This document shows positions 1-64,000 of a stretch of DNA of 64,000 nt, piece by piece. How positions within the stretch are numbered: the stretch's first letter is position 1; each line of letters opens with the position of its first letter. The notes under the pieces were generated by a model. The model had not been told where the DNA came from and searched no databases. It saw nothing but the letters and a program-made list of their open reading frames with translations. The translations under genes and the position numbers were made by a program. The DNA is from Physcomitrium patens (Eukaryota > Streptophyta > Bryopsida > Funariales > Funariaceae): NCBI RefSeq assembly GCF_000002425.4, contig NC_037265.1, forward strand, positions 16,270,760-16,334,759, given 5' to 3'.

Positions 1-1320
1 TAGTAGCTACTTCTATAGGAAGGATTTCATGAGTAACATCTCCTGAAAATAATGGACAACCATCTATGACTTCTACATGAACAAGTTTAGTTTTTTTCAC
101 TAAAAGTATGCTATGTCTTTTAGCTAATTCTTCATCTAAAAAACATACTGAGGCTCTTGAATCTAATAAGGCAGAGGCTTTGAGATGTTTAGGTCCTAGA
201 ATAATATTTATCATAAAACAATGAGAAGGTTTTGAGGAGAGAATAGGATCTTTACTAGGTGTTGTACAAGTTTTTAGCTGCACGATTCCTATTATAACTA
301 GACAAAGTTGTTTTTTAACATACTATCTTTTTTGATAGGTGTACTCTTTATTTTATAGTTGCGTTACTTCTTTGGACAATGTTCTGCAATGTGTTTAGGT
401 TCTCCATAATATAAACACAATCCTTCCTGACCACAAGGAATCTTTTCTTGTTTAGGAAGAGGTTTAAAATGTACCACATCAATTTGCATATCCTCTACTT
501 CCAAATATATGTATTGAAGAGATATTGGTATTGCCATTGAATTATAGTTACGTTGAGGTCTACTTGTATAGTTCTCAGATTGAAATTCAAAAAGATGATT
601 GTTGTACTCACAACAAAGTCAATTGCTTGACTCAATGTTTAAGGATCAGGTAAGTTGAGCATTAATTTTTTTATCTCATATTGTAATCTGTAGAAAAATT
701 AGCTTACAAATACAACATCATCCTACTTGATATTATATACAAGTTATTAAAACTGTAAAGCATATAACGTTATTGATTGATTGCCTTAATATAAAATATG
801 GATCTTATTGATTGTAATATAAATTACATCATGTTCTCCATACATGGATCAAAATTCCTCTAAAAAGCCTCCAGATTATTCAATATTGGATCTCATCATT
901 CGAGAAAAGATGAAAACCATGATAAAACTAAACCTAAAAGAAGCTTACCAATGAATCTAACCTGTGATCTTGGAGTTGGATAGCTTTGGAGTTGAAGTTC
1001 AATCACAAGTTCTACTTGATTGATAAATCCTGTAAACTTTGATCTAGTATCATCAAACTTCTTGGGTAGGATAATTCTTGGTTTTCTAACAATAGAAGGA
1101 TGTTCCACCATAAGAGAAGAGACATGATTTGGTGTAGATGTTGAAGCAGCTCTAATCATTTCTATATCTTCACTTCTTGCCAATTTTATTGCTCCTTGTG
1201 GTAGTAAATTGAGTTGATGTATGTAAGCATTAACTCCCTAAATTTTTCTTGCATTTATACCATTGCAGTCTTCATTTCAACAAGTTCTACTATGATAATA
1301 CTTAGAAAAGAGTAAATGTC
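1..1320 (-). pseudogene. Chromovirus A gag and protease remnant
   Basis: This is the decayed capsid and protease region, read on the minus strand. Gag begins near 1310. An open stretch at 896-1183 carries the PKKFDDTRSKF and FINQVELVI segments shared with copies B and C, in the style of a retroviral-type (RTL/sushi-like) gag. The zinc knuckle lies at 376-417; its second Cys is Tyr, while His and the last Cys remain. The retropepsin active site at 155-163 reads D-S-R, so the Gly of the D-S/T-G triad is lost. The frame is broken by stops. It is non-functional. Assignment to Ty3/gypsy is firm because copy C preserves the same order with reverse transcriptase, integrase and chromodomain downstream. 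Confidence 0.8.
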
Positions 1321-1491
1321 TAATATTGCTTAATACAAATAGAAGAGAGGACTTGAGAACAAAGAAAATATTAAGAATAATATAAGTTTAGAAGATGGTA
1401 ATCCGCAACTTCTAATATGCTTGTGTCTTATCAAGAAAAAGGGGTAGTCCATTCTTAATCAAGATTAGATAAAGCTCTGATATTGTAAGTG

Positions 1492-1503
1492 CACTCTTAT
1501 CAA
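1492..1503 (-). other. Putative self-priming primer-binding site, chromovirus A
   Basis: The plus strand reads CACTCTTATCAA, two bases from the LTR edge at 1506. In element sense it is TTGATAAGAGTG, fully complementary to the presumed 5' end of the element's own transcript (1678-1689). A tRNA-Met-like motif (TATCAGAGC in sense, plus strand 1474-1482) lies 23 nt away from the LTR edge, too far for a usual primer site. Confidence 0.55.
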
Positions 1504-1505
1504 TC

Positions 1506-2055
1506 TATCAAGGACAAGAACTTGATAAAAATAAATAAATAAGTGAGACTTTTCTCAAAGAAAGATGACAAAATAGAAATAATTAAAGATATATATTAAA
1601 AAAGAAATTATAATGGCTGTTGCCAAAAGACAAGAAAACTAGAAATCCTTGAAACTAGACTATAAGCAAGAAAGGAGTTGATAAGAGTGAAGAAGGCTTC
1701 ATTCTTGCCTCTGTATATACTATCTACCTAGAAGCTATATGGTGACGTCCTATACGACCTCCAAAAACGTATTGACTTTACACAACATGCATCTTAACTT
1801 GCAAAGTAAGTTTTTTATATTGGTACCACATTGTTAGCTTGTTTCGCAAGCTACCAACATATATGGCACGTGATTAACTTGTTGACTAAGTTTTTAACCT
1901 ACAAATCAAGTTTAAATACATGTAAAGTCAAAGAAGTGTCTATAGAGCTTCTAAGAAGCTTCTTTAGAAGATATTATGAAAATAATCTATTTTTATCTAA
2001 TTCTACCTATTCATATTATATATATAATAATTACAGTAAATATATGTCCCTGATA
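1506..2055 (-). repeat. 5' LTR of chromovirus A
   Basis: About 550 bp, matching the LTRs of copies B and C along its length. The plus-strand edges are TATCAAGG and TGATA, corresponding to TGTCA and TGACA in better preserved copies. It contains the TATA-like box and the palindrome described separately. A 123-codon open frame at 1831-2202 runs out of this LTR and is not a gene. Confidence 0.8.
1678..1720 (-). promoter_or_regulatory. LTR A core promoter: TATA-like box and start-site palindrome
   Basis: In element sense, a TATATA-like box (1714-1719) is followed by an inverted repeat. The arm that contains CACTCTTATCAA (plus strand TTGATAAGAGTG, 1678-1689) begins about 30 nt downstream of the box, a normal TATA-to-start distance in plants. 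These 12 nt are exactly complementary to the 12 nt beside the LTR at 1492-1503. The start-site assignment is inferred from spacing only. Confidence 0.5.
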
Positions 2056-2646
2056 GTTGAAAACGAGGGCCACCAAATCAATCACAAAGAAAGGCATAGC
2101 CTTTATGAAATTGAATGCGAAGAAAAAATTATCCTCTCAAAGAAATATTATTGCATTGATGAAAATAACTTGGTCTATAATTGTGATTATGGTGATAATT
2201 GATAGATTGAAGTAGTATAGATCAATTATAATGGCACCTAAAATTATTTTGATGAAAGACAAAAGTATTTGTATCTTTGTCAATAAGCCTCTGAATATGT
2301 TTGATAATTTCTTAATGAAAAGGAATATTTTAAGTTTATAGTAGGTTGTTAGTTTAATATTATCCAAAACCATCTACTTGGTGATGTTTTTGTCTGAGAG
2401 AAGATTGAAGATTGTATACCACATTACAACTGGTTGAAGGAGAAGAACTCCAATATCTTTAAGAATGTCGATTGTTTACTTCATTTTTTTCAAGTATTCA
2501 TCTATAAACATCATCTATATTTTTTTGATATTAAATAATTTTTTAATTAAATGAATATAATGGAGATTATTATTGGATTTGTATCTTCACTTGAGATTAT
2601 TGCAGCACTTGTATGAAACAAAAAAAAATCATTATTTGAAGAGTGG
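2056..2646. other. Intergenic spacer between element A and LTR E1
   Basis: AT-rich sequence without a recognisable gene. It is the pre-insertion flank of chromovirus A on one side and of solo LTR E1 on the other. Open frames here are short and carry no motif that I recognise. Confidence 0.5.
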
Positions 2647-3438
2647 TGTTATACTGTAATTACTTATAATGTATAAAAATTAGTTGGAACATATGATATG
2701 TTCATAAGTCTTAGTATGTGTTAGAATAATTAATAGATTAATTTAAAGGCAGTAGATATAAGAAACTTTATTTTAAATTTTATCTATTTTGATTATAGCA
2801 TTTTAAAAATTATAGGACCTAAATGTTTAGTATGAATCCTTGAGAGGAGATTAGAGCTTAAAGATGAAAATCTAAATTAATAGGAAGCTTATTGGGAGGA
2901 ATGAAAGCAAGGCAGAGTCAGATGAAGGTAAGAAATGGAGATCTTCATCCCTATTCGTCAAAGGCCAAGCCCAATGGACTTCAAGGAGGCTTCTCGAGGC
3001 ATTATTAGGAATTATGGTTTTTTGTTTTTAATTCATTTGAGCTTTGGAGGCTACGATCAGCAAGTTTAGATTTTTAGATAAGGATTAAGTGTAAATTTTG
3101 TGTGATTTGGATTTTTTATGAAGGAGTTATTAGAGCCTAAAGTTAAAGTGTTAATTTCATATCTACTATCACTATTTGGAATATAACATATGTTTATAAA
3201 GAGCAACAAAAGATCGGCTACTAAGGTTGGAGAGAGCACTTCCTCGACTATACTTTTTATATATTATTTGATAAAGTTGGAGTTTAGATGAAGAAATTAT
3301 AGAGAGTTGAAGTCACTGCATCCAAATCAAAGGCAATAAGTAAGTGATTTTATTCATAGTAATAGTTGGAGTCATATCTTAAGTTTTTGAATAATTTTTT
3401 AGCTTAAAACTTTTGGAGAAGGTAATTGCTCCTAAAAG

Positions 3439-3474
<36 letters not shown>

Positions 3475-3564
3475 TTGGTCTTTCTTATCTCAAGACTTGA
3501 TTGAGCAATTAGCTGCAGCTAGGAGCCCAATGCTTTCTTGAGGCAAATTCTCTCTACCTTGACA
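2647..3564 (+). mobile_element. Solo LTR E1 (D-like gypsy family)
   Basis: About 918 bp, starting TGTTATAC and ending CCTTGACA, with no internal region or partner LTR. Its interior matches the reverse complement of the solo LTRs inside chromoviruses B and C. Its last 60 bases match the 3' ends of the D-element LTRs (AGCCCAAT followed by a CTCTCT tract). The flanking four bases are GTGG (2643-2646) and ATGG (3565-3568), consistent with a 4-bp target duplication that has one G-to-A change. An AT dinucleotide run lies at about 3440-3473. Confidence 0.75.
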
Positions 3565-3847
3565 ATGGTGTGCTTGGTATTTTTATTGATGATACTTCAG
3601 ACTTGCTCATGACTTTTTTTTTAAGATGTCGAGAGTGGTGGAATGGTTTGTACAAACCATTGTATTGAAGCACATTCTTGAGATGGAAGGCCCATATTTT
3701 GTAATTATCTATGCCAGTTAGGTGATATGACTTTGGAAGTATGTATAGGCCTTGTGGTGAGCTAGAGACCATTGTATTGGAAATGTAATGTGGTGGAGGG
3801 GAAGAAGTATGATTATTCTTTCTACCCAGTTGTATGTTGCTAATCAT
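3554..3847 (-). pseudogene. Copia-type gag N-terminal fragment
   Basis: An open frame of 97 codons starts 89 bases inside the primer-binding site of element J. Residues in the middle (LTGIDNYKIWAFHLKNVLQ) resemble the start of copia Gag proteins, where a Leu-x-Gly-x-Asn-Tyr-x-x-Trp pattern precedes a hydrophobic helix. The last codons run into the end of solo LTR E1, so this is the truncated stub of a longer polyprotein. It lacks a zinc knuckle and all pol domains. Identification as gag is moderately secure because the primer site is in the expected place. Confidence 0.55.
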
Positions 3848-4300
3848 AACTTCAAAGTCAGACCCTGAGTTTGATATATTCTATCACATAGAAGAAAGGA
3901 TCTCATGACTACTCACAGTCGATGCTCTAACACCATGAAGAAAGTTGGGTATAGAGAGGTGTTGTGCGAAGCACTATGCACACAAGAACAGTGTGTCCAT
4001 TGAGTGGAGGGAATTGTAAGTTCATTGATCAAAGAGGAAACATACAAACAAAGTACTGTGATGGGAACTCTTGGGATCAATAGGGAACAGTGTTCTCATG
4101 TTGAGAACAGTATCGAAGAAGGGTGCTAACCCTGAGGGTACGAGAAGCGGCTAAGAGATCTACGTACACCCTGTAAAGCTCAGCTTGTGGGGGCAGCTTC
4201 TGGGGAATATTTAGCTCTGTTCTTCAAATAAAGGAAATCCGTTCGTGGTCCGTTTCCAATCCTTGCTTGCATCTGAAATCCAATGCTAACCATTTCCCAT
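3565..4300 (-). mobile_element. Truncated Ty1/copia element J: 5' LTR end, primer site and gag start
   Basis: On the minus strand an LTR end (...CTTTCTTCA, plus-strand edge at 3936) is followed directly by TGGTGTTAGAGC. That is close to the usual initiator tRNA-Met primer site (TGGTATCAGAGC), with differences at two positions. A gag-like reading frame follows. The element stops abruptly against the TSD of solo LTR E1, so its pol is missing. The outer LTR boundary at the high-coordinate end is not visible, and 4300 is only a guess. Confidence 0.55.
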
Positions 4301-5932
4301 TTCGCAGCCTAATCTGGGGCAGAGCTGAGGAGAAAAATTAGGGTTAATATATCCAAATGCTGGTGGAGGTGAGCCAGGCTTAAAATAACTCTCGCTATTG
4401 CTATTGCTATTCGATTCAAACCCCAATCATCCGTCCCTAAGAAATGCTGCTTTAGCCAGCCCTCTTCTCGTTGCCCTTCGGTGGAGCTCACGTTCCCCGC
4501 TTCGAATGCAAGGCACCCTTAAAAAGTATTATTTATGTTTCGCTCATGTAACGATTATCCGACCGTTAATGGCAGCTCCGCTGCAAAAGGTTTTCAAAAC
4601 GTGTCTCAATTCGTTTTGTTTTGTATTTTTTAATGCTTCGCATCCACAACAGTTGTTTTCAGGGAACTTGTTACGTCTCACGTGTAGTTTTGGCTACTAG
4701 GGCATGGCTCTGCTCCCCTTGCTGAAAACCCTAAAAACCATCAAAGCCCCCCCTTGGGATGGGGGGTTTCTCGGGTGTGATTGATTTTGTATGATGGGAT
4801 AGATCTAATCCGTATAATGTCAGAGAATAATGTGCACCTGTGTCTTGTCTAGAAGACCCCAATGAAGACATTGGTTTCTGATTGATTTGTAAACCATTTC
4901 TTAGCAAGTTACATTTTTAAAGTTGGTCTTTCAACAAATCATTAGGAAGTATTTTTCTTCTGTACCTGTTCCTTATATCTTTTCCTCTATTCAGCGCAAC
5001 ACATGTAAAAATAAAATAAAATAAAATGAAACAATAATTTGATTTGTATTGATTTATTTTCAATGAGAATTTGTTTTTTTGTTTATTTTTATTTTTATTT
5101 TTATTGCATGTCAAACTTGAAAGTCATTTGGGAATCTTCATATTCACAATAGTAATCATAATGCATGAGTTACATGCATACAATGAGATCATTTTGATTC
5201 AAGTTATGATGAGAACAGACAATGTATTGGGTTGAAATTAGACCAGTTTGGTGAAGATGAATGAATGCTCATGATGCTTGGATGGCCTAAATTTTTTTAA
5301 TGTATGCTAAGAACATTTAATATATGTTTATGGATATACAAATATCAAGAAATTTCCATACTTATTGCAGGCTCTAAGATGAAACACTTGTCCACTTAAA
5401 ATTTCACAGTTATTTAATTACTTCAAATAAACAATGAATCTTTTTTTATGTTAATATTGCATAACAAGTTGCATTCATTTGAACATTGATGGTGGAAGGA
5501 AAAGGTTTCAACTTTTGGTTTGGTGTGAGCAATCATTGACAGCTGTCTTAAAGTCTACCATTTTAACAACAATAGTTGAAGCAATTAACATAAATGTTGT
5601 AGAAGCGAGTGAAATTACATTGATATATTATGTAATTTTCCTAAATACATTGCTAAATTACAAGAACATTGGAGTAGGTTTAGATAAATTATTAGCTTCT
5701 AGACCTTTCATTCAATTACAAAAACATAGTTCATTGAAACATTTCTTTAAAAGAGGATGAATTTTATTCTAATCCCCGTCCAAACATATACTAATAATTG
5801 TCTTCCTTGTATAGCTTCAAAAGAACAAAAAAACAATTTTATGAAGTAAAATTTCCCTCCACATGTACATTGACTTAAAAGCATGTCAAGCACAAGTACT
5901 AAGTAGTATACCTATATTGTACACTCACAAAT

Positions 5933-5964
<32 letters not shown>

Positions 5965-6450
5965 TATATTTTTGCAGGTTCACTTCTATATTTATGACTG
6001 TTGACTTTTAAAATTGTTATAACATTCTTATGATTCATCAAGCAACATATAATGTTATAAAATATTTGCATTTAACATATTTTAGAAGGCATTCAAGGAA
6101 AAAGGTGATTTTTTCTTAGAAGTGAAAGATCACTCATTTCAGTGCTTCCCACTAACAATTCAAACTCTGCGTTAATAAAAAAAAAAAAAAAAAAAAAAAA
6201 TGCCTTCTTAAGTAGCAACAAATTTCATGTGAAATCTTTTGTAATACATTTTGATATTATCTACATATGGCCAGCTATTTTGACAAGTTTAGTTGTATAG
6301 TTGCAACTCTAATTCAACTTCTCATTGAACTCCCAAAATGCCATATTGAAGGTCACATTCATTTTTCCTGCCCCAAAATAAAGTAGTTCTCAACATAGGA
6401 AACCCTTTCTCACTCCTACACAATTCAATAGCCACATTGCAGGTTTCCCC
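4301..6450. other. Intergenic, with a GC-richer patch at 4.3-4.8 kb
   Basis: The patch at 4300-4780 has overlapping short frames on both strands and a telo-box-like AAACCCTAA-type motif near 4725. It ends in a C-run/G-run hairpin at about 4746-4770. It could be an old promoter or first exon, but no gene body follows. An unrecognised open frame of 93 codons lies at 5479-5760 in AT-rich sequence, with no known motif and no intron support. Low-complexity tracts are a TA run at about 5933-5969 and a poly-A at 6177-6200. Confidence 0.4.
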
Positions 6451-6516
6451 TTTAACCACAATGAAGTTAAAACCCAACTCCAAGCAAGCGCAGCCCATCT
6501 TCCCCTCTCCCCCCAT

Positions 6517-6548
6517 TACCACCACCATTACCACCACCACCACCACCA
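6517..6548. repeat. CCA/CAC trinucleotide tract
   Basis: A short ACC/CCA-rich tract at the upstream edge of the GC-rich gene island. The Val-rich frame on the minus strand here is just this repeat translated. Confidence 0.8.
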
Positions 6549-6965
6549 CAAATTTGTGTCAAAAACATCAATGCCATCGCTGAGTTTTCAAGCTCTAGCA
6601 CGTGTCTATTACCACAGAGCCCTGCCCTCACACTGTCCAAAACCCACACCCAGCACATACAATGCAGAAAAACACAGAGAAATCCAACTGTAAGTAAGTA
6701 TTGCCACTGCAAATGGCAACCCTATCAACCCATTGCCGTGACCCACAGTTATTTCGGATACTACTGTGCGTGATCATTGAAGTGGAAGGGAAGGGAAGGA
6801 AAGTTAATAACTGAGAGGGGGGGAGATGAAGGAAGATTGCTTGCACGAGGAAGCTGGACACCCAGTTTACAGCTGGTGGCAGTAAAGAATCTGCTGTGTT
6901 ACTTGTGCGTGGCGCTCAGGGCCCTTTTACTGAACACCCAATATGCCACAACAGAAACTGAGCAT

Positions 6966-7008
6966 CAGACAGACAGACAGACAGACAGACAGATCGATCG
7001 ATCGATCG
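6966..7008. repeat. Compound CAGA/GATC microsatellite
   Basis: Six units of CAGA-type repeat run directly into four units of GATC. It lies about 1.7 kb upstream of the TTL coding start. Confidence 0.9.
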
Positions 7009-7352
7009 TTCGAGGCATGAATGGACGGAATTCCGCTCTGGCACCACGACAATAAGCCAGCAGAAGCAGCAGTAGCAGTTTAGCAGTAGGAACGTCGGGC
7101 GCCCCCTTGCTCACTCACTCGCTTGCGTGCTTGCTCCTGGAACCACGAAGTCTCACACTCCATTATTACGGCCATCCGGGGCACAGTTCATCAGAGTTTT
7201 TTAGTCCACAGAGCCATCCGTCCACTCAGCAAGCAAGAAAGATCCCACCGTTCCACACCAGCAGCCAGACTTTCATGGCTGCTCTGATTCATCACCGCAA
7301 CCGCGTCTCCTCTCGCGCGCAAGCTTTTGCGTCTTTTCTCTAGTTCGTTGTG

Positions 7353-7359
7353 TATATAG
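7353..7359 (+). promoter_or_regulatory. TATA-like box, distal promoter candidate for TTL gene
   Basis: TATATAG, about 30 bases before a pyrimidine-rich stretch (about 7378-7400) that could be a start site. Using it would give a leader of about 1.28 kb with many upstream ATGs unless an intron is removed. A GT donor-like site (GAAG/GTGAG) lies near 7650. Confidence 0.3.
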
Positions 7360-8309
7360 TCAAGGCTGCGTTTACTCTTCAACCTTCTCTCCGTCTCCCC
7401 CACGTTTCGGTACCCTGTCCTCTCACATAACCCACGTCTAGACTTGCAGGATTGGTCGTTGGATGGTTTTGGACTGCGCCCCAGCTGGGCGGTTTCGTTG
7501 TGCGAGAGGAGATCGGTTGCTGTGAGAGGCGAATGCTCGCCGGCTGGGTTGGTCTGAGACCATGCAGGGATGGATTGAGTGGTCGCGTGAGTTTGAATGT
7601 AGTTCCAGAAAGGAGTTGGTCGTGAATGGAGAAGCGACACAAGTTTCTGGAAGGTGAGATCCAGGTGTAGCGGGGATTCCAGAAGGCGCAGCATGGTTTA
7701 GGTTTGCAGTTCAATCTTGCGTTTCTCACGTGCGGTATATGGATTATTTCGCGGATTGAAGCTGCGGATTGGTGGAGCTCCAGAACCTAGGATTGCAGGT
7801 TCCTGCGACAATACGCTGGATTGACTTCCAGGTACCGAACTTTGCACTATCCTTGAAAAAGAGACCGTGGCGTGCACGTAGATCTACGCTGTAATGCAAG
7901 TTTTGTATTTCGTATGGCTTTGAAGAGCTCGGTGGGCCGCACTGTGCAACCGAGTGTCTTGTACTTGCAGAAATAGAGGTGGCTTCTGGGCATGCCATCT
8001 AAATCCTCTCCCTCTTTTCCCCATCTTCTGCTCATCACGGAGCGTCAACAAACCGCTTTGCAATTGTAACTGTATTATCTAGTCGCTGAAGTGAATCCGA
8101 TTTCGATTCATTGGTCCATTAGTGACTCCCTTGGACCTGGAACGTGGAATCTTTCCGTGGTCTGTTGAGTCACAGCTGTATTCCTGATACGCCGCATAGA
8201 GTGTGATGTCTCTCTCGCGTCAGAGCACACCAGCTGTAAACACTTAACGTTCTAATCACGCTATTGGTCGTCGATCGTTCCGTCGCCTACCATCGCTGTG
8301 GCCAGAGTC

Positions 8310-8316
8310 TATATAG
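8310..8316 (+). promoter_or_regulatory. TATA-like box, proximal promoter candidate for TTL gene
   Basis: TATATAG followed about 30 bases later by a CT-rich stretch (8334-8350), the usual context of a plant start site. It implies a 5' leader of roughly 320 bases before the ATG at 8664, so it is the simpler choice of the two. Confidence 0.4.
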
Positions 8317-8663
8317 ACAAGAGCGTGCTACTAACTCTCTTTCTTCAGTTGTGCACCTCGCACTGTCAGTTAGTGTCTTAATGCGAATCTGTTCGGAACA
8401 CGGTACACCGCAGCACTGTCCACAAGGACGATTAGTTGAGTGAGGTATCGGATACAAAAGCCTTTCTGACGACTTGACTTGCATTGGAGTAGGATTCTCA
8501 TCTAAGAAATTAGTCGCAATTTCATAGAAACGGAGCAATCGTAGTCGGGTAAGTGATTGCGGGAATCACTTGACATTTCAAAACCTGGAGAGCCTGGCTT
8601 ATTCCTTTCCTCGTGAAATTTTGTGGCAGTGGGGCAAGGTATTTTGTGATTGGAAGTTGCTAA

Positions 8664-11600
8664 ATGGCCTGCCAGGCGGAGAGCAAGTCTGTGCCTACGA
8701 GTACCTACGATAGGCACGGCGGCATGTACGCCGGGAAGCTTTCGGGTAACGGAAAAATCGACCGATTTCAGGGATGGTCACGGTTCAATGCCAGTACCCT
8801 GAATGATGCACGCACCGGAAGCTTCTCCACTGGCAAGGAGGACGACCTCAACTACAAAAATCTTTACAATCTTGCGGGTGAGAATCTTTCCGGGACCCGG
8901 AAAACAGAAACTCAGTTGCGAGAAATGTTGAAGAAGAGCAGCAGCGGCTCCAAAGTTGCTAGCTCCCTTCCTTCCAGAGCCCCAATTCTGCATTCGGAGA
9001 ACAACAAGGGAAATCCCCAATCTACAAAACCTGAATCTGCGAAATCACTTCCACGGGGTGATAACTCCGACGCCGCGAGAGTAGGAAATGTGGAAGCCAG
9101 CAGCGCTCCACGCGCTCGTCATGCCCGAAGCTCATCCTTTGCGCCACCTCATGGCGGCTACTCTGCCAAACCACCAAGCCACACATCGTCAACATCTCCT
9201 CTGACCGCACATTCTGCTCCCAAGAGTCCACCTGCAGACTCTTTCAGACAGGTTCCGGAAGTTGCAGATGCGGCTGTCAGACGTCACAGCACCGAGGGCG
9301 TCAGGTTTCATCGACGGGGAAGCTCCGACATGCCTGCACTTCAAGGGGAGGCAGCTGATTTTTTCAGCTCCGATAGTGCCCTCAAATTGGGGCCTGAGAT
9401 GAGACGACACTCTCTCGGTAATGTATCTTTCAAAGGCGGTTCTTCTGGGATGAAGATGAAGATGGCCGCCAGTCCCGAGAATGGCAGCACAAGCTCCCGT
9501 GGGAGCTCTATAGCTGGTAGTCCCACTGTTGCCCGCACAAGCAGCTCCGAGAATTTGTACGCCAGTGGTGGCTCTGCTCCTTGCAGTAGCTCAGCATCTA
9601 GCGGCATCTCACATCACTCACAGAGTACAAGTTGCAACGTTGGCAATTTATTTGGTGCCACCTCCAGTGGCTCGTACACAGGTGGAGGCCTAAACACAGG
9701 TACTATCTCCCTTACACAACCTACGCAATCGATTGATTTTGTGCTTAATTGTGGTTCCCGGTAGATAATCCTGACACTTTCTGACTTTTTCCTGTATATT
9801 GATCTGGCTCTTTGGGACAGTGACGCCACGGTTGTCCTCATGCAAGACAACGATTCCAGTAGTTGCGCCACCGGCGCCTGCTTCCAATGGCAGGATGATG
9901 TTTGGAGGAGGCTCCATAAGTGGCAATATTAGCAGAGGAGTACTTAGAGCCCAATGCGACCCCCCACGAGTTTCCTCCGACGCGTTCATTGGCTCAAGAG
10001 GCAACGGCCACAAACTTGGAGATGGTTTGGACATTAAAAAAATTCTTTCTAGCGGCGATCCAGAAGAAGTTAAGAGAGTTGGCAACGAGCAATATAAGAA
10101 AGGAAACTTTCAGGTGGCGCTTACTTTGTACGACAGGGCGGTGCAGTTGGCGCCACACAAGGCTCCGTATCGAAGCAATCGCGCTGCAGCGTTGACAGGG
10201 CTGGGCAAGCTTCCGGAATCTGTGAGGGAATGTGAGGAAGCGATCAAACTTGATCCTTCTTACTCCAGAGCTCATCAGAGGCTTTCCTCGTTGCTCTTGA
10301 GGTTGGGACGCATTCAGGGCGCGAAGAAGCACGCGGAATTAGCTGGTCAAGTGAGTGACGGGACGGGGCTCCAACGGATTGAAAAAGTGGAGAAGCATGT
10401 GACGAAGTGTTTTGAGGCTAGGAAGGCGGGCGACTGGGAGACAGTCGTGAGGGAGAGTGATGCTGCTGTCATTGCCGGAGCTGATTCAGCGCCTCAGGTT
10501 TGAAATTCACAACCCCGCCTGCGAAGAAATGAAACCCATATTTCTCAGAAGCTTAATTCTTATATAAATTGCGGTCCGGGTTCTCACACCTGATCTGTGG
10601 TTGTCTTTATTTATTTATTTATTTATTTTATTGCAGATGTTTTCTTTGAAAGCGGAGGCATTCCTGAAGCAGCAGAAACACGATGAGGCAGACGCAATTC
10701 TTTTAGCTGCTCAGAAAATAGAGGATTCTTTGCGCAAGTTCACCAGCTTGCCAGCTGACATCACCACGCTTCTTACGCAAGTGCAAGTCGACATGGCTCT
10801 TGACAGGTATAGGACAACATTCTCTTAGTTTCAGTCCGCTCTTTCTGGGTCTGTCTTCTGAGGAGCGCCAAACGATCCTTGTGGCACTAACATGCGGCCT
10901 CTTGAGCAGATTTGAAGCGGCAGTAATTGCAGCAGAGAAGGCAGCTTCCCATTACCCCAAGAACGCCGACGTGGGGCTTATGTTGAGACAAGCCCGTGCG
11001 GTAGCGAATGCACGAATCTTGGGGAATGACCTGTACAAAGCAGGAAAGATACTCGAGGCCTCGGTTGCGTACAGCGAAGGGCTTCAGTACAATCCAAGCA
11101 ATGCCGTTTTGTTATGCAATCGGGCGGCCTGCAGGATCAAGCTGGGTCACTACGAGAAGGCTGTGGAGGACTGCACGTCTGCGTTAGAAGCCCAACCCAA
11201 TTACCTTAAAGCACTTCTGCGGCGAGCGAAATGTTTTGCTAAGATGGAAAGATGGGATAAGGCAACGAGGGATTATGAGACACTTAAGAAGGAAATGCCC
11301 GGAGATCTGGAAATTGCTAATGAGTTGTATGAAGTGCAAGTTGCACACAAGAAGGCCAAGGGTGAAAAGGTGATCATGTCCAAAAACGGTGGTGAAGTTG
11401 AGGAAATTTCCAGCAGTGATCGATTGAGAGAGGTCATCTCACAACCAGGTAAGCATCACATCTTAAACTCATCGCTTCTCGAGTGATTTCTGGAGTTCTA
11501 CGTGGAGCCTGGTGCTGTGTTCCCTTGAAAATGTTAGTGTAATTACTTCTTGTGCCCGTTCAGGTGTTTCGGTGGTTCAGTATAACACAAAATGGAGCGA

Positions 11601-11951
11601 CAAGTGTAGGCAAATGGCAGCTTATGTAGATCAGCTGTGCAAGTTGCATCCTTCCGTCAACTTTTTGAAGGTAGGTTTTTTAAATTACCCTCTAATATAC
11701 AAACTCTCTCCTGGATGCATTGCACACTGACCAGGTTTCCACCGTTACTAATCAATGTCCAGTACCCTGATCAGTTGCTGTGGAACACTCTCTTGCAGGT
11801 GGACGTAGAAGACCATCCCTATCTCGCCAAGGCTGAGGGAGTGAGTTTCGTCCCTACTTTCAAAATCTACAAGAACGGATTCAAAGTGAAGGACATCATT
11901 GGACCTACGAATCAAGCGCTGGAGACGGCCGTCACCCATTTTAGCCTATAA
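8664..11951 (+). CDS. TTL: TPR and thioredoxin-like (TTL-type) protein
   Basis: I join six exons: 8664-9699, 9821-10497, 10637-10806, 10910-11448, 11564-11670 and 11799-11951. All introns are GT-AG and the phases agree, giving 893 residues. Residues 1-424 are Ser-rich and look disordered, longer than in typical angiosperm TTLs (about 700 residues in total). TPR-like helical pairs cover about 425-530 and 659-770 (NRAAAL and NRAACR motifs). The C-terminal 86 residues form a thioredoxin fold with the conserved VPTF loop. The redox site reads W-S-D-K-C, so the first Cys is absent and it is unlikely to be an oxidoreductase. In angiosperms TTL proteins act as scaffolds in brassinosteroid signalling, osmotic-stress tolerance and cellulose synthesis. 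That role here is inferred from family membership. There is no sign of a transit peptide or membrane segment. Confidence 0.92.
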
Positions 11952-11994
11952 TCTGCAACGGTGAACTGATTCATTCTCTCTATCAACAGCAACA

Positions 11995-12000
11995 AATAAA
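11995..12000 (+). terminator. Polyadenylation signal of TTL gene
   Basis: AATAAA lies 44 bases after the TTL stop codon, in an AT-richer 3' region. Confidence 0.5.
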
Positions 12001-12887
12001 TCTAAAGAATTCGAGGTACTACTACTACCGCACGCTGATCAATCTATCAATCTCAGAACCGACTAGAGCAACCTCACGTAAATAGGAACCAACCCATTCG
12101 TTGAGGGGTGAACCACTTAATTGTGCACAAATTGAGCAAATGAGCTCTACCTCTTTCGTGGCCTACATACCCTCCCGCAATTTTCCTTGCAAGGTACTGA
12201 ATCTTATTCTAAAGAGGATCCCTACGCCACTTTACTTAAACGGGTGGTGCAGCATATAAGACCTTACGTAGAAGAAAATTGAGTTTATAGTAGGCAGAAA
12301 ATTTATATTTTGCCTCGTGTATAGATGAGACTTTTGCGACCAGTGTGATTCTGTATCGAGAAAGTACAAAAAAAGCCTTTCCAGTTTCGTACCCAATCTG
12401 GCATTGATCTCCAGGAACACCATCGCCAGAAAGCTTCTATGTCGAGGAACACAGGCCAGGCTGTTGCTCATGCTACACTGCCTACCACCCTTTTCCCTAA
12501 ATGGACATTGTATATAAATTATTTGGGAGATCTGCGGAGCACAAACCCCTGCACCCTCGTTGATCTCAGTCCCTGGCTTTATACGCCTCCTTTCAAATTG
12601 AGAGCATGTTTTGTTCCTCAGCGAGAATCATCACTACATTGGTGTAGCTCAGTTATGCTTCTATTTGAAAGCAGACTTATGTTTTGAGATTCTCTCTACA
12701 AATTAGACTACATCTTATTTGTCTTCAAATATCTGCATGAATATATTCGCAAATGAATTCTGCTATCTTGTGATATTACTGAATATCTTGATAGTTATCT
12801 TGTGATATCTGGTGCTGCTCAGTTGAAATACTAAATTTAGGTCTTTAAAAAGTTTCTTTATCAGCAGATGATGCTACTGGAATTGCA

Positions 12888-12890
<3 letters not shown>
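12001..12890. other. TTL downstream flank, no gene seen
   Basis: Mixed-composition sequence grading from the gene island into AT-rich DNA. Open frames on both strands are short and show no motif or exon pattern. Confidence 0.5.
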
Positions 12891-12922
<32 letters not shown>

Positions 12923-14580
12923 GAGAGTAGAGTAGTAGAGTGGAGGAGAGTGGTGGTGTGTCGTGCTGGTTGCTCCTTCACCGAGTCACTCGCTCGCTCG
13001 CTCTCCTCAAGCACCATTCATTATACTAAGTTACAGTCTTGCTGTGAGGACAGAAAGACCGACAGACACAGAGAGAGAGTGACAAGTACAATACTCTACG
13101 GTACACAACGACATACTCCCTCCCACTCTTCCCTCTCCCTCTCGCCCCCTTTCCTCTCCTCCCTACTCTCCTCCCTCCATCCCTCTTTCCTACCACTGCT
13201 GCCGCTGCTGATGTTGCACCCAGCCAACCAGCACTAGTGTGTTGGGTCCCCATCCCCCGTTGGTGCCGTTCAGCCCGTGGGCACCCTTGGCAGCATCATC
13301 ATCAGCAACAACAACATCAACAACTACGGTAGTAGCAAAACAAGTCGTCGTCGTCGTCTGCGCTCAGTTGCCCATCTGCCACTCCTCTGCTGTCCTCACT
13401 CTCTTCTATTCTGCTCCGCTCCTCCTTCGCCACCTTCCCTCCCTCCCTCATAACGTCAGGTCGGGTCGGATCAGGCAGGTCCCGCTCTTGCGCATCCTTT
13501 TGTCGTCATTGTTGAAAGCCTTCTTCTTCTTCGGACGCTTCCTCTCTTCCATCCTTCCTGGTGTAATCTAATGACTACAGGGCCTCCATTTTTCTAGATT
13601 CCTTTTTCCCCCTTCTCATGTTGCTGTTTGATTCTCCTCCTCCTCCTCCTCACCCCCCTTGTTCGCTGGGAGTGGGTGTCTTGAGAATGAAATACAGTGT
13701 GCTGTCCGCAGGGACTGGCTTGCATACGGCGCAGGCACAGGCATGGACGAAGAGGGCGGAGGAGATGAATCTTCGTTCGGCATGGTGCGGGAGGAGAGAG
13801 ACGACCAGAGATGCTGGAGCGAGCAAGGGCAACCAAACAAACAGACGACCAAGGGCAATCAATCACTCGGCAAACATGCCCTTGCTCGAAATAACTCAAA
13901 CTGGGCTTTCTTTGGCCAGCTCTTGCTCCATCACCAAACTCTGCTTAGTATGCACAATTTCCCCTCTAGCTCGCAACACAGTACTGCTGCAATACCGCTA
14001 TCATTTCAACCTGCTAACTTTGCGACCACATTAGATCTGTTTTGCATCTCTCGCCACAATTGCTAGCATCGCATCTGCAATATCCTTTACTTGATTAATC
14101 CACTCATCTCCCAACTACTCACTCTTCACTTCGCACATTGATGGGCCACGCCGACACCATACACACCACAACGCCTCTTCTTGCAGCAATGTTGTCCTTC
14201 AAAACTTGCTTCCAAATTGGAGATCCAGATTCCCACTACACCGCTAGCCTGAACAGTAAGCTCTCCTTCCTACCTCGGGCTCCGCCACCCCAAACCGCAC
14301 CTACTGTCTTGGCCCGATCTCGCACTCTTTCCGATCTAGTGCTCGGTCCAACTTCTGGCCATAGTGGACCGTCTTCCAACGGCCGCGCCTCGAAGTACGA
14401 CGTGTTGTGATTCTTTAAAGACTTGCTCATCATCATCTGACCCTGCACTACTGTGCGAGCCCCCCGCAACAGCCTTCTAATATTCCTGATCCAGATCCGG
14501 CCCAAAATGCCCTGTAAGCTTCCTGCGCTGCGCAGCTCTCTCTAGGATAAGTCCATTAGTGGCCTTGCCCTAGTTGCATC
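12891..14580 (+). other. GC-rich island resembling a leader or non-coding transcription unit
   Basis: About 1.7 kb that is sharply GC-richer than both flanks. It opens with a (GA) run at 12892-12918 and continues with CT-rich plus-strand sequence and short triplet runs (CATCATCAT near 13294, GTC repeats near 13345, CTC repeats near 13635). These features match long 5' leaders of plant genes, like the one before TTL. Overlapping frames on both strands at 13594-14066 look like composition effects. No conserved domain or TATA-driven gene is evident. It ends abruptly where AT-rich repeats begin at about 14580. It may be the promoter and leader of a gene lost to repeat insertion, or a non-coding RNA. 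Confidence 0.4.
14138..14410 (+). CDS. Possible small protein or first exon in GC-rich island
   Basis: This 90-codon frame is the most protein-like in the island, with a balanced composition and a Pro/Ser/Arg-rich C-terminal half (PRAPPPQTAPTV, LARSRTLSDLVL). The leader contains many upstream ATGs. I do not recognise a family. It could be the 5' coding exon of a gene now truncated by the repeats that start about 170 bases after its stop, or chance. There are no visible membrane segments or catalytic motifs. Confidence 0.2.
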   Translation: MMGHADTIHTTTPLLAAMLSFKTCFQIGDPDSHYTASLNSKLSFLPRAPPPQTAPTVLARSRTLSDLVLGPTSGHSGPSSNGRASKYDVL

Positions 14581-14699
14581 GATTAACTTTCATCCAATTC
14601 CGTGGATTGCACGTTGGTCTCATGATGACAATGATTTTTTCTCATCCGAAAATTGGATGACTGTTGAAGACTGCTGCCCTTGAAATTGTGAGTCCTTGC

Positions 14700-14960
14700 A
14701 GTCCACCTGGCATTGTCATGTGACGTGGCAGGCATCGTGTTGACGTAGTATAGTCCACGTGGCATTTCAAAAATAAATATAATTCAGAAATGTTAAAAAT
14801 ATAAGATTAGAGGTTAAATTCTAATTTATTGCATACCTTGCATTGTCATCTAACGTGGCATCTTGTAGACATGGCACGATCCACATGGCATAAAAAAAAT
14901 AGAATTATAATATTTACATTTTAGAAGTTAAATTCTCAATCTGATTGTGATCTATTTGGT
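14700..14960. repeat. Degenerate ~134-bp tandem repeat with ACGTGGCA motifs
   Basis: Two recognisable units (from about 14705 and 14838) share GCATTGTCAT, ACGTGGCA and a second GGCAT motif in the same spacing. A third, weaker unit follows near 14950. It marks the boundary between the gene island and the AT-rich repeats. Confidence 0.6.
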
Positions 14961-15189
14961 GCTGATATGGCACAATGTAATATAAAATATAAAAAATAGA
15001 ACAAATTAATGAAAATAAGATTCATATTTCAAACATGTGTTATCACAATAGAATGTTGGGGTTTAAAATTACAATTCTAGTGTACATGTTATGAGATTAA
15101 AATTTCAGAGTCTAGATTGTATGATTAAAAAAATAAGGTACAAGTTGCAATTTTACATTTTTAAACATATGAGAATATGTTTTAGAATA

Positions 15190-16720
15190 AAAGTGAATGC
15201 ATGTGAGGTTTAGAGTTGAGGGCTTAGGGTTTAGATTATAAGGCTTAGGTTTAGGATCTAAGATATATGAGTTAGTATTTAGGATTTAGGATTTGTAAAT
15301 TTGAAGTCTAAGATTCACATGTATTATATGGGATTTTGGGTTTAGGATTTAGAGTTATAGGATATAAAATATAGGATTTAGGATTTTAGGATTTTAGGAT
15401 TTAGGATTTAGGGATTTAGGATTTAGGTTTAGGATTACAAGGGTGTATCCAATTTTTAGGCATCAATATTTTTGGATTTTAACTTGACTCACCTACCCAT
15501 TTATGGTATCTAGGATTTCAATGGTATAGTTATTTTCTTATATATATTCATGGTTTGGGAGATATAGTAACTTTGACTTGGACTTTAGGATTTTGACTTT
15601 TTCCATATAAGGATTTTAAATTTTTTTGAAAGGCCCATTGGATCCATTTGGAGATTGCCTATTCTAAATATGTGCTTGAAATTTTCAAAAAGTACATATA
15701 TTTGTAGATATTAAGTGTTTGACTATTTTGACTTTTGAATTGACTTTATATATGAATAGGAAATTTTAAGTTTTGATTTGATCTACCCTCTTATTTCAAG
15801 GATCTAGGAATCTAGTGGTGGACTTGAAATCCTATACATGTTTTTCAATTTTGAGATATAAGACGTTTGACTTGATACAATTTTCTATTGACTTTTTTTG
15901 TACTTTATCTTTTTGAAGTTTTAATTTGAACTACCTCCCTATTTATGATGCTTGTGATTCTAATGGTATATTTGAAATCTTGAGAAAATTTATAGTTTAA
16001 GAAATATGAGGTTCTTAAAATCACAAAAGTTATCTTTGATTAATATATGAGAAAAAAACTAAAAAAATATATAATAAATACATAGAGGCACCTAGATATA
16101 ATACTAATACATTAAATAGAATCTATAGGTATATGTTCTTTTTTTTATTTCAAAATATTATATTTATACTACTTTTTGTATATACTACGATTTAGGATTT
16201 AGAATTTAGATTTTAGAGGGTTTAGGATTTAGGGTTTAGATTTTAGAAGGTTTAGGATTTAGGGTCATAAGGGTGTGTCCAATTTTTGAGCATCAATATT
16301 TTTGGATTTTGACTTCACTTATCTACCCATTTATGGTATGTAGGATTTCAATGGTATAATTATTTTCCTATACAAGTTCATGGTTTGGGAAACATAGTAA
16401 CTTTGATTTGGACTTTAGGATTTTGACTTTCGCCATACAAGGATTTTTAAATTTTTTAAAAGGCCCATTGGATCCATTTAGGGATTTTCCATTCTAAATA
16501 TGTACTTGAAATTTTCAAAAAGTACATATATTTTTAGATATTAAGTATTTGACTATTTTGACTTTTGAATTGACTTTGCATATGAATAGAAGTTTTAAAG
16601 TTTTGATTTGATATACCTCCATATTATAGAGATCTAAGAATTTAGTAGTGGACTTGAAATCCTTCACATATTTTTTTAATTTTAAAATATATATATTTTT
16701 ATATTTTTTTTACATATTTT
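15190..16720. repeat. 830-bp tandem repeat with TTTAGG-like tracts
   Basis: Bases 15437-15865 and 16267-16695 are two copies of the same roughly 430-bp block, with a constant offset of 830 bases. Each copy is preceded by a run of degenerate AGGATTT/TTTAGGG words (15215-15435 and 16188-16265). These resemble plant telomere repeats but are irregular. The second unit is broken by the copia element, and its continuation reappears at 23259. Confidence 0.75.
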
Positions 16721-16742
16721 TTTACATATTTTTTACATATTT

Positions 16743-16931
16743 TACTAAGTAACTTACTTCAATACATTTTTACAATATTTTTTAAAAAGTATGTGGTTTT
16801 TTACATATTTTTTTACAACCACCACCTATAAGTAAGAAGTGTTGGAAGTAAGAGTTATCTTACTCCATACTCCCTTTTGTGTATAACCTTGTTGATGCTA
16901 AGTGTTGTGACTTCAAAGTGCTTGTTCTTCA
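16743..16931 (+). repeat. Rearranged 5' LTR of copia I
   Basis: Bases 16816-16931 match the last 116 bases of the 3' LTR (23143-23258). The LTR's beginning is not upstream in the normal direction. Instead, 16743-16766 carries the beginning of the LTR and the adjoining purine tract in inverted orientation, followed by AT-rich filler. Confidence 0.65.
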
Positions 16932-17500
16932 ATAGGTTATGGACCCACTCACCTTTAGTTGTGAGTTTTGAAGTTCTTTGAAGTCTTTGTTGGTGTTAAT
17001 AGTAGATCTTATGGTTGTTGCTGATGTTAGGATTTGGTATCTTCTAAATCTCCTTTTGCATCTAATTGTTGATGTAGTTATGCTCTTACTTATTGTTAAG
17101 TGCATTCATAATCTTGGAGGTTGTTAGATACCTCAGATTGATGTTTAAGGACACTTTTGTTGTGTTTCTTTACTAAGTTTCATCATTGGTGCTCTAACTT
17201 TGTACTTTTATGTATTAATCTCCTTAAGAGACTCACTTATTGTGATATGAGGTGCTTTGTGAGGTTAGAAGTGTTTTATAAAAAAAGAGAGGAGATTAAA
17301 AAAAAGCAAAGCTTATTGAAGAGGTTATAAAACTTGTGAGAAGTCTTATAAGTAAAGTTGAGAGTGATTGAAGACTGTAAATAATAGTTTACTCATTAAG
17401 AAGGCATTCTAGTTTTTTAAGGCAACATCTTTTTGTTGATTTTGAGAGTTCATTCTTTTTTTTTTTTCTTGATTTTCTTTGATACATCCCTTTCTTAGAC

Positions 17501-18300
17501 ATGGCTGCAAGTGATGGTGAGGGTTTGAGAGTAATTGAAAAGTTTAGAGGTGACAACTTCTACCATTGGAAGAAGAAAATGGAACTCTTATTGGCTTCAT
17601 TAGACCTTTGGGACATTGTTGATGAAAGTGAAGACCCTCCAAGTGACAATGCTGATGTGAAGGTGAAGAAGGAGTACAAACAATGTGAAAGGAAGGCTTT
17701 TGGCATGATTACAACAAATCTTGATGATGCCAACTTTTCACATATAATTGCTTGCACTGGATCAGCGGAAGCATGGAAGACTCTTTGCAACATCTATGAA
17801 AGTAGAAATCTTGCCAATATTCTATGGACAAGAAAGAAGTTCTTAATAGTAAAGATGGAAAAAAGAAATGACCTCATGGTTCATGTCAACAAGGTAAAAG
17901 CACTTGCAAACGAACTAGCAGTTGTTGATACACTAGTTGATGATAGAGAAATTGTGTTGACATTACTTATGAACCTTCCCAAGTCCTATAACTACTTCAT
18001 TGTGGCATTGAAGTCCATCAATATGAAAGAGCTTATTATTAACTATGTCACGTCAAGACTTGCCCATGAAATAACTAAGAAAAAATAAAAAGAGCATCAA
18101 AGTGAGGATTCGGCTCTATTCTCAAGACATGGCAAAGGTAGCTTTTCTCACCAACATGATAGTTCAAAGAGCAATATAAAAAATTGCTATATTTGTAAAA
18201 AACCATGTCACTTTGGTAGGAATTGCTACAAAGCCAAGAAAGAAAATAGAGAGAATGCAAACAACGCTTGTGATAACTTTGGTGAAGATGACTATACTTT
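17501..18300 (+). pseudogene. Copia I gag
   Basis: An open frame from ATG 17501 to a stop at 18088 gives 195 residues of a UBN2-type copia Gag. It begins with a charged segment and a W-K-K-K-M pattern, then helices ending in the leucine-rich LTLLMNLPKSYNYF region. A TAA (probably from CAA) then interrupts it. The zinc knuckle lies beyond the stop at about 18187-18230 and is intact (C-x2-C-x4-H-x4-C, CYICKKPCHFGRNC). In the living element gag would be continuous with protease downstream. Here it is a pseudogene. Confidence 0.85.
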
Positions 18301-18301
18301 C

Positions 18302-20095
18302 ATGGCAAGTGAAAGAGCCTCTATGGCTGTGATGTCTAAGTGGATTATAGATTCAGGTGCTACTAAATACATGACACTATATAAGTGTTCATTTGACACT
18401 TACGAAGAAATTCTAGCAACCAAAATTTGGTTGGGAGACAATGGCATGGTACAAGCCATTGGAATTGGCTCAATTGTTGTAGAGATCATTGTGAAGGACC
18501 AAATCAAGAGGATCAGATTGGAGGAAGTCTTATATGTGCCAAAGATAAAAAAGAACCTCCTTTCGGTGAGCAAACTTGTATCACATGGTTGTAAGGTTTA
18601 ATTTAATATGAATGAATGCTTTGTGAAGACAATAAGTGGACAACATGTTACCAAAGGCCTAAGAGATGGAAATCTCTACTTCATCAATTGTAAGAAGGTG
18701 AATGGAGTTGAAGTGGCTGTATTTGCTAATTTTTCACAAGACCAAGATAAGTTTGGAATCTGGCATCAATGACTTGATTATTTAAATGTCAAATATATGA
18801 ACAAGATTTAATCTATGGTAAGTAGCTTGGATCTTGGTCATTTCAGCTACAATGCCATGACACTTGCTTGTGAAGATTGTATACAAGGCAAACAACAAAG
18901 GAGTTCATTTCCAAATAGAGTTGCAACACGTGCAACCAAATTATTGGAGATTATGCATTCTGATGTTTGTGGACCAATAAAGACACCATCAATTGAAGGA
19001 AAAAGATACTTTGTCACATTCATTGATGATTTTTCAAGAAAAGTGTGGATTTACATCATAAAAGCTAAGAGTGAGTGCTTTTCAAGGTTTAAGGAGTTTA
19101 AAGCTCTTGTAGAGAAACAATGTGAATGTAAGATCAAAGTATTGCACACATACAATGGAGGTGAATACATGTCAAAGCATTTTGATGAATTCTTGAAGGT
19201 TCAAGGTGTTGCAAGACAAACCTCTACTCCTTCAACTCCACAACAAAATGGAGTTGCTGAAAGAGTAAATCACACCATTATGGAGATGATAAGGAATATG
19301 CTTCATGCACAACACTTTGGGCATGAGTATTAAGCTGAAGCTGTGGTTATTTCAGTGTACATAAGGAATAGGTGTCCCACAAGTGCACTTACATCAATGA
19401 CTCTACAAGAAGCTTGGAGTAGCAAGAAGCCTTGTATTTCACACATGAGGATCTTTGGATGTATTGCTTATGCAAAGGTACTAGATTGCATGAGGTCCAA
19501 ACTTGATGCAAAGAGTACAAAATGTATATTTTTTGAATATTATGAAGGTACAAAGGCATATAGGCTAATATATTTAGAAACCAAGAAGATCATCAAAAGT
19601 CATAATGTTGAGTTTTTAGAACATAAGAGTACTTTTGAGCACTTGGAAATGTATCCAAATATGAGTAATGGTATGTTTGTAGACACATCATCAATTTTAG
19701 CAAAGAAAGAAGAAGAAGATGATAGTGACAATGAAGATGGAAGAAATATAAATCAACGTGAAGTGCCAAAGAAGGTAGACTATAATGTACCTTCTATTGT
19801 TAGAACCAACAATGAATACAATAAAGATATTGATGATAATGATGATGATGAGGAGTATCAACCTTTAAGTGAGAAAAGACAAGCTTTAAGAAAGAAGAAG
19901 CTTGGAAGAGAGCATGAAGTGCAAGAAGATGAAGCCTCTCCAAATGAAAGAAGATATCCTTTGAGAGAAAGAAAACCACATGGTGAATGATAGAAGGACC
20001 ACATATTTCCTCAAGTAAGTGAAGAATATGCCAATATTGCTCTTCTTGCTAATCCATTAAGTTTAATTGATGCAATAAAGTCCATGGATGCTATG
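18302..20095 (+). pseudogene. Copia I protease and integrase
   Basis: The protease starts in the 18302-18601 frame with the D-S-G-A-T active site intact (WIIDSGAT). The pre-integrase zinc finger follows but is damaged: near 18760-18800 an Arg codon is TGA, and the Gly-His pair reads Asp-Tyr. The integrase core is 18815-19333. The first Asp (HSDVCGP) and the final Glu (NGVAERVNHT) are present, but the middle catalytic Asp is Tyr (LHTYNGGEY). After a stop at 19334 the integrase C-terminus and an acidic linker run to 19990. The frame is cut by solo LTR H1 at 20101. Confidence 0.85.
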
Positions 20096-20100
20096 AAGTG

Positions 20101-21447
20101 TGTGAGTGTAAATTTCACTCTTCAATCCCAATTACAAGATGGCCTCAATTAAGAGTTGCTTGTAATTGGTGGTATGAAGGGAAGTAAGAAATTAATAAGA
20201 ACAAAAGATGAACAACCACAAAAAAATTGAAATGAATGACATGAAGCAAGTACACAATTAAAAACTAAGTCACAGTCTGTTCAGTGTATTTTCATCTAGT
20301 AAAAAGTAAAAGTAAAAAGTAAAAAGTAAATATTTAGATAGGTAATTTTATTGTCTTTCCAATGACGTAAGAAACATATAAATCCTAATTACTATGAGTA
20401 AGTTATGAAGTTTTAAAAAATACAAAGTAAGTAATTAAAAAATGAAGTAAAAATATTTTACCTTAGGGATAACTTGCTTGTAGATCAAGGGTTCGAACCT
20501 CACCAAGGCTCACATATAGTATGTATTGGTTGCCTATAGAAGCCTTGAAGCCTTAGTCTTATCTTCCTACCTACATCCAAGGTGCTATAACCCATATGGG
20601 ACTTGTGCACCTCTCTTCTTACAAGGATTATACTAGCTGCTGGTCCTCCTATTTTCAACTAGTAGAATTAATATTTTTGCATTTTTGACTTCACCATGGT
20701 GTTCAAAAACATCCAATTAGCCCAGAAATATTGTGTGGCCTTCAAACCTTGCTCCATTTCTTCATAATGGCTCCCTAAGTGGTAAAAACTCAATTTTTCC
20801 AAGGTCTTAAAAATTACCCTAAAAATTCATAGAAAATTCTAAATAAATTCTAAATAAATTCTAAAAATTCCTATAATATTTCTATAATTCTAATATCCAT
20901 TTAAAGATATATATTCCTAAATTTATGATTTTTTATAGTGATAAAAATCAATTTTAATCTATTAAAAATTCTAAATAATTTCTAAATAAATTCTAAAAAT
21001 TCCTATAATGTTTCTATAATGCTAATAGAAATTTAAGGATATAATTTTTTATATTATTTATTTTTTATAATAATTTAATTAATTTAAATCTACTATAAAT
21101 TCTATTTTTTATATAAATAACTAAAAAGACATGAGGTTCTTTCTCATGCTTCTTTTAACTACTAACTAACATTTATAGTTTTTGTATAAATAATACATAT
21201 AGATATAAGATCAATATAAATATTGATTTTAGTAAATAATCCTTACTCCTCAATAATAAATAAAAATACTAAACCAACTAAAATAATTACCTCTAAGACT
21301 TATTAAGACTCCATTTCTTCTCCACTAATACTATTCTTATTTCTTTAACATCTTCTAAGTACATCTTTACCTAATAATTATAATTTTGGCACTCTACATG
21401 CATTCTTTTGTCCTAAAATAACTAGTGAGTCGATCTAATGATTCAAA
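20101..21447 (+). mobile_element. Solo LTR H1 inside copia I
   Basis: It starts TGTGAGTG and ends ATGATTCAAA, with flanking AAGTG (20096-20100) and AAGTA (21448-21452). That is a 5-bp target duplication with one G-to-A change. Removing it restores the copia frame across a Lys-Trp site, although Trp is now TAG on the right side. H2 inside element D is its reverse-complement relative. It contains a tRNA B-box-like motif at 20490-20501. Confidence 0.8.
20490..20501 (+). promoter_or_regulatory. Pol III B-box-like motif in LTR H1
   Basis: GGTTCGAACCTC is close to the B-box consensus of tRNA genes and SINEs. The flanks do not fold into a full tRNA. The H2 copy keeps it as GGATTCGAGCC (minus strand, 41650-41660). 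Function is unknown. Confidence 0.3.
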
Positions 21448-21452
21448 AAGTA

Positions 21453-22947
21453 GAAGAATGCTATGGAAGGAGAATACAAATCATTCATGGAAAATGGAAC
21501 ATGGGAATTGATTCAACTTCTATCAAATCGATCTTCAATTGGTTGTAAGTGGATGTTTAGAACCAAAAGAGATGCAATGGCTAATATTGTGAGATACAAG
21601 GCTAGATTGGTTGCCAAAGGTTATTCACAAGTTGTTGGTGTTGATTTGAATGAGATATTTGCTCATGTGCCCAAATTCACCACCATTAGAACCATTGTGG
21701 CAATTGGGGCAGCAAAGGACTTGGAGATGAATCAAATAGATGTGAAGACGATATTCTTGAATGGTAGCTTAAAAGAAGACATTAACATGGATCAATCTCA
21801 AGGATTTGTACAAGAAGGCAATCATCATCTTATTTGTAAGTTGAAGAAATCTTTGTATGGACTAAAGTAATCTCCAAGGGCATGGTTCTAATCCATTGAT
21901 ACTTTCTTTGTGATTGAAGGATTTGTAAGGAGTGAGGCTGATCATTCCTTGTATGTGATGTAATCAAATGAGTTCATATTGATTGTCATCTTATGTATTG
22001 ATGATTTAATTATCTTAAACAATACTATGAAGATAATGGATTGGTTGAAATTAAAGTTAAAAAGAGAGTATGAGATGAGTGATTTGGGAGAACTTCACTA
22101 TTGTTTAGGAGTGGAGTTTGTAAGAGATCGTGCTAAGAAGACTATTACAATGAGCCAAAGCAAGTATATTGAAGAGGTGTTGAAATGATTCAATATGGAG
22201 GAGTGTAAGCCTATTGGAACACCTTTGGAGGCTAATTTGAAGTTGTTGAAGCTCACGGATGAAGAATTTGCTAAAGTTGAAGGTCAAATACAAGGAATTC
22301 TATACAAGGCAGCAGTGGATTCACTAATGTATGCAATGGTTGGTACAAGGATGGATCTTGCATATGCGGTGAGTATTGTGAGCCAACACATGTCAAAGGC
22401 TGGACCAATTCATTTGGAAACCATCAAAAGGATCATGAGGTACTTAAAAGACACTTTGAACTTCAAATTGTACCTTAGAGGTGATAACATTACTTTGCAT
22501 GGTTATTGTGATGCAGATTGGGTTGGAAATACAAATGATAGAAGATCAACAATGGAGTACGTGTTCTTTGTTAGAATGGGAGTTATATCATGGAATTGCA
22601 AGATACAACCAACAATTGTAAGGTGAACAATGAAGGCGGAGTACATGGCAGCAAGCCATGGTACAATAGAGGCGATATGGCTAAGACAAATTTTGGAGGA
22701 TATTGGAGATGTACAAATAGAAGCAACACCAATGGAGTGTGTCAATCAAGGATGTCTTGCATTTGCAAAGAATCCAAAGCATCATTCAAAGACAAAATAC
22801 ATTCACATTCAACATCACTTCATAAGAAAGAAGATTGAAATGAGAGTGATTGATATGAAGTATTATGCAATAGAAGACATGCTTGTTGATTTGTTGACAA
22901 AGGCATTAGGATTGAAAGCCCTTTGACCAATAGCAAAGTGGGAGTAT
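21453..22947 (+). pseudogene. Copia I reverse transcriptase and RNase H
   Basis: The reading resumes after H1 at 21453 with WELIQL and KARLVAKGYSQ, the start of copia RT. The catalytic Y-V-D-D box is C-I-D-D at about 22000 (ILCIDDLII). Stops at about 21868, 21888, 21961, 22186 and 22624 break it. Most lie where conserved Gln or Arg codons are expected, but 22624 needs a C-to-G change instead. RNase H retains D-A-D-W (about 22510) and the EYMA box (about 22640). The polyprotein ends near 22926, 22 bases before the 3' LTR. Confidence 0.85.
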
Positions 22948-23258
22948 TGAAGTAAATTACTTACTAAAAGATATTACCTTAGATAAGTTGCTAGTGATCA
23001 AAAAGAGACAAAAGAGTATAAGGAAGTTACTATGGTGGTATGTAGGATTTGTAAGTGGCAGCTAGGTTAAGAAAGAACCTAGGGTTTAGTTGGATGAAGT
23101 AAAAATGGACATAACGTTAATGGAAGTTGCATTGTTAGTTGGCAACCACCACCTATAAGTAAGAAGTATTGGAAGTAAGAATTATCTTACTCTATACTCC
23201 CTTTTAAGTACAATCTTGCTAATACTAAGTATTGTGACTTCAAAGTGCTTGTTCTTCA
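22948..23258 (+). repeat. 3' LTR of copia I
   Basis: 311 bp with TGAAG...CTTCA ends, following the polypurine tract. Its last 116 bases match 16816-16931. Confidence 0.85.
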
Positions 23259-23660
23259 ATAATACGAGGTTAATAAAATAATAAAATTTATCTTTAATTA
23301 ATATATATAAAAATAATTTTAAAAAAAATTACATAAAGACTTTTGGATATTATAATTATATATTGAATAGAGTATGTAAGTACATATCTTTTCTTAAGAT
23401 TTAAAATTTTAAGGTTTAAGGTTTAGAGTTATAAGAATATCCAAGTTTAGGATTTAGGATTTTAGAATTTACTATTTAAAATTTAAGATTATAAGAATGT
23501 CTTATAGATTTTTGATCATAAATTTCTCAGAGTTTATTGTATTTTTGTCCAACTTGAGACTTTGCCATGGCATATATGGCCATAAAGACTTATTCAAATG
23601 TTTAGTTTCTCAAAAATATATATTTAAATTTTTAAAATTTAGAATTTGAAAATCTTAATT
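23259..23660. repeat. Continuation of the 830-bp tandem repeat beyond copia I
   Basis: Bases 23260-23400 match 16003-16190 (ATACGAGGTT versus ATATGAGGTT, then TTATCTTTAATTAATATA). They are followed by another degenerate TTTAGG-like tract at about 23400-23500 and a diverged start of the next unit. Confidence 0.55.
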
Positions 23661-26600
23661 AGGATTTAAAAATCTTAATTAAGGTGTATAGATATAGGAA
23701 TTATTAACATATAAGATCTATATATAGAATTTATAGAGATATATCTTGATTTATTTACTCTATCTAACATTAACAAGTATATCAATGATTGTTGCACTTG
23801 TGAATAAAAATGACTTTAAAATCCCATAGACTAGATCCTACCAGACTTTTGCATGCGTTTGATGTACTTTTTCTATACGATGTCTCTCTCCTTACTCTTG
23901 ATCTTTGGCTTTGATCTTATAATCACAATTCAATATTGACAATGCAATGCCTTTATGCTCTTTTCAAACATCTAATTTCTCGCTTTTCAATGCTACAATC
24001 CTTTGAGCAATACAATTAAAGGCCTGACTATAGGCATTTGGATCTACCAATTTTCTTGCTTTGTTATATCAAAAAAACTTCCATCTTGAACATCACTAGT
24101 TTATTATCGTATTACATATTTTTTTATTTAGAAATACATTGGGCATCTAGTTGTGGAAGGTAGGATTGTGTTTTATAAGTATCTAAGAATCCTAATATAT
24201 TTTATCTTTATAAGAAGAATGCAATTTGAATTTTAATACAAAAGTGCTTAAATTTAATACAAAGTACTCAAAAACACTCTTTTTAGTAATCTTAATTATA
24301 TATAAATTCCAATTGCCTTGTTACTTTGATAATTAGGTAATTTTGAATTTTCTTTATAAATCTTAATCCTAATTAGTAAGTTTTAGCAAGTTGTAGGTCA
24401 TAATCTAACCATCTACTTGGAGCAAAATTTTTCACTCTAATGCCACTATAAATCTTATATATGCTTAAAAAGAATTCATCCCAATTCAACTTATATATCA
24501 TGAAAAAATGGCTGAAAATCACACTGATAATACTTGGCAGCCACCTTGAAAGTTGATACAAATATTCTAGGAGTGCTTTTTCTTTATCCAACTATTAATT
24601 TCAACTCAAAATTGGTATGTAGCTTGATCTTTAAGTCTTTTAATGCCATGCCAAATTTCGCCTTGATCTAGCTAATAGATCTTTAGATATCATAGAAATT
24701 CTATCAAATTTTAAACTGCCAACTTCTGATACCTTCTTGGACCAAAATCCAAATATCTTTTAATTATATTGTTGGATTATTACAAAATTCTATATACATT
24801 TAGCACATCTAATTAACTAAGTATTATCAAATTTTAAACCATAGATGTGACACCAATTTTGCGAATTAGTTTAGAGTGCTAGGTCTAATTGTATTGCATA
24901 AATGCAAAGCTTGACTTTAAAAAATAATTTCTAAATCCAAATAAATCCTAAAAAGCAAAGCCTTTGAAAGAAGATTTAAGCTAGCTCTTGAATTCTAATC
25001 TTTAATCTTCAAATGAAATCCTATTTTATCCTAGGTAATTGTTTTAGTCACTAGAGGTTTGATTTCGACCCTATCTCAGAAATGGTCAACCTTCAGGTAT
25101 CAATCTAACCTATTCTAGGGATTTTTTAGCCCAACCCTACCTTCAACTTTGTCCTAGTATCAACCATGCTAATTATTTCTTTCTTGTAACTTGATTTTAT
25201 GAATTTATGATCTTTCTAAGGTAGTAAAAGAGTCTCTATAGCCTAGAAGGTAAAATTCTTAATCAATCTTCAACCTACTAACTATGAAGGTAAAAAAATA
25301 AATTAAGAGGTTTTTTTAAAAGCCATGTTTAAATATCTTAAATTATTATTAAATTAAAATAATTAGATATTAATTAGAAATTCAATTTTGATTATATTTT
25401 TACTATATAGTCGTATTATAACACGACATCACCCACCATACTTCTTCATGTATATTACCCTCAATGCCATCTTCTCCATGATATTTTTGACCAATTCTTA
25501 TATCTCAGCTTCTAGCAAATTAATGGCAAAAGATAATCTAAAAAGTTTAATATTGTTGATCGATCTTTCAAGTACACCACCATGATATTGTAAACTTTTG
25601 TTACTATTTTTGTAATAAAAAAGACTGTAGCAAGTTATTTATAAAATTACTTATTATATTCTCTAATTTTTGAAATTTATTTTTCTTACATCTATAGTTG
25701 GACGTTGTTATATGCTTTATTTTTATAAGCAATTTTTTCAAGTATTGATAAAGATTTCTTGACTATGCAAGAAGAGCTCTTTTTAACATCGATAAGGAGG
25801 TTGCTCCCTTGCTTATAGTATATTGACAACAAAGCTACTTTTTCTATGATTATTCTAATATTAATAAGTAGACTGAACTCTATAGAATGGCAATACAAAT
25901 ACATAACAATCTTGTACATTCTAAAATCTATAATGACACAATACAATTCCTACCTTCAAAAATTAAAACCTTGAAGCAACTTGAAAAATCAATATATTCC
26001 AATGCCAACTTCATCAACTAAATTATCTATTTGCAATATCAAAAATTCAAGCTCTAATTAGATTTTGCTTAATATATTGAACTTTTAAACCTTGTACCAT
26101 GATTCATGCTCGATCAAGCATTTCTCAATTCTTTCGACCTCTTCAATATTATTTCATAATTTTATGCTCAATTAAGCATTGCAATGCCTATGGCAATATG
26201 CTCCATTCATTTCCTATCTCTTAGCATCGTGCTCATTGCCATCAATATTAACTCCCTTGACAACCACCTTTCTTGTTATTACATGAGTCGATTCTTTTTT
26301 GCTTGCCTATCTACTGATTTATTTTGTGCTAGGCCTTAGAAGAAAGCAATAATAGCAAACAAAGGTGATTAGTTCCAATTGGCAAACATGCATCAAGCAA
26401 TTTTCAAGGCATGCATAGGACAACATACTTTATTTTGTTGAAGTCCATAACATGATTTTTAAGCACAAAGAAGCCATAAGAGAAAGGCAAAGAGTGCAAT
26501 AGGAGAAAAGAAGAGGATTGGAGATAGAGCAAAAATATGGAAGGAAATTCAAGTGGGAAGCGACCCTCAAGGACGAGGAGTCGCAATTAAAGATAAAACC

Positions 26601-26896
26601 AAAGCAACACAAAGGAAGGATGGGCAGAAAGAATAGAGGCTCTTAAAGAAAAGACACAGGCAATCTGAAGAGTAGATATTTACATACATCCGTGTAAGTG
26701 TGCAAAGGCACATTTTGCAAGAGATGGCAATAGCATATCTACATGTAGATGTGGATGGCATAAGGGCAAGGCATAGATACTATCCAACTTTGTCATACTG
26801 AGGCAAGCTTGGACTCAAATTTAGAACCAATTTAAGAAAAAGAATGTACGCTATTTCCTCTCTTTGTCCTTTGTGTGTGTATGTATGTATGTGTGT

Positions 26897-26929
<33 letters not shown>

Positions 26930-27829
26930 TCATAGTCCAAATTTTCTTGTGCCTTCTATGCTTGTATTATTTTTAATAATATTACTGCATAAGACAAAAT
27001 CAAATACAACTTGGAGCATCTAATAGCTATGTTATATAATTATTTAACATAAATGCAACAAAAAACATTGTCACTTTGTTAGCCACTGTTATTTTGATTA
27101 TAAAGATTACTTAGATTAGAAACACATATGGTTATAATACCCATTGCAATTAAAGACTACCTTAGACTCGATGGTCTCATGATACAAGGACTTCTAGTAT
27201 CATCTTTAGTTCTAGAAATTCATAAAATCTGAGACTCTAATATCTTGTCATGTTCATCCATCTTCAGTTTCAACAACATAAGATTTTAGTTCTTAAAGCA
27301 TAAAATTCTAATGCAATTTTCATAGACAATATATTAGAATTCCATCACTCTCGACATGTGAATATAATGTAAATAAAAATAGTAAGTATATCAGTATTAT
27401 TTTAGCCTCAACTTCTCCAAGTACTTCAGATTTTGTGCCCCCATTTTTTCAGACTCCATTATTTTTGAATACCAAAGCTTGAGTAAATTTTATATATGAA
27501 TGATCAATTAAAGTAACCATTCAACTATCAAAAACTTTAATTCTTGTCACAATTGCAATGAATATAATATGGTATTCTATGATGCTCAAAAATTATAAAT
27601 TTATTTCAAATTATTTGTAATTTATTAAATTATTAGTTGACTTTATAAGAATATTAACTTTTTTTAGAGCTTTTGAGGTCTCATTTTCTATACAATGAAC
27701 ATCTTTTATGGTTAATCCATGCCATTCATTAAACCAATTGAAACATTCATAGTGACCTTTCAATAAGATTTCTTTGTGCATTAAGACTCCTACAAAGATG
27801 TATCTCAATTCTTATATTTTATAATTAAA
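23661..27829. other. AT-rich gene-free region
   Basis: No gene is recognised. Open frames are at most 85 codons with no motif. A purine-rich, less AT-rich block lies at about 26330-26760, followed by a GT/ATGT run and a 31-base T tract (26872-26928). A minus-strand frame of 65 codons at 27611-27808 may be an old retroelement piece but matches nothing I can name. Confidence 0.4.
26872..26928. repeat. GT/ATGT microsatellite and poly-T
   Basis: A GT run, an ATGT run and then 31 T. On the minus strand this would be a poly-A tail followed by a simple repeat, so a LINE/SINE 3' end is possible, though no body is recognised. Confidence 0.6.
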
Positions 27830-28371
27830 TGTCAAGGACACAAATTAGAAGAAGCATAAAGTCATAGAATCTGCGTCAAAAAGAAAGTAATAAAATAGAA
27901 AAAAATATGTATATTTAAAGAAGAATTGGAATGACTATTACCAAAGACTAGAAAACATAAGATTCTTAAAATTAGACTAAAAACCAAGAAAGGAGTTGAC
28001 AAGAGTGAGGAAGGCCTCACTCTTGCTTCTATATATACTACTTAAGTAAAGAATATGTGGAGATATACTATAGGACCTCTAATATATGTCCAACTTATAG
28101 GACACATGTCTAATTTGCAAAGGAAGTTTTCTAGGTGTACGCCATATGTCCAACTTGTACTACAAGTAGTCAACATGTCAATATGTGGCCTCCTTATTGG
28201 CCAAATTTTTAACCTATCAATCACCTATAGACATGTATAAAAGCAAAGCAACATCTATAAAGCTTCTAGAAAGCTTTCTACAAGATATTAACATATTTCT
28301 CTACTTTGACTTACTTCTACCTATTCTTATTATTTAGATAATTATTAAGATAAATATGCATGTCCATGATA
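27830..28371 (-). repeat. 3' LTR of chromovirus B
   Basis: 542 bp, closely matching 36307-36851. It contains TTGACAAGAGTG (27996-28007) beside the TATA-like box, the presumed transcript-start arm. Confidence 0.85.
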
Positions 28372-28390
28372 TTACCCCCTCTTCTAGGGA
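28372..28390 (-). other. Polypurine tract, chromovirus B
   Basis: In element sense, an A/G run (GAAGAGGGGG followed by TAA) abuts the 3' LTR, as needed to prime plus-strand synthesis. Copy C has the same at 52593-52611. Confidence 0.7.
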
Positions 28391-30205
28391 TGAGTTCCAC
28401 GAGGAGCAATGATTATATGTAGATGAAGTTCAAGATTCACCAAATTGTATTTGTCATATATTTTGATCTTTATTCTCTTTGAAGGTAGTTGATAGGTTCT
28501 TTCAACCATCAATAATGTTCCATGTCAGGACAAGAAGACCAACTTGATATTTGATTATTATTGAGGCCTTCATAACTTCCTTCAAAAAAAATATTAACAA
28601 TACCATTAGGAATGGTTTCTATCTCTAAAAGTATCACTAAACACCAAGAGTCCCTTCGAAGGTCATGGTACGAAACACATTATATTTTGCTATCTATTCA
28701 AGGAAGAATATGTTGTTTTTGAGGATCTTCATTTCAATTTCATCATCTCGAAGGTTGTGATAGCCATAATGTCTTGTCTAATAGCTCAACAAATGATAGC
28801 TCTTTAATTGAATCTGTTGGTTGTTGATTCTCCATCTCCTAAGCACTAAAAAATCTAAAGAAATAATAATATAAGTTAAAATGAAATCTCTATTAGGCTT
28901 GCTTCACTTTATATCAAAAAATTTCTTGACTCTTCATCTTAGTTTTGATGGATGTCATTGATGAAAAGCTTTAACTTTGGCTCATGTATTTGCTAGATTC
29001 CTAGACGAATTCCATTTGCATTCATTAATGTCATATCCATACCAATGTACTAGATATTTTAACCTATTTTGGCATTGCCTTGAATCTAAGACTTCTTCCA
29101 CTTCAAATTCTTTATTATTCTCCACTTCTATAGGAGGTGGTGGCATTTATCTCCTTCTTTGTATATCCATTGTCTTATATTGCTTAAGTAAAGACACATA
29201 GAATACATGATGGATTTTTATAGACTTTGGCAGGTATAATCAATAAGCAATTGGATTGATCTGTTTACAAATGGGAAATAATCAAAGCCTATGGTAATCC
29301 AGCTTGTCAAAAAGATGAATAATTTTAATATTATGACAAAGTAACCATACCTTATTCCCCACATAGAATTGAATTTGTTCCTTGTAATAGACATTTGTAT
29401 TGGTTTTTTTGTCGTTCTTGAGTTTCTTTTAATTGTACCTTCATTGTTGCATGTAGCTCTAACGATTAATTTTTCACATCTACCGTACAGAATTATCAAC
29501 TTTTAAAAAGTCAAAAGTATCTAATTATCAATGATAATCATAATTGGCAAAGAAATATGTTTATTGAATAGAAGAATGTACCAAATTATTGTAAGCAAAC
29601 TCTGCCAATGGTAAAAGAATTGTACAATCATCTTGTTGATAGTTAATGGTATATATCAAATATTACTTTGAAACTTGATTTACCTATTTTGTTTGATCAT
29701 CAATTTGAGGGTGAAAAGTTGAAGATCGTTTTATATCTACCTCCAATATTTTGAAAAGATTTCTCCAAAATATTGATAAAAACTGTATTCTTCTGTCTGA
29801 TATAATATCTTTTGGTAATCTATGATAGCAATAGATGTTATCAAAGAAGAATTTAGTTATTTTTTAACTTGTAATAGATTTTGTATATAATAAAAAATGT
29901 GCCATCTTGGTAAAATGATCTACAATCATGAATATGGAATCATATGAACTTGAAATTAGAAGATCCGTGATAAAATCTAAAGAAATAAAAGTCCATGGTT
30001 GTTCTAGAATAGGTAATGATTGGAAGAGTCTATAAGGTCGATGATGAGGAGTTTTTGATCTTGAACAAATATCACATGTCTGCACAAATTCTTTAAAGCC
30101 TTCTACATTTGAAGCCACCAAAAATATCAGGATATAAGCTCCAAAGTCTTATTATATCCAAAATATCTTATTGCAAGGAAATTGTGATAAGCTTTAAGAG
30201 GACGT

Positions 30206-31535
30206 TGTCATGTGGCGTGATTTGCAATATAGAAATACATAGGGTATGTAATTGTAGAGAGTTTAGCTTTGGCTTATATATGATGTCTTAGCTCCCAAAA
30301 ATCCCTTTATTTGTATAAAAGTTTAAAATATAACAAAATCCTTCAAAACATTTTTTTCTTACAAAATATATTTTTATCCTAAACTTTGAAAATTCATATC
30401 TCTTGATCCAACCATTCAATTTTTTTAAAATTTCTATGTGACATAAATTTTATCCTTAAACTTTATCACAAAAAAAATGAATTATAAATTTTTTTCCAAT
30501 CTTTAGGCATCTTAGAAATCTTAGCAAGTGCTCTAAATCCTAATCTACAAGCACCCAAAAACTATTTTCTTCATATCTCAAAAATCTAGAATCCAAATTC
30601 CAAAAAACTTGTATATATAATTTGATTACATGAAAATATATATTTTTAGAAATATTTAGCCAAAATCTTATCAAATTGCATAAGATATAGCTTAAAATAC
30701 AACTAGTAGTAATTTGGATCACTTACTACCTTCAGATTTACAAGCGTTGATTTCAATCTTCAATATCTCCTCTATTTAAACTTAAAATCCATTATGCAAT
30801 ATGCCAAAAATATAGCTGAGAGAGTGCTATCTCTAACTCTAGTCACCGATCCTCTATTCCTTTCTATAAGCATGTGTTATATCTAAAAGAGTGATAGTAG
30901 GTACAAAATCAACACCTCTATTTTGAGTACCTATATCTCTTTCATAAAAATTCCAAATGACTCAAAATTTGCACCAAAACCATAGTCAAAATTTTAAACT
31001 TGCTGATCTTATCCTCCAAAGCTCAAATGCCCTTGAAAGACTAACCCTAATCCCTAATATGGCCTTGGACAGCCTCCTTGAAGCCCATTGGTCATGATTT
31101 TTGACCAATAAGAATGGAGATTTTCATCATCCATCTCCATTCATCTATATGGATGCCCTAACTTCTTTTTTTTGCTACCAAGACCCCTCTCCAGTCATTT
31201 TTTTTTTATAAGATTTATATAATATATGTCCTAAATATCAAATAATAGAAATAAAATAAGACTTTAAGGGTCACAAATATCTTACAAAGGTGACTCTAAA
31301 TGTTTAAAAGTTACTACTAATAAGTTCAACTTCAAAGTCACTATCAAAAGAAAATAAAGTTATATAAATTCTAATAGTAGCCTTTTTAAATAATCTCTTT
31401 CTGAGGTAGTAATCTATCCACATCTTATAATTAAAAAAAATCCACTAACATAGCTCTCACCATGTTGTCTACTATATTGTGTATTAAATATATAAATATA
31501 TTATTTTCACATAGTAGCCAAACCACAACATGACA
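30206..31535 (-). mobile_element. Solo LTR B1 (E/D-like family) in integrase of chromovirus B
   Basis: 1330 bp with exact inverted ends TGTCATGT...ACATGACA, flanked by ACGT on both sides (30202-30205 and 31536-31539). Comparison with uninterrupted copy C near 54418 confirms the junction. It carries the same interior as B2 and C'. Confidence 0.85.
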
Positions 31536-32704
31536 ACGTAATCGTGCTTTTTTTTTTGGAACATATAAGCATCCTTCAAAATAAAGTAGGTTTTTCTTAA
31601 ATTCAAATTTGGAAGGATTTTGAGACTTAGAAGAATTGTTTTTAATATCATGAAGAAGAAGGTTTGAAGACATACTTACTTAGATCTTCTTAAGAAAGTC
31701 AAATCAATAGTCAATGTTGATTTCATTGTTTAGATATTAAATTATTTTGGCTTCAGTAAAATTCTCTTTTGTTAGTCAAAATCTGCTTTTCTTTCTTTTG
31801 GTGTAAGATAAGAATATTTAGAAAAGGCATCAAACAAACCTTGTTATTTTCTTAGCTGATAAGTAATATTAAATTTGAATCTTGATAAAGACATACTCCA
31901 ACGAGCTTGACAATGATTCAACACATGTTGTCATGAAATATTTGAGGTTCTTGTGATCTGTATATATGGTGACTGGACTTGAAGGGCCTTCTAAATAATG
32001 ATGCCATTCTTAAAAAGAATCCATAATTGCAAGAAGTTCCTTATCATGGATCTCATAATTAATCTCAACTGTTGAAAATTTTCTTGAATAAAAAGCTACT
32101 AGATGAAATTTTTCATCTGTTCCTATTTGTGATAAGATTGCATCAAAGGTAAAGTCAGATGCATTTGTCTCCATAAAAAATGCTTTAAAAAAGTCAACAC
32201 AATATAGGATTGGTGCAAAAGTAAAAGCTTTCTTCAAAACTTCAAATGATGCTTTTGCTTCTTCACTCTACTCAAGCTTATCTTTACAAGTTAAGCATAT
32301 AAGTAGCACTGTATGTTAAAAAAAATTCTTGATGAAGATCCGATAGTAATTGACAAATCCCCAAAAGCATTGTATATCTCTTATTGTTTTTTGAGACTTC
32401 TAGTCCATGATTGTGTAAACTTTTTTAGGATCCATCATTAGACCATTATTTGAAATGATGTATCATAAGAGGTCAACTTGAGTAATGTGGAATATATTCT
32501 TTTCTATCTTAGTGTATAATCCCTTATCTCTAAGTTTTTATAACACACGATGAACATAAACTTCATATTCTTTTACATCGTTAGAGTAGATTAACATATC
32601 ATCTAAGTAGTAAACAAAAAAATCATCTAGAAATTCATATAAAACATCATTCATAAGATGTTGAAAAGTAGCTAGTGCATTCATGAGTCCAAAAGGCATG
32701 ACAT

Positions 32705-34031
32705 TGTCGTATGACGTGATTTGCTATCTAAGAATATATTAGATATCTAGCTATAGAGAGTTTAGCTTAAACCTTTATATGAATCTTATCTTAGCTTCCA
32801 AAACTCCTTTGATTTGCATAAAACTCAAAATATAATAAAATCCCTTTAAAATATATTTTTCATGCGAAGAGTTTTTTCGTTCCAAACTTTAGAAATTCAT
32901 AACACTTGATCTAGCTATTTAGTTTGTGTCAGATTTATAGGATGGGTAGAAGTCACCATTAAATTTTATCACAAAAAAATCAACTACAAATTCACTTTTG
33001 ATCTGTTGGCATCTAAGAAATCCTAACAGATGCTCTAAACCCTAATTTACAAGCACTTGAGCACTATTTTCTGAATATCTCAAGAATCCAATATCCAAAA
33101 GTCATCAAACTTATATTTAACATTTATTAACATAAATTTATACATTTTCTAAAATTTTGAGCCAAAATCTTGTCAAATTGCACAAGATATAGCTTAAGAC
33201 ACAACCACTAGTAAATCAGGTCATGTACTACCCTTAAAGTGCATGCGCCGACTTCAAAATCCAATAACTCCATCCCAACTTGAAATCTAGCAAGCAGTAT
33301 GCAAAAAGTGTAGTTGCAGAAATGCTCTCTCCAGTCGCAATTGCCGATCCTCAATTGCCTTTTGTACATATGCGTTATGCCAAAAAAAGTGATAGAAGCT
33401 TTTAAATCAATACCTTAACTTTGAGTGCCTATATCTCTTTTATATAAACTCCAAATCATATAAGATTTGCACCAAAATCATAGCCAAAATCCTAAACTTG
33501 CTGATTGTAGCCTTCAAAGCTTGATTTGCCTCGAAAAACTAACCCTAATCTCTAATATGGCCTCAGGCAGCCTCCTCAAAGCCTATTGGTCATGATTTTT
33601 GACCAATATGAATGGAGATTTTTATCATCCATCTCCATTTATCTATATTGGTGCCTTAATTACTCCCTTTGCTACCAAAATCCTTCTTCAATCCTTTTTC
33701 CTATAAGATTTACATATTTTATGCTCTAAACATCAAATAAAAGAATCAAAATAAGTTTCAAAGGTCACTAATGTCTAACAAAGGTGATTCTAAATATTTA
33801 GAAGTTACTACCAACCAAAACCAATCTTAAAAGCCACTATCAAAAGAAAATTAAAGTTATATAAATTCTATAGTAATCTTTTTAAATAACCTCTTCTCAA
33901 CGTAATAATCAAATTATATTCTTTAACCAACTAAAATCTACTAACATGGCTCTCACCATGTTACTTAGTAAATTATATATTAAGTACATAATTATATTAT
34001 TTTCATATAGTAGTCGAACAACAATACGACA
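32705..34031 (-). mobile_element. Solo LTR B2 (E/D-like family) in reverse transcriptase of chromovirus B
   Basis: 1327 bp with ends TGTCGTAT...ATACGACA, flanked by ACAT on both sides (32701-32704 and 34032-34035). Copy C near 55590 shows the intact target (GACATTGTATTC). It is close to B1 in length and sequence. Confidence 0.85.
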
Positions 34032-36292
34032 ACATTATATTCAAAATATCCATACCTTATTTGAAATGTAATCCTCCATTCATCTCCTTCTTTAATGTGG
34101 ATCAAATTGCAAACTAATTGTAGATCTATTTTTACATAGGTCTTAGCTTAATTTAATTGATTAAGAAATCTAGATATCAAAGGTAGAGGATATCTATTCT
34201 TGATGGTAAACTTCTTGAGTCTTCAATAATCTACACACATTTATAATGATCCATCATTTTTCTTCACAAATAAGATAAGAGGTCTTGTAGGAGATTTTGA
34301 ATGGCATATGAAATTCTTGGCCTAGTTCTTATTAATGTACTTCTTGAGTTTTGCCAACTCATTTTGTAATAAATTATAGATTGAACCAAATGGCAACTGA
34401 ATTCCTTCTTTAAGATCAATTCAGCAATCATATTGAAGATGCTCCTAGAGAATATCTGCATTCTTTTTCTCAAAAATATCTTAAAAAACTTAATATTGAT
34501 TTGGAATTTCACTTGAAATCTTTCCATCATTTAAAATGGATGTGGCATAAATAATAAAATACAATCCTTCTTTTGCAACATACAAAAAAGATTTTGTACC
34601 TAGAAGTATAGATTTGACTATACTAGACTCTTGGCTTTCTATTAGATTAGGAAAATTCTCAATGATGTTCAAAGAAAAGTTAAGTTCATAAGAAATCTAA
34701 TCTATCATTGGATTATACTTTTCTAGCCATGATAAATCTAAAATAACTAGATTAGAGGGAGATCTATTTATATTAAAAATTACGCAACTATTATGACCAT
34801 TTATTACTATATCTATAGAAAGTGTTTCATGAATAACATCTCTTGAAGATAATGGATGACCATCTATGACTTCTACATATACGGATTTAGTTTTTTGTAG
34901 TAATTGTATATTATGAGTTTTAAAACATTCTTCATCTAAAAAACAAGTAGAGGGTCTTTAATCTATTTAGGCAAAGGCTTTGTGGTTATTAGATTCTAAA
35001 TGCACATCTATTATAAAATAAAGAGAGGGTTTTTGAGGAGAGAATAGGACCTTCATTAGAAATTGTATAAGATTCCAGCTGCATGGTCCCTATTGTAGCT
35101 GGACAAATTTATTTTTCGACATGTTTTCATCTTTGATAGTAGTACTCCTTATTTTATAGTTGTGTCATTTATTTGGATAATTTTGAGTAGTGTACTTAGC
35201 TTCTCTATAATATAAACTTAGTCATTTTTGATAATGACGAGTCTTTTCTTGTTTGGTAAGAGATTTAAAATGTACTCTATTAATTTGCATGACTTTTACT
35301 TCCAAATGCTTAGATTGAAAATTTATTAGTATTGACATTGAATTGTAATAACGTTGAGGTTCTCTTATGTGATTCTCAGATCAAAAACTCAAAAAGTCGA
35401 TTGTCACATTTCACAGCAAAGTCAATTATTTGACTCAATGTCTGAGGATCACGTAAATTGAGCATCAATTTCTTTACTTTATATTGTAATTTATTGAAAA
35501 ATTGGCTGATGAATGCTGCATCATCCCACTTGATATTTGTCGCTAATTGTCAAAATTATAAAGCATATAATATCATTGATCAATTACCTTATCGCAAGTT
35601 ACAAAACTTGTTGGTTGTAACACGGATTGCATCATGTTTTCCATACATAGATCAAAACTCCACTAAGAATGCTCCCAAATTATCTAATATTGGATCAAGT
35701 CATTTAAGAAATGATGAAAACCATAATAAAGTAGAATCTAAAAGTAATATTTTAATAAACCTGACTTATGATTCTTGAATTGGATAACTTTGAGGTTGTA
35801 GTTCAATCACCAATTGTACCTAATTGATGAATCTTCAAAACTTAGATCTTGTGCCATCAAACTTCTCAAGCAATCTAATTTTTGGTTCTTTGAAACTTGA
35901 ATGATATTCTATTGTAGAAATAGTAATATGATTTGGTGTAGATGTTGAAGCAACTCCAATCATCTCTATATCTTCATTGCTTGATAATCTTATTGCTCCT
36001 TGTGGTAGAAGAGTGAGTTGATGTATTGTAAGTATTAATTCTCTCATTTGCTCTTCCATTTGAGTCATTGCATTCTTCATTTCAGCAAGCTTTGCTATGC
36101 TAGTACAATAAAAAGAAAGGTGTCTATTCTCACAAAATATAATGCTCAAGAATCAAGATTTTTTTTTTTTTCTAAAAACAATATCAGTTTAGAAGAGGGT
36201 AATCTATAACTTCTAATATGCTTATGTCTTATCAAGAATAAGGGATAATCCATTTTTAATCAAGAAAAGACAAAGCTTTAATATTGTATGCA

Positions 36293-36304
36293 CACTCTTG
36301 TCAA
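36293..36304 (-). other. Putative self-priming primer-binding site, chromovirus B
   Basis: The plus strand reads CACTCTTGTCAA, ending two bases before the 5' LTR. It is exactly complementary, in element sense, to the presumed transcript start in the LTR (plus strand TTGACAAGAGTG at 36476-36487 and 27996-28007). Confidence 0.55.
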
Positions 36305-36306
36305 TT

Positions 36307-36851
36307 TGTCATGGATACAAATTGGAAGAAGATGCATAAAGTCATGGAATTTGTATCAAAAAGAAAGTGAAAAAATAGAAGAAAGTATGTATATTTAAAG
36401 AAGAACTGGAATAGCTATTGTCAAAGACTCGAAAACATAAGATTCTTAAAACTAGACTAAAAACCAAAAAAGTAGTTGACAAGAGTGAAGAAGGCCTCAC
36501 TCTTGCCACTATATATACTACTTAATTAAGGAATATATGGAGACATGCTATTAAACCTCTAATACGTGTCCAACTTGCAAGACACATGACTAATTTGTAA
36601 GGCAAGTTTCCTAGATGTATGCCATATGTCCAATTTGTATTATAAGTGGTCAACATGTCGACACATGGCATTTTTGTTTGCCAAGTTTTCAACCTATCAA
36701 TCACTTATAGATATGTATAAAGACAAAGCATCATCTATAAAGCTTCTGGAAAGCTTTCTACAAGATATTATTATATTTATTTACTTTGATTTATTTCTAC
36801 CTATTCTTATTATTTAGATAATTATCAAGATAGATATGTATGTCCGTGACA
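36307..36851 (-). repeat. 5' LTR of chromovirus B
   Basis: 545 bp. In element sense a TATATATA box is followed 30 nt later by CACTCTTGTCAA (plus strand 36476-36487). Confidence 0.85.
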
Positions 36852-38188
36852 TCAGATTGTAGTAGATCTTCATACTAGATGGCAGATTGTGCTTTATGGT
36901 ATTCAAAGCATTACAATTTTTTTACTTTCTAATTTCAGTTTCACAACAAGTTCTTGTATGCTTAAAATTTAATTTATTATTTATTTGTGTAGTTTTATAA
37001 TGTGATGCAATAATTTGTTCAATAAAAAAATAGATTGAAATTAGATGAAATCTCACTTGGTTTTGTATCCTACTTTGTTATGCTCTACAACTGTGGTGTG
37101 CGACCAAATTATTTTATGTTGTCTTTTTAAAAAATACTCATAATTCATGAACATCACCAAAGATGCTTAAAAAAAATAATTTGAATTATAGTAGCAATGA
37201 AAATACTTTAAAAGAAAAGAGCCACATTACCTCATAAAAACCTAGAGATAGAACACATTACAAAGAATTATAAGACATGAGATTTTTTAAACCCTGTAGA
37301 ATAGGTAAATAAACTTTGTGGTAAGTTACTAGTTGGTTATTGATAATCTTGAGAATTAGACTGATGGTTAGGCAGTTTAGTTGGTAACAGTAGATTGTTA
37401 GTGGAATAAATGGTTAAGAATTCAAAGGGTCATAACCTTTGGAATCTGCTGGCAGATGGATCATCTTTTTGGTAGGATAAATAGGTTGAAGAAAGAAAGA
37501 TTGGAGCCAGACTGTGAGAGTCGTAAGCCGGGGTAAGCTTGGTGCTATCTCTTTATTTTCTTTATTATTTGCTTATGAAGAATTGTAATTGAGAGAAGTA
37601 TTATTGAATTGATAATCGTAGAATAGATTATGGATTGAATTAAGACCAAAGTAGTAAGCCTCGGTGTTTTGTAGTTTGATACTTGATTTCAGATAGCCAG
37701 AATACAGTCAATTGTGACACTAATAGACTCAATTCATATAACCAGTCTTTTCCCATATTCGAATCCACCTCTATTAGTTCAATTGCTTTAGTATACTGAA
37801 GCTTGAACACAATGAGAATAAAAAACTTAATTTTAAAATAACACAAAAAAGTAATACAAAAGTTAATATTTATGAGATAATTAAGAAAAGATAAGTATAG
37901 AGACATACAATTTCAAGAAGATATTACCCACTTGCATAAGGTCATAACCAAATCAATACAAGATTAGTTTAATCTTATTATCAATTTTATCTTTTTGAGA
38001 TTGCAAGTTCAAAAGTTGCTTGGACTATAAAACTCAAGAAAAGTTTGCTAAGCAAGTGAAAAAAGCTAAATGGTGAATAATAGAGGGTCCTAGCTCCTGC
38101 GCAATCTCATAGCTAACTTCTTAAAAATTCTTTTTATAATAGAAATAATACAAGTTTGCTAAGAGATAATAACTAAAATAATTCACAT
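36852..38188. other. Spacer between elements B and D, holding repeat F1
   Basis: AT-rich, with no gene seen. It contains repeat F1 (37295-37780), listed separately. The rest shows no structure that I can name. Confidence 0.45.
37295..37780 (+). repeat. Unclassified dispersed repeat F1
   Basis: It shares with F2 (44284-45011) a start of TGTAGAATAG, a central AGCCGGGGT(T)AAGCTTGGTGC block, a CAGTTAATTGTG-type motif and a CTATA-rich end. Its length is about 490 bp versus 728 bp in F2, so it has internal deletions. It may be a solo LTR whose 3' end lacks CA. Confidence 0.55.
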
Positions 38189-38375
38189 TGTTGTATCATG
38201 TTTGTATATATTATATAAAAATTAAATAAGAACTATGAAATCTATTAATTTTTTGCTTGTATTTACTAATTTAAATAAAATATTTAGAAAAATGATTAGA
38301 AACAAGAATTAATTGATTAATTAAATATTAGATTAGAATAAAGATTAATAAAATTATATTTAAAATTATATATAT

Positions 38376-38412
<37 letters not shown>

Positions 38413-39351
38413 TGAATTCTATTATCAATAAGTATTGTAGTTGCTAAAAATTAAAAAGTAAGTTTATATAAGGAAAAAATAGAATTTAGGATAATTAATT
38501 TTTAGAGTTTTTATTTAATATAAAATTTTATAGATATATTTTTAGTAGGAATATAAATAGATATATAAATTTTATAGATATATTTTTAGTAGGACTATAA
38601 ATAGATATATAAATTTTATAGAAAAATAAATTATGATTTGTAAGAAATAGAGATTGAAAGAAGGAGAAGAGATTGAGCAACAAGCTTATAGGGAGAAGAA
38701 TTGAGGCTTTTGACATCAAGTAGTGACTTGGGTTTGTAGAGGTAGGTAGATGATAAAGTGCTTGGGTGGCATCTAGGAGGATCCCACAATGTCCATTAGG
38801 AGATTATGTTGAATGACAAGGACACTTGTCATCTATGGGTGGGAGCAAGGAATCTTCTTTAATAGTAGCATGATGTGTGATGCCTATGCCTTTTATATAT
38901 TCATATTTTTAATAGATTGGTATATAGCTTCCTCTAAAAAAGAAGAAATCACAAGTTGGTTATGGCTTAAAATGAGATGATATCAATCCTAATTTTTACT
39001 TTTTTTTTAAAAAAATATACATATTTAAATATAAATAGAAATAATTAAGATTTAGAGTTTTGAAGTAGGATTTAGGATTTAGGGTTTGGAAGTAAGGTTT
39101 AGGATTTAGAGATGGGAGCAACCATCTTAAGAAGAGGATTTAAGGACTCTTCAGAGGAGTTTTGGCTCTCTTGTATTTCTATTTTACAAATGTTTAAGAA
39201 AAAGAGATTTTTTGATATGAGGGTAAGTAAATCTACAAAGAATTCATGGTATATGGAATGTTGTGAATATTTTAGAGTTATAAGGTAGTAAATCAATTAG
39301 TAGCAGTAAGAAGCCCAATATTTTTTTAAGACAAACTCTCTCTCTATGACA
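38189..39351 (+). repeat. 5' LTR of element D
   Basis: About 1163 bp, ending CTCTCTCTATGACA. It is followed by TATTGGTGCTTCCACTGAGAG, the expected position of a primer-binding site, although I cannot assign the tRNA. An AT run lies at 38380-38409. It lacks about 110 bp present in the 3' LTR (the B-box-like segment near 48240). Confidence 0.8.
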
Positions 39352-40194
39352 TATTGGTGCTTCCACTGAGAGAGCATTGAGGCACTTATTGCTTTGCTAG
39401 GGACAATGAAAGATGTTGATTTAGGTTTTGGAATGCAAAGAAGAGATACTTCAAATAACTTATTTTAAGCATTTACACAATTTATGGAGCAATAGCAACA
39501 AGTTCAAGAGTAAGCCGAGGATACTACAAAAGCCTTGCAAGCTGTTGTTGGCAAGATTAGAAAATTTGAAGGAAAGAACATTATCAAATTTTTTAGGATT
39601 TATGTATGCAAGATGAAAGTATATCAAGTTCTAGAGGTAAAGATGATTGCTTTTGATCTCGGTGTTATTTCCAAAATTAAAAAAAAAAATGAAAGAGTTG
39701 TATGAAGATTCTATCTCTTGGAGCAAATATGTAGAATGACTCAAAGACGAATTTTTTGAAGAAGATTTATAAAGAATAACCAAGAGATCATTTTTGGAGT
39801 AGATTGGACAAAGGCTTGGATGTCAAATAGACCCAAGTGAGTTAATTAAGGATTTTGAGAAGAAATTCGGTCAATTATCAAGGTATGAAAGATAATTTCT
39901 TGATACAAGTAAATTTGAGTTATTTTTGCAAGCAAAAAATGATGATTTAAGAAAAATTTATCCTTTCATTTAGAAAATAAGATATCTGAGAATGGCTTTA
40001 TTAATGATTGAAAAAAGATAAAGGAGGCAGTTGGACTTTCAGCTAAGCAACAAAAGCTCAAGATTCAAAATTATCCATCACAATTAAATCTAGTGCCTAC
40101 TGTCTAAACTTCTTATCAACTCAAAAGATGAGTAAGGTTACTTGTGATGAAGCATAGGAAGAATTAATCAAAGATATGAAAAATTTGAAGGTGG

Positions 40195-40287
40195 TGTGAG
40201 TCATCAAATTGACTCATTTATTGTTTTAGTTCCTTCACCAAATAATTAGAGATATTCTAACTAAAAGAGACAAGTACTTGATGAGAC

Positions 40288-40333
<46 letters not shown>

Positions 40334-42046
40334 AAGAATTAAAAGAAGGTATCTTAGTAAACATCCAAAGAGCATAGAGGGATTGATCAAGTGAGAGGTT
40401 TTCAAGTGAGTGTCCCGAATTTGAATCTGATTGGAAAAAAAAGGCTATCATAATTAGTTAGTGTTAGTACAAGAAAAGACCAACCTTGACATCCAACAAA
40501 TATATAGACCTTAGAAGGTTGATAGTAAAATCCTCTCATATTAAAGAGACATTTGAAAAGATCACTTTTTTATTTCTTAGCTCTGATTTCTTTTTTTATA
40601 TATAATCTTTGAGTCTTAGATTAGATTTAATTTTCTTTATCTTCTTTGTTTAGATCTATAGGATAAAAAATACTTTAGTTCTTTTAGATTAGAAGTAAAG
40701 CACTTATTTTAATCTTAAATAGTTATTAAAATACTATTATAAATAATTCTTCTTTTTATTCAATAGCATTTTGGAAGGTCAATTCTAGGTTCTTCTTCTT
40801 TGCAAGTCGTCCCAAATGGTCGCCATGCGTGACTCATCAAATTGACTCACTTATTATTTTAGGATAAAAATATGTATTTAGAATGCTTTAAAACATAATA
40901 TATAATAAGTAGTATAGAAATCCTCACAGAAATAGAAAATTAGAATGTTAGTAGTAGAAATAGAGTCTTAATAAGTCTTGAAGGCAATTATCTACATTGG
41001 TTTAGTACTTTCATTCATTGTTGAATAGTAAGAATTATTTATTAATACCAATATTTTTATTGGTCTTCTATCTATATATACTACTTATAAAAACCATAAA
41101 TTTTAGTATTTAGAAGAAGCATGAGAAAGAACCTCATATCATTTTAGTTATTGGTATAAAAAAAAATAGGATTTATAGTAGATTTAAATTGATTTTATTA
41201 CTATAAAAAATTATCAAGATAGGAAATTATAGCCTTAAATGGATATTATAATTATAAAAATATTATAATATTTGTTATAATTTATTTAAAATTTATTTAG
41301 AATTTATTTAGAATTTTTTAGGAATTTTTAGAGCAATTTTTAAGACCTTGGTAAAAATAACTTTTATCACTGGGGAAGCCATTATGAGAAAATGGAGTAA
41401 GATTTGAAGGCCATACATGGTTCCTAAGCTAATTGGGTGTTTTTAAATACCGTGTTGTAGTCAAAATTGCAAAAATGTTGGTTCTTCTAGTAGAAAATAG
41501 AAGGCCTAGCAGCTAGTGTAGTTCTTGTAGGAAGGGAGGTGCACAAGTCCTATATGGATTGTAGCACCTTGAAGGTAGTTAGGAAGATAAGACTAAGGCC
41601 TCGTGGCCTCTCATAGATATCCTTATACACTACATGTGAGCCTTGGTGAGGCTCGAATCCTTGATCTATAAGCAAATTATCCTTGAGGTAAAATATTTTC
41701 ACTTAACTTTTTATTTATTTACTTGTTATTTCAAACCTTCATAACTTATTCATAGTAACTCGGATTTATATATTTTTTACACCATTGGAAAGATAAGAAA
41801 ATTATCTATCTAAAAATATATTTTTTATTTTTTAATTTTACTTTTTACTAGGCGAAAACACAGTGAACAGACTATGACTAAGTTTTCGAGTGTGTATTTG
41901 CTTGTATACATTTCTTGCACTTGTTTGTATTGTTTTTTTCTTTTGTTCTTATTTATTGCATCTTCTACTTCATACTACCAATTACAAGAAATTCTTAATT
42001 GAGGCCATCTTATAATTTGGATAGAGGTGTGAAATTTACACTCACA
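40195..42046 (-). mobile_element. H2: deletion derivative of LTR element H inside element D
   Basis: Flanked by GGTGG on both sides (40190-40194 and 42047-42051). In the minus sense a 1221-bp LTR (42046 to 40826, TGTGAGTG...CACGCA) is followed directly by TGGCGACCATTTGGGACG, a primer-binding-site-like motif. About 600 bp of internal sequence comes next, then only the last ~37 bases of the second LTR (to 40195). The internal part includes a TA run (40292-40329) and no coding remnant. Confidence 0.75.
40808..40825 (-). other. Primer-binding site of element H2
   Basis: In element sense, TGGCGACCATTTGGGACG starts at the first base after the LTR end. The TGGCGAC start resembles tRNA-Arg-type primer sites of some plant gypsy elements; that assignment is from memory and tentative. 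Confidence 0.5.
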
Positions 42047-42324
42047 GGTGGAAATGATAGAATTGAAAAGATCTCAAAAGCGTAGTGCATCAAATGTTTC
42101 ATAAGGAACTAGAGGATATATTGAAAGATATATATTGTGTGATAGTCCAAGCCACAAGCGTGGTGAATGTGATAAGTATAAAGTGGCAATTAGAGAAGAT
42201 ATTATTTATTTCAAGGAAGGAAGGATAAGACTTTAAAGTTGTGATGAACCTCTTAGGATCAACTTCGGAGAAGGAGGTATGAAGAAATTGGTGGAAGAAC
42301 AAATCAATAAGAGAAGTACCATAT

Positions 42325-42360
<36 letters not shown>

Positions 42361-44099
42361 AAAGTCTTATGCCATTAAAATAGGATAAAGAGAAGTGAAG
42401 GTTATAGATTCATCCACAATTGATGCTATGAAGAAAAGAAGTGAGGTTATTAGAAGAATGACTAGGTGGAAAGATTTGGTTGATGCTTTGAGTATTAAAG
42501 CTTTTTTAGGTAAAGATCAATAAGTTGTTGGTCCATATGATGTTGCGGTTGAAGAAAAAAAGATAGAGTTACTCAACAAGAAAATTCTACTAATCTTCCA
42601 AACAAAAAAAGAATACTAGAGAAGAAGAAAGAAAATGAAAAAGATGTATCAAAGAAGGTCAAAGGTAAAAATCTCGCTTATAAACTTCAATCTAATATTG
42701 AAACATCTATTAATATGAAGAGTATTTTAGAAGAAAAAATTTTGGATGCTAAAATTGAATTTACCTTCAGAGATGCTCTTAGTGTAGCAAAGATGGATTT
42801 CCATAAATTGATCATTGATGTATTAAAAAGAAAGAGACAAATGATAGTCGAGGCTATTTTGATTGAGGCATTAGATACTCGAATGATTCAAGTTGAAGAA
42901 GAAGAGATAGGACATGTATTTGCCCAAGCTGCAATACCAAAAGTAAGGTAAGAAATAAACTTAAAAGATAAGACTTTGATCAATAATAATATGCTTATGG
43001 GAGTACATCAAGCACAAGAAGCTCTAGTTACAAATTGTATTAAGTACAATGATTAAGAAAAAGATGGAGTGAGTTATTCAATTTTTTATTGGACTAGAGC
43101 AACCACAGAGATACAAATAAAGCTTGGTGATTTAAATAATCCAGTATTGGCATTGGTTGATCATAGGTTAGAGATTAATATCATGTCAAGGAAGGTGTAT
43201 GAAAAATGTAAGTGGTCAATTAACATGAATCATGGATGGGTGATTAGAGTAAAAAATAACCAAGAAAGAGATCTTTATAGAGCTTATCTAGTAATAAAGA
43301 TGAGAATTGGAGATATAGAGGTGAAACAAAACTTTTTAATATAAAATTCAGCTACATATCCAGTAATTCTAAGTCAATCTTATATCACTAATACAAGAAT
43401 GGAAACTAGAGTTTTGGATGATGGTTCCTATTATATAAGGATTTATAGTTGTAATGGAAAGAGAGAAGTACAATTTCCTATAATTAAGTCTATTTATGAC
43501 AGGCATTGTGATCAATTAAGGAAAGCATCTTTGAAACCCAAAAGTAGATTTTTGGATTTCTAGAGAGCATCCTTGTAAAAAAGGGATACAAAGATGCAAA
43601 TAAAAATTATGCCAACTCCAATATAAATATTTTGAATAATATATTTTTGGATTTGAATAATAATAAGGTTTATGAATTTTAAAAAAATTAAAGATTTGAA
43701 TTCAGTAAATAGAAGAAAGATGAAGAAACAAGAAAAAACTTTAAAAATATGGATTTGATTTCAAGAAAAGAAGCTATAGATAGAATAATAGAAGAAGTAG
43801 GTTTAAAAGATGATTTGATGATGGTTTTGGAAAGCATAGCAAAGAAAAAAAAAAGAAGAAGTATGGATAAATTTGCATTCAAAAGAAACTTATAAAGAAT
43901 TAAAGGAAGTATAGAAAGTATGGAAGATAGTACTAGCTATAGGCTAAAGCGTGAAGCTATAGTTCAAACAAAGTATAAGACAATAGCTAAAAAGGTTAAG
44001 CCAAAAGCTACTCAATTACCACTCGATACCATGAAACATATCAAGTAAGCACTTAAAAAGCCAGAATTAAGGGAGAAGCAAAAGATTGAACATCAATTC

Positions 44100-47000
44100 A
44101 CTAAGAAATTATTGGCTAAACTAAAGATTGGAGGGAGTGAATTTTTAATAATATCAGAAAAGAAGATGTTTTAAAAAATAATTATTAAATATAAGAAGAT
44201 ATTTGTGTTGACTCTTAATGAAATAAGTTGTATGGATCCTAATATTATTGCACCAATGGTGATTTTCACTATGCCACATATTCTGTAGAATAGATATTAG
44301 TTTATTTTTATAAGATATTGATAAAATAGATTAATAGTCTATAGAATAGTTAATTTAGGAGGACGGATGATTGATTCAATTATTAAAAAGTGTTATTATA
44401 GGATTATGGTTAGAATCTGGAAATCAATAGCAATTATATAGGAATTGTAGAAGTTTGTTGGGAGGCCAGACTATGATAGTTATGAGCCGGGGTTAAGCTT
44501 GGTGCTTCCTCTTCGTTTCTTTTGTTTTCTTTGTTGTTGAAGAATAATGGATAGTTTCTGAATACTGAGAAGTGAGTCTGTGGAATAAATCAGAGATTGA
44601 TTTATGAATTATTGATTATATAACTGGAGTATTGAGTGATTGAATTATATGAGAAGTTATTGGAAGATTGATTATGGATGGAAGATTATGATTGTTGTTT
44701 ATTGAGAGTTGTGTGTGTGTGTTTTGACAGAGGAAGTCTATGATTATAGGAATTCTATGAATTTAGATTGGTTGGAGTGAAGTCTGTTATTCCTGAGGTT
44801 AGATGGAATTTATTGAATTTTGAGTGGTCTTTTGAGAGTGTAGGGTTGCACATTGTGGTTATCAGTTGATGAAGGAGTATTGTTACTAGGAGGAAGCATT
44901 GTAGTATTTCTTAATATTTTAGTGGTTTAAAATACAGTTAATTGTGTGACCCTAACAAGTGAAACTCATGCACTTAGTCTTTCCCTATGTTTGAATTCTC
45001 CTATACAGGTTTATTCTAGAAAGAATTGTAAAATAAGTAAAATGACAATCACATGTTCCATGGCATTTAAAGCCTATTTCAATACCAAGAGCTTTACTTC
45101 CTAAATTAATAGAGTTATTGAAAGAAAAGGTGAAGATGAAAATTCTAAAACCTTCAATTGCACCCTATTCAAATAAATAGTTCACAATGCCTATGAAATC
45201 AAGAAAATTGAGATTTATTCAAGATATGCAACCAGCAAATAATGTAACCATTAGAAATACGAAGTGATAGAACAATTTGCCAGTCATGCTATCTATTTTG
45301 TTAGAGACTTATATTCAAGGTATGATCAATTTCCATTGGCAAAAGAAAGTAAAGTTCTTACAAACATGAAGACCTTTTTGGATTTGATGAGGATATGTAT
45401 CTTACCACAAGGTGCAAACAATTTGGTGGCTCATATACAAAATATAATAAATCATATATTGAAAGAATTTGTGCTAAAAAAGACCATTCTATTTTTGGAT
45501 GATATACAAATGAAAGATTGCAAGTATAAAGAAAGAGATGAAATTATTGATGCAAATGGTTGTAGAATATTTATTAAGAAACATATTGAAGATGTGGCTT
45601 AAATATTGGAGAAGCTTCAATCGGTAAATTTGACATTATCTTTAGAGAAATCAAGTTTTGGTGTTGAAGAAATTTTAGTGGTGGGACATACGTGTAAAAA
45701 ATATGGTAGGAAACCAAATCCAAATAAAATTAATGCTATATCCAAAATAAAGACATGCAATAGTATCACTGAAATTAAAAGATTTTTAGATGCATGTGTG
45801 TTTTATCATATTTGGGTTCTTCATTCTACCTACATTTCAGAACCACTATACAAGTTATTGAAAAAAGGTAAAAAAAAATTATTTGGAAGGAAGAACATGA
45901 AGAAGCTATGGAAAATTTGAAGAAGATTTTAAGTTCACCACCCATCCTTAAACGAGTAGATTATCAATGTAGAAGGTTGATATTAGTAATGGTGGATACT
46001 AATCCAATACAAATTGAATTGGCTATTGGATAAAATTATCAAAAAGAGAAAAGATTTGTTACAAGGTTTGGAGCCAAAATTCTTACACATAGACAAAAGG
46101 CATATGTATAAGTTAAGCATGAACTTTGGAGAGCACTTATAGCTTTAAAGGTTGAAATAAATTATTTGATTGGAGCCAATGTGATTTTGGAAAGAGTTTG
46201 TCTATCTTTACTTGATATGATAAGTAATTGTTCTATCCCAAATATTGTTATGTTAAGATAGATAGCTTATATCACGACATTAAATCTAGTTTTAGAGCAC
46301 ATCACTTACAAAGATAATTTAGTAGTAGATATGTTATCTAGAGCTAGATATATTGGCAAAGAGGAGATGATGGATTATGAAGATGGAGATAAAAAGACCT
46401 ATTGATATTTATTTGCCATCAAAAAAATGGGTTGCAATAACAAGATTGAAGTCTTCAAAAAGAATTTATATGAAGGGAGGCTTAAAGATATTGAAATTTA
46501 TTTGAGCACAATGAAGAGATAAGAAGATTGATTGGATAATTTTTTTAAGAATATTCGACATCAGTCATATGACTATCTTCTCAAAGATGGATTTTTGTAG
46601 AAGAAACCAAAGAGAGGTGATAAGTTCTCATTGCAGTTAATAGGAAATTTAATCACTAAAAATAAGATTCTGGAGGAATTTCATCATACACTTTGGCTTG
46701 AACATAGAAGAATTTGGGCCACTTATACCAAAATCAAGGAGAGATATTAGTGAAAAGGACTATTCATAGATGTAGAAAATTTTATAGGTTCTTGTATAGA
46801 TTACCAAGTATAATCAAAAATTAAATATAGGGATGGACTTTGACCTACCTATCCACCTTATATACATTTTTAATGGGTGAATGATTTAGTAGCTATGCCA
46901 CCTAGGCTTTGGGGCATGAAATATTTGATTTTGGCAAAAAAAAAACTATCAAATTTTGTTGAAGGAAGGACTTTAAAGACCAAGTCTAAAAAAAGAATAT

Positions 47001-47700
47001 ATCTATTTATATTCGAAGTTATTTTTAGCTAATATAAGAACATTAAAAAGATGAGAGCAGATAGAGGAGAATTAGATGCAATAGAGGCAAGAGAATTCTT
47101 CAAAAGATATAGAATTCAATTAAAATTAACTACCTCTTATAAGCTGAAAGTAAATGGTAAAAAAAAAGATGTCATTTTCTTATCATTAATGCATTAGTAA
47201 AAGCTTGTAAAGGTAAATCAATACAATGGCCAAAACTGCTTTCGTTTCCATTATAGGCTGATAAGACTATTCATAGTACAGTGACCAGTTACATGCCCAT
47301 TGATTTGATGCTAGGACAAAAATCAATGATGCCAGCTAAAGAATCTTATCCCACATAGACTTTTTTATCTTAGAAAGATGGAATTGATAGAGAATGCCTA
47401 TTGGAACTTTGAATTCAACAATGAAGGAGGCTACTAAAAGATTTAGAAGTAGCAATAGAGATATTAAAAGCAGCTCAGTTGAAAAATAAAGAAAGATTTG
47501 ATAAGAGATTGCCACTTATTGTTTACATGAGTTAGATGGAACAATTATCAAAAATCCAATAGCAGATAAGAGAATGAAGGTCTTTAAGCAAAGATATATA
47601 AGGATCAACAAAAAAGATAATATTGGCTCTTTACAACAACAAAAAGAAGGAGAAGAAGAAGATAAAGAATTGAAGGCAATATTGATGGAATCTGAAGAAA
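44100..47700 (+). pseudogene. Element D reverse transcriptase, RNase H and integrase remnants
   Basis: RT begins near 44100 and is split by F2 at 44284-45011. It resumes with WHLKPISIP and RFIQDMQPANN. The open frame 45264-45602 carries F-L-D-D at the polymerase active site (ILFLDDIQ). The next frame, 45606-45920, holds the C-terminal RT motifs (RKPNPNKI, IKRFLDACVFY). RNase H-like sequence is at about 45960-46380. Integrase remnants follow at 46600-47400, with the zinc-binding and core regions full of stops. A purine-rich stretch precedes the 3' LTR. Confidence 0.7.
44284..45011 (+). repeat. Unclassified dispersed repeat F2, inserted in element D RT
   Basis: Flanked by TATTC (44279-44283 and 45012-45016). 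Removing it restores a continuous RT reading (FTMPHI followed by Leu). It starts TGTAGAATAG and ends CTATACAGGTT, so the 3' end is not a canonical LTR end. F1 (37295-37780) is related. Confidence 0.65.
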
Positions 47701-47731
47701 ATAAAGAGAATTAATGTCATATACCAGAGAA

Positions 47732-48978
47732 TGTGTCATATTTATATATAATATATAAAAATTAGATAAGAACTATGAAATCTATTAATCCTTAGCTTGT
47801 GTTTACTTATTTAAATGAAAGATTTAAAAAAATGATTAGAAAAAAAAATTAATTAATTAAGTATTAAATTAGAATAAAGATTAATAAAAGTATATTTAGA
47901 ATATATATATGAATTAATTCTATTAGTAATAAATATTATAGTTGTTAGAAATTAAAAAATAAGTTTATACAAGGAAAAAATAGAATTTAGGATAATTAAT
48001 TTTTAGAATATCTATTAAATATAAAATTTTATAGAAATATTTTTAATAGGTCTATAAATAGGTATCTAAATTTTTATAGAAAAATAAGTTATTATTTGTG
48101 AGAAATAGAGATTGAAAGAAGAAGAAGAGATTAAGCAACAAACTTATAGGAAGAAGAATTGAGGCTTTTGACATCAAGTAGTGACTTGGGCTTGTAGAGA
48201 TGGATGGATGATAAGGTACTTGGATGACACCTATGAGGTCATGAGTTCAAATTCTCATAGTGGCACATGAGAGAGAGAAAAAAAGAATATTCTTTAAAAA
48301 TCTTCAATTAATTTATAGATGATATTTAGAAAATTGGCCCTACAATGTCTATTAGGAGATTATGTTGAATGACAAGGGCACTCATCATCTATGGATAGGA
48401 GTGAGGAATCTCCCTTAATAGTAGCATGATGTGTAACATCCATACTTTTTATATATTTGTCTTTTTGATAGATTGGTATATAGCTTCCCCTAAAAAGGAA
48501 GAAGCCACAAGTTGGTGGTGGCTTAAAGTGAGATGACATCAATTCTTTGGAATCGTCAATTTTAACTTTTATTTTTTTTAAAAAAATAAACATATTCAAA
48601 TAAAAATAGAAAAATTTAAGGTTTAGAGTTCACAAGTAGAATTTAAGGTTTAAGATTTGGAAGTAAGGTTTAGGATTTAGGAAAGGGAGAAACTATCTTA
48701 GGAAGAAGATATATCTTTTAATGGACATTGTGGGGCCAATTCTTTGGATATCCTCTATAAATTAATTAGACTCCTCTCTTTAGAGAAGTCTTGGATCTCA
48801 TATTTTTATTTTATAAATGTTTAAAGAAAAGAGATTTTTTAATATGGGGGCAAGTAAATCTATAAAAGATTCATATTATATGGAATATTGTGAATGTTCA
48901 AGAGTTATAAGATAGTGAAGCAATTAGTAGCAATAAGAAGCCCATTGTTTTTTCAAGGCAAACTCTCTCTCTACGACA
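47732..48978 (+). repeat. 3' LTR of element D
   Basis: About 1247 bp, starting TGTGTCAT and ending CTACGACA. It matches the 5' LTR except for extra segments. It contains a pair of inverted ~50-bp arms and a B-box-like motif (GAGTTCAAATTCTC, 48243-48256). Confidence 0.8.
48304..48770. repeat. Inverted repeat inside 3' LTR of D
   Basis: Arms 48304-48356 and 48718-48770 are reverse complements over about 50 bases with few mismatches (AATTAATTTATAGA... and AATTGGCCC...CAATGTC). They are separated by about 360 bases. Both arms lie in segments weakly or not represented in the 5' LTR. Confidence 0.65.
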
Positions 48979-49280
48979 ACATCAGAGGATAAAACCTCAC
49001 TATAGCAAAAATACTTTTTCTTTCCCTCCATCCATTCCTTGGTACAACTCTCTTGATGAACTTTCTTATGCTACTCTCAAGAACCTTGAAATTGAATCAT
49101 TGTAAGGACTTCTTTTCTTCCATAATAATTTTTTTACAAACCAATACCATAAAATATAGTACATCTAAAATCCTACCATAAATTCAAATCTAATAAAAAA
49201 TAAATCCTTTCAAACCAACTCTAAAGATATCAACTTATTTTTTTCCTATTCATGGATAAAAATACAAAATTCTTAATAAG

Positions 49281-49319
<39 letters not shown>

Positions 49320-49659
49320 CTTCTTTTTCTTCTTTTTTTGAAAATAATACTAAAATTGAAAATTATAGTCATCATCTCAATAAGCTTTAAGCACAAGGAT
49401 ATGAGCCTAAAATCCATCACTCTATGGAATTGGTACTATACAACAAGCTTGAGAGATAGAATGGAAGAACTTTCAATTGTGAAATAATTAAATTAATTTA
49501 AATGTGGGTGTTTGTAGTTTAATTAAAATTAATACCTTTCAAGCAATGGTTATTAATATTAAATTAAAATTTTAAATGAAATTCACTATGAAAAATAGTA
49601 AAAAATATAATTAATTAATTTCTTATTATTAACTCACAATAAGAATAAAAACTTAAATT

Positions 49660-49880
49660 CAAGTTAAAATCAAAAGTTAAAAGTTAAATTTAAAAGTCAA
49701 AGTTGAAATCTAAATTCAAAATTTAAATTTAAAAGTAAAAGTTAAAATTTAAATTTTAAAAGTGAAAGTTGAAAATTAAATTTAAAATTTTAAGCTAAAA
49801 ATTAAAAATTAAATTTAAAAGTTAAAGTGAGAATATTAAAGGTTAAAAGTTAAAACTTAAAATTTATTAGCTATAAATCA
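49660..49880. repeat. AAGTTAAA-type low-complexity block
   Basis: About 220 bases composed almost only of variants of AAGTTAAA, AAATTTAA and AAGTCAAA, with nearly no C on the plus strand. It looks like a decayed short tandem repeat. Confidence 0.7.
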
Positions 49881-49959
49881 AAATTTGGAGATTACGAGTC
49901 ACTGTGACGATGAAAGTATAAACAAAACAAGAGAGCTAAAAGTGAAGGTACCTTAACGA

Positions 49960-50430
49960 CGTCCAAGGATTGAAGGCTGCAATTTCCTTCTATTCCGAAA
50001 TTCACCAAAAAATGTAATTAATTTCAAATTAGATGATTATTAGTTTTTTTGCATGGTTAAGTTAAAGGCGCTCTTTCTCCAATAAATCTCGTTGCAATTT
50101 AGTAATTCAATTATGAAAATTGTTCCTCAGAAGATGAGTGATCCAAACTACTGCGGCGACCAACCTCCTTCACTTAGAAATTTTCTAAAAATCCAAATCG
50201 TCTTCAAATCCAGCAAAACTTATTCCTTTCAAAGCTTACCTTACAAATCTCAATGCTCCAAAAATTTCAATTGAATCCAATTATAATAAACTGAGAAATG
50301 CCTTCCCAAACTCGATTAATCCAAACTGCGAAGGCAGTCGACTCTCTTGCAATCAAAATTTCACCAAAAATTCAATTCAACTCCAAATTGAGCAAGCCTT
50401 ATCTTATTGGAAAGCTAACAACAAAAGCTA
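49960..50430. repeat. Degenerate ~180-bp tandem repeat
   Basis: Three related segments begin near 49962, 50138 and 50320. They share TCCAAACT/CTGCG..., TTCACCAAAAAT and TTCAAAT/CTCCAAATT words in the same order. Copies are strongly diverged. Confidence 0.45.
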
Positions 50431-51759
50431 CAATTAAAAGGAATTTTAAATTAAAAAAAAATTACTGATTGATGAGGGGAAATCTGAGGCTCTTAGGAGT
50501 ACTTGGGAGGCCAAAAGAGCTATCTACTACAATGAAGAATGTTTTAAAACTCAATGATTATCATTCACAACTAAAATTCCATTCAAATCCACCCACAAGT
50601 TGACAATGAGATTTAACAATCTAAATGAAATTAAGATTAGGATTTTTGGCCAAATTTTGGCATGACTTTGTCCTTCCATCTTTGCAACCACCCTTCCACA
50701 AGCCTCCATTCAATTGTATAACAGAGGCTTGATTTTCCAAGCCTTCTCCACCTTTAATTTCTAAGATCCTTAATCTAGATCTATAGCCTTCATTTACCCA
50801 AAAGCTAATTTTATTATTAAAGCTGATGGCTATTGTAAGTGAAAAAAAATATTTTTAATAAATCTAACTTCACAATTGTATTCAAAATAATTTTTTATGC
50901 TAAAATTGACTATTCATATGCCTCCATCTATGTTTATTTGCAATTTTTATGAAATTTTTTACCTCTAGAGATTTTAGCATCTATTGTAAAAATTCAAAAA
51001 TGAAAATTTCAATGCTCCACTTGAATGTTGGAGGAGAAGGTGCTGATCTTGTTTTCTTCACCTCACAAAGTGAATCCAATACTGCCATCACATTTGAAAG
51101 CCTCTATTATTTGAAAAAAACTACTTTGTTACTTGGATTTATTGAAGTTGAAGAAGAAGCTTTAAAATTGTCATTAATAAACTTCACTTAATCTTTTAAA
51201 TTTTTTTAATTCTAATTCATTCTAAATCATATGAGATGATTGTAGGTGAACTCATAGGCTCACAATCAACCCTTATAGCAATGACTAACAACCTCTAAAT
51301 TATTAAAACTAACCAAATTATTATTCTAATTTTCTACTCCTTATTATTTTGATGTTAATTAATCTAACTCAAGGAATTAGACTAGGATTTATACCATCAA
51401 AGGTTACAACCTTAAAAACTTTATAAAACCAGATTCTATTTAAATAAATCCTAATCTATATGTTCAATTATCATAAAATAAGAAAAATTTAAAAAATAAA
51501 ATTTTGGAGCATAAATGATAACTCATAAATTTCTTCTATATTTATCTTTGTCTCAAGCTTGATCCAACTATAAGAAAGGAGTCACTAAGATTATATTCAT
51601 GTATAGTTTATCTAGAATTGTAAATAAGAACTTCTAAATAATAATCAACTTCTTTAACGGACCGCTTCTCTCCTCGTCTTCCATATATCAAGTCTACCCT
51701 AATTGTGATTTTACAAAGAAACCAATAAGGTTCAAAAGCATGTAATTACCTTACGATTG

Positions 51760-52031
51760 TGAATACCCAATTTAAGATGAAGAGAACTTGATGGAGATGG
51801 AAAATGCTCTTGTAAATTATCAAGATGTATACATTCATGTGAATTTGAAGAAGGGTTGTCTTTGTCATTGTGCATGCTATCATCATCCAAACTTGGTGCA
51901 CGTGCCAAAGAAAGAAGGTTTAAAAGGTTGAGTCCTAAACTTGTAGTAATCCATGGATTTTTTAGTCATGCATATTATTTATATACTTCTGCTTGATTCT
52001 CCTTAAGTTTTTTCAACATATGATGACCATC
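51760..52031 (-). pseudogene. Older gag-like remnant G, downstream half (interrupted by chromovirus C)
   Basis: The minus-strand reading continues the frame at 59699-59850 across the chromovirus C insertion. The reading ending in Ala-Met-Glu-Asp-Gly upstream is followed here by HHMLKKLKENQAEVYK. Further downstream a Ser/Asp-rich segment (LDDDSMHNDKDN) follows. It looks like the N-terminal coiled-coil part of a retroelement gag, with stops. The five bases CCATC at 52027-52031 are the target duplication shared with 59699-59703. Confidence 0.5.
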
Positions 52032-52592
52032 TGTGAAGGACAAGAACTCGATGAAAAAGCAATTCAGACAAGTGAGCCTTCACTCAAAGAAATGTAACAA
52101 AATATAAATAAATAAGTATGTATATTGAAAGAGAAACTGGAATGGCTATTGCCAAAAGATAAAGAAACTAGAGATCCTTGAAACTAGACTGTAAGCAAGA
52201 AAGGAGTTGACAAGAGTGAAGAAGGCTTCACTCTTGTCTCTATATATACTATCTAACTAGGGGCTATGTGGCAACATTCTATAGGACCTCAAATATGTGT
52301 TGATTTTGTAGGACACATGCTTTGACTTACAAGGCAAGTTTTTCTATATGTGGGCCACATAGTTAGCTTGATCTTCAAGCTAACAACATGTGTGGCACGT
52401 GGCTAACTTGTTGACCACGTTTCTAATCCAAAAAATCAATTAAAGACACCTATGAAGTCAAAGCAGCATCTATGAAGCTTCTAGGAAGCTTTCATATTAA
52501 ATACTATAGAATTAACTTACTTTAACTTATTTTTACTTACTTCCACCTATTTGTATATGTAATTACTAGCTTACATGAATATGTTCGTGACA
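52032..52592 (-). repeat. 3' LTR of chromovirus C
   Basis: 561 bp. It contains the perfect 13-base inverted repeat GACAAGAGTGAAG/CTTCACTCTTGTC (plus strand about 52208-52237) just downstream, in element sense, of the TATATATA box. Confidence 0.9.
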
Positions 52593-52611
52593 TTATCCCC
52601 CCTTCTAGGGA
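52593..52611 (-). other. Polypurine tract, chromovirus C
   Basis: In element sense AGAAGGGGGG followed by ATAA directly precedes the 3' LTR. Confidence 0.75.
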
Positions 52612-53150
52612 CGAGTTCCACGAGGAGCGGTCATCATATATTGAGGAAATCTATGATGTGACGAATTATATTTGCTACATACTCTGATCTTTGTTCTCTT
52701 CGAAGATGATTGATAGGACCTCTCAACCATCAGTAGTATCCTATACTAGGGCAAGAAGACCACCCAATTATTTGATCATTGTTGAGGCTTTCATAACTTC
52801 CTTCAAATAGAACATTTGGAACACCATCAGGAGTTGTTCCTACCTCTAGCAAAATCATCAAATATCGAGAGTCCCTTCCCAAATTGTGATACCAAATGCA
52901 TTGTATCTCGCCATCTATTTGAGGAAGAACTTGTCGTTCTTGAAGATCTTCATTTCGATTGCGTCATCTTAAAGGTTGTGACAATTGTAATGTCTCGTCC
53001 GGCAAGTCAGCAAATAAAGGCTCTTGAGTCGAATCCACTAGTTGTTGGTTCTCCATCTCCTGAGCGTCACAACTACAAAGAAGCTACAAACAAGGATTGA
53101 AAGTAGAATGTTATCTTGCCTAGATGTTGTTTCTTTTATAAAGAAGGTTT

Positions 53151-54554
53151 TCATCTTGATTTTGATGGATGTCGTTGATGAAAAGCTTCCACCGCCTTTG
53201 CTGCATTTGTAAGATTCTTTATTGGCTCCCATGTACATTCACTAATATCATATCCGTGCCAATGGACAAGATATTCTAATTTATTTTGGCCCCGTCTTGA
53301 ATCTAAGACTTCTACTTCAAACTCTTCATTATTGTCCACTTCTATAGGAGGAGGTGGAGCTTGTCGTCTTCTTGGTATGTCCACTATCTTGTATGGTTCA
53401 AGAAGAGATATGTGGAATACTTGATGGATTTTCATTGACTCTGATAGATGTAAACGATATGCAACTGGATTGATTTGTGCAGAAATAGAAAATGGTCCAA
53501 GTCTTCGATAGTCCAACTTGTCACAAGAAAGAATAGTCTTGATATTATGACAAAGTAGCCATACCTTATCACCCAAGAAGAATGGAGGTTGTTCCTTTTG
53601 ATAGACATCCGCATTCACCTTTTGTTGTTTTTGAGCCTCTTTTAACTGCGCCTTCATCGTTACATGTAGCTCTGATAAATGAATCGCCAAATCTTTTGCA
53701 GCAGGATTATCAACTTTTGAAAAGTCAAAAGTATCAAGTCATGGATGATAACCATAATTAGCAAAGAAAGGTGTTTGTTTTGTAGAAGAATGTACCGTGT
53801 TATTGTAAGAAAACTCTGCCAATGACAAAAGAGTTGTCCAATCATCTTGTTGATAGTTAATGGTACATCTTAAATATTGCTTTAAGACTTGATTAATACC
53901 CTCCGTTTGTCCATCAGTTTGAGGATGGAATACCGAAGATAGTTTTATATCCACTTTTAGAATCTTGAAAAGAGTCCGCCAAAATCTTGATACAAATTGA
54001 GTTCTCCTATCTAATATAATATCTTTGGATAATCTATGATAACGATAGATATTATCAAGAAAGAGCTTAACTATTTCTTCACCCGTGATAGATTTTGTAC
54101 ATTGTACAAAATGTGCCATCTTGGTAAAACGATCTACTATCACGAATATAGAGTCATAAGAACCTGAGATTGGAAGATCCGTGATGAAGTCCATAGAAAC
54201 AAAAGACCATGGTTGTTCTGGAATGGGTAATGGCTAAAAAAGTTTGTAAGGTCGATGATGAGGAGTTTTTGATCTTTAGCAAACATCACATGATTGTACA
54301 AAATCTTTGACTGCTTTCCACATTTGTGGCCACCAAAAATCCTTGGATATTAGTTCCAAAGTTTTATTGTATTCAAAATGTCCCGCTGCTGGGAAGTCGT
54401 GACGAGCTTGAAGAATACGTAAACATGCTTCTCCTTCTGGAACATATAGGCATCTTTTGAAATAGAGTAAGTTGTTCTTGAATTCAAATTTAGAGGGATC
54501 ATGAGATTTAGAAGAATTATTCTTGATATCATGAATAAGAGGATCTGAAGACAT
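53151..54554 (-). pseudogene. Chromovirus C integrase and chromodomain
   Basis: The integrase zinc finger (54276-54554) keeps H-x5-H and C-x2-C spacing (RHDFPAAGHF, CDVC). The core follows at 53739-54236, with the first Asp (MDFITDLP), second Asp (LDRRTQF, where the following Gly is Arg) and final Glu (QTEGINQ) present. The C-terminal region ends in a chromodomain (about 53151-53330) with V-L-D-S-R and LEYLVHWHGY...CTWEP. Such domains bind methylated histone tails and direct insertion into heterochromatin. Stops at 54276, 54234 and 53739 stand where Gln, Gln and Arg codons are expected. Confidence 0.9.
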
Positions 54555-54557
54555 ACT

Positions 54558-55121
54558 TCACTGGACTTGCTTAAGAAAAGTTAAATCAACAGTCAATGTT
54601 GATTTTATTGCTCGAAGATAAAATTGCTCCGGCTTCAAGTGAACCATTCTTTGTTGCTCAAAAGCTGCATCTCCTTCTTTTGGTGCAAGATAAGAATGTC
54701 TAAACAAGGCATCAAACAAATCTTTTTGTTTTTCTGGCTGATAAATGATGATGAATTCGAATCTTGATAAAGACATGCTCCAACAAGCTTGACGATGATT
54801 TAATACGCGTGTTGACATAAAATACTCGAGGTTATTGTGATCTGTATATATGGTGACTGGACTGAAAGCACCTTCTAGATAATGATGCCATTCTTGAAAA
54901 GAATCTATAATTACAAGAAGTTTTTTGTCATGGATCTCATAATTGATTTCTGCTACTGAGAATTTTCTTGAATGAAAGGCTACTGGATGAAGTTTGTCAT
55001 CTCTTCCCATTTGTGATAAAATCGCACCCAAAGCAAAGTGTGATGCATCTCTTTCCTTAAAAAATGTTTTAGAAAAATCAACATGATATAAGATTGGTGC
55101 AGAAACAAACGCTGTCTTCAA
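54558..55121 (-). pseudogene. Chromovirus C RNase H domain
   Basis: 187 open codons covering the RT-RNase H connection and RNase H. The first catalytic Asp is kept (ERDASHFALGAILSQ), and the IHDKKLLVIIDSF and TDHNNLEYF boxes are recognisable. It degrades the RNA strand during reverse transcription in active elements. It is open in frame but separated from RT by stops, so it is not made as part of a working polyprotein. Confidence 0.85.
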
Positions 55122-56636
55122 AGATTCAAAAGTAACTTCCGCTTCTTGATTCCATTGGAGTTTGTCTTTATTAGTTAAACGTGTAAGTAGAGCTGTAACT
55201 CGAGAGAAATCCTTGATGAAGATCCGATAGTAGTTGGCAAATCCTAAAAAGCATTAGACATCTCTTATCGTTTTTGGGATCTTCCAATCTATAATAATTT
55301 AAATTTTCTTAGGATCCATCACAAGTCCATCATTTGAAATGATATAACCTAAGAAATTGACTTGAGTAGTGTGGAATACACACTTTTCTATCTTAGCATA
55401 GAATCTTGCATCTCTTAATTTTTGTAACACATGAGGAACATGAGGTTCATGTTCTTCTGGATTCTTAGAATAGATCACGATATCGTCTAGATAACAGACC
55501 ACAAATTCGTCCAAAAACTCTCAAAAAACATCATTCATTAGATGTTGAAAAGCTGCTGGTGCATTTGTAAGTCCAAAAGGCATGACATTGTATTCAAAAT
55601 ATCTATACCTAGTTCGAAACGCAGTCTTCTATTCATCTCCTTCTTTGATACGTATTAGATTGTATGCCCCTCGCAGATCTATTTTTGTATAGATCTTAGC
55701 TTGATTCAGCTGATCAAGAAGTCCAGATATTAAAGGTAGTGGATATCTATTCTTGATGATAATCTTGTTGAATTCTCGATGATCAACACACATCTGCAAT
55801 GATCCATCTTTTTTCTTCACAAATAGAATTGGAGCTCCTGTCGAAGATTTAAAATGGCGTATGAAATTCTTAGCTAGATTTTCTTCAATATACTCCTTGA
55901 GTTCAATCAACTCATTTTGTGATAAACTGTAGATTGGTCGGAATGGCGATTGTGCTTCTTCTTGAAGGTCAATTGAACAATCATAGAGACGGTGTTTCGA
56001 GAGTGTATCCGCATTCTTTTTTTTGAATACATCTTGAAATTCTTGATATTGGCTTAAAATGCCACTTGAAGTCTTTCCACCAGTAGAAATAGATGTGGCA
56101 TAAATAATATATGGTGATTCTTTCATAGCAGCATGCAAGAAAGCTTTTGTACCTATAAATACGGATTTAATTGAACTGAACTTATGACTCTCTACTTGAT
56201 TGACTACACTGTTAGTTATACTTTTAGAGCAAGTAAGTATTTGGAAAATCCAATCTATTTGAGGGTTGTATTTTTCTAACCATAATAAACTTAAAATGAT
56301 TGGATTAGAGGAAGATCTAATGATATTAAATACTACAAAGCTATTATGACCATTGATTATTACTTCTATTGGAAGGGTTTTGTGAGTAATATCTCTAGAA
56401 GACAATGGACGACCATCTATGACTTCTACATGAAAAGGTTTAATTTTCTTTATTAAAGATATGCTATGTCTTTTAGTAAATTTTTCATCTAAGAAATATG
56501 CTGAGGCTCCTGAATTTAACAAGGCAGAGGCTTTATAATATTTAGGTCCTAAAATAACATTTAATGTAAAACAAAGAGAGGACTCTGAGGAGAGAATAGG
56601 ACCTTTACTAGATGTTGTGCAAGGTTTCGGCCGCAC
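55122..56636 (-). pseudogene. Chromovirus C protease and reverse transcriptase
   Basis: The 335-codon frame from 56636 holds retropepsin and the first half of RT. The protease triad reads N-S-G at about 56508-56516, so the catalytic Asp is Asn. RT motifs include KKKDGSLQMCVDHREFN and the KIDLRGAYNLIRI segment. A TAG at 55629-55631 stands for Trp. The polymerase box Y-L-D-D is intact at 55482-55493 in the next open piece (55299-55514). Further stops at 55521, 55300 and 55254 stand for Arg or Gln. The gag/protease junction is disrupted by solo LTR C' at 56637. Confidence 0.9.
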
Positions 56637-57714
56637 TGTATCGGGATAGAGAGAGTTTGCCTCAAGAAAATGCTAGGCTTCTGGCTATCATTAATTATTC
56701 AATCAAGCTTGAAAATAAAAGAAGCCCTAAGTTTATATATAATTTTTCCCTTTTGAGTAATTACACCAAATACACAATCCTCAAGTAATCCACAACTTCC
56801 AAAATATGATAAAATCTTCTAAAACCTTGTTTATTCTTATGTGGATATTTTTCCGAACTTCAACACCTCATATCTCCTAATCCGACTGTCCAAACAAACT
56901 CAAATTTTACTTAAAGTACTAATAAATTCTTATTAACTTCTACAACAAATTTCAACTACAAATTCGTTGCAAATCTTGAGATATCTTAAAAACCCTAACA
57001 GTCACTTCAAACTCTTGTCTTTATACATCCATGTGAAATTTTCTTCATATCTCACAAAATATAAGCTCAAATGCTATAAAATTTATATGTATAGCTTTTT
57101 AACACAAAAATTTACATTCTCCAAAAGTTTGAGCCAAAAATTCATCCGAATACTTAAGTTATGGCTCCAACCATTACTACAAATAAAACCGCTTACTTAC
57201 TACCTTTAATTTAGAAGCGCCGCCTTCAACTCCTTACAACTCCATATGAACTTCAAAAGTAATAATTCTTTCATGAAAGATGTAGGCCTTGAAATTGCCG
57301 TTCCAGTCGCACCTTCCGATCTTCAAAAGCTGCTGTAAAACTCCTCGTACACTCAAAAGAGTAATAGTGTGTCTTAAATAAACACCTTAACTTCAAATGG
57401 CTATAACTTTTTCATCGTAACTCCAAATCCTCTAATTTTTGTACACAAATTGTATCTCAAACCCTAAACTTTACAACCCTGGCTTATCATCTCCGAATGC
57501 TCTTGAAAGAGGAACCCTAATCCCTAATAAGGCCTCAGGCAGCCTCCTTGAAACCCATTGGGCATGGTATTCGACCAATAGGGATGAAGTTCTCCATTCC
57601 TTGCCTTCATCCGACCATGCCTTGCTTTCATCCCTTTCAATTAGCTTCCTACTAGTTTAGATTTTCATCCTTAGGTTTCCACCTTCTCCCAAGGCTTCAT
57701 ACTAAACATTTAGG

Positions 57715-57753
<39 letters not shown>

Positions 57754-57910
57754 AATGTCAAAATCAAAAGAAGTAAAGAAAAAAAGTAAAGTTTCTTATA
57801 TCAACTCTTTTTAATTTAATCAACTAGCCACTCTAATACACATCTAGATTTATCAACATATAATATATTTTAGCTAATTTTTACATACTGTAAGCATTTA
57901 CAGTACGACA
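56637..57910 (-). mobile_element. Solo LTR C' (E/D-like family) between gag and protease of chromovirus C
   Basis: 1274 bp, reading TGTCGTACTG...CGATACA in the minus sense. It matches B1 and B2 in the interior and E1 at both ends. The target duplication is not clean (GCAC to the left, ATGG to the right), so one edge may be altered. An AT run occurs at 57716-57750. Confidence 0.8.
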
Positions 57911-58925
57911 ATGGTCCCTATTATAGCTGGACAAATTCGTTTTCCGACATATTATCTTCTTTCATAGCCATACTCCTCATTTTGTGATTGCGTCATTTCT
58001 GTAGACAATGTTGAGCAGTGTACTTTGGTTCTCCACAATATAAACATAATCCTTCTTGACGACGATAAGTCTTTTCTTGCTCAGTAAGAGGTTTGAAACG
58101 TATTGCATCAATTTACATATCCTCTACTTCCAAATGTATGTGTTGAAGAGGTATTGGTGTTGCCATTGAATTATAGTAACATTGAGGTCTACTTGTACGG
58201 TTCTTAGATTGAAATTCAAAAAGGTGATTGTCACACTTTACAACAAATTCAATTGCTTGACTCAATGTTTGAGGATCTGGTAAGTTGAGCATTAATTTTT
58301 TTATCTCATATTGTAATCCGTAGAGAAATTGGGTAATAAGTGCAGCATCATCCTACTTGATATCAGTTACAAGTTGTCAAAATTGTGAAGCGTACAATAT
58401 TATTGATCGATAGCTTTATTGTAAAATATGAATCTTATTGGTTGCAACACGAATTACATCATGTTCTTTATACATGGATCGAAACTCTGCCAAAAAAGCC
58501 TCTAGATTATCCAATATTAGATCTTGTTGTTCAAGAAAAGATAAAAACCACAATAGTGCTGAACTTGAAAGAAGCGTATCAATGAATCTAACTTGCGATT
58601 ATGGAGTTGGATAGCTTTGGAGTTGAAGTTCAATCACAAGTTGTACTTGATTGATAAATCCTCGAAACTTAAATCTGGTGCCATCAAAATTCTCGGGTAG
58701 GGCTATTCTTGGTTCTCTAATACTAGAAGGATGTTCCACCATAGGAAAAAGGACATGGTTTGGTGCAGATGTTGAAGAAGCTCCAACCATTTCTATATCT
58801 TCACTTCCTATCAATCTTGTTGTTCCTTGTAGTGGTAAATTAAGTTGATGCATCGCAAGCATTAACTCCCTCAATTGTTCTTGCATTTTTGCCATTGTAC
58901 TCTTCATTTCAATAAGTTTTGCCAT
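57911..58925 (-). pseudogene. Chromovirus C gag
   Basis: The N-terminal part is open at 58599-58925 (108 codons), with a coiled-coil-like start (KMQEQLRELMLAMHQL) and the PENFDGTRFKFRGFINQV segment typical of this gag type. The middle part (58100-58600) is broken by stops. The zinc knuckle is at 58005-58046. All three Cys are present, but the first His is Tyr. Solo LTR C' follows directly. Confidence 0.85.
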
Positions 58926-59124
58926 GATAATACTTAGAAAAGAGAAGATGTCTAATATCGCTCAAGACAAATAGAAGAGAGGACTTTGGAACAAAGAAAA
59001 TACTAAGGACAATATCAGTTTAGAAGAGGGTAATCCATAACTTCTAATATACTTATATCTTATAAAGAAAAATGGGTAATCTACTCTTAATCAAGATTAG
59101 ACAAAGCTCTGATATTGTAGATGT

Positions 59125-59135
59125 ACTCTTGTCAA
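59125..59135 (-). other. Putative self-priming primer-binding site, chromovirus C
   Basis: The plus strand ACTCTTGTCAA ends two bases before the 5' LTR. It pairs with the LTR transcript-start arm, intact in the 3' LTR (TTGACAAGAGTG, 52207-52218) and carrying one G-to-C change in the 5' LTR (59313-59324). Confidence 0.55.
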
Positions 59136-59137
59136 TT

Positions 59138-59698
59138 TATCAAGGACAAGAACTTGATGAAAAAGCAATTCAAACAAGTAAGCCTTCACTCAAAGAAATG
59201 TAACAAAATATAAATAAACAAGTATGTATATTAAAAGAAAAACTAGAATGGCTATTGCCAAAAGACAAAGAAACTAAAGACCCTTGAAACTAAATTGGAA
59301 GCAAGAAAGGAGTTGACAAGACTGAAGAAGGCTTCACTCTTGTCTCTATATATACTATCTAACTAGGGGCTATGTAGCGACGTTCTATAGGACCTCAAAT
59401 ATGTGTTGACTTTGTAGGACACATGCCCTGACTTACAAGGCAAGTTTTTCTTCGTGTGGGCCACATAGTTAGCTTGATCTTCAAGCTAACAACATGTGAG
59501 GTACGTGGCTAACTTGTTGACTACGTTTCTAATCCAAAAAGTCAATTAAAGACACCTATGAAGTCAAAGCAGCATCTATGAAGCTTCTAGGAAGCTTTCA
59601 TATTAAATACTATAAAATTAACTTATTTTAACCTACTTTTACTTACTTCCACCTATTTGTATATGTAATTACTAGCTTACATGAGTATGTCCGTGACA
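59138..59698 (-). repeat. 5' LTR of chromovirus C
   Basis: 561 bp with edges TATCA and TGACA. A TATATATA box and downstream palindrome are as in the other copies. Confidence 0.9.
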
Positions 59699-60005
59699 CC
59701 ATCTTCCATTGCTATAACTGTTTTTTTCACTTCTACAATTCTCGCATCAAAAATATTTTGTAGCTCACTTTGTGATGCCCAAACTACTTCCTCTAATTCA
59801 TCAATTTTTTTATTGATAATATCTTATATGTCATGAAAGCAGTGATCTTAAGAATTAGGGATGGCAACAAGAAGAAGGGATTGAACTAAAGACTGGCCTT
59901 ACATGCTATAATTTCTAAAAGAGGCGGTTATTATAAATTCTTTTAAAGTAAGCAGACCTAATAAATCTAAGCTTTGGCTGCCAATGCTCTAAATTTATAT
60001 TGAAT
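59699..60005 (-). pseudogene. Older gag-like remnant G, upstream half with primer-site-like motif
   Basis: On the minus strand, a stretch at 59699-59850 reads as a charged coiled-coil segment (VVWASQSELQNIFDARI, VKKTVIAMEDG). It continues in frame across chromovirus C into 52031-51980. About 130 bases upstream in the same sense, near 59975-60003, TTTAGAGCATTGGCAGCC resembles the core and downstream flank of a tRNA-Met-type primer site. This is an older LTR element whose own LTRs I cannot delimit. Confidence 0.5.
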
Positions 60006-62035
60006 AACTTCTACTTGTTGCAAGGTCACCGAGATTAAGGAAGAAAAATATTGAATTCAAAAAAAAAAAAAAAAAATCAAACAAAAATAGATGGCACTAT
60101 TCTAATCCTTGTAAAACAAAAAAAAGAATAAAAAATTGACAATGCTTAGCTTCATTGTAGCCATCTAATAAATACTGCTGTAGCCACAACATACTAGAAA
60201 AAATAGAACCGTCTAAAAATTAGATTTAAAAAAAAACTAGAAAAAAAGAGAGGCAAGAATTTAGGCAATTGGACCTCTATCGATGAAGAGGTTGCCGCCA
60301 TTCTTGGACAATCTCTTGTCCTTACTGATTATCTTTCTATTTTTAGATATTTTTCTTTTTTACTTTACTTTACTTTTTCTTTTTCTTTTTCTTCTTTCTT
60401 TCTTTTTCTTCTTCTTCTCTATTTTTTTTTCTCTTCTTATCTTTTTTTTTTTTTTTTTTTTTTTTTACTTCTTATTATTTTTTATTTTATTTTATTTTAA
60501 TAACATATATATATATATGTATTAAGAACTATTAATATATATATGTTGATATTTCATCTAATATTAGCTAACTAAAAAATATATTCTTTGTAAAATTCTT
60601 CTTACTAAATTCTATCTTAGATTGTATGTCCACTATTAGTAATCTATTTTTTTATTTTTTTGCTAAAATTCTACTAATAATTCATAATTTTTGTGACTTT
60701 AAGCATAATAGGTGAGTTTTTTTATATTAAATATGTAAGTAAGTCAATTGAGTAACTCTTAACTGTTATTGTTATTGTAGGTAGTCTTTATTTTTGAGTT
60801 GGATTAAGAAGGGTGCATACCTTATACTGTAGTGGATCCGTATTATCTCTCCCTATAATTGTAGAGTGTGCATTTAAGTTGATAAAGCCTTCAAACTTGT
60901 CTGCTTGAATTATGTTAGTAATTCTTGTAAACTGAATTTGAGATTGTTGGACTAGGTTTGCCAATTTCAAGCATTATTTGAAGTTTGATATTGCAACAAT
61001 GTCTGCTTCATCCTTTCTTATTTCTCAATTACTTTTGTCTATACCATGTGATTCTCCATCCTTAGACATCTGATATGTGTCTATCTTTACCATCTAGTTA
61101 TTTTTCCTCGTAGGTCAAGTATGTGTGTGTGTATATTTATTAATTTATTTTATGCCATATTTTATCTTTGAACTTTTGAAAGATCTTTCAAGTCTTTTTT
61201 TGTTGTTGAAGTTTCAATAATGATATTGATGTAGAATGTAGACCTTTTATTTATTTTTGGATTTTTAAATTTTTATTATACATTTATTTTTTATATTTTA
61301 TTACTTAATTTGGATTTTTGGTCGATCTTAAGTATTTGGTTGTATTTAGTTATTTTTAGTCATTTATTGTATATAATATATCAATTATTTATAAAAGAGT
61401 GTTGATTCCCTCAGCTTACATGAAAGCTTAAAAACTACTACAATCTAAGATTTATAATAGCAAGTATTTTTAAATTGTATAGTTAAAAATAAATAGAGGG
61501 ATGAAAGCAATTATGAATTGAGATTCATAATTTATAAGTATTGTTAAATTCATTTATGGGATTCAATAGCATTTTAAATTTGTGGAATATGCAATTGTTG
61601 TATGAAATTATATTAGTTCTCTCAGCTCATATGAAAGCTTGAAAACTATTACAATCCAAGGTTTGCAATAGCCAATAATTCTAAATTGTGCAATTGAGAA
61701 CAAGTGGAGGCATAAAAGGAATATTGAACTAAGGTTTATAATTTACAAGTATTGATAAAGTCATTTGTGGAATTAAATTTTTTTTAATATATTTTGTAGA
61801 ATGTATGTAATACATTATGAAATATATTATTTATTCAAAATTATCAAATTAGAATTTTAAATGATTTATTTATATATGCAAGGATTTATTTTATTTTCTT
61901 ACAATAGAAAAGAAACAAAAGAATTTGAACTTGGATTATAGTGCAAATAATGATATGATATGATGTAAGTATTGTGAATGTGAAATTCTAAACAAGAAAT
62001 CTTGTTTGGATTAAAACATTCAAGAAAAAAAAAAA
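60006..62035. other. Gene-free AT-rich region
   Basis: It contains a poly-A (about 60060-60077), a long CT-rich to T-rich tract (60345-60480), short TA runs and the 211-bp tandem repeat at 61404-61800. The 80-codon Phe/Leu frame at 60283-60525 is the pyrimidine tract translated and is not a gene. Confidence 0.5.
61404..61800. repeat. ~211-bp tandem duplication
   Basis: Two diverged units begin at CTCAGCTTACATGAAAGCTT (from about 61410) and CTCAGCTCATATGAAAGCTT (from about 61621), with similar sequence onward through TTTACAAGTATTG-type words. Confidence 0.75.
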
Positions 62036-62039
62036 AAAA

Positions 62040-63410
62040 AATTGTTTCAAAGTATATTTTTAAAACAACGATTGGATTATTTTTTAGATAAAATAACTTA
62101 CTACTATCAAAAATATAGAATGCAACTTCTCAACATTACAGAAGAATTATTGTATTATACTAAAAAATATAACTAAAATCATGGATATGATAAAAAAATA
62201 AAATCAATTGAATTTCCTTGTACTAAAGATGAAGTAGTTCTTCAACAAAGTATTCGATTGGTGGATTTTAAAAAATTAGATGAAGCATTAACAAAATATT
62301 TATTATAATTACTTATGTGGAAAGTCCAATAGTATTAACTCAAAGTGATTCTTCAAAAGATAAATTTAAAGAGTTAAAAAATGATATTTTTATCCCTGAA
62401 GAATATCAAGTTATTACTATAACAACATCATATCTTGAAAAACATGGTCGAAGCTTATGTCGATTGACAACAAAAAGAAATTTGAGTATTTGCATGTTTG
62501 GGATGCAATCTTCATATGGAAATATTAGATGATATGTTTAATATTCATATATTATTTAATTTTAATTTAATTTTTAAATTTTCTATATATTATGGTTATA
62601 TATTTTAATATTATTAATTATTTTTTTATAATTAGATATCATGTAGGTATGTTTAAATTAAATTAGAACATTATGATTTATCTCAAGAATTGGCAAGGTA
62701 TACTTGTCATATTTTTAAAAAATCATATAGAATTTTATTTGAATATTTGGATAGTAATCCAATTATTGAAATATTTTTACATAGCAAAGTTTGTATTGGT
62801 GGCAATCTGTTCACTTCATTTGCTATTACAAGGAATTTTAATTATAATCCTCATAAAAATGAAGATGATTATGATTTTGGTTTTTTAATATGGCTTTGCA
62901 AAGGTAATAAGTTATTATTTTATATTTTTTAGAATTTAAAGTGTTGATAATTTTTAAAGTATATTTTTTAATTAAAATTTTTATATACTAAAAATAAATT
63001 ATTTATTATATGTAGATCTATTGGAAAAAAATGACTTGGCTATATTTTGTTTTCCAAAAGCATCAATCATGTTTAAACCCAAAGATGGTGATATTTGTGT
63101 TTTTACACCGAGTGAACTTTTACATTGTATATAACATCTCTAAGAAAAAAATCTATTAGAACTAGCATTTTTTCAAAAATACTCACTTTACAAGCAAATG
63201 AGGTGATTGATGGATTCAAAAGGACCATAAAAAATAAAATATATAGACAAGAAAAGAAATTTCTTTTCTTTCGTTTCTGAAATTTTAAATAATAGCAACT
63301 AAAGAATTTAAAGAGTTGTTGAAATTTTTGGAATCTTTTTGGAAAAGAAATACATTTATGAAGAACATTTGATGGAAAGTCCATTTTCTATCAAAAAAAT
63401 TATGATGAAT
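62040..63410 (+). pseudogene. Possible 2-oxoglutarate/Fe(II) dioxygenase-like gene relic
   Basis: Several plus-strand blocks look like exons of one protein: 62140-62310, 62317-62530, 62660-62901 and 63015-63135, separated by AT-rich stretches. A GT-AG intron at about 62902-63014 joins the last two. The joined part runs from a hydrophobic strand (FTSFAITRNFN) through NPHKNEDDYDFGFLIWL to FKPKDGDICVFTPSELLHC. The spaced His, acidic cluster, Gly-Asp turn and distal His resemble the metal-binding core of 2OG/Fe(II) dioxygenases, including the TET/JBP-like kind often linked to mobile elements. Stops at 62307-62312 and 63133 indicate decay. Family assignment is by eye only. Confidence 0.35.
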
Positions 63411-63729
63411 TCATAATCTTGTATTTTTTATCATTTTTTTGTAATTTTGGATGTATGCTTGAATTGAGCTTGTTGTAAAGGTTCTTGTGGTTTTTAACTA
63501 AGTTAACTTTAGCATGTACAAATAGATTTTTGAGATTTTGGAGTTTTATCTCATTATTGTGTATTGTAAGTAGTTCTGGATGTTTGTCATGAAAAAAAAC
63601 TAGATTTGTCTTATTAGTTATTTTGGCTTTCTTTACTTTTTAAACTCGATGTTTCTTAATTGACTGTTGTAATGCTTTGCAAAGTGTTTTATTTTATTTT
63701 TATTTTTAAATTAGAGCATTTGCAAGTTT

Positions 63730-63763
<34 letters not shown>

Positions 63764-64000
63764 CATTGCTTTATATTTAAATTCTTTAGTTGCTTATATA
63801 TACGGTGTTCTTAGCTACAACAGATTGGTGATTTTGTATGGGAGCAATATTATTTATCGAAGTATGCTAGTCGATGCAAGTGTGTGTATTGAGTATATGT
63901 TAGAATTAAGGTGAGTGTGAAGGTGATGGCATTCTTTGACTATGTTGACCTTGGCATGTTGAAAGATACTTTTGAGATTTTAGAATTTTATTTTAAACCT
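63411..64000. other. Downstream AT-rich sequence with poly-T
   Basis: No gene seen. A 31-base T run lies at about 63733-63763. Confidence 0.5.

Follow-up and report, generated by a model that had tools for sequence, protein, structure and literature searches.

For Tf1 of Schizosaccharomyces pombe it has been described that the first 11 bases pair with the PBS and that the RNase H cleavage site lies between bases 11 and 12 (PMC7175516), and three duplexes are reported to be needed in the leader (PMC10085805). According to PMC6317226, most plant elements of the Tcn1 clade, which come from mosses and club-mosses, are devoid of a tRNA PBS and are predicted to be self-priming; they are the sole group of this kind among the plant chromoviruses. 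The Tcn1-like elements of Physcomitrella and Selaginella are reported to carry group I chromodomains (PMC3350952). PpatensLTR elements were placed in Tcn1 in a 2010 study; for the Selaginella Tcn1 element, this study found no evidence of self-priming, which speaks against the interpretation given below (PMC2864245). The chromodomain-bearing family RLG1 is described as the most abundant family of P. patens (PMC7466625).

The window (the complete stretch of 64,000 nucleotides from the moss P. patens that was analysed) contains three minus-strand copies, A, B, and C, of a single LTR retrotransposon family. It is highly probable that these are degraded copies of a P. patens chromovirus that would have primed reverse transcription from its own RNA in the manner of Tf1 and sushi; its most likely clade is Tcn1. 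The closest described elements are PpatensLTR1 and PpatensLTR2 of the Tcn1 clade (PMC2864245, PMC6317226, PMC10085805). As far as their published descriptions allow a comparison, they share with the family the moss host, a chromodomain with an aromatic cage, the lack of a tRNA PBS, and the prediction of self-priming.

The initial annotation had implied that self-priming would be novel for a plant chromovirus. Because the host is a moss and moss elements of the Tcn1 clade have already been predicted to self-prime (PMC6317226), this is no longer a surprise, and the family is most likely a moss element of that clade with self-priming of the known Tf1/sushi kind. What the locus provides is a concrete prediction of primer, PBS, and start site for a moss Tcn1-type element, so that plant self-priming, so far a prediction in the sources cited, can be tested base by base in a moss grown in the laboratory.

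Architecture of the three copies

Copies B (27830-36851) and C (52032-59698) are present as a whole, and copy A is represented by its 5' LTR and the downstream part up to the window edge; all features of the copies are on the minus strand. The LTRs have a length of ~542-561 bp and show the ends TGTCA...TGACA where they are better kept. In copy C, the 5' LTR (59138..59698, TGTCACGG...CCTTGATA) and the 3' LTR (52032..52592) are 94% identical, while the LTR pair of copy B (5' LTR, 36307..36851, TGTCACGG...CCATGACA; 3' LTR, 27830..28371) shows 85.7% identity. The 5' LTR of copy A (1506..2055; 1506-2053 in the complementarity scan) has a degraded start (TATCAGGG). A polypurine tract is found directly 5' of the 3' LTR in copies B (AGAAGAGGGGGTAA, 28372..28385) and C (AGAAGGGGGGATAA, 52593..52606). 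As already annotated, the LTR edge of copy C is set by a target duplication, GATGG being present on both sides (52027..52031 on the 3' side, 59699-59703 on the 5' side), together with the TGTCA...TGACA ends. The flanks of copy B, TCTGA and TTTAA, are two transitions apart, so that a target duplication is plausible at most for this copy.

The reading frames are broken. Pieces of the pol region of copy C cover protease, RT, RNase H, integrase, and chromodomain in the Ty3/gypsy domain order: a protease and N-terminal RT piece (55629..56672), an RNase H piece (54558..55253), and the integrase C-terminus with the chromodomain (53151..53738). The gag of this copy (58416..58961) consists of two ORF pieces (58599-58961 and 58416-58598). 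Elements of the TAR lineage of Ty1/copia (Houba, Osr-1) are also plant elements with predicted self-priming (PMC6317226), but the moss element differs by its Ty3/gypsy order and its chromodomain. The interior of copy B carries a 1.3-kb stretch twice (30201-31537 and 32700-34033), the two being 76% identical with starts ~2.5 kb apart.

Complementarity at the LTR junctions

The 5' LTR of copy B ends with ...CCATGACA (to 36307) and is followed by AA and then by the PBS-like segment TTGACAAGAGTG (36304-36293), which is the exact complement of the 12 bases CACTCTTGTCAA in the same LTR (36487-36476). This complementarity had been recognized in the initial annotation, which placed the PBS-like segment two nt inside the LTR; it actually lies outside the LTR, two nt past its downstream end. 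The 3' LTR of copy B also has CACTCTTGTCAA (28007-27996). For copy C, the annotated 11-nt pairing is confirmed between its PBS-like segment TTGACAAGAGTA (59135-59124) and its own 3' LTR, where the primer segment is again CACTCTTGTCAA (52218-52207). The primer segment in its 5' LTR (CAGTCTTGTCAA, 59313..59324, one mismatch) has one further change and leaves an exact run of only 9 nt, which is not rare by itself, because runs of at least 9 nt occur in 127 of 6511 interior windows. In copy A, which the initial annotation had not drawn on for the pairing, TTGATAAGAGTG (1503-1492) pairs at 12/12 positions with CACTCTTATCAA (1689-1678), because the junction segment has changed from C to T where the LTR segment has changed from G to A relative to copies B and C.

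The pairing segment had been described as starting about 30 nt downstream of a TATA box, and this distance holds in all three copies: from the first T of the box (TATATATA in copies B and C, TATATACA in copy A) to the A of CACTC it is 31 nt, and CA is found at the predicted start. From the box, the A at 36486 is the predicted transcript start of copy B. Each copy has, next to its 5' LTR, a PBS-like segment that can pair with LTR bases close to where the RNA is predicted to begin (12, 12, and 11 nt, copy C being paired with its 3' LTR).

For each copy, the 16 nt that follow the LTR were scanned against the whole LTR for the longest complementary run, with some LTR edges 1-8 nt off. Of dinucleotide-shuffled LTRs, 3/5000 (copy A), 2/5000 (copy B), and 17/5000 (copy C with its 3' LTR) reached the observed run. 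Among other 14-nt windows from the interior of the copies, runs of at least 11 nt were found in 0/1471 (A), 9/7897 (B, three of these being 12 nt long), and 4/6511 (C, paired with its 3' LTR). Both sets of figures leave out the coincidence with the TATA box, and they are not independent between copies, which are related. When the whole window was searched with TTGAYAAGAGTR, allowing up to one mismatch, 8 sites were obtained versus 2.2 expected, all of which belong to the junctions or LTRs of the three copies.

In the alignment of the three copies, 94% of the cells pair in the proposed register, and a shift of the partner by 1-3 columns lowers this to 31-44%, so that the register is specific. 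A single pair has both members altered (G-C to A-T in copy A); for the three related rows this is not significant, as column shuffling gave values as high in 147 of 500 cases. In a simulation of independent decay at the rates of copy A, taken from the changes outside the paired columns and therefore based on few changes, all 12 pairs were kept in 1.0% of the runs; requiring one or more double changes in addition reduced this to 0.4%. The compensatory pair supports a self-priming mechanism, yet it is a single event.

Unconstrained folding of the three copies by RNAalifold returned an 11-bp primer/PBS helix as the outermost stem, plus a small U5 hairpin. This helix and the compensatory pair of copy A strengthen the self-priming interpretation put forward in the initial annotation, which we consider supported. 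When sequences were folded singly, the median probability of the primer helix was 0.93-1.00 in copies A and C, and 0.18, 0.00, 0.68, and 0.28 for four lengths of copy B. Since shuffled controls form the helix as well (probability above 0.5 in 83/100, 93/100, and 57/100 controls for A, B, and C) and copy B falls below most of its controls, folding was rejected as independent evidence; it adds little over the complementarity itself.

With respect to the Tf1 leader, two of the three moss copies could form a duplex resembling the U5-IR (TCAAGGRT with GTCCTTGA). Shuffles were as good in 1/300 cases for copy A and 7/300 for copy C, and the same comparison did not reveal the duplex in copy B. A third Tf1-like duplex is weak in the three-copy RNAalifold result and differs in position among the copies. 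The moss element, known here from its sequence, thus differs from Tf1 in that the three-duplex 'pretzel' is found only in part. On visual inspection of copy C, ACAATATCAG, located at the TATCAGAGC motif, could pair with a downstream CTGATATTGT; this pairing is incompletely kept in copies A and B and was discarded.

The LTR palindrome and the mode of priming

The primer segment forms the 3' arm of a palindrome, GACAAGAGTGAAG-CCTT-CTTCACTCTTGTC, which is located at the predicted U3/R border of the copy C 3' LTR (52209..52238) and is perfect over 13 bp there. This is also the longest perfect stem anywhere in that LTR, and none of 300 mononucleotide shuffles had a stem as long. The longest stems in the other LTRs are 10 bp (C, 5' LTR), 9 bp (B, 5' LTR), 11 bp (B, 3' LTR), and 7 bp (A, 5' LTR), with shuffles as long in 1, 6, 1, and 110 of 300 cases, respectively, so that copy A does not stand out. 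The hairpin energy is about -19 to -20 kcal/mol for both LTRs of copy B and the 3' LTR of copy C, -16.7 for the 5' LTR of copy C, and -7.8 for copy A. Over the five aligned LTRs, 94% of the palindrome cells pair, and sliding reduces this to 45-62%; the 3' LTR of copy B has a double change in one pair (189 of 500 column shuffles were as high). The palindrome spans the predicted start.

A palindrome or promoter dyad in the LTR might by itself have generated the complementarity, the PBS merely resembling its 5' arm (CAAGAGTG) and having no role in priming. The 13-bp stem in the 3' LTR of copy C, unmatched in 300 shuffles and with the primer segment as its 3' arm, speaks for such an origin, which we nevertheless regard as improbable: the junction match continues past the arm of the palindrome (TTGAC, compared with GAGAC or GTGGC in the LTR), the change from G to A in the primer of copy A is matched in the PBS but not in the U3 arm, and a palindrome alone leaves unexplained why a copy of it is placed 2 nt after the LTR. 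It is barely credible that the complementarity arose by chance. The window has only 32% GC, and owing to the shared ancestry of the copies the three matches are not independent, but just 2-17 of 5000 shuffles per copy reached the observed run anywhere in the LTR, even before the compensatory pair and the distance to the TATA box are considered.

Alternatively, the complementarity could be incidental and the element primed by tRNA-Met, as in most plant chromoviruses, via the motif TATCAGAGC. In agreement with the initial annotation, 23 nt separate the LTR edge from this motif in copies A and C, a spacing that is thus kept between them, and a degraded form, TATTAAAGC, is found at the same spacing in copy B. 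It agrees with the usual tRNA-Met PBS at 9 bases, but it is preceded by CAA and not by the TGG with which the CCA of the tRNA should pair. Furthermore, the distance of 23 nt in copy C is measured from an LTR edge set by the target duplication and by the end of the 3' LTR, and in copy B the motif is altered at two positions although the 12-nt pairing is intact. No TGG occurs within 23 nt after the LTR at the junctions of A, B, and C, which are thus without the TGG-led PBS of the Tekay, Reina, CRM, and Galadriel type. In contrast, a different LTR element within the window shows TGG at 3 nt from its LTR end (TATTGGTGC), and its LTR match does not exceed 6 nt. ARAGORN detected no tRNA in the window, and no Rfam family reached the gathering threshold there. 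We consider priming by tRNA-Met to be very unlikely for this family.

Self-priming of the Tf1/sushi type is the best reading of the junction sequences and a likely mechanism. Transcription would start ~31 nt past the TATA box, at ACTCTTGTC, so that the RNA would have the 5' end ACTCTTGTCAA. In an active element, its first 11 bases would fold back on TTGACAAGAGT, 2 nt past the 5' LTR; RNase H would cut after base 11, and the freed end would prime the minus strand through U5. The plus strand would later copy the primer, so that every cycle would rebuild the PBS from the primer; this would account for the change found on both sides in copy A.

The palindrome might have a function of its own in this scheme, as a device that masks the primer. 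Because the predicted start lies inside the palindrome, only the 3' copy of the primer in the RNA could form the hairpin: the 5' copy would be devoid of its U3 arm and hence free for the PBS, while the copy in the 3' terminal repeat of the same RNA would have both arms and be locked, so that the right copy would be chosen automatically. We propose this tentatively and consider it rather doubtful. If the palindrome matters, it would answer the question how a self-priming RNA with two primer copies uses the correct one. A masking hairpin would come on top of self-priming of the Tf1 type; we did not meet such a device in passages of the open-access literature on self-priming elements. In the same passages, covering self-priming chromoviruses, Tf1, and moss elements, neither the covarying primer/PBS pair nor the U3/R palindrome was found, though the primer/PBS pair may have been published before.

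Clade assignment and other features of the window

The chromodomain of copy C has F, W, and Y at the cage positions, both when aligned with CDY1 and in a 16-row alignment, and thus shows the feature of group I; we take these three to be the residues of the aromatic cage. The host is a moss, which fits the Tcn1 clade with its non-seed plant or fungal hosts. Among the 120 matches listed of 180 for the integrase/chromodomain piece, the named eukaryote is the moss Ceratodon purpureus; among the 120 listed of 1528 for the RNase H piece, it is the fern Adiantum nelumboides. That no seed-plant names occur among the matches listed is not evidence, because most of them name no organism and only proteins of comparable length could be retrieved. 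Proteins with 66-69% identity to these retrotransposon pieces also occur in public records from Streptomyces and Kitasatospora, where the contigs measure 1.1 and 2.8 kb, and these are probably eukaryotic contamination.

The gag had been described as resembling the sushi/RTL type. One of five gag pieces, the second ORF piece of copy C, indeed matches Pfam DUF4939, presumably the sushi/RTL gag domain, with an E-value of 4.4e-05, but its 23.8 bits are below the cut-off of 29, and the other four pieces had no match to this domain in Pfam. The likeness to the gag of sushi-ichi and RTL/PEG10 thus consists of this one sub-threshold match; a structure search with the gag returned unrelated matches only (E 0.5). 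Viral contigs scanned with the integrase/chromodomain piece gave 17 pattern matches, none of them a relative, and the junction pattern had 0 matches in viral contigs. The single match of the 21-nt junction pattern in genome contigs is from a bacterial MAG; the 201 bases around it contain no LTR-PBS junction, and it was taken as a chance match.

The window also contains a complete six-exon gene for a TPR-thioredoxin (TTL1-like) protein (8664-11951, plus strand), which is 99% identical to a P. patens UniRef protein over 90% of the query and by this identity shows the host to be a moss and not a seed plant. Another old LTR element is located at 38192-48978 (plus strand), with LTRs of ~1.2 kb (38192-39351; the partner ends at 48978) and a TGG-led sequence, typical of tRNA priming, after the 5' LTR; sub-threshold matches to DUF4100 and RT were found in its interior. 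Broken Ty1/copia pieces, in which an integrase core and RVT_2 were found, occur at 17483-22626 (plus strand). A direct repeat of ~0.5 kb (15358-15860 and 16186-16691) shows 85% identity and is preceded by degenerate TTTAGG-like runs.
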